From Thunnus maccoyii (lineage: Eukaryota > Chordata > Actinopteri > Scombriformes > Scombridae), in assembly GCF_910596095.1 (NCBI RefSeq), contig NC_056534.1, positions 8,308,990 to 8,372,989 of the forward strand: a stretch of DNA of 64,000 nucleotides, in the 5' to 3' direction. The translations under genes were made by a program, and so were the position numbers. The notes below the pieces were generated by a model. The model ran no database searches. It was not told the origin of the DNA and saw only the letters and a list, made by a program, of their open reading frames with translations. Below, piece by piece: positions 1 to 64,000 of this stretch (position 1 is its first letter; each line of letters opens with the position of its first letter).

Positions 1-806
1 CGTATGGAAGACGGAATAAGAATAAAGAGTGAGAAGAACAATGTGTCATTGCTTCCAGCAATCACACAATAAAGATTTTGATGTATTTTGATGATCATTA
101 ATCCAGTGTAGAAGTGTGATCAACTGATCGATTTTGTCTTTAAATAACATGATGCACTCTTGACCTTCTCTATTGACGTTTATGTGTCGTAATCACATTG
201 TTCTGTTTTAAGTAAGATGCTTCGCACCTTGTTAATGTAGGCAAATTAATGTCTAGTTTGTTAGGAAAGAAGAAATAGAAAAGGTTATCTGAAGTGAATG
301 ATACACATTGACTCTGATTCTAAGAAGTGATAGTTAGAAAAATGAACTAAATGCAAACTGGAAATTGTACAAGACAGGCATGACACAATATATGCAATTG
401 TTATTGATTATCTTACAGGAAACAGGTGTCTGCAGACAGAGGAGTATGACTATGCACAAATTGTGTGTGTTAACAGTTGTGTTGAGCAGAGGCTGAAAGT
501 ATAAAGTGTTTGTGTGAGCTATACAAGGTGTTCCTCTTGCTGCACAGCTCAGGGAGCTCGTATGCAAACGCTTTACTGATTTATTAAAGGCAGTTGGACT
601 GCAAGAAAAATACTGTGTCTCTGGTATTTAATTACCTTAATCACCTAACTAGACAAATTGATATTTCAGCTGCAGCTTTTGTTTATTTTTCCAATATGTA
701 AAAATAAACAAAAAACTGTAATCAATCAATCATTCTTGTTTCTATTTTTTAGACAAACCCACTCTGCAATCTGCATCAACACAAAGCATTTAAATTTAAG
801 AATTAC

Positions 807-2634
807 CTGTGACAACCAAAGTCACTCCAGAAAAATCTGACTGTTTCCGTCCTCCATGATGTTGTTCCAATCTGAATGTGTATTCTGCAGAGTCGTTCTT
901 CTTCAGCTGTTTGATTCTCAGGATGTGTTGGTTCTTCACACTGTCATGATACTTTACACGACTTGCAAGCTCAATCACCTTTTTAACTTCCTCCTCACCA
1001 CCTGCCGTTATTTTATACCATAATTTTGACTTGGGCCTTGGCTTTTTAGGATACGAATAATTACTTGAAATGTTCACTGAAGAGCCTCGCAGAGCACAGA
1101 TCCTCCTCCTGACATAATTCACACTCCAGCAGTTCTTATCCTCAACACCTGAAATGGACAGAACAGACTGAATAGACTTACAGTAGTTTTTAGGTTAAAT
1201 GTCCGAATGACTATTCATTCAGTTTCCACCATTGTCATTCTTTTGCAATGTCTTTAAATATCTTCAATCAATTATTTTATCCAATTTGGAAAATGTAAAA
1301 AGAAAAAAACAGATCAAGCTTTTCTTTTTCCTGTTTTCTGTGGCCATCAAGAATAGAAAAATAGTGTATATCAGTGTTCAATGTACAGTATATGTTGAAT
1401 ACATGTATATAGGTTAGAGTATGTATGTATTCTTTTCTTCATTAGAACTTCAACTTCAGATGCAGTTTTTTTTCATTTTTGGTGAGTTGCCTTTATGGGC
1501 CCTTTTGGGCTTTTAAAATCTCACCAGCACAATCTATTTTTACTCCTTTAATGCATTATGTTTTTTTCATTCTTGTTATTTTTGCAAATAAACTACACAT
1601 AAAATCTTGAGGTGGACCACAAACCCCACCAAAAACTAAGTCATATGTTATAAAATAAATCTTATTTCAGTTTTGAAGGTTTGTGCATTTTTCCGCTGTG
1701 AGCATGTGCAGTAAGTTGTAACTGTTGACAAGAGCACACTCCTCGCAGGCGCCTTTGTTCATTCAGAGTCACAGAAAAAACAGTCTAAGGCAATTTGTAA
1801 ATTCAGTTACATTTTCTGTTCTTTACAGTTGAGTGTTGTAGAAAGAAATGGTTTCATCAATTTATAGCTGTAGTCTGATTTGTAGTTTTATGAATAGCTT
1901 TATGATGAGAAAATGCTCCTGTTTCCCCTCATTGACTCTTTGATCAGACATGGTCGCACAGGGACATCTAGTGTCCACAAGTTGTGAAAGCAACTTTTTA
2001 ATATCTGCAAGATCATTATTGCATCACAGAGTAGAGTGACCAACCCTACTTTCCAGAGCAACTTTTGGTTTATTTGCCTATTTGTGACACCCAGAGACCC
2101 TCATCAGCATAGTGATTGGGGATTTTTCAGGAAGTGAATAATGCATGAGTAGTGTCACTACGTCGCATGCAATCATCATACATACTAAGCCTACTGTAGG
2201 CTAAATAGTAAGTCAGGATATTTGTGGTTAATGTAATAATGTGTATATGTTCATGACACAATCTCTAAAATGAAACGGTTAAGTATTTTTAAATTTCTAA
2301 TGTGTAATTATTGTGTAATTATTATGTGTTGTCATTATACAGACTGTGATTTACAGCTTCACAAGCGAGTCATATCAACTCAAACACCAATTAGCAGTTC
2401 ATGTTGTCTTTAATAAGACACACTGGTTACCAGCAGATCACCTCCATCACTGACTAAATCATAAGTCAGATAATGGATTAATAACACTACAAAAAAAATG
2501 AAAATGAGGTTGAATCGGCACCTCTGAAATATATTTCATGTTGCCCAATAAGCTTACAAACTAAAGACAAATGTGCCATCCTATAATATAACAGCAATAA
2601 CAGACTGTAAGTTGGTTTATACTCACAGACTTCA
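807..2634 (-). pseudogene. Type-2 CD22-like Ig receptor remnant, left copy
   Basis: One intact Ig V-type exon (807-1148, 342 nt, phase 1 at both ends, GT-AG sites) encodes a domain beginning with an NCWSVNY motif, followed by RRRICALRGSSVNIS and ending in GVTLVV. The B-strand position that is normally Cys is Ser, and the F strand reads YTFRL, so the canonical Ig disulfide is absent. About 1.5 kb upstream on the minus strand, the next Ig exon (C2 type, compare 18484-18699) is represented only by its donor side: homology stops near 2634, about 8 bases into the exon. Downstream exons would lie left of base 1. The same exon at 44326-44667 belongs to a copy whose transmembrane and tail exons are inside the window. 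I infer a 5'-truncated relic; expression cannot be judged from sequence. Confidence 0.6.
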
Positions 2635-3543
2635 AATGCGTCTGTCCATCACTGAGTCACTTACAGTTACACCATTGTTTTTTGAAATAAAGCATTTCTG
2701 TGTTCATGGTAAATAAAACAAAAGCAATATAACAAATAAATGTATGAATACAAACTTTACACACATGAAACACACTGTATTAGGGTCATTTACACTTAGC
2801 ATTAATGAGTAACTTGACAGTTACTGTATTAAAACTATATTTTGGGCTGTGGGTAAGTGAAATAATATATAAAACATATAAAAAATAATCTTAACTCAAC
2901 CCTTCTCACACCAGCACCATATAGTCTACACCTAAAATCTGGTGCAATGTATTTAAGTATTTTTAATATTTTTTATGTGTACAGCACATTGAGTTACAAC
3001 TACTGCATGAAAAGTGCAATACAAATAAATAAAGTTAAAGCAATGTTCATGTCTGATGGTAACCAGGCAACGTACAAGTTAAAATCCCTCTAGCGTTTCA
3101 TACTCGGTCCAGCCATACACCAGGTTTTGACCTAGTCTTGTGAACTTATGCATACAGGACCAGTGTGTATTGACTTTGGTATAAGAGCAGCAAACCTATT
3201 TCATAATGCTGGAGACTACATCTCTGAAGCACTACATCCAATAAATGTATAGGAGCTGTGCTGGCTATCTGAATTATCAGAATATATGTGGTCGGAAGTG
3301 AATCTGTAGAGGTTGTTAAATGCTTTTTCCACAGAACAAGGACAGTGCTTTTAAGAAATAAAGGCTTTTTAAATAGGTCACTGAAATTGTCAGCATACAA
3401 AATAAAAACAGAGTGGATTTTTTGCAGTTTGTTTTAGAGATATTGAATGGTGTGCTTCAGCTAATGTTTTAAACTCCCAGAATACAAAGTCTATAGTTTA
3501 AAGTTAATAGTACATGTGACAAGTCTCTTTGTCTTTCTGTCAG
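2635..3543. other. Unassigned spacer between Ig remnant and pla2g6 copy A
   Basis: AT-rich sequence with no exon I can support. It starts at the break inside the Ig C2 exon and runs to the acceptor of the first visible pla2g6 exon, so part of it is probably pla2g6 intron. A minus-strand open stretch around 3146-3400 has no recognisable domain. The matching spacer in the second module is about 46058-46994 and has several small indels. Confidence 0.5.
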
Positions 3544-6500
3544 GTGTGCGGAAGAGATCCTCAAAGCAGAACCAAGGCCAGCTCCAGGCTGAGGATTCTG
3601 TATATGGTGGGACGCCTCTGCACTGGGCCAAAACTGCTGAGGTGAGGAACATCAAGTGTTTTGTAGTTAGAATTAGTAGTCTGACTCTAGAGAAACCAAA
3701 GCGTTGAAGCTTTGATAGGAGAATAATGGATCTATGACCTTTGATGACCTCTGTGAGCAAGCCCAAGTTTAAACAACATTTACAAAACTAATTTCATCCT
3801 GTATGAGTTTACGTCACTACTTCCAATCAGAAATGCTGGCCTGTCATTGAGGCGTCCCACACCAAGACATGCAAGTTAGGCTTTAGGAAGAAGTAACAGG
3901 AGAAGTCCTGTTGTTCTGTCCATTTAATAAAGTCTTCCTCTCTCTGTGCCAGATGTGTCGTTTGCTGCTGGAGCATGGCTGTATGGTGAATTATCTCAGT
4001 AAGACCGGGGAGAGCGCCCTCCACATTCTGACCAAGAAGGGCCGCTTTGAGGCAGCCATGGTGTTACTCACCCACGGAGCCAACGCCAACCTGAAGGGAC
4101 AGGACGGGAACACAGCTCTGCACCTCGCTGTGAAGGTGAGTATACGAGATATTACGTCTGCCTTGTTCTTATCTTCCAGGTGAAAGCAATAATCTTACTG
4201 ATAATCAAAGTGTTCATGAAAGGGAGGAGAAATGTCAAGGAGTGATTTTGCTAAGTAGTGGCAACACAGTATCGGTATGAGGGGAAAACACTAAGAGCTA
4301 CGACTCAGATTACAGGAGATTTATCCTAAGAATCCCAAACAATAGGGAAATGAGGCTGCACCACACATAAGGACAAACTTCACAGATCTGCTTTTCTGTA
4401 ATGGGCAGCATGCTTACACTACAAGAACATCACACATCAATGATATATATTAAAGAGAGCTGGATATTGTCATTCTGCTGTGGAAATGCAGACATTTTTT
4501 TTAAAAATAATAATAATGCACCACTTGTGTGAAACTGTGCTCATTAATTAGATGGACCACATGGAGTTGATCAAAGCTCTGATTGTATTTGGTGCTGATG
4601 TGGAGATCCACAACGACTTGGGAGAAACACCTGGACTGATCGCTGCACGCACCAGCAAAGGTAAGAGAGACATGAAGGATGGAAAGAGAGATATCAACTG
4701 TAAGGTATACAGAAGTTGAATCAGGAAAATAAGGAACAGAGTAGGAATTCTGAGTTAGGACAGTGAAAAGCTGTGTTATATTTATAGAACTTAATGTGAC
4801 TGACCTAACACGCCTGTTTGTTCTAGTTTAATCAGATTATAACATGTTAACCCATAGTCTCATTTAACAGCATGTATTCCAATGTAGATGGTAAAGCCGA
4901 TGCATGAAAATGGTTGTTATGATATAATGAAACAATCTTTAGTGCCTTGTCTCTAAATATAAAGACCAGTTGTACCGCTCTTGCTACTAATTCATTGTTT
5001 TGTGACTGTTTAGAAGCAGCATGGTTACAAAGCTTGCAGCATTTCTTTTTAAAGGTGCATCATGCAACTTTACCGTGGATGATGTAAAAACACCACACAC
5101 TCCATTGTACATTTGCAGCATATGTATAAAGCTTTGATTTGATCATTTCCAGCTACTCAGTGATTTCAGAGCTCGCTCTCTGATCTGTAAGGGGATTTTG
5201 TGGAACCAAAACTTCTCAGTTGATGTAGCTCCAGTCTCCTTCTCCATCTGCACATGTTCTACCTGTTCAACAGCAGAGGGCAGCACTTACAAAACATTTC
5301 AGTTGCAAAAGCTGAAAACATTTGCTCTTACATCAGTGCCACGATTAAGATATTTGTATCAGGCCTTCAGTACATATTTCTGATTTCTGCTCGCGTAAGA
5401 ACAGCATCCCAAATGTACTATTTATTACATGACTGCTGTATTAGATTACATTTTAGTGCACTGAGTGTTTTCTAATAAATTCAGTGTATTATGAGGATAG
5501 AATATAAGGATATAAAGCAAAAAGTAAAGGCCTAAAGTTGTGGATGTGGAAATTCAGAACTCTGTTGAGCTGTTCTCGATATGTTGACTTTTTAGTCTAA
5601 AAAAAAAAAAAATTTCAACCATAGCAACATTTACATTGCCATGCAAAAGGCAAAATAATTTGACATTTCAGTGATTTCTAATAAAGGTCTGTGCATTGTT
5701 TGTACTGGATCTGTCTGCCTATTGAAACAAGATGATTATATGAGCATATTTGTTGTTTTCACATGGAGACAAATGTGTATGAAACCGCATACTCGATGCT
5801 CTGAAGCAGAAATGATGGTAGATGGAGTTTGTTGTCATTTATTGATTTTTGTAAATGCATGATAATTGCTAACATCCTGCTTACATTCTTGCTTTCTCTC
5901 TCTGTCTCTTATCTATCACTCTCTATCTCTTCTCCTCTGCTTTTTGTGGTGTTTGTGCATGTCTAACTCCATTTGCGTGCATGTGTGTGTGTGTTTTTTT
6001 TCGTTAAAACGAAAGGTCCGAATAGAAAGATACTGCTGGACATGCTGTGTAGTGTAGGGGTCCAGCGGTGCCTCCCCCCCTCCCCTGCCAGTCCTCCCCC
6101 CATCTCCAACAAGGCCCCACCTCCAGGCATAGGTAACACCAACGTCCCATCCTCTGCCTCCCTTTACTGCACTCTGTTTCAGTGTTTCTCTCATCTACAG
6201 AATATGTCTCTGTTTGAGCTCTTTTACATTTTCTATAACTTTTTACATTTACTGTATTTTTTAGTTTGCTGATTAGTGAAAAAAATGATTTGTGTGCAAC
6301 TTTAGAATAATCCTTAATCCTTAAAATACCAAATAACAAAAAGAAGGAATGTGTGGAAAGTATTTAACAGAAAGAGGTTATTTTTTTAGTGCTAGATTTG
6401 AATTATGACTTGAGTACACAAGTGACCCAACAAGATCAGAATTTTCTGAGAAATCTGAGCTGAGGAATGTGACAGTGTGAGAGTAAGAAGCTCCTGTAAA

Positions 6501-9500
6501 TTAAATAAGATAAAGCAAGTATCCTTACATGAAAGCAACATGCACACATATCTACTTGACATTCTTGGTATAACTCCCCTGTGGCTTGTAGAAAACCCAG
6601 TGACCCCTTTCCTTTTCCATCCTTTGTACATGAATTTGATCAATACTGTTGCCATGTGTTGGTCCCACACCAATAGCTGTTATGATTGGCTCACAGGGTT
6701 TGAGGACATCATGTTCGTGGGGGCTGCAGTCACTGCAATGAGCAGAGGCACATCTGAAGTGGATGGGCCCAAAACGGGGAAAAGGAAGTGAGTATGTTTG
6801 TAATTCCACAGTTCCCCGTCTGTTTTTCATGGTTAAAGCAAGACTATGTAACTTCTGCTGAGCAGCAGCAACAGCAGCCTCTGCTGCCACAAGTGGTAGT
6901 TAATACTGAACTATTGATACCGAACTACTGTAACATGAGGGAACATTATTTGAAGGGGAACAGACTTCAACACTTGCTGTATCTAGACTGTAAGTGTGGC
7001 ATGAGCAGCATGTTTAGCAGAGCAGCAGCAGCAGCAGTGAGTGCTCCGTCTGTGTGTCTACACAGAACGTCTCCAGTGTAGACACACAGACGGAGCACTC
7101 ACTGCTACACTTGCGGTCTAGACACGGGGTTACTGTTGTGACATCCCTCGCTGTGCCTCTGGCTGATCTTATTTCTATGATTGTCTGAACCCACAGCAGC
7201 TGTGTGCTAAAATGTAGCTACTAACAGCTAGCGTTATACTGACCGACTTATGTTGCGATCCACATCATCTTCACACACCACGGAAAATACAGTCTGGTGG
7301 CCGCTAGTATGTAACTTAATTCTATTGATAACGATATAGTTACATATAGGTGAGATAACACGTGATTATAATTCACCAAAGGGCTCATCAGGCACACCAG
7401 CTGTCGCTTATTAGCTGAACACCCACCTACTCATAGAACTGGAGTTACATCCAGGTAACTACTATTTCTTGTGGGGGATCGTACCCGCTCAACCCAAGTT
7501 ACATAGTGCAAGAACAGGTGTTCAGGGAGCGGAGTGGGAATGAAAGAGGCGCTTTTTTCTCTATTACAAGTCAGTGTACCATCAAAATGATTATGAGGCT
7601 GTTATTTTAAGGTAAATAGTTGTATAATGTTGCTTTAAAGTAAAGTTTGTCACATATTTTTTCCATGAATTCTGCGCATCTGGCTATGTGGTAGCAAAAG
7701 GATAATGAATAATAATAGCAAAGTTGTTTTTTTTTTAAATATATTATTATTACTTTAACGTGAAAACATGTTATTTGTATGTGTTTCTGTCTTAGATGAG
7801 ACAAAAAGTTCTGGTGTAAAAAAAAGTAATATCTCCTCTCCTCTGCAGGATGGAAAGACTGCTGTGTCTGGATGGTGGAGGTATAAAAGGCCTGGTGCTG
7901 ATCCAGATGCTGATCGCTCTGGAGAGAGAGGCCGGTCGGCCCACCAGAGAGCTCTTCGACTGGGTGGCTGGCACGAGCACTGGGGGGATTCTGGCCCTCG
8001 CTATAATCCACGGTGAGTGTGTTTTTCTTTCTGCTTCCAAGAGTTTTCATACCCTAGCATCAAAACAATAATGGCATCTCTTCAATGTGTAGGAAAGTCC
8101 ATGGAGTACCTTCGCTGCCTGTACTTCAGGATGAAAGAGCAGGTGTTCAAAGGGTCACGACCCTATGAATCAGCACCACTGGAGGATTTCCTGAAGAAAG
8201 AATTTGGAGAGAACACCAAGATGACAGACGTCCAATACCCCAGGTAACTGTTCATGTCAAACTTATTGAAGTCCTTTCATCCTAGAAGAAATATGTTTTT
8301 GTCGTTCTTACTTCACTTGAATGTTTGAGCTTCACTTAACAGAATGATGTATGTGCAGAGTTTGACACCAGAAGACTGTTTTCACATTCAACTGCTGAAT
8401 GAGCATAAGCATAATTTGTGACATCGCAACTAGTTTGCTAATTCTGGTCCAGTATGCAACTTACACAAGTGTGATGAGGAGATTTGAAACCTTCAGTGCA
8501 CATGCAGTGAGAATGGACTTTTCAGTGAAGTAGGAGACGTCTCGAAATAAAAAATATTTGCATATTCATAGAGTCTGGATTTTTCAGTGAGGTAGAAAGA
8601 GTAGATGTCATTTTAAGAATTTCTAACCACATCAGACACATTTTTATGTCTTAAAACAAGTCTGAAGGGGATTTTAGAGTTAAATGTGTCCACTAGGCAA
8701 TAGGCAGAAAAGTGTAAAAAGGCACTAGAGACACTAGACATTTCACTAAAAGCTAAAAATGTCAACCTCATAGTGGCGCTGGAGGAAAAGTCAGGCGATC
8801 ACCAGAGTCAGTAGGATGCGTCCTCTGGGGACAATGGAGATCTGTTCAAAATGTCATGCCAATCTGTTCAGTAGTTATTGAGATATTTCATTCTGGACCA
8901 AAGTGGAGAGAAAGAAAGAATGAGTGACAGACCTCACCATCCCTTGAACAATGCTGCTAGCATGGTTAAAAACTAGTAGTAGAGGATCCAGAATCTGTAA
9001 ATGAGCAAATTTTGGTGTCAAAGTGCTGGTTTTTCAGGTTTTGATTAGAATTTCTTGTCAAACACTTTTATGATGAACAAAAGCTGAGATATCTGACTAA
9101 AATTAACCCTTTTATGTTAAACTCACATCTACTCTATTATCTTTTCACTCATACATTTGTTCTTGTACAGGGTGATGGTGACCAGTGTTCTAGCTGACAG
9201 ACATCCAGGAGAACTGCACATCTTCAGGAACTATGACCCTCCCTCCGTCCACAGAGAGCCCCCGTATGCCACCACGGCCACGTTCCAGCCTCTCACTGTC
9301 CCACAAGGTACTAGACCAACTGCACTAGTGCTCAAATGTTTTATGAATGGTGGGTGGTGGTGTGTGTTGCTGTCTGCCACAGTGTCCTTAATGTTGCCAC
9401 CAGATGGTGACATAGTAAAGTATTTTCTAACTCTACACATGGTGGTAAATTATACTCATTCATTCAGGATTATATATTTATTTAGAAAACGAAGCCTGAG

Positions 9501-12250
9501 AAGTCCATTTGTGTTGTGTTGTTTGAGTGGCAACCATGTTGTTGTTACAGGATGGGAGGATGAGGATGTGTTGATAGTAGGATACACAGTGGAGCCAGCC
9601 AGAAAGCGTAGGAAGGTGACAGCTGAAGGTGTGTTTGTGAGTGAAAAACAAAGGATCAGGTTCACAAAGAACTTAACTTGGTCAGTCACAAAATTACCTC
9701 ACAAACTCCCATCTGTTCACATATAAATATTATCCAGAATACATGCTTTTGAATACTTTAAATAGCAAAGCAGCAAAAAACATGTTTCAGCCCCACACCC
9801 TTTTCAACATGGATGAATGTGTTCACTTCTTCACTGTTTAAAACTCGGTTATTGATACACAGTGACATTTTGGCACATTTAATTTTTTATTTAAGTTTGC
9901 ACCCAGAATGATAAACTAGTCGATTAGATTGATTGTTTCATGACTTTTTAAAATCTTTACATCAGAACAACTTGTGTGGCGAGCTGCCCGCTCCAGTGGT
10001 GCTGCCCCCACCTACTTCCGACCGATGGGCCGCTTTCTGGATGGAGGGCTATTGGCCAACAACCCGACACTAGACGCCATGTCAGAAATCCATCAGTACA
10101 ACAAAGCCTTAAAAGCAGAGGTAGGTAACCTAACACCTTACTTATTTAGTCCTCCTTTGATCTTCTGTTAACTGCATGTTTAAACATGGATTTTTTAAAA
10201 AATATCAAATAATCTATCATCTCTCTTTTTAACTCTTCTCTCTCAGGGCCATGGGACGGAGGTCAAGAAGCTGGGTATAGTGGTCTCCCTTGGAACTGGT
10301 AAGCCACACAGTTGTGTCTGCAATGGCAAATAATGTAATTCACACTAACTTTTCTACATGCAAAACCAATGGTCACTTAGATTAGTTTATGTCTTACCCC
10401 ATCTTCACTATTCAACATGAGTCTATTAAAGTATAAGGCTGGTGGTTTTCTATATTTTTATTATTGTAAACAAATCTAATGTGCAGAGTCAAACCAACAA
10501 TGAACCTATCCTACTTACAAGTATTGTCTGTGTATCCAAAGCCTAATATATCATATTCCTCTGTGCCATAGACCTCTGTTGGTGTCCAAAAAATATTAAA
10601 AACATGTCAATGAGCCACACCGCTGTGAGTGACGTGTTCCTTCCCCCCGAAGGCAATAGTTACTGTAGTTTGTTTAGAAACGGCTCCAAAGATTAATAAC
10701 AGCGATAACATTTTCAGTCTCAGGAGAGACGTTCCTTGTAATGCAGGTCCTACTGGGCGTGATGCATGCTAATGCATTGTGCTAAGGAGACTCTGTTTAT
10801 AGTGTATTGATAGCTTGTTGTGCTAGATGTCACAACCTCTTGACTTTGTATATTTCAGTGCAAAGTCAAGAGACGATGACACGTCAAGATGAAAGGTCAA
10901 TATGACGTGTTCTTAATGACAACAGGGGAGCTCAGAGGAATAAGATGTATCAGGCTTTGGATAAACTCACAATACTTGTAAGTAGGATCAGTTCATTGTT
11001 GGTTCGGCTCTGCACATGAGATTTGTTGACAATAAGAAAACTATTGATTATTATTATTATTGCATAGATTAAAGGATGTTTTCAATTGCTGTTGGGGGGG
11101 GAAGGAAGAAACATGTCCTTACAAAGAGATATTAGAAATCTGACGCCTAATCAGAGTGATTTACATCCCTAACTCCTACTATGTTTGTACCTTGCTTTGA
11201 CCACTGAACTAAACAAAAAACATTTACACAACTCACAGTGAGTAACTAAATTTAGAAACTCCTCCTGCTCCTCCAGCTGTACAGTATCTGTGCTCCCGTG
11301 TGTCTCCAGGTAAACCTCCTCAGGTGGTTGTGAGCTCTGTGGATGTTTTCCGGCCTTCTAACCCTCTGGAGCTTGCCAAGAGCTTTGTAGGAGCCAAAGA
11401 GCTGGGCAAGATGCTGGTGGACTGTGTGAGTGCAGTTGGAGCACCTGCTTTTAAATTTACCTTGTTCCTTGTGTAAATCAATGAGCTCATCATCCGCTGC
11501 TGAAACTATATGTTTTTTCATATGAATTCATCCTGCCAGAGTTGTGTTCTCCACTTTTTGTGAAGCCTTTTAATATTCCTGATATTTTGGACATGACAAC
11601 CAGTATCAATAACATTCCAGAAAGTGTCTCTAAGTCTAATATTTCCTCTCTCTCTGACTGGACAGTGTACAGATTCTGATGGCTGTGCAGTCGACAGAGC
11701 AAGAGCCTGGTGTGAAATGATCGACACCATCTACCACAGGTCAGCTGACCATGAATCGGCAGCACTTCAGTTTTTTATTTACTGCTGTCTCTGCTCTCTG
11801 TTTTAACTCCAGCTGGCAAAGAGTAAATGATTATCTGCTATGTTCCTGGCCTAAACTAGACATCACTGCAGCTCTATAACATCATAGACAGTATAACTTT
11901 ACCAACCAACACCATCTGGCTTGAAGCTCGGGTGAAGCTCAGCTTGAGTGACCCACATCGTTACAGCCTGAGATGCATGTTAATCAAGTTTGTTTCTGTT
12001 TGTGTTTGTCAAATGGGCATTTATAGTATTCATTGTTGGTCTATTATCTCTAATGTACTTTAAAACGATGTAAATTTCACTATTTATTTATTGTCTTTTG
12101 TACAGATTGAGCCCCCAGCTGTCTCAAGAGGTGATGTTGGATGAAGTGAGTGACGCAGTCCTGGTGGACATGCTGTGGGAAACCCAAATGTACCTTTATG
12201 AGAAGAGAGAAGTCCTCCAATCCCTAGCAAAAGTGCTAATGGACAACTGA
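3544..12250 (+). CDS. pla2g6: pla2g6-like calcium-independent phospholipase A2, 5'-truncated copy A
   Basis: Thirteen exons with GT-AG boundaries and matching phases: 3544-3641, 3953-4135, 4552-4660, 6016-6132, 6697-6787, 7849-8012, 8093-8243, 9171-9307, 9966-10120, 10247-10298, 11310-11425, 11666-11739, 12106-12250. The translation follows vertebrate PLA2G6 from the later ankyrin repeats ([33 protein letters not shown]) through the patatin domain to the C-terminus. Landmarks, numbered from the ATG at 3953, are the oxyanion loop DGGGIKG (175-181), the nucleophile GTSTG (Ser210) and the catalytic DGG (Asp343). The N-terminal ~285 residues of the family and the promoter are not in the window. 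Exon 1 carries one extra base relative to copy B (98 against 97 nt), which breaks its frame. From the exon-2 ATG the remaining exons give an open 497-residue product with the full catalytic half. PLA2G6 hydrolyses sn-2 acyl chains of phospholipids; activity of this copy is unproven. Introns 3 and 10 hold no recognised gene. Confidence 0.72.
6843..7507. mobile_element. Non-autonomous DNA transposon (MITE-like) in pla2g6 copy A intron 5
   Basis: The ends are perfect 12-bp terminal inverted repeats, ACTATGTAACTT at 6843-6854 and AAGTTACATAGT at 7496-7507. They are flanked by a 5-bp direct repeat GCAAG (6838-6842 and 7508-7512) that would be the target-site duplication. It is about 665 bp long with no transposase reading frame. 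The interior includes a CAG-rich stretch and a large fold-back (6982-7122). I cannot assign a superfamily: the TIR recalls hAT-like ends, but a 5-bp duplication is shorter than the usual 8 bp. Confidence 0.55.
6982..7122. repeat. Large fold-back palindrome with perfect 30-bp arms
   Basis: Arms 7034-7063 and 7076-7105 are exact reverse complements (30 of 30) around a 12-nt spacer at 7064-7075. An outer pair, 6982-6997 and 7107-7122, matches at about 14 of 16. The structure lies inside the MITE-like element and is missing from the paralogous element in copy B, where sequence jumps from GAGCAGCA to ACCCACAG near 50145-50150. Confidence 0.85.
8760..8975. repeat. Dispersed teleost repeat in pla2g6 intron 7
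   Basis: The stretch containing TAGTGGCGCTGGAGGAAAAG, then GTCAGTAGGATGCGTCCTCT, then TTATTGAGATATTTCATTCT and ending near CTGCTAGCATGGTTAAAAA matches a repeat consensus I recognise as widespread in perciform genomes. The family name is uncertain to me. Partial copies occur at 51567-51760 and at the left edge of the orphan exon block at 22427. Confidence 0.55.
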
Positions 12251-13410
12251 AAGCACAAGAAAATCATGAGGAGAGGCTATGAAGATGGGGCTATAAGAGC
12301 AGAAAGGAATGTGAAAGCAAAATGGAGAAAAGGAGAGCAAAGGAGAGTCTTTTGAGTGGAGTCAAAGACAAGAGTGATTGGATGACGCACAAAGATTAGT
12401 GAGCCACGTGTTTGAATCGAAACTATGATGTCTGTGGCGGTGTGCTCTTTCTTTAAGACAAACCCCTTGAGCTGATGTTACCACAGTGACTTTCATTTTT
12501 ACACTCAAATGTCAGTACACGATAGCAAATGTATAAAACATGGCAGAGACTGAAATCTAACAGGAAAACAACTGACAGGATGTCGCCTATTGGAAGACAA
12601 GTTATGTAGCATCTTATGACCTTATCACTGACCTTATCAAGTTTAATGTGTTTGTATATAAACCACTGAAATAGAGTGTGGAGTTTCCCTTCTTTGGTAT
12701 GTGAATACAGGGGAACTGTAGGAGGAAGTGGTTCCAACTAAATCATACTAAGATTAGTATACACTGTGACTGTGATAGTGTCAGTTTACTGTCACCCTCC
12801 CCCTCTCTATAGTGTTGCGTGAGAAGTTTTTGAATCCAGTTCTCATTGGTTGTGATAAAACCATAACGCCCTTCGTCATCCTTCATTTTGTTGTTCCTCT
12901 TTTTTTTTTTTACCCAAGTAGCTGCAAAGACAATGTACAGACATATTACTTAAGGCCATATCAGAAGGACCCTACAGTAGCACAACAAAATCTGCAATAT
13001 ACTGTAACACAGCTTGGACGACGGTGATGATGAACCAGATCTGCCTTATGTGTCTGGGGCCCAAATTTGTACTGTTTTCTTTCATTCACATCACACTGTC
13101 ATGCTTTTTTATAGGTTATTTAGACTGACTTTAAACATAACTTCACTCCCATTGCTAACTTGCTTGCACACTGTACACTTGTTACAACCTTTCATAAAGG
13201 TATCTTGAACAAATATTTAACATGTACTTGTACAACTGGAATTATACACTTGAATTATAAACTTACTTGAAAGACAAAGAAACAATACTGCACTGGTGTT
13301 TGTACAACCTAAACTAGAAGTAACAAATTATTTACATATGTTTTTTTTTGTATATGGATTAATTACTGAAGTGTATACTGGTATGGTAATAAAATATATT
13401 AATATGGACT
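12251..13410 (+). other. 3' untranslated region and polyadenylation signal of pla2g6 copy A
   Basis: This region follows the TGA at 12248-12250. The first clear AATAAA in a suitable context is at 13388-13393. The region has no other gene-like content, and an 11-bp poly-T tract lies near 12900. Assignment as 3'UTR is inferred from position. Confidence 0.45.
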
Positions 13411-15251
13411 TCAGTTGTGTCCATGACTGTTTTGTTTCTTTGTTGTGCACTTGATTTTCAGCTGACATGTTATTTAACTCAGCACGGGTAAGATTAGATC
13501 CCTGTTTTATTAATTAAATGCTGTGTGACCATTGAACAATTCAGAGCATCAGTTAAAGTAAGTCAACTTTATTTAAAGGTACAATCCATAGTAAAGAAAA
13601 GGGTCATCCCACCATCAAAACTCAAAACATACAATTGCATTTAACTTTTGCATTCAACTTAGTTGAAAGACCCTTTAAGAAAAGCATTAAAGACAACAAC
13701 TGCTAAAAAGCTTTAATTATTCTCTGATGCTTTGTAAGAGAAAGTAAAACCATTTATTAATTGTAATGTCACATCGTGTTAAACAAAGAAATACTGATTT
13801 AATTTTCATCTTTAAATGAAACCTGTAATTATGAATTATTAACCATTTCATGGTTAGTCCAATATCCTTTTTTATAATCATGTGTTTTAGCAATTATACA
13901 ATATTACTTTGATCAAAATGTTGCAAGACACTAACACTGCCTTTTAATCAATAATGTGACAATTTTAAAATTTCTGCTATCACCATGGCAACTGCTGTAA
14001 TGTTATGTCTGAAAAATATATACCTTTAGCTGCTCTTAACGAAACAAACAAATAAGAGAACACAAAACAAAAACTGACATACAAAATATGACCACTGAAG
14101 CTAACGTTAGTTCAGTTTGCTTATTAGCATGACTCATTGGCAACAAAGGTATCAACGCAGACAAATAATGTTGGATGAGTTTTTTTTCATGAGCCATACA
14201 TGAGCATATTAAATACAGTATTGTTACCCATATAAGTTTTAACACAAACTAATAGCACAAGAAAGCTAATTTAAAGTAATTTACAGGAAAAAGTAGCTAA
14301 TTTGCTTTAGCACCACAAAGAAGGCTGTAGCTTCTCAGTGCGTTGGTTTTACCTAGCATAGCTACTGCAAGCTAGCAATATAAAATAACTTACAGTTAGT
14401 CATTTAATACAATGGCTCTCTAAGAATGGCTACCAGTGAATGTTGCTCTTCAAATTTTTCCATTTTGTGAATAAATTTAAAAGGTAGGAGAGGCAAAAAT
14501 TTTTGAGAAAATTTTTTGTTGCCAGTGTCAGTGATGTGTTTTTCGGTAATTTTCAAGATATTTACCAGGTATGATTGTGTTCTACTGGGCTGCACTGACT
14601 GAAATATTTTCATAACTTTACAAAAATGTGTCCTTGTATGTTGACACTATGAAAGTCTGCTCAACATTTCATGGCAATAGTGAAATTACTGTACTGAGTT
14701 AAAATGGTTTAACAGGATGGCTTGTAAAAGGTCCTTGTTTCTATGGATGTCCATCACTGCCAGTGTGCTCCTGAGGTGCTCGCTCATGTAACACCAGAAA
14801 CATATCCCTTTGTACATCATGAAGGAAGGTTACATTCATTCTCTTGAAGTTTTTGTTTGCTGTGTAATTTTAGGGATCCACCATCTGGCCATTTACCTGA
14901 AAAAAAAGAAAAAAGAAAAGAATAAGTGTAATGTGGGTTCATTATTTTTCAAAGTATGCTATTTAAAAATATACAAGAAAAGCGATTTTTCTCAGTTGAT
15001 GCAGTCTCGTCATAAGTCTCACAATCTTTAACTACATTCTGGTAACCTTTTAAGCAAGTTTCATGAAAATCTGATCATTGGTGTGTTCAGTGATCATCAA
15101 TGTAGATTTTAAACACCACAGTGAAAGAACTTAACCCACAAGTTTTATCAAAACAGTACCAGTGGAGTCTGAGACATCATATATTCCAACCTGTAATAAG
15201 CTACATAATTCTTATCTCCCTCAAATATAATCAGTTGTAATGAAGAGATGC
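13411..15251. other. Intergenic spacer between convergent pla2g6 copy A and Ig gene 1
   Basis: The two genes converge here. The sequence is AT-rich with a purine run near 14899-14925 and no exon I can support. The same spacer recurs at 55811-57718 with small indels, so it is part of the large duplication. The 3'UTR of Ig gene 1 must lie in its upper part, but I see no convincing poly(A) signal to place its end. Confidence 0.5.
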
Positions 15252-18200
15252 TTACTCAGGGGTTGTGTTGGATCTTAAGTGGACAACAGCATAGGGGACA
15301 TGCTCCTGTTCTTGGGGCTGATGCGGCTGGACGGTGGTGTAGAGCGGATTTGTCTGGTTCTTAGAGAAGTTGATTCTGCTGTAGTAAAGGTCGTCCTGCT
15401 CTGTTGCTTGAGCTGAGATGTCTTCATACACAGGACCAGGGTTTAGCTGATAAAGAAACAAAATAATATTACTTTACAGTACATTGTATTTAAAGTTTTG
15501 GCTGATCCTCCAAAACAAAGAAATATTCAACAATTCTGAGTAGAGCACAACTGATAATGGTTTTGGAAGGTATATTAAATGACTGTAACAACAGACATTT
15601 GGTATCTTTATGTTCCAGTTTCATGAATAACAATAAAAATACTTTTCCCCATTCAGGGTTTCTCCAAGAGAATCATCAACACTGAAAATAATGATAAACA
15701 ATGTTTAGTAAAATAATAATCTAATCTATAAAAAGCATTTAACAAGGGTTGTTGTCAGTAATGTTATGTAATGTAGCAGAATTGTTAAAATTATTTTATT
15801 TTACCTGCTCCATATTGTCTGATGTTTCAAGTCTAGGAGAACGGCTGGAGGACCTCTTTCTCCTGTTTAGTGAAATGAGTGAATTTAAAAATGAATAGAT
15901 GATGTCAGGTTAGTGTGTAAATGTCATGACTCTGCAACAAAGCGCATTGTTTCTCACCTAATCCAGAAGAAGACGGTGAGTGGTATTATAACCAGGAGAG
16001 CAGCAACAACTCCAACTGCTGCTGTTGATGTTCCTGTGATACTTTGGACAGTGAGAGTCTTTTCACCAGAGCTGATGTTTTTGTGGGTTTTGACAGCACA
16101 TGAGTAGTTTCCTGCATGTTGAATGCTGACTGGGTCTAGAACCAGGTGTTTGTTTTGGCTCTCTGGCACCGTCAGAGGTCGACTGTTCAAGTACCAAATG
16201 TAGTTTGTGTTGTCAGTCAGAGGACAGCTGGTACTGCAGGTCAGTGTGACTCTCTGGCCCTCTGTCACCACAGCAGGATGCAACTTAACTTCCAAGCCTG
16301 AAAAATTATTAGATTAGTCAGTAAATGTAAAAGAGACGTATCATCTCAAAAGTCCTCATACCTAAATTACAAACTAGGTTTGTCACTGTCCTTCAAAACA
16401 ACCCAGATGACATGATGATAAAAAAAACAACTCATATACAGTAAGTGTTTTCTAATCTGCCACTCCTACGTTTAAGGTACAGACAGGTTTAGGTAACTAA
16501 AACTACTGTACTTTGTTAAAATCACCATCATGGTTAAAAAAATGCTTTGTAGAAGATGAGACATGAAGCACAGACTCCTGTGTCAGAGTCACAGCCTTTG
16601 TAGGCTCATCCATCCATTCTGATCTCCTCTCTAACTATGGTGGCTGAGAGAGCTCAATGCACTGCAACTTATTAAAACACAAACAAATGAAGACCTTCAT
16701 CTTTTTGACACATATGTGACATAAAGAAATACACTGTAAATAAATAAACAATGCAAACTGTACAGAGTAGTAAATAGGCTTGTAGGTTACACACAAAATC
16801 AAATTTGAAACTAAAGCAAACATTGTTAGCTCATTTTTGAACACCAGACAGCAAATCCTGACATCAGTTTTTCATGTCCCCCAGACACTTCTTTATTTTT
16901 GTAACTTCCCTTTTATTTGCTTGTGTTTCCTATATTAGAAGCACATTTCTTCATACTGTGTATCAAAGTGGTGAACATGTTTACATGCAATTTTTGAAGT
17001 TGCAGCATGTTGAGCTCTCTCTCTCTCCTACACTGTTTTAGTGGAGATACAACTTCTACAATGATTTGACACATTTAAATATGCATGATGTTTTAATTAG
17101 ACCATTGAGACAGTAGACAGAATACAGGCTCCTAATTAAGCCGAAGTTGTGAAATTGAGATTTATCTGTTAAAGTTCTTAAAACTGTGAATAATTAGACC
17201 ATGGCTTCACTGTGAATGATTTATTGTGTGATATTTAAGAAATCACTGGTCTGATTTTGACAAAACACAGATGCATCTTTACACTTGATTGTTATGACTT
17301 TCAGGTGGTGCATGACCCTGCATACAGCTTATTGTGTGCACGTAATTTAGCTACAGTTACATCGTTTTGACTTTCTACTCTTTTGTTAGTGTTATCATAT
17401 TAAGCATGAACCAGCCTTTAGTCCTCTTGTAGGCATTAAAGAATAAAGTCTTCTGACTGCTGTTAGTACATGGTGAGAGAGCAGCACAGTCTCTATTGAA
17501 AAGTATACAGACAGGAATTACCTGAGACAATCAAAGTCACTCCAGGAGGATCAGCCCTCCGTACTACATCATCTTTTAGGAGTCTGAATGTGTATTTTGC
17601 TGAGTCAGTCTTCTTCAGGTTTTTGATTCTCAGGATGTGCTGGTTGTTCATGTTGTCAAGATACTGCACGCGAACTGCATCCTCAGTCGTCTCCACAGCT
17701 TCCTCCTCACCACTTCTCTTTATTTTATACCAAACTTTAGACTCAGGCTGCTGGTTGTCAGGATACAAATATTTACTTGAAATGTTCACTGAAGAGCCTT
17801 CCAGGGCGCAGATTCTCCTTCTGATGTAATTTACACTCCAGCAGTTCTCATCATCAACACCTGAAATATAGATTAAAGACTTAAAATAGAGTCACTCTAA
17901 ATAACTGCTAAAGTAGCCTTGCCTAATACTTAAATAAAAAATCTGTGGTAAAAGTTCAGGTGTTTTTTATAAATCATGTTTTCTGCAGATCAGGAAATAT
18001 CACATAATGTGAAAGCAGCTAAAGCGCCTCTTTAGACACCTCATATTAGTTTTTTGAAAAAAATGTAAAACATTGTTTGGATTTATACTGAAGCTTGCAT
18101 TTAATTTTTCTTTATGGCACAATCTCTAAAATGAAACGGTTAAGTATTTTCAAATATCTAATGTGTAATTATTGTGTAATTATTATGTGTTGTCATTATA

Positions 18201-20156
18201 CAGACTGTGATTTAAAGCTTCACAAGCGAGTCATATCAACTCAAACACTAATCAGCAGTTCATGTTGTCTTAATAAGACACACTGGTTACCAGCAGATCA
18301 CCTCCATCACAGACTAAATAAGTCAGATAATGGATTAATAACACTGCAAAGAAAATGAAAATGAGGTTGAATCGACAACTCTGAAATATATTTCATGTTG
18401 CCCAATAAGCATGCAAACTAAAGACAAATGTACCATCCTATAATATAACAGTAATAACAGACTGTAAGTTGGTTTATACTCACAGACTTCAGCAGAGTGC
18501 AGATCCTCGTGGTCTTTGACAGCACAGGAGAAGATATCAGCAGAGGAGTTGAGAACTGAAAAATGCTGTTTCTTCTCAGACATTAAGAGTCTGTTCTTGT
18601 ACCATCTATAGGCAGTTTGGTTGTCAGTCAGTGGACAGCTGGTGTTACAGGTCAGTCTAACATGATTCACCTCTGCAGGAGTCCTTTGTGGACCTACTTC
18701 TGTTAGGAGATGTTAAAAACATTTTTCAACAGTTTATGTGTGTCATGTTGAATTAAATAAAAATAGTAAATTGATTACAAAATTAGTGCAGAAAACAATA
18801 ATGTGTAGAACTGTAGTAAACATGTCAGTAACATAGTAAAATTAGAAAAGAAAGAAAGCAAAGATATGACAATTAGATGTCTGTTCTTAAAATATTGTTT
18901 AAAGGTGTTCTAGGTGTGGGGGGTGGGAGTGGTGTTTGTGTAAATGTTTGTGGATGTTTGGAGAAAGTTAACCTCTGGGATATGTGATGGAGCAGGACTC
19001 ATCCACTGATGTCTGCTTTTCAGAACACATTCTTCCTTCAGCGTAGGTCACAGTAAAGCAGGTCGATGTGACAGAATCTGGACAAAAACAAATGGCCTTT
19101 CTTAATTTAACTGGTAAACACTTAGTTACAGTATTTCATAGGCTTTACAATTTAAGGCAAAGCTTAAATAGTAAAAATATTCTTGAAAATGTTTAACTTG
19201 AGGTTTTGTAAGATGAAAAGGAGCCAAATGATGTCACTCACCCACTGAGACTTCAGGAGCTCTGAGATGCTCGTAGCCTTTGATAGCACAGGAGTATCTG
19301 ACTGCTTCCTCACTGCTGACCAGCTGTTGGTACCAGGGAGACCAGTCCTGATAGAGAAACTCTCTGTTCTTGTACCAGATGTAGGCTGTAACATTTTCAG
19401 TTGGAGGACAACTGGTTTTGCATATCAGTGATACTTTCTGTCCCTCTGTGGCAGGAATCACCTTCACCTGCAGGTCTGAGATGATGGTGAATAATGTAAG
19501 AATTCATATTCTGATTTCATTCTTAAAGTAATACATTAGTGAAAACCACCGTACCTTCAACACGGAGGGCGATTGTGCTTTGCCTGCAGTCTTGTTGGTT
19601 TTTTGCATTCTCACTACAGCAGTAAAACTTTGCATCACTGTCTGTCAGATCTTTGATTGTTAGAGTTGGATGACTCTCTTCAGACATGTTGTACGTTACA
19701 TGATTTCCATCTGCAGAGAGCTTATTGAGATCAGTATTGGAGCCAGCGTAGTGTACAGTGAACCATTTCATGCTTGAAGTGGGATGTTGAGCTGAGCAGG
19801 GCAGATCCACTGATGAACCTTTTAAGGCACAGATACTTTTGGCTTGTCCCTGAACCCCTTTAACAGAAGCATTGATTCATAATTATAACATTCTTCTAGT
19901 ACTATTCACTAAATATTGATAGTATGAAATATTGTAAATGAAGGACATTTGTTGTTTAATCTGCAATTTTCTTCAAGTTGTTCACACTTTAACTCCTATA
20001 ATCAAGTAAAACATTTTTTTACAGATTACAGTTAATAATCTCATATTGTATATATCATGTTTACAGTCATTATATAAGAAGAGATGAACAATAATTCATA
20101 CCTGAGATGCACAGAATGAAAGCCATAAACACACAGCCAGCTTCTGCCAACAACAT
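15252..20156 (-). CDS. Ig gene 1: CD22/SIGLEC-like inhibitory receptor (type 1)
   Basis: Nine exons, minus strand, in transcription order: 20102-20156 signal peptide (MLLAEAGCVFMAFILCIS), 19555-19857 V-set with B- and F-strand Cys (LPC, FYCC), 19242-19475 C2-set, 18973-19077 half V, 18484-18699 C2-set, 17522-17860 V-type lacking canonical Cys, 15958-16297 C2-set plus transmembrane helix (VVAALLVIIPLTVFFWI), 15805-15862 basic juxtamembrane, 15252-15446 tail. Phases join throughout, giving 614 residues without a stop. The tail has two ITIM-like motifs, LYYSRI and VPYAVV, plus YEDI and YTTV, so a plasma-membrane receptor recruiting SH2 phosphatases is the likely role. D1 lacks an obvious Siglec F-strand arginine, so sialic-acid binding is not claimed. 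Introns of 0.3-1.2 kb hold no other gene. A donor reading GTTAAC after the half V exon is unusual but conserved in all four genes. Confidence 0.78.
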
Positions 20157-20387
20157 GGCTGTTGTAGTCCCTCCGCTTCTAAACACAAAGTTGATCATAT
20201 TAATTTTTTAATGGCCTTACCACACCTGCTGTGTTTATGAAAGCTCATAAAACATCAAATCTATAAATAAATGGTCAAAATCAACAGCAGTCCTCTTACA
20301 GAGTAAAGACTTAAGAGGACAGAATGGACTGTTGGTCATTGTGAGAGTTGCGGGCAGACGTACAGCATGAAGCTCTGACACCTAAAA

Positions 20388-20415
20388 TTCACTTCCTTCC
20401 TGCTTCTTCCTCTAG
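20388..20415 (-). promoter_or_regulatory. Candidate ETS/PU.1 cluster upstream of Ig gene 1
   Basis: Read on the minus strand, this is a run of three GGAA cores (GAGGAAGAAGCAGG then GGAAGGAAGTGAA) about 230 bp before the start codon. GGAAGTGAA resembles a composite ETS/IRF element. It is conserved upstream of genes 2 and 3. Such sites are typical of B-cell and myeloid promoters; function here is inferred. Confidence 0.35.
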
Positions 20416-20986
20416 TACAGAATCTACCTCACATAGTTCAGTATTTATTTGATGTCATAATTTGATAAGGAAAACTCTGACTTTAACTTGGGGGTGCCAT
20501 TATTTTTCTTACTCTGTATCTCATCACAATTATTATTGTTATTTTCTGTTTTCATAGTGTATTGGTTCTTCATGCCAGATATTTTAGTGTTAAACTGCAT
20601 TATATTTTCATTGAAAAGTTGTAAAAACTACTGACGTGAGAACAGAGAGATGTGAAGCTGTCTATGGACGGTGATGGTGGTTTCTGTGGCGGGAACTGCA
20701 GAAGTTTATGGTAACTTAAAACACTGCAGAGCATGCAGAATAGGACAAATAATATTATAATGTATTGTACATGAAGGACATCTGAAGAGCTCATTCTGGC
20801 AGATGAAGTGAAAATGCAATTAGTGAGAGCCTTTTTTTTAATTCTTCCTTTCTGGTTTCTGTATCAATCTGCAGTTTTCTACAAATTGTCCACACTATAA
20901 CTCTTAAACTTCATTAAAAATGTTATGTGTATTTCTTACAGTTAACAGTAAATGTTCATTACATCAGAGAGGATAAACATTTATAC

Positions 20987-21041
20987 CTGAGATGTTGGGG
21001 CTGAAACCAGTAAACACACATCCAACTTCTGCCAACAACAT
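20987..21041 (-). pseudogene. Relic duplicate signal-peptide exon upstream of Ig gene 1
   Basis: This is a 55-nt homologue of the signal exon, with ATG at 21041-21039, the start MLLAEVGCVFTGF, and a GT donor. The hydrophobic core is interrupted by polar residues (GFSPNIS). Equivalents at 29147-29201 and 37013-37067 have lost the ATG or the donor, which argues for decay and against use as an alternative first exon. Confidence 0.5.
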
Positions 21042-21841
21042 GGTTGTTTTAGTCCCTCGCTTCTAATCAGTGGACCTTTTTCACAGCAAACACTTTGACT
21101 TGTTCAAGCAGAAAAAGTACAGGTGTAAATAATAACATTAATGTTGGCACCCATACTGGGTCTATAAGTTGATTATAACAGTGTTTGTATCTGCTACATC
21201 ATAACTGCTGATCTTACTGAAGAGTCTAAATTAAGAGCAGGTTTATAGAGAAATGACTGAAGCCAGAATGGACTGTTGGTCAGTGTGAGGGCAGCTGGCA
21301 GACATGCTGCATGTAGCTCTGATACCAAAAATAAACCTCCTTCCTCATTATAATTCTCAATAAAAAGAAACCACAGATAAACAATCTATGTAGTGCAGCT
21401 GTTGTTTAGTTTTTTGATGTCATATTTTGACATGGAGAACCTTCATATTTACTTTAAGGTGTCATTGTTTCTCATTTTTAAGTAATGTATCGGCTCATCA
21501 TGCAACATGCAGCAATGTTTAGCTGCATCAAGTTATCATAAAAAGGTGTCAAAGTTGTCAGTGTTGGTCAGAGAGGTGTGAGGCTGTCTGTGTTTGTTTC
21601 ATGGTGAAAAAAAAAAAACTTGTGAAGAGGAAGCTTTAGACATAGTTTTTATGATCACATCATACACTACAGAACATGCAGAGCAAAATGAGTTTTACAA
21701 AAGCATTTTTACAGTTATAGCTGCTAATCAAACAGAAAGCACAGTAATACAACATGAAGCACACCATAGCACACTACTATAAGTATTCTGTTCTCAATGA
21801 TGCAACATGTCCGTCAACAATCCACAACAAATCTCATTCTC

Positions 21842-22374
21842 AGTTCACATAGTGTTGGTTATGTCCTCTTAGTGATTAAAGACATCTGTCCATTTACAAT
21901 ATTCAGTATTTGGGAGGACCCATCATGCTGTGAAGTTTGTATTTCACTCAGAAACTGGAAACTAGAAAGCTGCACTAACTTGCTTCCACTCAGAAAGTGA
22001 GAGCTATGTAAACTAGCTTGTTAATGTTAGCACTGATTCCCACAAGACGTCACTTTTGTTCACATTATTTCAACTCCTGCTGAGTCATTCTGCACACTCA
22101 GTGCTGTGTTTGTCCCACATTATTAAAAGGAGGAGGTCTAGTTAGCGTTAGCTGTCTCTCTTTCACAGGTCCATATACAGTATGGTGATGGAAAATGACC
22201 AGACTGTCAAAAGTATAAGTTGAAACCAACAGCAATGAATGCTTTAATGTCAGCAGCCCCCCATGAATTTAATCAGGACACTGAGTAACGTACTGTAAGC
22301 AGTTTTCAAATCACAGATGGGACCAAGTAACAGCTAACAATGACTAGCAAGGACTAACAATGTATGAACCATTT
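21842..22374. repeat. Duplicated spacer block, copy 1
   Basis: About 530 bp, near-identical to 39492-40023. It links the type-1 and type-2 parts of the Ig array and contains no exon. Its left edge marks where the 1.6-kb type-2 tail block is absent after gene 1 but present after gene 3. Confidence 0.7.
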
Positions 22375-22426
22375 GGATGAGTTGACTGTTGTTCAGTGTG
22401 CATGTGGATCTGACATCAAAATTTCA

Positions 22427-22884
22427 GACAGACCTCACCATCCCTTGAACAATGCTGCTAGCATGGCTAAAAATCAGTAGCAGAGAATCCAGAATCTGTA
22501 AATGAACTAATTTTGATGTCAAAGTGCTGGTTTTTCAGGTTTTGATCAGAATGTCTTGTCAAACACTTTTAATATGAACTAAAGCTCACATTTACTCTAT
22601 TATCTTTTCACTCATTCATTTGTTCTTGTATAGGGTGATGGTAACCAGTGTTCTGGCTGACAGACATCCAGGAGAACTGCACATCTTCAGGAACTATGAC
22701 CCTCCCTCCGTCCACAGAGAGCCCCCGTATGCAACCACGGCCACATTCCAGCCTCTCACTGTACCACAAGGCACTAGACCAACTGCACTAGTGCTCAAAT
22801 GTTTTATGAATGGTGGTTGGTGGTGTGTGTTGCTGTCTGCCACAGTGTCCTTAATGTTACCACCAGATGGTGACATAGTAAAGT
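22427..22884 (+). pseudogene. Orphan pla2g6 exon 8 with flanking intron, inside the Ig array
   Basis: The block is homologous to 8926-9421 of pla2g6 copy A, minus about 35 bp of intron. The exon itself (22634-22770) is intact and would read [18 protein letters not shown], but its donor is GC rather than GT and no other pla2g6 exon is near. Just beyond it, 22934-22963 resembles intron 12 of pla2g6 (near 11812-11840). It lies between Ig genes 1 and 2 and looks like a recombination scar. Confidence 0.75.
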
Positions 22885-23238
22885 CACCATTTTTAACTCC
22901 TGCAGTGTTTACTGACACAGAGCAGCCAGATATGGCTGTCAAAGAGTAAATGATTAGGTGCTACAGCTGACATTTTTCTCAGTTGATGCAGTCTCATCAT
23001 ACGTCTCACAATCTTTAACTACATTCTAGTAACCTTTTAAGCAAGATTCCTGAAAATCTGATCATTGGTGTGTTCAATGATTATCAATGTAGATTTTAAA
23101 CACCAAAGTGAAAGAACCTAACCCACAAGTTTTATCAAAACAGTACCAGTGGAGTCTGAGACATCATAAAGCCCAACCTGTAATAAACTACATAATTCTT
23201 ATTTCCCTCAAATATAATCAGTTGTAATGAAGAGATGC

Positions 23239-26200
23239 TTACTCAGGGGTTGTGTTGGATCTAAAGCGGACAACAGCATAGAGGACATGCGTTTGTTCTT
23301 GGGGCTGATGTGGCTGGACGGTGGTGTAGAGCGGATCTGTCTGGTTCTTAGACAAGTAAACTCTGCTATAGTGAAGGTCGTCCTGCTCTGTTGCTTGAGC
23401 TGAGATGTCTAGCTGATAAAGAAACAAAATATATAATAGTACACTATGTTGTATTTAAAGTTTTGGCTGATCCTCCAAAGCAATATGGAACAATTCCAAG
23501 TAGAACACAACTGATAATGGTTTTGGAAGAGATATTAAATGAGTGTAACAGCAGATATTTTGTAACTTCACATTCCAGTTTGTATGACTAAGTCGATGAA
23601 TAACAATAAAAATACTTTTCCCCATTTAGGGTTTCTCCAAGAGCATTATCAACACTGAAAATAATGATAAACAATGTTTAGTAAAGAAATAAGAACCTGC
23701 AAGAAAAGCATTTAAACAGGGTTGTTGTCAGTAATGTTATGTTATGTGGCAGAATTGTTTAAATTATTTTATTTTACCTGCTCCATATTGTCTGATGTTT
23801 CAAGTCTAGGAGAACGGCTGGAGGACCTCTTTCTCCTGTTTAGTGAAATGAGTGAATATAAAAATGAATGATTGATGTCAGGTTAGTGTGTAAATGTCAT
23901 GACTCTGAAACAAAGCTCAGTGTTTCTCACCTAATCCAGAAGAAGACAGTGAGTGGTATTATAACCAGGAGAGCAGCAACAACTCCAACAGTTGCAGGAG
24001 TTGTTGCCATAACAACTTCAACAGTTGCAGGAGTTGTTGCCATAACAACTCCAACAGTTGCAGGAGTTGTTGCCGTAACAACTTCAACAGTTGCAGGAGT
24101 TGTTGCCGTAACAACTTCAACAGTTGCAGGAGTTGTTGCTGTAACAACTCCAACTGCTGCTGTTGATGTTCCTGTGGTACTTTGGACAGTGAGAGTCTTT
24201 TCACCAGAGCTGCTGTCTTGGTGGGTTTTGACAGCACATGAGTAGTTTCCTGCATGTTGAATGCTGACTGGGTCTAGAACCAGGTGTTTGTTTTGGTTCT
24301 CTGGCACCGTCAGAGGTCGACTGTTCAAGTACCAAATGTAGTTTGTGTCGTCAGTCAGAGGACAGCTGGTACTGCAGGTCAGTGTGACTCTCTGGCCCTC
24401 TGTCACCACAGCAGGATGCAACTTAACTTCCAAGTCTGAAAGATTATTAGATTAGTCAGTAAATGTAAAAGAGACGTATCATCTCAAACGTCCTCATACC
24501 TAAATTACAAACTAGGTTTGTCACTGTCCTTCAAAACAACTCAGATGACATGATGATAAAAAAAAGAACAACTCATATACAGTAAGTGTTTTCTAATCTG
24601 CCACTCCTATGTTTAAGGTACAGACAGGTTTAGGTAACTAAAACTACAGTACTTAGTTAAAATCACCATCATGGTTTATAAAATGCTTTGTAGAAGATGA
24701 GACATGAAGCACAGACTCCTGTGTCAGAGTCACAGCCTTTGTAGGCTCATCCATCCATTCTGATCTCCTCTCTAACTATGGTGGCTGAGAGAGCTCAATG
24801 CACTGCAACTTATTAAAACACAAACAAATGAAGATCTTCAACTTTTTGACACATATGTTACATAAAGAAATACACTGTAAATAAATAAACAATGCAAACT
24901 GTACAGAGTAGTAAATAGGCTTGTAGGTTACACACAAAATCAAATTTGAAACTAAAACAAACATTGTTATCTCAATTTTGAACACCAGAAAGCAAATCCT
25001 GACATCAGTTTTTCATGTCCCCCAGACACTTCTTTATTTCAGTAACTTCCCTTTTATTTGCTTGTGTTTCCTATATTTGAAGCACATTTCTTTATACTGT
25101 GTGTCACAGTGGTGAGCATGTTTTCTTCATTTGCCTGTTAACATGCATTTTTTTTTTGAAGTTGCAGCATGTTGAGCTCTCTCTCTCTACTACATTGTTT
25201 TAGTGGAGATACAACTTCTACAATGATTTGCCACATTTAAATATGCATGATGTTTTAATGAAACCATTGAGACAGTAGACAGAATACAGGCTCCTAATTC
25301 AGCCAAAGTTGTGAAATTAAGATTTATCTGTTAAAGTTCTTAAAACAGTGAATAATTGGACCATGGCTTCACTGTGAATGATTTATTGTGTGATATTTAA
25401 GAAATCACTGGTCTGATTTTGACAAAACACAGATGCATCTTTACACTTTGTTGTTATGAATTGCAGGTGGTGCACGACCCTGCATACAGGTTATTGTGTG
25501 CACTTAATTTAGCTACAGTTACATCGTTTTGACTGTCTTTTGTTAGTGTTATCATATTAAGCATGAACCAGCTTTTAGTCTTCTTGTAGGTATTAAAGAA
25601 TAAAGTCTTCTGACTGCTGTTAGTACATGGTGAGAGAGCAGCACAGTTTCTATTGAAAAGTATACAGACAGGAATTACCTGAGACAATCAGAGTCACTCC
25701 AGGTGGATCACCCTTCCGTACTTCATCATCTTTTAGGAGTCTGAATGTGTATTTTGTTGAGTCAGTCTTCTTCAGGTTTTTGATTCTCAGGATGTGCTGG
25801 TTGTTCATGTTGTCATGATACTGCACGTGAACTGCATCCTCAGTCGGCTCCACAGCTTCCTCCTCACCACTTCTCTTTATTTTATACCAAACTTTAGACT
25901 CAGGCTGCTGGTTGTCAGGATGCAAATATTCACTTGAAATGTCCACTGAAGAGCCTTCCAGGGCGCAGATTCTCCTTCTGATATAATTTACACTCCAGCA
26001 GTTATTATAATCAACACCTGAAATATAGATTAAAGACTTAAAATAGGGTCACTCTAAATAACTGCTAAAGTAGCCTTGCCTAATACTTAAATAAAAAAAT
26101 CTGTGGTAGAAGTTCAGGTGTTTTTTATAAATCATGTTTTCTGCAAATCAGGAAATATCACACAATGTGAAAGCAGCTAAAGCGCCTCTTTAAACACCTC

Positions 26201-28322
26201 ATATTGATCTTTTATAAAAAATTAAAAACATTGTTTGGATTTATACTGAAGCTTGCATTTAATTTTTCTTTATGGTACAATCTCTAAAATGAAATGGTTA
26301 AGTATTTTTAAATTTCTAATGTGTAATTATTGTGTAATTATTATGTGTTGTCATTATACAGACTGTGATTTACATCTTCACAAGCGAGTCATATCAACTG
26401 AAACACTAATCAGCAGTTCATGTCATGTTTAATAAGACACACTGGTTACCAGCAGATCACCTCCATCACTGACTAAATCATAAGTCAGATAATAGATTAA
26501 TAACACTACAAAGAAAATGAAAATGAGGTTGAATCAACACCTCTGAAATATATTTCATGTTGCCCAATAAACATACAAACTAAAGACAAATGTACCATCC
26601 TATAATATAACAGTAATAACAGACTGTAAGTTGGTTTATACTCACAGACTTCAGCAGAGTGCAGATCCTCGTGGTCTTTGACAGCACAGGAGAAGATATC
26701 AGGAGAGAAGTTGGGAACTGAAAGCTGCTGTTTCTTCTCAGACATTAAGAGTCTGTTCTTGTACCATCTATAGGCAGTTTGGTTGTCAGCCAGTGGACAG
26801 CTGGTGTTACAGGTCAGTCTAACATGATTCACCTCTGCAGGAGTCCTTTGTAGACCTACTTCTGTTAAGAGATGTTAAAAACATTTTTCAACAGTTTATG
26901 TGTCATGTTGAATTAAATAAAAATAATATATTGATTACAAAATTAGTGCAGAAAAGAAGAATGTGTAGAATTGTAGTAAGCATGTCAGTAACATAGTAAA
27001 ATTAGAAAAGAAAGAAAGCAAAGATATGACAATTAGATGACTGTTCTTAAAATATTGTTTTAAAGGTGTTCTAGGTGTGGGTGGTGGGAGTGGTGTTTGT
27101 GTAAATGTTTGTGGATGTTTGGAGAAAGTTAACCTCTGGGATATGTGATGGAGCAGGACTCATTCACTGATGTCTGCTTTTCAGAACACATTCTTCCTTC
27201 AGCGTAGGTCACAGTAAAGCAGGTCGATGTGACAGAATCTGAACAAAAACAAATAACATTTAGTAATTTAACTGGTAAACACTTAGTTACAGTATTTCAT
27301 AGGCTTTACAATTTAAGGCAAAGCTTAAATAGTAAAAATATTCCTGAAAGTGTTTAACTTGAAGTTTTGTAACATGAAAAGGAGCCAAATGTTGTCACTC
27401 ACCCACTGAGACTTCAGGAGCTCTGAGATGCTCGTAGCCTTTGATAGCACAGGAGTATCTGACTGCTTCCTCACTGCTGACCAGCTGTTGGTACCAGGGA
27501 GACCAGTCCTGATAGAGAAACTCTCTGTTCTTGTACCAGATGTAGGCTGCAGGGTTTTCAATCGGAGGACAACTGGAGCTACAAATCAGTGATACTGTCT
27601 TTCCCTCTGTGGCAGGAATCACCTTCACCTGCAGGTCTGAGATGATGGTGAATAATGTAAGAATTCATATTCTGATTTCATTCTTAAAGTAATACATTAG
27701 TGAAAACCACCGTACCTGTAACACGGAGGAAGATTGTACTTTGTATGCAGTCTTGTGGGTTTTCTGCACTCTCACTACAGCAGTAAGACTTTGCATCATT
27801 GTCTGTCAGATCTTTGATTGTTAGAGTTGGATGACTCTCTTCAGACATGTTGTACGTAACACGATTTCCATCTGCAGAGAGCTCACTGAGAACAAGCTTG
27901 GAGCCAGCCTGGTATACAATGAACCATTTCCTGCTTGAAGTGGGATGTTGAGCTGAGCAGGGCAGATCCACTGATGAACCCTTTAAGGCACAGATGCTTT
28001 TGGCTTGTACCTGAACCCCTTTAACAGAAGCATTGATTCATAATTATAACATTCTTCTAGTACTAATCACTAAATATTGATAGTATGAAATAATGTAAAT
28101 GAAGGACATTTGATGTATAATCTGCAATTTTCTTCAAGTTGTTCACATTTTAACTCCTTTAATCAAGTAAATCATTATTTTTTTTTACAGATTACAGTTA
28201 ATAATCTCATATTGTATATATCATGTTAACAGTCATTATATAAGAAGAAATAAACAATAATTCATACCTGAGATGCACAGAATGAAAGCCATAAACACAC
28301 AGCCAGCTTCTGCCAACAACAT
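23239..28322 (-). CDS. Ig gene 2: CD22/SIGLEC-like inhibitory receptor with long stalk
   Basis: Nine exons on the minus strand: 28268-28322 signal peptide, 27716-28018 V-set, 27403-27636 C2-set, 27134-27238 half V, 26646-26861 C2-set, 25679-26017 V-type without canonical Cys, 23931-24435 C2-set plus stalk plus transmembrane helix, 23778-23835 basic tail exon, 23239-23412 tail. The frame is open for 662 residues. The transmembrane exon is 165 nt longer than in gene 1 because of five 11-residue repeats (TATTPATVEVV type) between Ig domain and membrane; their Thr richness suggests an O-glycosylated stalk. The tail exon is 21 nt shorter in frame, removing the segment with the membrane-proximal tyrosine (VYEDI in gene 1). 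ITIM-like LHYSRV and VLYAVV remain, with LYTTV between them. Architecture and phases otherwise match gene 1. Confidence 0.78.
23978..24142 (-). repeat. 33-bp coding minisatellite, five units, in Ig gene 2 stalk
   Basis: Five direct 33-bp units, each encoding an 11-residue TATTPATV(E/G)VV-type repeat, followed by a partial unit. Each unit contains the inverted pair AACAACTCC / GGAGTTGTT (AACAACTTC in some units), able to form a hairpin. Genes 1 and 3 have no extra unit and the gene at 57719 has two. Confidence 0.9.
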
Positions 28323-28553
28323 GGCTGTTGTAGTCCCTCCGCTTCTAAACACAAAGTTGATTATATTATTTTTTTAATGGCCTTACCACACCTGCTGCAT
28401 TTATGAAAGCTCATAAAACATCAAAACTATAAATAAATGGTCAAAATCAACAGCAGTCCTCTTACAGAGTAAAGACTTAAGAGGACAGAATGGACTGTTG
28501 GTCATTGTGAGAGTTGCGGGCAGACGTACAGCATGAAGCTCTGACACCTAAAA

Positions 28554-28580
28554 TTCACTTCCTTCCTGCTTCTTCCTCTA
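28554..28580 (-). promoter_or_regulatory. Candidate ETS/PU.1 cluster upstream of Ig gene 2
   Basis: Same GGAA-rich run as at 20388-20415, unchanged, about 230 bp upstream of the gene 2 start codon. Confidence 0.35.
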
Positions 28581-29146
28581 GTACAGAATCTACCTCACAT
28601 AGTTCAGTATTTATTTGATGTCATATTCTGACAAGGAAAACTCTGACTTTAATTTGTGGATGTCATTATATTTCTTACTCTGTATCTCATCACAATTATT
28701 ACTGTTATTTTCTGTTTTTACAGTGTATTGGTTCTTCATGCCAGATATTTTAGTGTTAAACTGCATTATATTTTCATTGAAAAGCTGTAAAAACTACTGA
28801 CGTGAGAACAGAGAGATGTGAAGCTGTCTATGGATGGTGATGGTGGTTTCTGTGGTGGAAACTGCAGAAGTTTATGGTAACTTAAAACACTGCAGAGCAT
28901 GCAGAATAGGACTAATAATAGTATAATATGTTGTACATGAAGGACATCTGAAGAGCTCATTCTGCCAGATGAAGTGAAAATCTTGAGAGAATTTTTTTTA
29001 ATTCTTCCTTTCTGTTTTCTGTATCAATCTGCAGTTTTCTACAAATTGTCCACACTATAACTCTTAAACTCCATTAAACATGTTATGTGTATGTCTTACA
29101 GTTTACAGTAAATGATCATTACATCAGAGAGGATAAACATTTATAC

Positions 29147-29201
29147 CTGAGATGTTGGGGCTGAAACCAGTAAACACACATCCAACTTCTGCCAACAAAA
29201 T
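29147..29201 (-). pseudogene. Relic duplicate signal-peptide exon upstream of Ig gene 2
   Basis: Homologous to 20987-21041. The initiator ATG has become ATT, so it cannot serve as a coding first exon. Confidence 0.5.
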
Positions 29202-30013
29202 GGTTGTTTTAGTTCCTTGCTTCTAATCAGTGGACATTTTTCACAGCAAACACTTTGACTTGTCAAAGCAGAAAAATTACAGGTGTAAATAATAACATTA
29301 ATGTTGGCACCCATACTGGGTCTGTAAGTTGATTATAACAGTGTTTGTATCTGCTACATCATAACTGCTGATCTTACTGAAGAGTCTAAATTAAGAGCAG
29401 GTTTATAGACAAATGACTGAAGCCAGAATGGACTGTTGGTCAGTGTGAGGGTGACTAGCAGACATGCTGCATGTAGCTCTGATACCAAAAATAAACCTCC
29501 TTCCTCATTATAATTCTTAATAAAAAGAAACCACAGATAAACAATCTATGTAGTGCAGCAGTTGTTTAGTTATTTGATGTCATATTTTAACATGGAGAAC
29601 CTTCATATTTACTTTAAGGTGTCATTGTTTCTCATTTTTAAGTAATGTATCGGCTCATCATGTAACATGCAGCAGTGTACAGCTGCATCAAGTTATCATA
29701 AAAAGGTGTCAAAGTTGTCAGCGTTGGTCAGAGAGGTGTGAGACTGTCTGTGTTTGTTTCATGGTGAGAAAAAAAACACTTGTGAAGAGGAAGCTGCAGA
29801 CATAGTTTTTATGATCACATCATACACTGCAGAACATGCAGAGTAGAACATGTTTCTGAGAGCAAAATAAGTTTTACAAAAGCATTTTTACAGTTATAGC
29901 TGCAAATCAAACAGAAAGCACAGTAATACAACATGAAACACAACATAGCACACTTCTATAAGTATTCTGTTCTCAATGATGAAACATGTCCGTCAACAAT
30001 CCACAACAAATCT

Positions 30014-31640
30014 AAAAATCTGTACAAAGCAAGACAGCATGTGAAAATGTGGTCCAAATATATACATCATACTTCATCTCATTTAAATGTTCTCTGTGTG
30101 TTCCACTGATGAGGGACACAAGCCAAAACACATATGTATCACAATAATTGTTCTCTACATTGCAAGTGTTGTCTTCTTTCTAGCAAATGTGAAAAAGTCT
30201 TCAGATACACTCGATCTGCTGTCTCAAAGTGTTCAGTACTTTTGGGTAACTGATGCTAAACGTGGAGTGGAGTGTACTGGTGCCAGAGATTAGAAACCTT
30301 GAAATGTGACATTGAAGTCTGGCATATATCATGCAGAAAGGTTTTCCACTGTGAAACATCTCACCAAGATTTATTAACATCAGACCTGTGGTGTGTCAGA
30401 TACACCCCAACACTATATGTGTATTGAAGGGTTGTTGAAAATAGTACTGTTCAAGATGAGCAAGGTCACTAAGTGGATCTTGAATCAATTGTAATCATTG
30501 ATCACTTTGGGGTCCTGTTGGGTCTAAAGTTGACAACAGCACAAGCAACATCCTCCTGGTCTTTAGGCTGGTGTGGCTGGACGTTGGAGTAGAGAGGATC
30601 TGTCTGGGTCTCAGAGAAGTAGACTCTGCTACAGTGAAGATCATCCTGCTGTGTTGGTTGGGCTGAGATGTTTTCATTCACAGGACCAGGGTTTAACTGA
30701 TGAGAAGACAAGACAAATAATATTAGTTAACATTGTGGGGCATTAAACCTCTAATAATAAGGAGTAACTGCTGACCTCACAGCCTTAGAAGGATAATTAG
30801 TTTGTCCAAAATATGTTTATTTTCTTTTACAGATAGTTTTTAGGTCAGAGTAATCTTCATGATATCAATGATAAATGATTAATGAGTGAATGAATGATTG
30901 ATCCATATCAAATGATTTACAAATGGCTGATTTGTGTTGGAAGACTAATGTAGCTGTGTAATGTGGACTGCAGTAGAAGAAATTTTAGCTCTACAGCACA
31001 TCTACGCTGCAAAATTTGGACCCATAAAACTAATGATACTGTACAATGTAGTTCTGTGTTGTTTTGTGTAACTTGAAGGATCATCTCATCTGAGGAGAAA
31101 CAGGACAGATGAAGGTGATGTTTTCCTAATGCAGCAGAATTTAAAATATTCTGTTCTTTGAGAAGGAACCGCAAATCCTGCACACTCAGGTAAAAATTCC
31201 TACTTTCTTGAAAGTCTACGAAGGCCCGAAGTGTTTTTAATTAATTAAGTAAAAATGACCTACAATGTGAGTTTTAAATCTTAGTGACCTGTCATTAAAG
31301 TCAAACTGAAAATTGAATTCGCTCCGCTTTTTCTGAAAGGAAATATAAACAATCATGAAACTGCAGATATCGTGTATAATTCTCAATGTTTCAGAAGAAG
31401 CTCAAACCGTTTTTGGACATATTTGCGGAAACAGTGTCTTAGCTTCAGGCCTGTGGGTGGGTGTTTCCCTTTGTAGCGATTGACTGACATTTGAATGCTG
31501 TCATTGTAAGGAGACACGCTGTCAGCTTGCTGCTGCTCAACTGACTAGAGCACGTCATACTCTGTATAGCCTTTAATGTTGCTGATAAAGGGAAAAAAAC
31601 ATCTTGTATCAGGACGTTTTTTCCCCTGATCAACAGTTTG
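30014..31640. repeat. Type-2 tail block, copy 1 (donor of the gene 3 tail exon)
   Basis: About 1.63 kb near-identical to 37873-39490. It contains the type-2 cytoplasmic tail exon (30502-30696). It ends at an imperfect inverted repeat (31578-31603 against 31613-31634) directly at the junction where type-1 gene sequence begins (about 31643). It is missing after gene 1. No other exon was found in it. Confidence 0.75.
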
Positions 31641-34600
31641 TCAATGAATAACAATAAAAATACTTTTCCCCATTTAAGGTTTCTCCAAGAGAATTATCAA
31701 CACTGAAAATAATGATAAAACAGTGTTTAGTAAAGAAATAACCTGCAAGAAAAGCATTTAAACAGGGTTGTTGTCAGTAATGTTATGTAATTTAGCAGAA
31801 TTATTTAAATTATTTTATTTTACCTGCTCCATATTGTCTGATGTTTCAAGTCTAGGAGAACGGCTGGAGAACCTCTTTCTCCTGTTTAGTGAAATGAGTG
31901 AATATAAAAATGAATAGATGATGTCAGGTTAGTGTGTAAATGTCATGACTCTGAAACAAAGCTCAGTGTTTCTCACCTAATCCAGAGGAAGACAGTGAGT
32001 GGTATTATAACCAGGAGAGCAGCAACAACTCTTGCAACTGCTGCTGTTGATGTTCCTGTGATACTTTGGACAGTGAGAGTCTTTTCACCAGAGTTGATGT
32101 TTTGGTGGGTTTTGACAGCACATGAGTAGTTTCCTGCATGTTGAATGCTGACTGGGTCTAGAACCAGGTGTTTGTTTTGGCTCTCTGGCACCGTCAGAGG
32201 TCGACTGTTCAAGTACCAAATGTAGTTTGTGTCGTCAGTCAGAGGACAGCTGGTACTGCAGGTCAGTGTGACTCTCTGGCCCTCTGTCACCACAGCAGGA
32301 TGCAACTTAACTTCCAAGCCTGAAAGATTATTAGATTAGTCAATAAATGTAAAAGAGACGTATCATCTCAAAAGTCCTCATACCTAAATTACAAACTAGG
32401 TTTGTCACTGTCCTTCAAAACAACCCAGATGACATGATGATAAAAAAACAACTCATATACAGTAAGTGTTTTCTAATCTGCCACTCCTATGTTTAAGGTA
32501 CAGACAGGTTTAGGTAACTAAAACTACTGTACTTAGTTAAAATCACCATCATGGTTTATAAAATGCTTTGTAGAAGATGAGACATGAAGCACAGACTCCT
32601 GTGTCAGAGTCACAGCCTTTGTAGGCTCATCCATCCATTCTGATCTCCTCTCTAACTATGGTGGCTGATAGAGCTCAATGCACTGCAACTTATTAAAACA
32701 CAAACAAATGAAGACCTTCGTCTTTTTGACACATATGTGACATAAAGAAATACACTGCAAATAAATAAACAATGCAAACTGTACAGAGTAGTAAATAGGC
32801 TTGTAGGTTACACACAAAATCAAATTTGAAACCAAAACAAACATTGTTAGCTCAATTTTGAACACCAGACAGCAAATCCTGACATCAGTTTTTTATGTCC
32901 CCCAGACACTTCTTTATTTCAGTAACTTCCCTTTTATTTGCTTGTGTTTCCTATATTTGAAGCACATTTCTTCATACTGTGTGTCAAAGTGGTGAACATG
33001 TTTTCTTCATTTGCCTGTTAACATGCATTTTTTTGAAGTTGCAGCATGTTGAACTCTCTCTCTCTCCTACACTGTTTTAGTGGAGATACAACTTCTACAA
33101 TGATTTGTCACATTTAAATATGCATGATGTTTTAATTAGACCATTGAGACAGTAGACAGAATACAGGCTCCTAATTCAGCCAAAGTTGTGAAATTAAGAT
33201 TTATCTGTTAAAGTTCTTAAAACTGTGAATAATTGGACCATGGCTTCACTGTGAATGATTTATTGTGTGATATTTAAGAAATCACTGTTCTGATTTTGAC
33301 AAAACACAGATGCATCTTTATACTTTGTTGTTATGACTTTCAGGTGGTGCATGACCCTGCATACAGGTTATTGTGTGCACTTAATTTAGCTACAGTTACA
33401 TCGTTTTGACTGTCATTTGTTAGTGTTATCATATTAAGCATGAACCAGCCTTTAGTCTTCTTGTAGGCATTAAAGAATAAAGTCTGCTGACTGCTGTTAG
33501 TACATGGTGAGGGAGCAGCACAGTTTCTATTGAAAAGTATACAGACAGGAATTACCTGAGACAATCAGAGTCACTCCAGGTGGATTACCCTTCCGTACTA
33601 CATCATCTTTTAGGAGTCTGAATGTGTATTCTGCTGAGTCAGTCTTCTTCAGGTTTTTGATTCTCAGGATGTGCTGGTTGTTCATGTCAAGATACTGCAC
33701 GCGAACTGGATCCTCAGTCGGCTTCACAACTTCCTCCTCAGTACTTCTTTTTATTTTATACCAAACTTTAGACACAGGCTGCTGTTTGTCAAGATACAAA
33801 TATTCACTTGAAATGTCCACTGAAGAGCCTTCCAGGGCGCAGATTCTCCTTCTGATATAATTTACACTCCAGCAGTTATTATAATCAACACCTGAAATAT
33901 AAATTAAAGACTTAAAATAGGGTCACTCTAAATAACTGCTAAAGTAGCCTTGCCTAATACTTAAATAAAAAAATCTGTGGTAAAAGTTCAGGTGTTTTTT
34001 ATAAATCATGTTTTCTGCAAATCAGGAAATATCACACAATGTGAAAGCAGCAAAAGTGTCTCTTTAAATACTTTATATGGCTCCTTTACAAAAAGTGTAA
34101 AACATTGTTTGGATTTATACTGAAGCTTGAATTTATTTTGTCTTCATGGTACAATCTCTAAAATGAAATGTTTAAGTATTTTTAAATTTCTAATGTGTAA
34201 TTATTGTGTAATTATTATGTGTTGTCGTTATACAGACTGTGATTTACAGCTTCACAAGCGAGTCATATCAACTCAAACACTAATCAGCAGTTCATGTTGT
34301 CTTTAATAAGACACACTGGTTACCAGCAGATCACCTCCATCACTGACTAAATCATAAGTCAGATAATGGATTAATAACACTACAAAGAAAATGAAAATCA
34401 GGTTGAATCAACACCTCTGAAATATATTTCATGTTGCCCAATAAGCATACAAACTAAAGACAAATGTGCCATCCTATAATATAACAGTAATAACAGACTG
34501 TAAGTTGGTTTATACTCACAGACTTCAGCAGAGTGCAGATCCTCGTGGTCTTTGACAGCACAGGAGAAGATATCAGGAGGGGAGTTGAGAACTGAAAGCT

Positions 34601-36209
34601 GCTGTTTCTTCTCAAACATTAAGAGTCTGTTCTTGTACCATCTATAGGCAGTTTGGATGTCAGTCAGTGGACAGTTGGTGTTACAGGTCAGTCTAGTATG
34701 ATTCACTTCTGCAGGAGTCCTTTGTAGACCTACTTCTGTTAAGAGATGTTAAAAACATTTTTCAATAGTTTATGTGTGTCATGTTGAATTAAATAAAAAT
34801 AATATATTGATCACAAAATTATTTTGTGTGGTTAGTGCAGAAAAGAAGAATGTGTAGAACTGTAGTAAACATGTCAGTAACATAGTAAAATTAGAAAAGA
34901 AAGAAAGCAAATATATGACAATTAGATGTCTGTTCTTAAAATATTGTTTTAAAGGTGTTCTAGGTGTGGGGGGTGGGAGTGGTGTTTGTGTAAATGTTTG
35001 TGGATGTTTGGAGAAAGTTAACCTCTGGGATATGTGATGGAGCAGGACTCATCCACTGATGTCTGCTTTTCAGAACACATTCTTCCTTCAGCGTAGGTCA
35101 CAGTAAAGCAGGTCGATGTGACAGAATCTGAACAAAAACAAATAACATTTAGTAATTTAACTGGTAAACACTTAGTTACAGTATTTCATAGGCTTTATAA
35201 TTTAAGGCAAAGCTTAAATAGTAAAAATATTCTTGAAAGTGTTTAACTTGAAGTTTTGTAACATGAAAAGGAGCCAAATGTTGTCACTCACCCACGGAGA
35301 CTTCAGGAGCTCTGAGATGCTCGTAGCCTTTGATAGCACAGGAGTATCTGACTGCTTCCTCACTGCTGACCAGCTGTTGGTACCAGGGAGACCAGTCCTG
35401 ATAGAGAAACTCTCCGTTCTTGTACCAGATGTAGGCTGCAGGGTTGTCAGTCCGGGGACAACTGGTTTTGCATATCAGTGATACTGTCTGTCCCTCTGTG
35501 GCAGGAATCACCTTCACCTGCAGATCTGAGATGATGATGAATAACGTAAGAATTCATATTATGATTTCACTCTTAAAGTAATACATTAGTGAAAACCACT
35601 GTACCTGAAACATAGAGCTCAGTTCTATTGTGCCAGCAGAGTTCTGGTGTCTCTGTAGTGTTGCTGCAGCAGTAAGACTTTGCATCATTGTCTGTCAGAT
35701 CTTTGATTCTTAGAGTTGGGTGACTCTCTTCAGACATGTTGTATGTTACATGATTTCCATTTGCAGAGAGCTCATTGAGAACAAGCTTGGAGCCAGCCTG
35801 GTATACAATGAACCATTTCCTGCTTGAAGTGGGATGTTGAGCTGAGCAGGGCAGATCCACTGATGAACCCTTTAAGGCACAGATACTTTTGGCTTGTCCC
35901 TGAACCCCTTTAACAGAAGCATTGATTCATAATTATAACATTCTTCTAGTACTAATCACTAAATATTGATAGTATGAAATAATGTAAATGAAGGACATTT
36001 GATGTATAATCTGCAATTTTCTTCAAGTTGTTCACACTTTAACTCCTATAATCAAGTAAATCATTTTTTTTCTACAGATTACAGTTAATAATCTCATATT
36101 GTATATATCATGTTAACAGTCATTATATAAGAAGAAATAAACAATAATTCATACCTGAGATGCACAGAATGAAAGCCATAAACACACAGCCAGCTTCTGC
36201 CAACAACAT
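30502..36209 (-). CDS. Ig gene 3: chimeric CD22-like receptor, type-1 body with type-2 tail
   Basis: Minus-strand exons: 36155-36209 signal peptide, 35605-35907 V-set, 35292-35525 C2-set, 35023-35127 half V, 34520-34735 C2-set, 33556-33891 V-type without canonical Cys, 31977-32319 C2-set plus transmembrane helix, 31824-31881 basic tail exon, 30502-30696 tail. All phases join and give 614 residues. The last exon comes from the type-2 family. Where genes 1, 2 and 4 have the ITIM tyrosines, this tail has cysteine (LHCSRV, VACAVV), and VYEDI is VNENI. Tyrosines remain in RVYFSE and LYSNV; the latter fits a YxN Grb2-type motif. D1 also differs: its F-G region carries two N-glycosylation sequons (NTT, NRT) not seen in the paralogues. 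I infer a receptor that has lost phosphatase recruitment. The splice from 31824 to 30696 is predicted by phase and sites only. Confidence 0.68.
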
Positions 36210-36440
36210 GGCTGTTGTAGTCCCTCCGCTTCTAAACACAAAGTTGATTATATTATTTTTTTAATGGCCTTACCACACCTGCTGTGTTTATGAAAGCTCA
36301 TAAAATATCAAATCTATAAATAAATGGTCAAAATCAACTGCCGTCCTCTTACAGAGTAAAGACTTAAGAGGACAGAATGAACTGTTGGTCATTGTGAGAG
36401 TTGCGGGCAGACGTACAGCATGAAGCTCTGACACCTAAAA

Positions 36441-36467
36441 TTCACTTCCTTCCTGCTTCTTCCTCTA
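36441..36467 (-). promoter_or_regulatory. Candidate ETS/PU.1 cluster upstream of Ig gene 3
   Basis: Conserved GGAA-rich run as upstream of genes 1 and 2, about 230 bp before the start codon. Confidence 0.35.
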
Positions 36468-37012
36468 GTACAGAATCTACCTCACATAGTTCAGTGCTTA
36501 CTTCACGTCATATTCTGAGAAGGAAAACTCTGACTTTAACTTGGGGGTGCCATTATTTTTCTTACTCTGTATCTCATCACAATTATTATTGTTATTTTCT
36601 GTTTTTATAGTGTATTGGTTCTTCATGCCAGATATTTTAGTGTTAAACTGCATTATATTTTCATTGAAAAGTTGTAAAAACTGCCAAAGTGAGAACAGAG
36701 AGATGTGAAGCTGTCTATGGACGGTGATGGTGGTTTCTGTGTTGGAAATTGCAGAAGTTTATGGTAACTTAAAACACTGCAGAGCATGCAGAATAGGACT
36801 AATAATAGTATAATATGTTGTACATGAAGGACATCTGAAGAAAGCTTGAGAGCATTTTTTTTTAAATCTTCTTTTCTGTTTTCTGTCAATCAATCTGCAA
36901 TTTTCTACAAATTGTCCACACTATAACTCCTAAACTCCATTAAACATGTTATGTATATTTCTTACAGTTAACAGTAAATGATCATTACATCAGAGAGGAT
37001 AAACATTTATAT

Positions 37013-37067
37013 GTAAGATGTACGGGCTGAAACCAGTAAACACACATCCAACTTCTGCCAACAACAT
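37013..37067 (-). pseudogene. Relic duplicate signal-peptide exon upstream of Ig gene 3
   Basis: Homologous to 20987-21041. It retains the ATG, but the AG/GT donor is changed to AC/AT, so normal splicing is not expected. Confidence 0.5.
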
Positions 37068-37872
37068 GGTTGTTTTAGTCCCTCGCTTCTAATCAGTGGA
37101 CCTTTTTCACAGCAAACACTTTGACTTGTCAAAGCAGAAAAAGTACAGGTGTAAATAATAACATTAATGTTGGCACCAATACTGGGTCTATAAGATTATA
37201 ACAGTGTTTGTATCTGCTACATCATAACTGCTGACCTTACTGAAGAGTCTAAATTAAGAGCAGGTTTATAGAGAAATGACTGAAGCCAGAATGGACTGTT
37301 GGTCAGTGTGAGGGCAGCTGGCAGACATGCTGCATGTAGCTCTGATACCAAAAATAAACCTCCTTCCTCATTATAATTCTTAGTAAAACCACAGATAAAC
37401 AATCTATGTAGTGCAGCAGTTGTTTAGTTATTTGATGTCATATTTTAACATGGAGAACCTTCATATTTACTTTAAGGTGTCATTGTTTCTCATTTTAAAG
37501 TAATGTATTGGCTCATCATGCAACATGCAGCAGTGTTAAGCTGCATCAAGTTATCATAAAAAGGTGTCAAAGTTGTCAGCGTTGGTCAGAGAAGTGTGAG
37601 ACTGTCTGTGTTTGTTTAATGGTGAAAAAAAAAACACTTGTGAAGAGGAAGCTGCAGACATACTTTTTATGATCACATCATACACTGCAGAACATGCAGA
37701 GTAGAACATGTTTCCGAGAGCAAAATGAGTTTTACAAAAGCATTTTTACAGTTATAGCTGCAAATCAAACAGAAAGCACAGTAATACAACATGAAGCACA
37801 CCATAGCACACTACTACAAGTATCCTGTTCTCAATGATGCAACATGTCCATCAACAATCCACAACAACTCTA

Positions 37873-39490
37873 AAAATCTGCACAAAGCAAGACAGCATGT
37901 GAAAATGTGGTCCAAATATATACATCATACTTCATCTCATTTAAATGTTCTCTGTGTGTTCCACTGATGAGGGACACAAGCCAAAACACATATGTATCAC
38001 AATAATTGTTCTCTATATTACAAGTTTTGTCTTTTTTCTAGCAAATGTGAAAAAGTCTTCAGATACACTCGATCTGCTGTTTCAAAGTGTTCAGTACTTT
38101 TGGGTAACTGATGCTAAACATGGAGTGGAGTGTAATGGTGCCAGAGATTAGAAACTTTGAAATGTGACTCTGAAGTCTGGCATATATCAGGCGGAAAGGT
38201 TTTCCACTGTGAAACATCTCACCAAGATTTATTAACATCAGACCTGTGGTGTGTCAGATACACACCAACACTATATGTGTATTGACAGGTTGTTGAAAAT
38301 AGTACTGTTCAAGATGAGCAAGGTCACTAAGTGGATCTTGAATCAGTTGTAATCATTGATCACTTTGGGGTCCTGTTGGGTCTAAAGTTGACAACAGCAC
38401 AAGCAACATCGTCCTGTTCTTTAGGCTGGTGTGGCTGGACGTTGGCGTAGAGAGGATGTGTCTGGGTCTTAGAGAAGTCGACTCTGCTACAGTGAAGATC
38501 ATCCTGCTGTGTTGGTTGGGCTGAGATGTTTTCATTCACAGGACCAGGGTTTAACTGATGAGAAGACAAGACAAATAATATTAGTTTACATTGTGGGGCA
38601 CTAAACCTCTAATAATAAGGAGTAACTGCTGACCTCACAGCCTTAGAAGGATAATTAGTTTGTCTAAAATATGTTTATTTTCTTTTACAGATAGTTTTTA
38701 GGTCAGACTAATCTTCATGATATCAATGATAAATGATTAATGAATGAATGAATGAATGATTAATCCATATCAAATGATTTACAAATGGCTGATTTTTGTT
38801 GGAAGACTAATGTAGCTGTGTAATGTGGACTGCAGTAGAAGACATTTTAGCTCTACAGCACATCTACGTTGCAAAATTTGGACACATAAAACTAATGATA
38901 CTGTACAATGTAGTTCTGTGTTGTTTTGTGTCACTTGAAGGATCATCTCATCTGAGGGGAAGCAGGACAGACAAAGGTGATGTTTTCCTAATGCAGCAGA
39001 ATTTAAAACATTCTGTTCTTTGAGAAGGAACCGCAAATCCTGCACACTCAGGTAAAAAAATCCTACTTTCTTACTTGAAAGTCTACGAAGATCCGAAATG
39101 TTTTTAATTAATTAAGTAAAATTGACCCACAATGTGAGTTTTAAATCTTAGTGACCTGTCATTAAAGTCAAACTGAAATTTGAATTCTCTCCATATTTTG
39201 TGAAAGGAAATATAGACAATCATGAAACTGCAGATATTGTGCATAATTCTCAGTGTTTCAAAAGAAGATCAAACCACTTTTGTGGAAACAGTGTCTTAGC
39301 TTCAGGCCTGTGGGTGGGTGTTTCCCTTTGTAGCAATTGACTGACATTTGAATGCTGTCGTTGTAAGGAGACACGCTGTCAGCTCGCTGCTGCTCAACTG
39401 ACTAGAGCACGTCATACTCTGTATAGCCTCTGATGTTGCTGATAAAGGGAAAAAACATCTTGTATCAGGACGTTTTTTCCCCTTATCAAC
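37873..39490. repeat. Type-2 tail block, copy 2
   Basis: Near-identical to 30014-31640. It carries the tail exon of the type-2 gene (38360-38554) and ends at the same kind of inverted repeat (39435-39459 against 39469-39490), immediately before the duplicated spacer that starts at 39492. Confidence 0.75.
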
Positions 39491-39491
39491 A

Positions 39492-40023
39492 AGTTCACAT
39501 AGTGTTGGTTAAGTCCTCTTAGTGATTAAAGACATCTGTCCATTTACAATATTCAGTATTTGGGAGGACCCATCATGCAGTGAAGTTTGTATTTCACCCA
39601 GAAACTGGAAACTAGAAAGCTGGACTAACTAGCTTCCACTCAGAAGGTGAGAGCTATGTAAACTAGCTTGTTAATGTTAGCACTGATTCCCACAAGACGT
39701 CATTTTTGTTCACACTATTTCAACTCCTGCTGAGTCATTCTTCACACAGTGCTGTGTTTGTCCCACATTATTAAAAAGAGGAGGTCTAGTTAGTGTTAGA
39801 TGTCTCTCTTTCACAGGTCCATATACAGTATGGTGATGGAAAATGACTAGACTGTCAAAACTACAAGTTGAAACTAACAGCAATGAGTCCTTTAATGTCA
39901 GCAGCCCCCCATGAATTTAATCAGGACACTGAGTAACGTACTGTAAGCAGTGTTCAAATCACAGATGGGACCAAGTAACAGCTAACAATGACTAGCAAGG
40001 ACTAACAATGTATGAACCATTTT
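39492..40023. repeat. Duplicated spacer block, copy 2
   Basis: Counterpart of 21842-22374. Unique sequence of about 260 bp follows before the type-2 basic tail exon. Confidence 0.7.
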
Positions 40024-41150
40024 AGTGGCTGCTCACACAGATGTCGCACCAATAAGATTACCAAACCATCATTGTCAGCTGAAGAACACTAATGTGGGGG
40101 GAGCTATTAAGGCACAATTGAATTGACTTTCTTCTTTTTGGTATTTACAGTACACAAGTATATAAGTCAAAACAAATACCAAGGACATATATACAGAGTT
40201 CTCTGTGAAAATTAATTTTGATGTAATTTCGACTTTAAAAATTAAATGTTGTGCAAAATGTTTTTGAAATTTCTGTTTTTTACCTGCTCCATGTTGACTG
40301 TTGCTTCGGTACCTGAAGTCCTTCTTTTTCTAGATAGTGAAACAAATGAATATATATACATGAATAAGTGATTTCAGGTTAGAAATTAAATGTAATTTCT
40401 TGCAACAGAGCAGGGTTTTGCTTACCTCCTAATCCACAAGAAGACAAAAAGAGGTGTTATAACTAGGAGAGCAACAACAGCTCCTGCAGCTGCAGCTGAT
40501 GTGCATTTACTTTTAACAGTAAGAGTCCCTTCACTGGAGTTGAAGTTCGTATGAGATGTCACAGCACAGGAGTAGTTTCCTGCATGATGACTGCTGACTG
40601 AGTCTAGTACCAGTTGTTTGCTTTTGTTGTGTGACAGGTTCACAGGTTGTTCGTTCAAATACCAAATGTAGGTTGTGTTGTCAGTCAGAGGACAACTGGT
40701 CATGCAGGTCAGTGTGACTCTTTGGCCCTCTCCCACCACATCACGGTGCAACTTCACTCTCAGGCCTGAAAAATGGTTAGATTGGTCAGTAAATGTAAAA
40801 AAGACATCCATAAGTCATCAAACTTAAATAATAAGTCCTTATTCCTAAATGACCAAATTCCTCATTTGTCAAACCTGTAACATGTGTTCCATAAGTGACT
40901 TGTATGAGCGTTTTCTGTTCTGCCACCCTGAGGTTCAAGGTCTGATTAAAAGTAGGAAACCAAGGCTACTTTGTTGGAGGAAAGATCTCCTTAAAAGAAT
41001 TTAATGCTGATTGGGACACAAGCACTGATTTTTGTTGCCAGTAACCTGCCTTGTATGACCAACCATCCACCCTACAATAAGACTTTCTGCAGTTTTGCTA
41101 CTTTTGTTCCACCTTTATGCTAATGAGAGAGAACAGCTGCCACTAGAAAT

Positions 41151-42263
41151 GCATTTCCTGCGGAAAATGCGTGTGAATGCTGAATACTGAAATAAATCGC
41201 AAAGCATTGCTGAAAACACTAAACACTTGTTCAGGATCCCCGTCTGTATGAATACAATTTGATTACCATGGCATGTTACATTTAAGAGATTTGGTGGTTA
41301 ATAAGTAGTATGGTGGGGTTTTATTTATGACCACAAAGTGGGGCTATTGATGCCATGATTCAGTGTGTCGTGCAGATTCTCATGGAAAACCTGTCTACAA
41401 AGTTTCATTTCATTAAAGACAACAGAATTGCTGAAATATCAAGTTATAAGGTGAATTTAGCGCCCCCTGTGGGGAAAAATTTCATGAAATGTTACACACT
41501 TCTGACAGGTCACCTTGTGTACAAAATTCCCAAATTTGGTCACAATCCGACTCTTTATTGAGGAGTTATTGACCATTAAGTGCATTAGGCCACACCTTCA
41601 AAAGTTTGCTAACCAATAACAGACAAACCGAAAGTGATATCTGAAAACAAATAAATAAGTTGTGTTCAGGGTCCTCTAAACATGGTATGTACCATATTTG
41701 GTGAAGATTGGATGAAATATGTGCCAACAGAAGCAAAACATATGTTTGTTGAAAAAAAACAAAATGGCGGACAAATTTTATAGGCGCAAATGGGCGTGGC
41801 CCATATCAGTCTAATCAGCATCATCCAAGGAACATCCTGACCAAATATTTTTTTTGATAGGACTTACCGTTCATGAGTTATTAGCCAAAACGCAAAACAT
41901 TTAATAACTGACCACATGGTGATGCTATTGATACCATATTTTAATATGCATTTTCAAATGGGACAACTGTACCTTAAATATGAATAGCCTAGCACTTTTA
42001 GTTTTTGAGATATTAGCTTTCAAACATTCCTTCCATAGACTTTCCATTATAAATTTTAATGTTAAAAAATATATATATAAAATCACTGGATTAAGATAGA
42101 AAGCTGAAAAGGTATAGCATAGATGTCCTGAAAGAGCTGAACATTTTGATATTTGAATGGTTTATGTCGCTCAAAATATAGAGGAGTTGAAAGCTTTCAA
42201 AAAACGTACGGAAGAATAAGAAGAAAAAGAAGAACTAGAAAAAGCAATTTTTGTAGAAATTGC
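41151..42263. repeat. Hairpin-bounded dispersed repeat in the type-2 Ig intron
   Basis: The ends carry similar direct hairpins, GCATTTCCTGCGGAAAATGC (41151-41170) and GCAATTTTTGTAGAAATTGC (42244-42263). They are followed by GTGTGAATGCTGAA and GTGTGATTGCTGAA respectively. The interior includes a GCGCCCCCTGTGGGG segment and an A/G-rich AAGAAAAAGAAGAAC run just before the right hairpin. It resembles repeats I associate with teleost genomes, but I cannot name the family. A related motif in reverse sense recurs at 43560-43585 and 40-66. Confidence 0.4.
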
Positions 42264-42459
42264 GTGTGATTGCTGAAAGCGAATTTAGATTGCATAACTG
42301 GAGGCTGAACACTATTGATTATTGTCACACAGCAATGCCAGGCTAGATTCTGGTGTTTACTCTGTCAATTGCATGAAATTGATGAGAAAGCAGTCTCATT
42401 AAGCAGATTGACATCACCTGGAATCCTTCATCCTTCAACTCTACTGAGTTCTGCCTTAA

Positions 42460-42534
42460 GCGGGACTTGAACTCACAGCCTTTGGATCTAAAAGGAGTTG
42501 ATATGTGACATGAGCCTAAACCAATGGCCTGCTC
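42460..42534 (-). repeat. tRNA-like (SINE head-like) remnant 1
   Basis: On the minus strand, a B-box-like segment ending in GTGAGTTCAAGTCCCGC follows an A-box-like segment (GCCATTGGTTTAGG) at a tRNA-like spacing. Arms do not pair well, so this is not a functional tRNA. Confidence 0.25.
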
Positions 42535-42697
42535 AGACAGGATCTGTTAAGTCAGAAAAGATGAATTTCACAAGAATAGCAATCCACAATTTAGGTAATA
42601 ATGTTAATGTAAGCTAAAGAGGAATTGACTTATGGTACATGATAGAGATGTAAAGCAACTTTGTACATGAGAGAAATATTCTGAGGAGTAAAGCATT

Positions 42698-42775
42698 GAG
42701 TGGGTATCAAACACACAACCTTGTCATCTGAGGTGAAGCTGATCAGAAAACAGTGTTCTAAATCACTGAGCCAAC
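42698..42775 (-). repeat. tRNA-like (SINE head-like) remnant 2
   Basis: The minus strand reads GTTGGCTCAGTGATTTAGAA (A-box-like TGGCTCAGTG). About 35 nt later it reads GGTTGTGTGTTTGATACCCA, which resembles a B box. It is degenerate and is best read as an old tRNA-derived SINE promoter. Confidence 0.35.
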
Positions 42776-45700
42776 AGACATTCCCAGTAAGGAAAGCAAA
42801 AAATCTCCATTTTGATGATGAAAATGTATTTGTCTCAAACTAGAGCTTGAAACCCAGAGATTTGTACATCATTAGTGAAAGCAAGACTAGTTTAATATGA
42901 GAATGAATAATACGTGTAAAAGGTGTTTGAAGGAAGAGAGAATCTGTAAGTTTAAGAAACCAGAGTGAGAGGAGACACGCATCCTGCAGACTGTATTACA
43001 GTCAATGAGAACATGACAGCAACTCTCTATCAATTAAGGTTCAGATCTCAAAATTATAAGTCCTATGTGAAATGTATTTACATTGTGAGAGAGAGGAGGC
43101 TTGTGGCAACATACTGAGGCAAGATATGTGCGTGAGGAGTTAAAATTGTGGGAGTGACAGCGTTTAGAAAAACATTTCTGGCCTAAAAATATCTGTGCTC
43201 TCCACTGTGCCTGATTACATGACACACTGTGAGACCTGAAAAAGTCTGCCAAACCCCTGACTTTTGGCTTAAATTGCTGAAAAATTATAAAAGATATCAC
43301 TAAACAATCTGATAACTTTGAAAATTCAAAGTTTTGTGAACATTTTAAAGTTTAAATGGCGTCTGTAGGATAAGGGACATCCAAGCAGTTGAGTGTCAAA
43401 GTGACAATAGTTCCAATTTAGGTGGATGGTTCATCCCATAGTCTGCCATTACACAGATTGACAGTTAAATGGTTTTTATAGCACAAACTACGCAGCAGTT
43501 GAAACGCGGCAAAAAACGTACGGAAGACGGAATAAGAATAAAGAGTGAGAAGAACAATGTGTCATTGCTTCCAGCAATCACACAATAAAGATTTCAATGT
43601 ATTTTGATGATCATTAATCCAGTGTAGAAGTGTGATCAACTGATCGATTTTGTCTTTAAATAACATGATGCACTCTTGACCTTCTCTATTGACGTTTATA
43701 TGTTGTAATCACATTGTTCTGTTTTAAGTAAGATGTCTCGCACCTTGTTAATGTAGGCAAATTAATGTCTAGTTTGTTAGGAAAGAAGAAATAGAAAAGG
43801 TTATCTGAAGTGAATGATACACGTTGACTCTGATTCTAAGAAGTGATAGTTAGAAAAGGGAACTAAATGCAAACTGGAAATTGTACAAAACAGGCATGAC
43901 ACAATATATGCAATTGTTATTGATTATCTTACAGGAAACAGGTGTCTGCAGACAAAGGAGTATGACTACGCACAAAGTGTGTGTGTTAACAGTTGTGTTG
44001 AGCAGAGGCTGAAAGGATGAAGTGTTTGTGTGAGCTGTTCAAGGTGTTCCTCTTGCTGCACAGCTCAGGGAGCTCGTATGCAAACACTTTACTGATTTAT
44101 TAAAGGCAGTTGGACTGCAAGAAAAATACTGTGTCTCTGGTATTTAATTACCTTAATCACCTAACTAGACAAATTGATATTTCAGCTGCAGCTTTTGTTT
44201 ATTTTTCCAATATGGAAAGATAAACAAAAAAGCACTGTAATCAATCAATCATTCTTGTTTCTATTTTTTAGACAAACCCACTCTGCAATCTGCATCATTA
44301 CAAAGCATTTAAATTTAAGAATTACCTGTGACAACCAAAGTCACTCCAGGAAAATCCAGCTGTTTCCGTCCTCCATGATGTTGTTCCAATCTGAATGTGT
44401 ATTCTGCAGAGTCGTTCTTCTTCAGCTGTTTGATTCTCAGGATATGTTGGTTCTTCACTCTGTCATGATACTCTACACGACCTGCAAGCTCAATCACCTT
44501 TTCAACTTCCTCCTCACCACCTGCCGTTATTTTATACCATAATTTAGACTTGGGCCTCTGGTTGTTAGGATACGAGTAATTACTTGAAATGTTCACTGAA
44601 GAGCCTCGCAGAGCACAGATCCTCCTCCTGACATAATTCACACTCCAGCAGTTCTTATCCTCAACACCTGAAATGGACAGAACAGACTGAATAGACTTAC
44701 AGTAGTTTTTAGGTTAAATGTCCGAATGACTATTCATTCAGTTTCCACCATTGTCATTCTTTTGCAATGTCTTTAAATATCTTCAATCAATTATTTTTCA
44801 ATTAGTTTTCTGTGGCCATCAAGAATAGAAAAATAGTGTATATCAGTGTTCAATGTACAGTATATGTTGGATACATGTATATATGTTAGAGTATGTATGT
44901 ATTCTTTTCTTCATTAGAACTTCAACTTCAGATGCAGTTTTTTTTCATTTTGGTGAGTTGTCTTTATAAGCCCTTTTGGGCTTTTAAAATCTCACCAGCA
45001 CAATCTATTTTTACTCGATTTTTTCATTCTTGTTATTTTTGCAAATAAACTACACATAAAATCTTGAGGTGGACCAAAAACCCCACCAAAAACTAAGTCA
45101 TATATTAGAAAATAAATCTTATTTCAGTTCTGAAGGTTTGTGCATTTTTCCGCTGTGAGCATGTGCAGTAAGTTGTAACTGTTGACAAGAGCACACTCCT
45201 CGCAGGCGCCTTTGTTCATTCAGAGTCACAGAAAAAACAGTCTAAGGCAATTTGTAAATTCAGTTAAATTTTCTGTTCTTTACAGTTGAGTGTTGTAGAA
45301 AGAAATGGTTTCATCAATTTATAGCTGTAGTCCAATTTGTAGTTTTATGAATAGCTTTATGATGAGAAAATGCTCCTGTTTCCCCTCATTTACTCTTTGA
45401 TCAGACATGGTCGCACAGGGACATCTAGTGTCCACAAGTTATAAAAGCAACTTTTTAATATGTGCAAGATCATTATTGCATCACAGAGTAGAGTGACCAA
45501 CCCTACTTTCCAGAGCAACTTTTGGTTTATTTGCCTATTTGTGACACCCAGAGACCCTCATCAGCATAGTGATTGGGGATTTTTCAGGAAGTGAATCATC
45601 ATACATACTAAGCCTACTGTAGGCTAAATAGTAAGTCAGGATATTTGTGGTTAGTGTAATAATGTGTATATGTTCATGACACAATCTCTAAAATGAAACG

Positions 45701-48700
45701 GTTAAGTATTTTTAAATTTCTAATGTGTAATTATTGTGTAATTATTATGTGTTGTCATTATACAGACTGTGATTTACAGCTTCACAAGCGAGTCATATCA
45801 ACTCAAACACTAATCAGCAGTTCATGTTGTCTTTAATAAGACACACTGGTTACCAGCAGATCACCTCCATCACTGACTAAATCATAAGTCAGATAATGGA
45901 TTAATAACACTACAAAGAAAATGAAAATGAGGTTGAATCGGCACCTCTGAAATATATTTCATGTTGCCCAATAAGCTTACAAACTAAAGACAAATGTGCC
46001 ATCCTATAATATAACAGCAATAACAGACTGTAAGTTGGTTTATACTCACAGACTTCAAATGCGTCTGTCCATCACTGAGTCACTGAGTCACTTACAGTTA
46101 CACCATTGTTTTTTGAAATAAAGCATTTCTGTGTTCATGGTAAATAAAACAAAAGCAATATAACAAATAAATGTATGAATACAAACTTTACACACATGAA
46201 ACACACTGTATTAGGGTCATTTACATTTAGCATTAATGAGTAACTTGACAGTTACTGTATTAAAACTATATTTTGGGCTGTGGGTAAGTGAAATAATATA
46301 TAAAACATATAGAAAATAATCTTAACTCAACCCTTCTCACACCAGCACCATATAGTCTACACCTAAAATCTGGTGCAATGTATTTAAGTATTTTTATTAT
46401 TTCTTTTATGTGTACAGCACATTGAGTTACAACTACTGCATGAAAAGTGCAATACAAATAAATAAAGTTAAAGCGATGTTCATGTCTGATGGTAACTAGG
46501 CGACGTACAAATTAAAATCCCTCTAGCGTTTCATACCCGGTCCAGTCATATACCAGGTTTTGACCTAGTCTTGTGAACTTATGCATACAGGACCAGTGTG
46601 TATTGACTTTGGTATAAGAGCAGCAAACCTATTTCATAATGCTGGAGAGAACCTCTCAGAAGCACTACATCAAATGAACATATAGGAGTGGTACTGGGTA
46701 TCCGAATTATCAGAATATATGTGGTCGGAAGGGAATCTGTAGAGGTTGTTTTTTTTGCTTTTTCCATAGAATAAGAAGAAATAAAGGCTTTGTGCTTACA
46801 CAAATTATAGAGTTTTTTTAAAAATAGGTCAGTAAAATTGTCAGCAGACAAGATAAAAACGGAGTGGATTCTGTGCAGTTTGTTTTAGAGATATTGAATG
46901 GTGTGCTTCAGCTTACGTTTTAAACTCCCAGAATACAAAGTCTATAGCTTTAAGTTAATAGTACATGTGACTAGTCTCTTTGTGTTTCTGTCAGGTGTGC
47001 GGAGGAGATCCTCAAAGCAGACCCAGGCCAGCTCCAGGCTGAGGATTCTGTATATGGTGGGACGCCTCTCCACTGGGCCAAAACTGCTGAGGTGAGGAAC
47101 ATCAAGTGTTTTGTGGTTAGAATTAGTAGTCTGACTCTAGAGAAACCAAAGCATTGAAGCTTTGATAGGAGAATAATGGATCTATGACCTTTGATTACCT
47201 CTGTGAGCAAGCCCAAGTTTGAACAACATTTACAAAACTAATTTCATCCTGTACGAGTTTATGTCAATGCTTCCAATCAGAAATGCTGGCCCGTCATTGA
47301 GGCGTCCCACACCAAGACATGCAAGTTAGGCTTTAGGAAGAAGTAACAGGAGAAGTCCTGTTGTTCTGTCCATTTAATAAAGTCTTCCTCTCTCTGTGCC
47401 AGATGTGTCGTTTGCTGCTGGAGCATGGCTGTATGGTGAACTATCTCAGTAAGACCGGGGAGAGCGCCCTCCACATTCTGACCAAGAAGGGCCGCTTTGA
47501 GGCAGCCATGGTGTTACTCACCCACGGAGCCAACGCCAACCTGAAGGGACAGGACGGGAACACAGCTCTGCACCTCGCTATGAAGGTGAGTGTACGAGAT
47601 ATTACGCCTGCCTTGTTCTTATCTTCCAGGTGAAAACAATAATCTTACTGATAATCAAAGTGTTCATGAAAGGGAGGAGAAATGTCAAGGAGTGATTTTG
47701 CTAAGTGGTGGCAACACAGTATCGGTATGAGGGGAAAACACTAAGAGCTACGACTCAGATTACAGGAGATTTATCCTAAAAATCCCAAACAATAGGGAAA
47801 TTAAGTTGCACCACACATAAGGACAAACTTCACAGATCTGCTTTTCTGTAATGGGCAGCATGCTTACACTACAAGAACATCACACATCAATGATATATAT
47901 TAAAGAGAGCTGGATATTATCATTCTGCTATGGAAATGCAGACATTTTAAAAAATAATAATAATAATGCACCACTTGTGTGACACTGTGCTCATTAATTA
48001 GATGGACCACATGGAGTTGATCAAAGCTCTGATTGTATTTGGTGCTGATGTGGAGATCCACAACGACTTGGGAGAAACGCCTGGACTGATCGCTGCACGC
48101 ACTAGCAAAGGTAAGAGAGACATGAAGGATGGAAAGAGAGATATAAACTGTAAGGTATACAGAAGTTGAATCAGGAAAATAAGGAACAGAGTAGGAATTC
48201 TGAGTTAGGACAGTGAAAAGCTGTGTTATATTTATAGAACTTAATGTGACCGACCTAACACGCCTGTTTGTTCTAGTTTAATCAGATTATAACATGTTAA
48301 CCCATAGTCTCATTTAACAGCATGTATTCCAATGTAGATGGTAAAGCTGATGCATGAAAATGGTTGTTATGATAAAATGAAACAATCTTTAGTGCCTTGT
48401 CTCTAAATATAAAGACCAGTTGTACCGCTCTTGCTACTAATTCATTGTTTTGTGACTGTTTAGAAGCAGCATGGTTACAAAGCTTGCAGCATTTCTTTTT
48501 AAAGGTGCATCATGCAACTTTACCATGGATGATGTAAAAACACCACACACTCCATTGTACATTTGTAGCATATGTATAAAGCTTTGATTTGATCATTTCC
48601 AGCTACTCAGTGATTTCAGAGCTCGCTCTCTGATCTGTAAGGGGATTTTGTGGAACCAAAACTTCTCAGTTGATGTAGCTCCAGTCTCCTTCTCCATCTG

Positions 48701-49947
48701 CACATGTTTTACCTGCTCAACAAAAGAGGGCAGCACTTACAAAACATTTCAGTTGCAAAAGCTGAACAACATTTACATTACCATGCAAAAGGCAAAATAA
48801 TTTGACATTTCAGTGATTTCTAATAAAGGTCTGTGCATTGTTTCTACTGGATCTGTCCTGAGATTATTATATGAGCATAATTGTTGTTTTCACATGGAGA
48901 CAATTGTGTCTGAAACCGCATACTCGATGCTCTGAAGCAGAAAAGATGGTAAATGGAGTCTGCTGTCATTTATTGATTTTTGTAAATGCATGATAATTGC
49001 TAACATCCTGCTTACATTCTTGCTTTCTCTCTCTGTCTCTTATCTATCACCCTCTATCTCTTCTTCTCTGCTTTTTGTGGTGTTTGTGCATGTCTAACTC
49101 CATTTGCGTGCATGTGTGTGTGTGTTTTTTTCGTTAAAACGAAAGGTCCGAATAGAAAGATACTGCTGGACATGCTGTGTAGTGTAGGGGTCCAGCGGTG
49201 CCTCCCCCCCTCCCCTGCCAGTCCTCCCCCCATCTCCAACAAGGCCCCACCTCCAGGCATAGGTAACACCAACGTCCCATCCTCTGCCTCCCCTTCACTG
49301 CACTCTGTTTGAATGTTTCTCTCATCTACAGAATATGTCTCTGTTTGAGCTCTTTTACATTTTCTATAACTTTTTACATTTACTGTATTTTTTAGTTTGC
49401 TGATTAGTGAAAAAAATGATTTGTGTGCAATTTAAGAATAATCCTTAATCCTTAAAATACCAAATAACAAAAAGAAGGAATGTGTGGAAAGTATTTAACA
49501 GAAAGAGGTTATTTTTTCAGTGCTATATTTGAATTATGACTTGATTAAACAAGTGACTCAACAAGATCTGAATTTGACAGTATGAGAGTGAGAAGCTCTT
49601 GTAAATTAAATAAGATAAAGCAAGTATCCTTACATGAAAGCAACATGCATGCATATCTACTTGACATTCTTGGTATAACTCCCCTGTGGCTTGTAGAAAA
49701 CCCAGTGACCCCTTTCCTTTTCCATCCTTTGTACATGAATTTGATCAATACTGTTGCCATGTGTTGGTCCCACACCAATAGCTGTTATGATTGGCTCACA
49801 GGGTTTGAGGACATCATGTTCGTGGGGGCTGCAGTCACTGCAATGAGCAGAGGCACATCTGAAGTGGACGGGCCCAAAACGGGGAAAAGGAAGTGAGTAT
49901 GTTTGTAATTCCACAGTTCCCCGTCTGTTTTTCATGGTTAAAGCAAG

Positions 49948-50466
49948 ACTATGTAACTTCTGCTGAGCAGCAGCAACAGCAGCCTCTGCTGCCACAAGTG
50001 GTAATTAAAAGACGCTGGTGCATTTTATTCTGTTGATATCTGAGCAGTGAGGATACCGCACTACTGTAACGTGAGGGAACACTATTTGAAGGGGAACAGA
50101 CTTCAACACTTGCTGTATCTAGACTGCAAGTGTGGCATGAGCAGCAACCCACAGCACCTGTGTTCTAAAATGTAGCTGCTAACAGCTAGCGTTATACTGA
50201 CCGACTTATGTTGCGATCCACATCATCTTCACACACCACGGAAAATACAGTCTGGTGGCCGCTAGTATGTAACTTAATTCTATTGATAACGATATAGCTA
50301 CATATTGGTGAGATAACACGTGATTATAATTCACCAAAGGGCTCATCAGGCACGCCAGCTGTCGCTTATTAGCTGAACACCCACCTGCCAGTACTCATAG
50401 AACTGGAGTTACATCCAGGTAACTACTATTTCTTGTGGGGGATCGTACCCGCTCAACCCAAGTTAT
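49948..50466. mobile_element. Truncated copy of the MITE-like element in pla2g6 copy B
   Basis: The left terminal repeat ACTATGTAACTT and its GCAAG flank are intact at 49943-49959. The right end stops at CCCAAGTT, and sequence that lies about 100 bp further on in copy A follows directly. The internal fold-back of copy A is absent. Confidence 0.5.
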
Positions 50467-51566
50467 TTTAAGGTAAATAGTTGTATAATGTTGCTTTAAA
50501 GTAAAGTTTGTCTCATATTTTGTCCAAGAATTCTGCGCATCTGGCTATGTGGTAGTATGTGGTGTAAAGGATAATGAATAATAATAACAAAGTTGTGTTT
50601 TTAAAAATATATTATTATTACTTTAACGTGAAAACATGTTATTTGTATGTGTTTCTGTCTTAGATGAGACAAAAAGTTCTGGTGTAAAAAAAGTGATATC
50701 TCCTCTCCTCTGCAGGATGGAAAGACTGCTGTGTCTAGATGGTGGAGAGCTCTTCGACTGGGTGGCTGGCACGAGCACTGGAGGGATTCTGGCCCTCGCT
50801 ATAATCCATGGTAAGTGTGTTTTTCTTTCTGCTTCCAAGAGTTTTCATACCCTAGCATCAAAACTATAATGGCGTCTCTTCAATGTGTAGGAAAGTCCAT
50901 GGAGTACCTTCGCTGCCTGTACTTCAGGATGAAAGAGCAGGTGTTCAAAGGGTCACGACCCTATGAATCAGCACCACTGGAGGATTTCCTGAAGAAAGAA
51001 TTTGGAAAGAACACCAAGATGACAGACGTCCAATACCCCAGGTAACTGTTCATGTCAAACTTATTGAAGTCCTTTCATCCTAGAAGAAATATGTTTTTGT
51101 CGTTGTTACTTCACTTGAATGTTTGAGCTTCACTTAACAGAATGATGTATGTGCAGAGTTTGACACTAGAAGACTGTTTTCACATTCAACTGCTGAAGCT
51201 GGAAAGTTTCTGTGTTAATTGAAAAGTTGTGTACATATGAGCATAATTTGTGACATCACAACTAGTTTGCTAATTCTGGTCCAATACGCACTTACACAAG
51301 TGTGATGAGGAGATTTGAAACCTTCAGTGCACATACAGTGAGAATGGACTTTTCAGTGAAGTAGGAGATGTCTTGAAATAAAAAATATTTGCATATTCAT
51401 AGAGTCTGGACTTTTCAGTGAGGTAGAAAGAGTAGATGTCATTTTAAGAATTTCTAACCACATCAGACACATTTTTATGTCTTAACACAAGTCTGAAGGG
51501 GATTTTAGGGTTAAATGTGTCCACTAGGCAATAGGCAGAAAAGTGTAAAAAGGCAATAGAGACACT

Positions 51567-51760
51567 AGTCAGGCGATCACCAGAGTCAGTAGGATGTGTC
51601 CTCTGGGGACAATGGAGACCTGTTCAAAATGTCATGCCAATCTGTTCAGTAGTTATTGAGATATTTCATTCTGGACCAAGTGGAGAGAAAGAAAGAATGA
51701 GTGACAGACCTCACCATCCCTTGAACAATGCTGCTAGCATGGCTAAAAACTAGTAGTAGA
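51567..51760. repeat. Dispersed teleost repeat in pla2g6 copy B intron 7
   Basis: Same family as 8760-8975, but its first ~50 bp are missing. It begins at GTCAGGCGATCACCAGAGTC and ends near CTAGCATGGCTAAAAAC. Confidence 0.5.
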
Positions 51761-54700
51761 GGATCCAGAATCTGTAAATGAACTAATTTTGGTGTCAAAG
51801 TGCTGGTTTTTCAGGTTTTGATCAGAATGTCTTGACAAACACTTTTATTATGAACAAAAGCTGAGATATCTGACTAAAATTAACCCTTTTATGTTAAACT
51901 CACATCTACTCTATTATCTTTTCACTCATTCATTTGTTCTTGTACAGGGTGATGGTGACCAGTGTTCTGGCTGACAGACATCCAGGAGAACTGCACATCT
52001 TCAGGAACTATGACCCTCCCTCCGTCCACAGAGAGCCCCCGTATGCAACCACGGCCACGTTCGAGCCTCTCACTGTCCCACAAGGTACTAGACCTACTGC
52101 ACTAGTGCTCAAATGTTTTAATGAATGGTGGGTGGTGGTGTGTGTTGCTGTCTGCCACAGTTTCCCTCATGTTGCCACCAGATGGTGACATAGTAAAGTA
52201 TTTTCTAACTCTACACATGGTGGTAAATTATACTCAGTTCATTCAGGATTATATATTTATTTAGAAAACGAAGCCTGAGAAGTCCATTTGTGTTGTGTTG
52301 TTTGAGTGGCAACCATGTTGTTGTTACAGGAAGGGAGAATGAGGATGTGTTGATAGTAGGATACACAGTGGAGCCAACCAGAAAGCGTAGGAAGGTGACA
52401 GCTGAAGGTGTGTTTATGAGTGAGAAACAAAGGAACAGGTTCACAAAGAACTTAACTTGGTCAGTCACAAAATTACCTCACAAACTCCCATTTGTTCACG
52501 TATAAATATTATCCAGAATACATGCTTTTGAATACTTTAAATAGCAAAGCAGCAAAAAACATGTTTCAGCCCCACACCCTTTTCAACATGGATGAATGTG
52601 TTTACTTCTTCACTGTTTAAAACTCGGTTATTGATACACAGTGACATTTTGGCACATTTCACTTTGTACTTAAGCTTGCACCCAGAATGATAAACTAGTC
52701 GATTAGATTGATTGTTTCATGCCTTTTTAAAATCTTAATATCAGAACAACTTGTGTGGCGAGCTGCCCGCTCCAGTGGTGCTGCCCCCACCTACTTCCGA
52801 CCGATGGGCCGCTTTCTGGACGGAGGGCTATTGGCCAACAACCCGACACTAGACGCCATGTCAGAAATCCATCAGTACAACAAAGCCTTAAAAGCAGAGG
52901 TAGGTAACCTAACACCTTAATTATCTAGTCCACCTTTGATCGTCTGTTAACTGCACGTTTAAACATGGATTTTAAAAAAAAATCAAATAATGTGTCATCT
53001 CTCTTTTTAACTCTTCTCTCTCAGGGCCATGGGACGGAGGTCAAGAAGCTGGGTATAGTGGTCTCCCTTGGAACTGGTAAGCCACACAGTTGTGTCTGCA
53101 ATGGCAAATAATGTAATTCACACTAACTTTTCTACATGCAAAACCAATGGTCACTTAGTTTAGTTAGCTTAGTTTATGTCTTACCCCATCTTCACTATTC
53201 AACATGAGTCTATTAAAGTATAAGGCTGGTGGTTTTCTATATTTTTATTATTGTAAACAAATCTAATGTGCAGAGTCAAACCAACAACGAACCTATCCTA
53301 CTTACAAGTATTGTCTGTGTATCCAAAGCCTAATATATCATATTCCTCTGTGACATAGACCTCTGTTGTTCTCCAAAAAATATTAAAAACATGTCAATGA
53401 GCCACACCGCTGTGAGTGACATGTTCCTTCCCCCCGAAGGCAATAGTTACTGTAGTTTGTTTAGAAACGGCTCCAAAGATTAATAACAGCAGTAACATTT
53501 TCAGTCTCAGGAGAGACGTTCCTTGTAATGCAGGTCCTACTGAGCGTGATGCATGCTAATGCATTGTGCTAAGGTGACTCTGTTTACAGTGCTTCACCAG
53601 CTTGTTGTGCTAGATGTCACAACCTCTTGACTTTGTAAATTTCAGTGCAAAGTCAAGAGATGATGACACGTCAAGATGAAAGGTCAATATGAAGTGTTCT
53701 TAATGACAACAGGGGAGCTCAGAGTATTAAGATGTATCAGGCTTTGGATAAACACACAATACTTGTAAGTAGGATCAGTTCATTGTTGGTTCGGCTCTGC
53801 ACATGAGATTTGTTGACAATAGGAAAACTATTGATTATTATTATTATTGCATAGATTAGAGGATGATGATTCAATTGCTGTTGGGGGGGGGGGAGTGATT
53901 TACATCCCTAACTCCTACTATGTTTGTACCTTGCTTTGACCACTGAACTAAACAATAAACATTAACACAACTCATTGTGAGTAACTAAATTTAGAAACTC
54001 CTCCTGCTCCTCCAGCTGTACAGTATCTGTGCTCCTGTGTGTCTCCAGGTAAACCTCCTCAGGTGGTGGTGAGCTCTGTGGATGTTTTCCGGCCTTCTAA
54101 TCCTCTGGAGCTGGCCAAGAGCTTTGTAGGAGCCAAAGAGCTGGGCAAGATGCTGGTGGACTGTGTGAGTACAGTTGGAGCACCTGCTTTTTAAATTTAC
54201 CTTGTTCCTTGTGTAAATCAATGAGTGCTTGATGCTCATCATCCACAGCTGAAACTATATGTTTTTTCATATTAATTCATCCTGCCAGAGTTGTGTTTTC
54301 CACTTTTTGTGAAGCCTTTTAATATTCCTGATATTTTGGACATGACAACCAGTATCAATAACATTTCAGAAAGTGTCTCTAAATCTAAAATTTCTTCTCT
54401 CTCTCTGACTGGACAGTGTACAGATTCTGATGGCTGTGCAGTTGACAGAGCAAGAGCCTGGTGTGAAATGATCGACACCATCTACCACAGGTCAGCTGAC
54501 CATGAATCTGCAGCACTTCAGTTCTTTATTTACTGCTGTCTCTGCTCTCTGTTTTAACTCCAGCTGGCAAAGAGTAAATGATTATCTGCTATGTTCCTGG
54601 CCTAAACTAGACATCACTGCAGCTCTATAACATCATAGACAGTATAACTTTACCACCCAACACCATCTGGCTTGAAGCTCGGGTGAAGCTCAGCTTGAGT

Positions 54701-54853
54701 GACCCACATTGTTACAGCCTGAGATGCATGTTGATCAAGTTTGTTTCTGTTTGTGTTTGTCAAATGGGCATTTATAGTATTCATGGTTGGTCTATTATCT
54801 CTAATGTACTTTAAAACTATGTAAGATTCACTATTTATTCATTGTCTTTTGTA

Positions 54854-54883
54854 CATCGGCTCAAGTAACCCCTTGAGCCGATG
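54854..54883. other. Deletion junction with inverted filler (perfect 12-bp arms)
   Basis: CATCGGCTCAAG (54854-54865) and CTTGAGCCGATG (54872-54883) are exact reverse complements around a 6-nt spacer. The junction replaces about 357 bp of copy A (near 12105-12461) that holds the acceptor, terminal exon, stop codon and first part of the 3'UTR. The left arm has no counterpart in copy A, so it is filler copied from the right flank. Confidence 0.85.
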
Positions 54884-55810
54884 TGACCACAGTGACTTTC
54901 ATATTTACACTCAAATGTCAGTACACGATAGCAAATGTATAAAACATGGCAGAGACTGAAATCTAACAGGAAAACAACTGACAGGATGTCGCCTATTGGA
55001 AGACAAGTTATGTAGCATCTTATGACCTTATCACTGACCTTATCAAGTTTAATGTGTTTGTATATAAACCACTGAATTAGAGTGTGGAGTTTCCCTCCTT
55101 TGGTATGTGAATACAGGGGAACTGTAGGAGGAAGTGGTTCCAACTAAATCATACTAAGATCAGTATACACTGTGACTGTGATAGTGTCAGTTTATTGTCA
55201 CCCTCTCCCTCTCTATATTGTTGCTTGAGAAGATTTTGAATCCAGTTCTCATTGGTTATGATAAAACCATAACGCCCTTCGTCATCCTTCATTTTGTTGT
55301 TCCTCTTTTTTTTTTTTTTTTACCCAAGTAGCTGCAAAGACAATGTACAGACATATTACTTAAGGCCATATCAGAAGGACCCTACAGTAGCGCAACAAAA
55401 TCTGCAATATACTGTAACACAGCTTGGACGATGGTGATGATGAACCAGATCTGCCTTATGTGTCTGGGGCCCAAATTTGTACTGTTTTCTTTCATTCACA
55501 TCACACTGTCATGCCTTTTTATAGGTTATTTAGACTTTAAACATAACCTCACTCCCATTGCTAACTTGCTTGCACACTGTACACTTGTTACAACCTTTCA
55601 TAAAGGTATCTTGAACAAATATTTAACATGTACAACTGGAATTATACACTTGAATTATAAACTTACTTGAAAGACAAAGAAACAATACTGCACTGGTGTT
55701 TGTACAACCTAAACTAGAAGTAACAAATTATTTACAAATGTCTTTTTTTGTATATGGATTAATTACCAAAGTGTATACTGGTATGGTAATAAAATATATT
55801 AATATGGACT
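54884..55810 (+). other. Former 3'UTR of pla2g6 copy B with polyadenylation signal
   Basis: Colinear with 12473-13410. AATAAA is at 55788-55793. With the terminal exon gone it is no longer attached to a stop codon in the original frame. Confidence 0.4.
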
Positions 55811-57718
55811 TCAGTTGTGTCCATGACTGTTTTGTTTCTTTGTTGTGCACTTGATTTTCAGCCGACATGTTATTTAACTCAGCACGGGTAAGATTAGATC
55901 CCTGTTTTATTAATTAAATGCTGTGTGACCATTGAACAATTCAGAGCATCAGTTAAAGTAAGTCAACTTTATTTAAAGGTACAATCCATAGTAAAGAAAA
56001 GGGTCATCCCACCATCAAAACTCAAAACATACAATTGCATTTAACTTTTGCATTCAACTTAGTTGAAAGACCCTTTAAGAAAAGCATTAAAGACAACAAC
56101 TGCTAAAAAGCTTTAATTATTCTCTGATGCTTTGTAAGAGAAAGTAAAACCATTTTTTAATTGTAATGTCACATTGTGTTAAACAAAGAAATTCCGATTT
56201 CATTTTCATCTTTAATGGAAACCTGTAATTATGAATTATTAACCATTTCATGGTTAGTCCAATATCCTTTTTTATAATCACGTGTTTTAGCAATTATACA
56301 ATAGTACTTTGATCAAAATGTTGCGAGACATTAACATTACCTTTCAATCAATAATGTGACAATTTCAAAATTTCTGCTATCACCATGGCAACTGCTGTAA
56401 TGTTATGTCCGAAAAATATATACCTTTAGCTGCTCTTAACGAAACAAACAAACAAGAGAACACAAAACAAAAACTGACATACAAAATATGACCACTAAAG
56501 CTAATGTTAGTTAAGTTTGCTAATTAGCATGACTCATTGGCAACAAAGGTATCAACGCAGACAAATAATGTTGGATGAGTTTTTTTTCATGAGCCATACA
56601 TTATCATATTAAATACAGCAAAAGTTACCCATATAAGTTTTAACACAAACTAATAGCACAAGTAAGTTAAAGTAATTTTACAGGAAAAAGTAGCTAATTT
56701 GCTTTAGCAACACAAAGAAGGCTGTAGCTTTTCAGTGCGTTGGTTTTACCTAGCATAGCTACTGCTAGCTAGCATATTTATATGAAATAGCTTACCATGA
56801 GTCATTTAATACAATGGCTCTCCTATAATGGCTACCAGTGAATCTTGCTCTTCAAATTTTTCCATTTTGTGAATAAATATAAAAGGCAAGAGAGGCAAAA
56901 ATTTTTGATTTTTGTTGTCAGTGTCAGAGATGTGTTTTTTGGTAATTTTCAAGATATTTACCAGGTATGATTGTGTCCTACTGGACTGCACTGACTGAAA
57001 TATTTTCATAACTTTACAAAACTGTGTCCTTATTATGTTTTACAGAAGTGGTTAAAGGATTTTTTTTCTGTGTATTGAAGAGCATTAGGTAGTCCAACTC
57101 TTGTATGTTGACACTATGAAAGTCTGCTCAACATTTCATGGCAATAGTGAAATTACTGTATTGAGTTAAAATGGTTTAACAGGATGTCTTGTAAAAGGTC
57201 CTTGTTTCTATGGATGTCCATCACTGCCAGTGTGCTCCTGAGGTGCTCGCTCATGTAAGACCAGAAACATATCCCTTTGTACATCATGAAGGAAGGTTAC
57301 ATTCATTCTCTTGAAGTTTTTGTTTGCTGTGTAATTTTAGGGATCCACCATCTGGCCATTTACCTGAAAAAAAAGAAAAAAGAAAAGAATAAGTGTAATG
57401 AGGGTTCATTATGTTTCAAAATAGGCTATTTATAAATAAACAAGAAAAGCGATTTTTCTCAGTTGATGCAGTCTCGTCATACGTCTCACAATCTTTAACT
57501 ACATTCTAGTAACCTTTTAAGCAAGTTTCATGAAAATCTGATCATTGGTGTGTTCAGTGATCATCAATGTAGACTTTAAACACCACAGTGAAAGAACCTA
57601 ACCCACAAGTTTTATCAAAACAGTACCAGTAGGGTCTGAGATATCATATAGTCCAACCTGTAACAAGCTACATAATTCTTATTTCCCTCAAATATAATCA
57701 GTTGTAATGAAGAGATGC
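55811..57718. other. Intergenic spacer, second module
   Basis: Counterpart of 13411-15251. No supported gene. An insertion of about 75 bp near 57030-57105 is absent from the first module. Confidence 0.5.
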
Positions 57719-60700
57719 TTACTCAGGGGTTGTGTTGGATCTAAAGTGGACAACAGCATAGAGGACATGCGTCTGTTCTTGGGGCTGATGTGGCTGGACG
57801 GTGGTGTAGAGCGGATCTGTCTGGTTCTTAGAGAAGTTAATTCTGCTGTAGTGAAGGTCGTCCTGCTCTGTTGCTTGAGCTGAGATGTCTTCATACACAG
57901 GACCAGGGTTTAGCTGATAAAGAAACAAAATATATAATACTACACTATGTTGTATTTAAAGTTTTGGCTGATCCTCCATAACAAAGAAATATGCAACAAT
58001 TCCGAGTAGAGCACAACTGATAATGGTTTTGGAAGGTATATTAAATGATTGTAACAACAGACGTTTGGTATCTTTATGTCACAGTTTCATGAATAACAAT
58101 AAAAATATTTTTCCCCATTTAGGGTTTCTCCAAGAGAATTATCAACACTGAAAATAATGATAAAACAGTGTTTAGTAAAGAAATAACCTGTGAGAAAAGC
58201 ATTTAAACAGGGTTGTGGGCAGTAATGTTATGTAATGTAGCAGAATTGTTTAAATTATTTTATTTTACCTGCTCCATATTGTCTGATGTTTCAAGTCTAG
58301 GAGAACGGCCGGAGGACCTCTTTCTCCTGCTTAGTGAAATGAGTGAATATAAAAATGAATAGATGATGTCAGGTTAGTGTGTAAATGTCATGACTCTGAA
58401 ACAAAGCTCAGTGTTTCTCACCTAATCCAGAAGAAGACAGTAAGTGGTATTATAACCAGGAGAGCAGCAACAACTCCAACAGTTGCAGGAGTTGTTGCCG
58501 TAACAACTTCAACAGTTGCAGGAATTGTTGCTGTAACCACTCCAACTGCTGCTGTTGATGTTCCTGTGATACTTTGGACAGTGAGAGTCTTTTCACCAGA
58601 GTTGATGTTTTGGTGGGTTTTGACAGCACATGCATAGTTTCCTGCATGTTGAATCCTGACTGGGTCTAGAACCAGGTGTTTGTTTTGGCTCTCTGGCACC
58701 ATCAGAGGTCGACTGTTCAAGTACCAAATGTAGTTTGTGTTGTCAGTCAGAGGACAGCTGGTACTGCAGGTCAGTGTGACTCTCTGGCCCTCTGTCACCA
58801 CAGCAGGATGCAACTTAACTTCCAAGTCTGAAAGATTATTAGATTAGTCAGTAAATGTAAAAGAGACGTATCATCTCAAAAGTCCTCATACCTGAATTAC
58901 AAACTAGGTTTGTCACTGTCCTTCAAAACAACTCAGATGACATGATGATAAAAAAAACAACTCATATACAGTAAGTGTTTTCTAATCTGCCACTCCAATG
59001 TTTAAGGTACAGACAGGTTTAGGTAACTAAAACTACTGTTCTTAGTTAAAATCACCATCATGGTTAAAAAAATGCTTTGTAGAAGATGAGACATGAAGCA
59101 CAGACTCCTGTGTCAGAGTCACAGCCTTTGTAGGCTCATCCATCCATTCTGATCTCCTCTCTAACTATGGTGGCTGATAGAGCTCAATGCACTGCAACTT
59201 ATTAAAACACAAACAAATGAAGATCTTCAACTTTTTGACACATATGTAACATAAAGAAATACACTGTAAATAAATAAACAATGCAAACTGTACAGAGTAG
59301 TAAATAGGCTTGTAGGTTAAACACAAAATCAAATTTGAAACTGAAACAAACATTGTTAGCTCATTTTTGAACACCAGACAGCAGGTCCTGACATCAGTTT
59401 TTCATGTCCCCCAGACACTTCTTCATTTCAGTAACTTCCCTTTTATCTGCTTGTGTTTCCTGTATTTGAAGCACATTTCTTTATACTGTGTGTCAAAGTG
59501 GTGAACATGTTTTCTTCATTTGCCTGTTTACATGCATTTTTTTGAAGTTGCAGCATGTTGAGCTCTCACTCTCTCCTACACTGTTTTAGTGGAGATACAA
59601 CTTCTACAATGATTTGACACATTTAAATATGCATGATGTTTTAATTAGACCATTGAGGCAGTAGACAGAATACAGGCTCCTAATTTAGCCAAAGTTGTGA
59701 AATTAAGATTTATCTGTTAAAGTTCTTAAAACTGTGAATAATTAGACCATGGCTTCACTGTGAATGATTTATTGTGTGATATTTAAGAAATCACTGGTCT
59801 GATTTTGACAAAACACAGATGCATCTTTACACTTTGTTCTTATGAATTTCAGGTGGTGCACAACCCTGCATACAGCTTATTGTGTGCACTTAATTTAGCT
59901 ACAGTTACATCGTTTTGACTGTCTACTCTTTTGTTAGTGTTATCATATTAAGCATGAACCAGCCTTTAGTCCTCTTGTAGGCATTAAAGGGTAAAGTCAA
60001 CTGACTGCTGTTAGTACATGGTGAGGGAGCAGCACAGTCTCTATTGAAAAGTATACAGACAGGAATTACCTGAGACAATCAAAGTCACTCCAGGTGGATC
60101 AGCCCTCCGTACTACATCATCTTTTAGGAGTCTGAATGTGTATTCTGCTGAGTCAGTCTTCTTCAGGTTTTTGATTCTCAGGATGTGCTGGTTGTTCATG
60201 TCAAGATACTGCATGCGAACTGCATCCTCAGTCAGCTCCACAGCTTCCTCCTCACCACTTCTCTTTATTTTATACCAAACTTTAGACTCAGGCTGCTGGT
60301 TGTCAGGATACAAATATTCACTTGATATGTCCACTGAAGAGCCTTCCAGGGCGCAGATTCTCCTTCTGATATAATTTACACTCCAGCAGTTATTATAATC
60401 AACACCTGAAATATAGATTAAAGACTTAAAATAGGGTCACTCTAAATAACTGCTAAAGTAGCCTTGCCTAATACTTAAATAAAAAAATCTGTGGTAGAAG
60501 TTCAGGTGTTTTTTATAAATCATGTTTTCTGCAAATCAGGAAATATCACACAATGTGAAAGCAGCTAAAACGCCTCTTTAAATATTTTATATGGCTCTTT
60601 TACAAAAAATGTAAAACATTGTTTGGATTTTTACTGAAGCTTGCATTTAATTTTTCTTTATGGTACAATCTCTAAAATGAAATGGTTAAGTATTTTCAAA

Positions 60701-62759
60701 TTTCTAATGTGTAATTATTGTGTAATTATTATGTGTTGTCATTATACAGACTGTGATTTACAGCTTCACAAGTGAGTCAAAACACCTCAAACACTAATCA
60801 GCAGTTCATGTCATGTTTAATAAGACACACTGGTTACCAGCAGATCACCTCCATCACTGACTAAATGATAAGTCAGATAATGGATTAATAACACTACAAA
60901 GAAAATGAAAATGAGGTTGAATCGACACCTCTGAAATATATTTCATGTTGCCCAATAAACATACAAACTAAAGACAAATGTACCATCCTATAATATAACA
61001 GTAATAACAGACTGTAAGTTGGTTTATACTCACAGACTTCAGCAGAGTGCAGATCCTCGTGGTCTTTGACAGCACAGGAGAAGACATCAGCAGAGGGGCT
61101 GGGAACTGAAAGCTGCTGTTTCTTCTCAAACATTAAGAGTCTGTTATTGTACCATCTATAGGCACTTTGGATGTCAGTCAGTGGACAGTTGGTGTTACAG
61201 GTCAGTCTAACATGATTCACCTCTGCAGGAGTCCTTTGTAGACTTACTTCTGTTAGGAGATGTTAAAAACATTTTTCAACAGTTTATGTGTGTCATGTTG
61301 AATTAAATAAAAATAATATATTGATCACAAAAGTATTAAAGTGTTGTTAGTGCAGAAAAGAAGAATGTGTAGAACTGTAGTAAACATGTCAGTAACAGTA
61401 AAATTAGAAAAGAAAGAAGGCAAAGATATGACATGAAAATATTGATATGAAAATAAATGATTCATGGTCAATTAGATGTCTGTTCTTAAAATATTGTTTT
61501 AAAGGTGTTCTAGGTGTGGGGGGTGGGAGTGGTGTTTGTGTAAATGTTTGTGGATGTTTGGAGAAAGTTAACCTCTGGGATATGTGATGGAGCAGGACTC
61601 ATCCACTGATGTCTGCTTTTTAGAACACATTCTTCCTTCAGCGTAGGTCACAGTAAAGCAGGTCGATGTGACAGAATCTGAACAAAAACAAATAACATTT
61701 AGTAATTTAACTGGTAAACACTTAGTTACAGTATTTCATAGGCTTTATAATTTAAGGCAAAGCTTAACTAGTAAAAATATTCTTGAAAGTGTTTAACTTG
61801 AAGTTTTGTAACATGAAAAGGAGCCAAATGTTGTCACTCACCCACTGAGACTTCAGGAGCTCTGAGATGCTTGTAGTCTTTGATAGCACAGGAGTATCTG
61901 ACTGCTTCCTCACTGCTGACCAGCTGTTGGTACCAGGGAGACCAGTCCTGATAGAGAAACGTTCTGTTCTTGTACCAGATGTAGGCTGCAGGGTTTTCAG
62001 TCAGAGGACAACTGGTTTTGCAAATCAGTGATACTGTCTGTCCCTCTGTGGCAGGAATCACCTTCACCTGCAGGTCTGAGATGATGATGAATAACGTAAG
62101 AATTCATATTCTGATTTCATTCTTAAAGTAATACATTAGTGAAAACCAGTGTACCTGTAACACGGAGGAAGATTTCACTTTGCCTGCAGTCTTGTGGGTT
62201 TTCTGCATTCTCTCTACAGCAGTAAACCTTTGCATCACTCTTTCTTAGATCATTTATTGTTAGAGTTGGATGACTCTCTTCAGACATGTTGTATGTTACA
62301 CGATTTCCATCTGGAAACAGCTCTTTGAGAACAGACTTGGAGCCATCCCAGTGTGCAGTGAACCATTTACTGCTTGAAGTGGGATGTTGAGCTGAGCAGG
62401 GCAGATCCACTGATGAACCTTTTAAGGCACAGATACTTTTGGCTTGTCCCTGAACCCCTTTAACAGAAGCATTGATTCATAGTTATAACATTCTTCTAGT
62501 ACTAATCACTAAATATTGATAGTATGAAATATTGTAAATTAAGGACATTTGATGTATAATCTGCAGTTTTCTTCAAGTTGTGCACATTTTAACTCCAATA
62601 ATCAAGTAAAACATTATTTCTTTTACAGATTACAGTTAATAATCTCATATTGTATATATCATATTTACGGTCATTTATAAGAAGAAATAAACAATAATTC
62701 ATACCTGAGATGCACAGAATGAAAGCCATAAACACACAGCCAGCTTCTGCCAACAACAT
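57719..62759 (-). CDS. Ig gene 4: CD22/SIGLEC-like inhibitory receptor (type 1, second module)
   Basis: Nine exons on the minus strand: 62705-62759 signal peptide, 62155-62457 V-set, 61842-62075 C2-set, 61573-61677 half V, 61034-61249 C2-set, 60070-60405 V-type without canonical Cys, 58422-58827 C2-set plus stalk plus transmembrane helix, 58269-58326 basic exon, 57719-57913 tail. The frame is open for 635 residues. The stalk has two extra 11-residue repeats. The tail keeps ITIM-like LHYSRI and VLYAVV, with VYEDI and LYTTV, so inhibitory signalling through SH2 phosphatases is likely. This is the positional counterpart of gene 1 in the large duplication, yet its D1 differs in the C-C' segment (WFTAHWDGSK against WFTVHYAGSN). 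The upstream region carries a private tandem duplication. Confidence 0.78.
58469..58534 (-). repeat. 33-bp coding minisatellite, two units, in Ig gene 4 stalk
   Basis: Two direct 33-bp units of the same repeat found five times at 23978-24142, in the same codon phase. Confidence 0.85.
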
Positions 62760-62860
62760 GGCTGTTGTAGTCCCTCCGCTTCTAAACACAAAGTTGATTA
62801 CATTATTTTTTTAATGGCCTTACCACACCTGCTGTGTTTATGAAAGCTCATTAAACATCA

Positions 62861-63692
62861 AATCTATAAATAAATGGTCAAAATCAACAGCCGTCCTCTT
62901 AGAGTAAAGACTTTAGAGGACAGAATGGACTGTTGGTCATTGTGAGAGTTGCGGGCAGATGCACAGCATGAAGCTCTGACAACTGAAATTCACTTCCTTC
63001 CTCATTGTTATTCTTAGTCAAACCTCTATTAGAGAATCTACCTTACATAGTTCAGTATTTATTTGATGTCATATTTTGATAAGGAAAACTTTGACTTTAA
63101 TTTGTGGATGTCATTATATTTCTTACTCTGTATCTCATCACAATTATTATTGTTATTTGCAGTTTTTATAGTGTATTGGTTCTTCATACCAGATATATTA
63201 GTGTTAAACTGCATTATATTTTCATTGAAAGGTTGTAAAAACTGCTGAAGTGAGAACAGAGAGATGTGAAGCTGTAAAACTATAAATAAATCATCAAAAT
63301 CAACAACAGTCCTCTTACAGAGTAAAGACTTTAGAGGACAGAATGGACTGTTGGTCAATGTGAGAGTTGCGGGCAGATGTACAGCATGAAACTCTGACAC
63401 CTAAAATTCACTTGCTTCCTCATTGTTATTCTTAGTCAAACCTGTATTAGAGAATCTACCTCACATAGTGCAGTGTTTATTTGATGTCATAATTTGAGAA
63501 AGAAGACTTTGACTTTAACTTATGGATGTCATTATATTTCTTACTCTGTATCTCATCACAATTATTATTTTTATTTTCTGTTTTTATAGTGTATTGGTTC
63601 TTCATGCCAGATATTTTAGTGTTAAACTGCATTATATTTTCATTGAAAAGTTGTAAAAACTACTGAAGTGAGAACAGAGAGATGTGAAGCTG
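62861..63692. repeat. Tandem duplication of the Ig gene 4 upstream region
   Basis: 62861-63275 and 63276-63692 are direct copies about 415 bp long. The single-copy equivalent upstream of gene 1 is about 20250-20660. The first copy starts about 100 bp upstream of the gene 4 start codon, so promoter sequence is duplicated. Confidence 0.8.
62989..63003 (-). promoter_or_regulatory. Partial ETS motif upstream of Ig gene 4
   Basis: The minus strand retains GGAAGGAAGTG, but the third GGAA core of genes 1-3 is replaced. In the distal tandem copy (around 63408-63420) the motif is further altered to GGAAGCAAGTG. Confidence 0.3.
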
Positions 63693-64000
63693 TCTATTGG
63701 CGGTGATGGTGGATTCTGTGGTGGAAACTGCAGAAGTTTATGGTAACTTAAAACGCTGCAGAGCATGCAGAATAGGACTTATAATAGTATAATATGTTGT
63801 ACATGAAGGACATCTGAAGAGCTCATTCTGCCAGATGAAGTGAAAATCTTGAGAGCCTTTTTTTATTCATCCTTTCTGTTTTCTGTATCAATCTGCAGTT
63901 TTCTACAAATTGTCCACACTATAACTCTTAAATTCCATTAAAAATGTTATGTGTATGTCTTACAGTTTACAGTAAATATTCATTACATCAGAGAGGATAA

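Follow-up and report, generated by a model that had tools for sequence, protein, structure and literature searches.

Immunoglobulin (Ig) receptor genes that stand head to tail can recombine so that heads gain new tails, as described for the primate KIR genes (PMC7516082). According to that account, rhesus KIR3DL20 swapped its cytoplasmic tail, and a considerable number of human KIR fusions used pseudogene segments; breakpoints lie in intragenic transposable elements. The neighbouring genes SIGLEC14 and SIGLEC5 were fused via copy-number change; the deletion places SIGLEC5 under the SIGLEC14 promoter, and reciprocal duplication also occurs (PMC11018521). CEACAM1 and CEACAM3, made by duplication, recombination and conversion, have similar ectodomains and differing tails, and a decoy role has been described (PMC2832619). 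For human CD22 (Siglec-2), calcium inhibition is given as 69-72% via Y4 and Grb2 and 34-37% via the ITIMs, which includes an ITIM-independent route (PMC5302901). Teleost fish possess NITR and LITR clusters of inhibitory Ig receptors with some activating members and ITIM-like variants (PMC2442602, PMC4810170).

The window analysed here, 64,000 nucleotides of Thunnus maccoyii contig NC_056534.1, holds five similar, clustered genes for immune receptors of a fish-like type. One of them, gene 3, is best accounted for as an intact chimeric receptor born by duplication, with a tail from a tyrosine-depleted type-2 neighbour and ITIM-silent if expressed; we consider this explanation as a whole likely. 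Among known cases, the tail exchange of KIR genes comes closest. However, activating KIRs combine a short tail with an adaptor, whereas the gene 3 tail is of full length and its tyrosines are changed by point mutations. Like SIGLEC14 and SIGLEC5, gene 3 joins neighbouring genes through a copy-number change, but it is a tail exon that is swapped, and by duplication. Like the CEACAM pair it combines an ectodomain similar to that of its siblings with a different tail; unlike the CEACAM3-type partner it has no ITAM-like tail, and the outer V domain is where it resembles its siblings least. Its fourth domain passes the Pfam Ig_CD22 cut-off and the type-1 tails of the cluster bear ITIMs as in CD22, yet the CD22-like V domain is the fourth in gene 3, not the first, and the ITIM tyrosines are gone. 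NITRs are described with one or two Ig domains, whereas gene 3 has more, plus a long tail. Among the papers listed in a literature search, judged by their abstract openings and with most subscription journals outside the coverage, none dealt with a tail chimera of a fish CD22-like receptor. The mechanism of tail swapping is already known from primates, and the general surprise is thus moderate. If expressed, gene 3 would be a natural tail-swap experiment, with a sibling-like body, replaced ITIM tyrosines, one YxN motif left and a membrane Arg, by which fish immunologists could compare SHP-dependent and SHP-independent signalling among sibling receptors.

Structure of gene 3 and the duplication junction

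Genes 1 (15252-20156), 2 (23239-28322) and 5 (57719-62759), all on the minus strand, are intact type-1 receptors with two ITIMs each; in gene 2 the first tail tyrosine is deleted. Gene 3 lies on the minus strand (36209-30502); its nine exons, all with canonical splice borders, form one open frame for an intact Ig receptor of 614 amino acids. Exon 1 (36155-36209) encodes the signal peptide MLLAEAGCVFMAFILCISG, which is the same in genes 1, 2 and 5, and ends at a GT donor. It is followed by exon 2 (35605-35907) with the V-set domain D1, the most divergent exon; exon 3 (35292-35525) with the Ig domain D2; exon 4 (35023-35127), 105 nt long and similar to the first half of D4; exon 5 (34520-34735) with the Ig domain D3; and exon 6 (33556-33891) with D4, a V domain like the first Ig domain of CD22. 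Exon 7 (31977-32319) encodes the Ig domain D5, a stalk and the transmembrane helix AVARVVAALLVIIPLTVFLWI, with an Arg at its outer end, and exon 8 (31824-31881) is a juxtamembrane exon of type-1. Stalk repeats occur in genes 2 and 5; considered as frame breakers they were dismissed, as the frame stays open.

Exons 1-8 of gene 3 group with genes 1, 2 and 5. Exon 9 (30502-30696), which encodes the tail up to the stop, is of type-2: with its flanks included it shares 97.1% identity with 38594-38320 in gene 4, the type-2 gene, against 78.2-78.5% with the tails of the three type-1 genes. The first-pass annotation had read gene 3 as a type-1 body joined to a type-2 last exon, a reading that the nine-exon frame and these identities bear out. 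An AATAAA polyadenylation signal belongs to the type-2 tail (30370-30375, minus strand) and recurs at 38233 in gene 4. Within 700 nt of the stop, genes 1 and 5 have neither AATAAA nor ATTAAA and gene 2 has one ATTAAA, at 22573.

The origin of the chimera is apparent from the alignments. A unit of about 7.9 kb (about 23592-31638, type-1 body plus type-2 tail) is tandemly duplicated as 31640-39495 with 94.9% identity; 24143-31638 aligns with 32024-39495 over 7.5 kb at this identity, and 23592-23985 aligns with 31640-32031 at 96%. Both breakpoints are intronic, and the novel join (31636-31641, in the intron between exons 8 and 9 of gene 3) lies between the two copies. The parental arrangement is retained outside them, on the left in gene 2 and on the right in gene 4, and across the join the open reading frame runs in frame from the type-1 body into the neighbour's tail. 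As far as sequence can show, gene 3 is a chimera that arose from a tandem duplication. The two breakpoints fell in the final introns of adjacent paralogues on the same strand. The type-1 gene thereby supplied everything from the signal peptide through the Ig domains and the transmembrane helix to the juxtamembrane exon, and acquired, in frame, the tail exon of the type-2 gene beside it together with the polyadenylation signal of that exon.

Misjoins usually sit in tandem copies, and an assembly error at 31640 had been named as what might undo the chimera. We regard such an artefact as very unlikely. The window contains no Ns, and the copies differ by about 5%, which is much for two alleles of one locus. 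Since the longest word common to the parental breakpoint regions is 7 bp, no repeat bridges the breakpoints, and a repeat-driven misjoin is an unlikely source of the junction. An imperfect hairpin on the type-2 side (31577-31635, -9.5 kcal/mol, z -2.1) was rejected as a strong hairpin, because 6 of 200 shuffles were equally good and it thus stands only modestly above chance.

The tails and the type-2 donor lineage

Both ITIM tyrosines of the gene 3 tail are Cys. Its motifs read VNENI, LHCSRV, LYSNV and VACAVV, as compared to VYEDI, LYYSRI, LYTTV and VPYAVV in gene 1, VYEDI, LHYSRI, LYTTV and VLYAVV in gene 5, and LHYSRV, LYTTV and VLYAVV in gene 2, where NPGPVYE is deleted in frame (21 nt). 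The tail of gene 4 (38360-38554, minus strand) has VNENI, LHCSRV, LYANV and VACAVV. Scanning for the consensus (I/V/L/S)xYxx(L/V/I) gave two ITIMs each in genes 1, 2 and 5 and none in genes 3 and 4, and gene 3 thereby lacks even the single ITIM that an inhibitory receptor of this class carries in its tail. Among the five genes a YxN motif is found in the tails of genes 3 (YSNV) and 4 (YANV) only. All four motif changes thus read as first annotated. The two Tyr-to-Cys changes are common to genes 3 and 4 and are therefore older than the duplication, as had also been proposed. If tyrosine is the ancestral state, a polarity based on the ITIM consensus and three of the five tails in the window, the type-2 lineage would already have been without three of the four signalling tyrosines when the duplication took place; these three are replaced in both type-2 tails. 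Fixed differences between type-1 and type-2 affect 16 of 64 tail positions and strike three of the four tyrosines (hypergeometric P = 0.045), which is barely above chance. Nor was significance attached to both ITIM tyrosines having become Cys: among non-silent changes of Tyr codons, the local mutation ratio gives Cys a share of 0.241, tied first with His.

That the same tail is present in a type-2 gene holds as far as the tail goes, but that gene appears to be headless. Gene 4 (38360-44667, minus strand) is a remnant with exons 6-9 only, open and in frame. A blastn search of the window for its exons 1-5 recovered no more than 8 nt, the end of an exon-5 copy, and tblastn upstream of its D4 gave no credible match. 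A scan for a signal exon gave no candidates at the first threshold and two weak upstream candidates at a looser one; these were set aside, as their hydrophobicity was 1.60 and 1.65 against 3.13 in four of four controls. One of the two is also found in the sister block, and their presence makes the headlessness uncertain. As gene 4 looks 5'-truncated, decay in a damaged donor may account for the loss of the tyrosines, which would be older than the fusion and belong to the type-2 lineage whose surviving copy here this remnant appears to be; a fuller type-2 gene may lie elsewhere. If expressed, gene 3 would show how even a relic can go on influencing the receptors around it.

Between type-1 and type-2 tails dN/dS is 0.39-0.42 (one-sided P 0.015 for genes 5 and 4, 0.034 for genes 5 and 3), so that the type-2 tail seems to have been constrained for much of its past. 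Since the fusion the tails of genes 3 and 4 have accumulated six replacement and no silent changes, and they diverge by 3.1%, compared with 4.7% for the intron and 3' flank next to them (Fisher P = 0.45). No constraint on the tail is evident since the duplication.

Possible signalling by a predicted ITIM-silent receptor

If expressed, gene 3 would be a surface receptor and the ITIM-silent sibling of genes 1, 2 and 5. SHP signalling would probably be lost, as judged from the missing tyrosines, through which SHP-1 or SHP-2 would be recruited via ITIMs. The inhibitory signal might be replaced by an FcR-gamma-type adaptor at the membrane Arg, by Grb2 at LYSNV, or by nothing. Drift, with a tail that decayed in a headless pseudogene and a gene 3 that is tolerated or vanishing, its frame open only through youth, is a tentative but real possibility. 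It is in keeping with the headless donor, with the six-to-zero changes at a divergence like that of the flanks, and with the probability that gene 3 would by chance have no stop (0.06 with 71 substitutions, 0.30 with 30), which is not small. On the other hand, exon frames, splice sites and polyadenylation signal are all intact, and dN/dS in the body is 1.09-1.56 in all six pairs, like that of diversifying receptors, although neither of the two pairs put to a test reached significance (P 0.26 and 0.065). The old constraint on the type-2 tail would suit selection that remodelled it to a Grb2-only form, LYTTV becoming LY(S/A)NV, which would damp calcium or signal via Grb2. One of the four tyrosines survives, with N at +2 and V at +3 in both copies, and Grb2 binding is predicted for this pYxN pattern. 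The non-ITIM Y4 of human CD22 (YEND) binds Grb2 (PMC5302901), and a YxN site of catfish LITR 1.1b is discussed for Grb2 (PMC4810170). But a single short motif easily arises by chance, YxN could be ancestral and LYTTV derived, and the recent changes carry no signal of selection; we hold this switch to be quite unlikely.

Gene 3 is the only one of the five genes with an Arg at the outer end of its transmembrane helix; the first-pass annotation had overlooked this residue, which adds the reading of an activating partner. By this reading gene 3 lost its ITIMs via the tail swap, gained the Arg, and through an ITAM adaptor like FcR-gamma would now give an activating signal in contrast to its inhibitory siblings, which seems rather unlikely. 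The Arg lies inside the best 19- and 21-residue hydrophobic windows, where genes 1, 2, 5 and 4 have Gly; among the 22 residues that precede the cytoplasmic RRK it is the fifth. For NITRs, the defining marks of an activating member are an absent ITIM and a positive transmembrane residue (PMC2442602), and gene 3 shares the absence of ITIMs with such partners; homologues of FcR-gamma and DAP12 exist in fish (PMC4810170). However, the predicted helix ends are uncertain and the Arg may sit just outside the membrane. The FcR-gamma partners LILRA2, PIR-A, NKp46 and GPVI carry NxxR at the transmembrane N-terminus (PMC2413239), whereas gene 3 has AVAR, Ala replacing Asn, and in catfish LITR 2.6b the transmembrane charge is dispensable (PMC4810170). 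At the body rate, the chance of a K/R replacement somewhere in 17-22 transmembrane positions is 0.12-0.15, and the Arg alone could be chance. A conversion in two steps, unlikely in our judgement, would unite these elements: duplication would have grafted the dead tail of a headless relic, with ITIMs gone and the Grb2 site left, and Gly-to-Arg would have given a dock for an ITAM adaptor, making the member activating or adaptor-coupled and the decay of the relic itself useful. In paired-receptor families activating partners are recognised by the absence of ITIMs and a basic membrane residue.

Gene 3 might instead compete for the ligand of its siblings without transmitting inhibition, a decoy role of the sort ascribed to CEACAM3 with respect to CEACAM1 (PMC2832619). 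Its ITIMs are absent and D2-D5 are close to the domains of the sibling genes; D4 is 86, 87 and 89% identical to that of genes 1, 2 and 5. But D1 is identical to only 72, 81 and 67% (amino acids), and in its exon nucleotide divergence peaks at 13-17%. As it is this outer V domain that has diverged most of all exons, gene 3 need not share a ligand with its siblings, and we consider a decoy distinctly improbable. If ligand binding falls to the N-terminal V domain, the earlier proposal of nearly shared ligand-binding domains does not hold.

D1 matches Pfam V-set with 26.5 bits (cut-off 26), besides general Ig matches, and D4 matches Ig_CD22 with 29.6 bits (cut-off 27). As this CD22 match is the fourth domain, gene 3 does not have the N-terminal sialic-acid-type V-set with F-strand Arg of a Siglec; D1 has YCC where D4 has YTFR. 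The YTFR of D4 is invariant in all six copies, and in gene 5 it aligned with YNFR of sialoadhesin in a weak match (E 0.8).

The chimeric gene and its tail

On its minus strand, the window carries four intact receptor genes of the Ig superfamily, all of a single type (type-1), and the remnant of a second type (type-2). The intact genes, g1 (20156-15252), g2 (28322-23239), g3 (36209-30502) and g5 (62759-57719), each comprise nine exons with canonical borders in a single open frame. Type-2 is represented by the partial gene g4 (44667-38360, minus strand) and by an additional exon for the fourth Ig domain (D4) at 1146-805.

Exons 1-8 of g3 are type-1, and exon 9, the cytoplasmic tail, encodes LNPGPVNENISAQPTQQDDLHCSRVYFSETQTDPLYSNVQPHQPKDQEDVACAVVNFRPNRTPK. 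The first-pass annotation had described a type-1 ectodomain joined to a type-2 tail without ITIMs. This observation stands. When the five tails were scanned for motifs, two ITIMs each were found in g1, g2 and g5 and none in g3 and g4. All tail changes named there (LHCSRV and VACAVV at the ITIMs, VNENI for VYEDI and LYSNV for LYTTV) are present in g3 as compared to the type-1 tails of g1, g2 and g5. LYSNV matches YxN; the g4 tail is that of g3 except for LYANV and five other replacements, including VDF for VYF. An ITAM-like spacing (YEDI, 11 residues, YSRI), overlapping the first ITIM, is found in the tails of g1 and g5 (15446-15252, 57913-57719) and has no match in those of g2, g3 and g4. The VYE tyrosine is removed from the g2 tail (23412-23239) by a 21-nt in-frame deletion; thus, the first tail tyrosine has been lost in a type-1 gene, too.

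Junction and donor gene

The chimeric nature of g3 and its origin are well supported. Two head-to-tail copies of a duplicated unit meet at 31639, with 94.9% identity over 7.5 kb between 24143-31638 and 32024-39495 and 96% between 23592-23985 and 31640-32031. To the left of the first copy, g2 retains the type-1 intron and type-1 tail; to the right of the second, the type-2 intron continues to g4's own exon 8. Since both parental joins are kept, a tandem duplication took place in which the unit begins in the last intron of a type-1 gene, includes the body of that gene and ends in the last intron of the type-2 gene; the g3 intron is the novel join. The frame of g3 was preserved because both parental introns are of the same phase.

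The longest word common to the parental breakpoint regions is 7 bp. At the end of the type-2 side lies an imperfect hairpin (31577-31635; z -2.1, with 6 of 200 shuffles folding as well). In the g1-g2 spacer, g4-intron sequence restarts at 21842 (equivalent to 39492), past a gap removing the type-2 tail, which places a second break close to the hairpin end where the g3 junction also lies. These two break events, being only two, hint at a fragile spot. At 21834-22374 the spacer holds type-2 intron sequence (as 39492-40022) and no type-2 tail, which has been deleted.

In the donor g4, exons 6-9 are present, open and in frame. For exons 1-5, blastn revealed a single piece, mostly intron, ending 8 nt inside a copy of exon 5 at 46057. 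Upstream of the g4 D4, tblastn with the g3 domains as queries returned nothing credible. Across 47.6-40.8 kb, no frame of 35 residues or longer fitted a simple Ig pattern, a weak test since the known D4 exon escaped it as well. Two weak signal-exon candidates lie upstream, one of them common to the sister block. With this caution, we take g4 to be 5'-truncated. Upstream of the type-2 D4 exon, both blocks contain a 385-bp type-1 fragment (45673-46057 and 2250-2634) which is 97% like 34143-34527 and ends 8 nt inside exon 5; the D4 exon downstream of it is just 76-78% like that of g3.

Head-to-tail KIR genes are described as exchanging tails, using pseudogene segments, with breaks in intragenic transposable elements (PMC7516082), and g3 resembles them in its tail exchange among head-to-tail receptor genes. 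The SIGLEC14/SIGLEC5 fusion is reported as a common human variant (PMC11018521), CEACAM1-like pairs are ascribed to duplication and recombination (PMC2832619), and chimeric genes from tandem duplications have been studied in Drosophila (PMC5460883). The kind of event seen in g3 is therefore already known. Less usual is that point changes silenced a tail of full length and that an apparently headless gene passed it on.

Signalling and constraint

ITIM tyrosines are an established route of SHP recruitment. As g3 is devoid of them, it should no longer recruit SHP in this way, and loss of ITIM signalling, if g3 is expressed, is likely. It may instead be an activating, a Grb2-only or a decoy receptor. 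In human CD22, 34-37% of calcium inhibition is attributed to the ITIM tyrosines and 69-72% to the Y4 YEND/Grb2 site (PMC5302901); should LYSNV act like the latter, some damping of signalling by g3 may persist. For a fish receptor, a YxN site is discussed in a review of catfish LITRs (PMC4810170).

Regarding an activating role, the best hydrophobic windows of g3 are AVARVVAALLVIIPLTVFL (19 residues) and AVARVVAALLVIIPLTVFLWI (21 residues), and the g3 arginine position is Gly in g1, g2 and g5; the last 22 residues of g4 are likewise without a basic residue. Activating medaka NITRs are characterized by lack of ITIMs and a positive membrane residue (PMC2442602), a rule by which g3 would be called activating, provided that the arginine counts as within the membrane. 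Activating LILRs are described as having no signalling motifs and a charged Arg (PMC3317502). According to a Xenopus FcR study (PMC2413239), known FcR-gamma-binding receptors have NxxR in common at the helix N-terminus, where g3 reads AVAR, the Asn being absent; adaptor binding by catfish LITR 2.6b did not need membrane charge (PMC4810170). Replacements unique to g3 affect 26 of 548 body codons, four of them to Lys or Arg, and a change of this sort would fall within 17-22 helix positions with a probability of 0.12-0.15. The stalk just outside the membrane contains an in-frame tandem repeat of VVTATTPATVE units at 24143-23985 and 58543-58476, and exon 7 is longer than in g3 by 162 nt in g2 and by 63 nt in g5.

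Between type-1 and type-2 tails dN/dS is 0.39-0.42, with replacements below expectation (one-sided P = 0.015 for g5-g4 and 0.034 for g5-g3; only these two pairs were tested). For much of its history, then, the type-2 tail was under constraint. Since the duplication, the g3 and g4 tails have acquired six replacement and no silent changes (P of no silent change = 0.24), and their divergence (6/192) does not differ from that of the adjoining intron and 3' flank (62/1333; P = 0.45). Fixed type-1/type-2 differences occupy 16 of 64 tail positions, among them three of the four tyrosines (P = 0.045), slight evidence that tyrosines were lost faster than the remaining positions. Body dN/dS is 1.09-1.56 in all six pairs, not significantly in the two tested (P = 0.26 and 0.065). 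The probability of g3 staying stop-free by chance is 0.06 for 71 changes and 0.30 for 30.

Ectodomain and neighbouring genes

The outermost domain, D1, is a V-set domain. D4 passes the Pfam Ig_CD22 cut-off of 27 in g3 (29.6) and falls just below it in g4 (26.4); its YTFR strand is invariant in all six copies and aligned weakly with sialoadhesin YNFR (phmmer, g5 copy as query, E 0.8). Ligand-binding domains had been proposed to be nearly shared among the genes, which holds better for D2-D5 and fails for D1, where g3 is 72% identical to g1, 81% to g2 and 67% to g5. Nucleotide divergence of g3 reaches 13-17% at 35800-35500 and is mostly 1-6% in the rest of the unit (up to 9% near 34.3-33.85 kb). 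The D1 exon (35907-35605) is a divergence hot spot with both dN and dS raised, as would be seen if other members had been donors in gene conversion. Exon 4 (35127-35023), a 35-codon piece like the first half of the D4 V domain and nearly identical across g1, g2, g3 and g5, is perhaps a retained half-domain.

On the plus strand, between the receptor genes, lies a gene present in two copies that has patatin matches and, in the first copy, the one scanned for them, ankyrin matches; we take it to be PLA2G6-like. The 43.5-57 kb region repeats much of 1-14.6 kb, in pieces of 93-98% identity. The second copy of the PLA2G6-like gene (50600-50920 versus 7800-8120) is without 69 nt, in frame, at the patatin glycine-rich motif (LDGGGIKG), and its Patatin match scores 23.1 bits, short of the Pfam cut-off (27.7). 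Between g1 and g2, a stray 305-bp piece (22580-22884) resembles 9118-9421 and 51895-52199, which lie inside the spans of the two PLA2G6-like copies.
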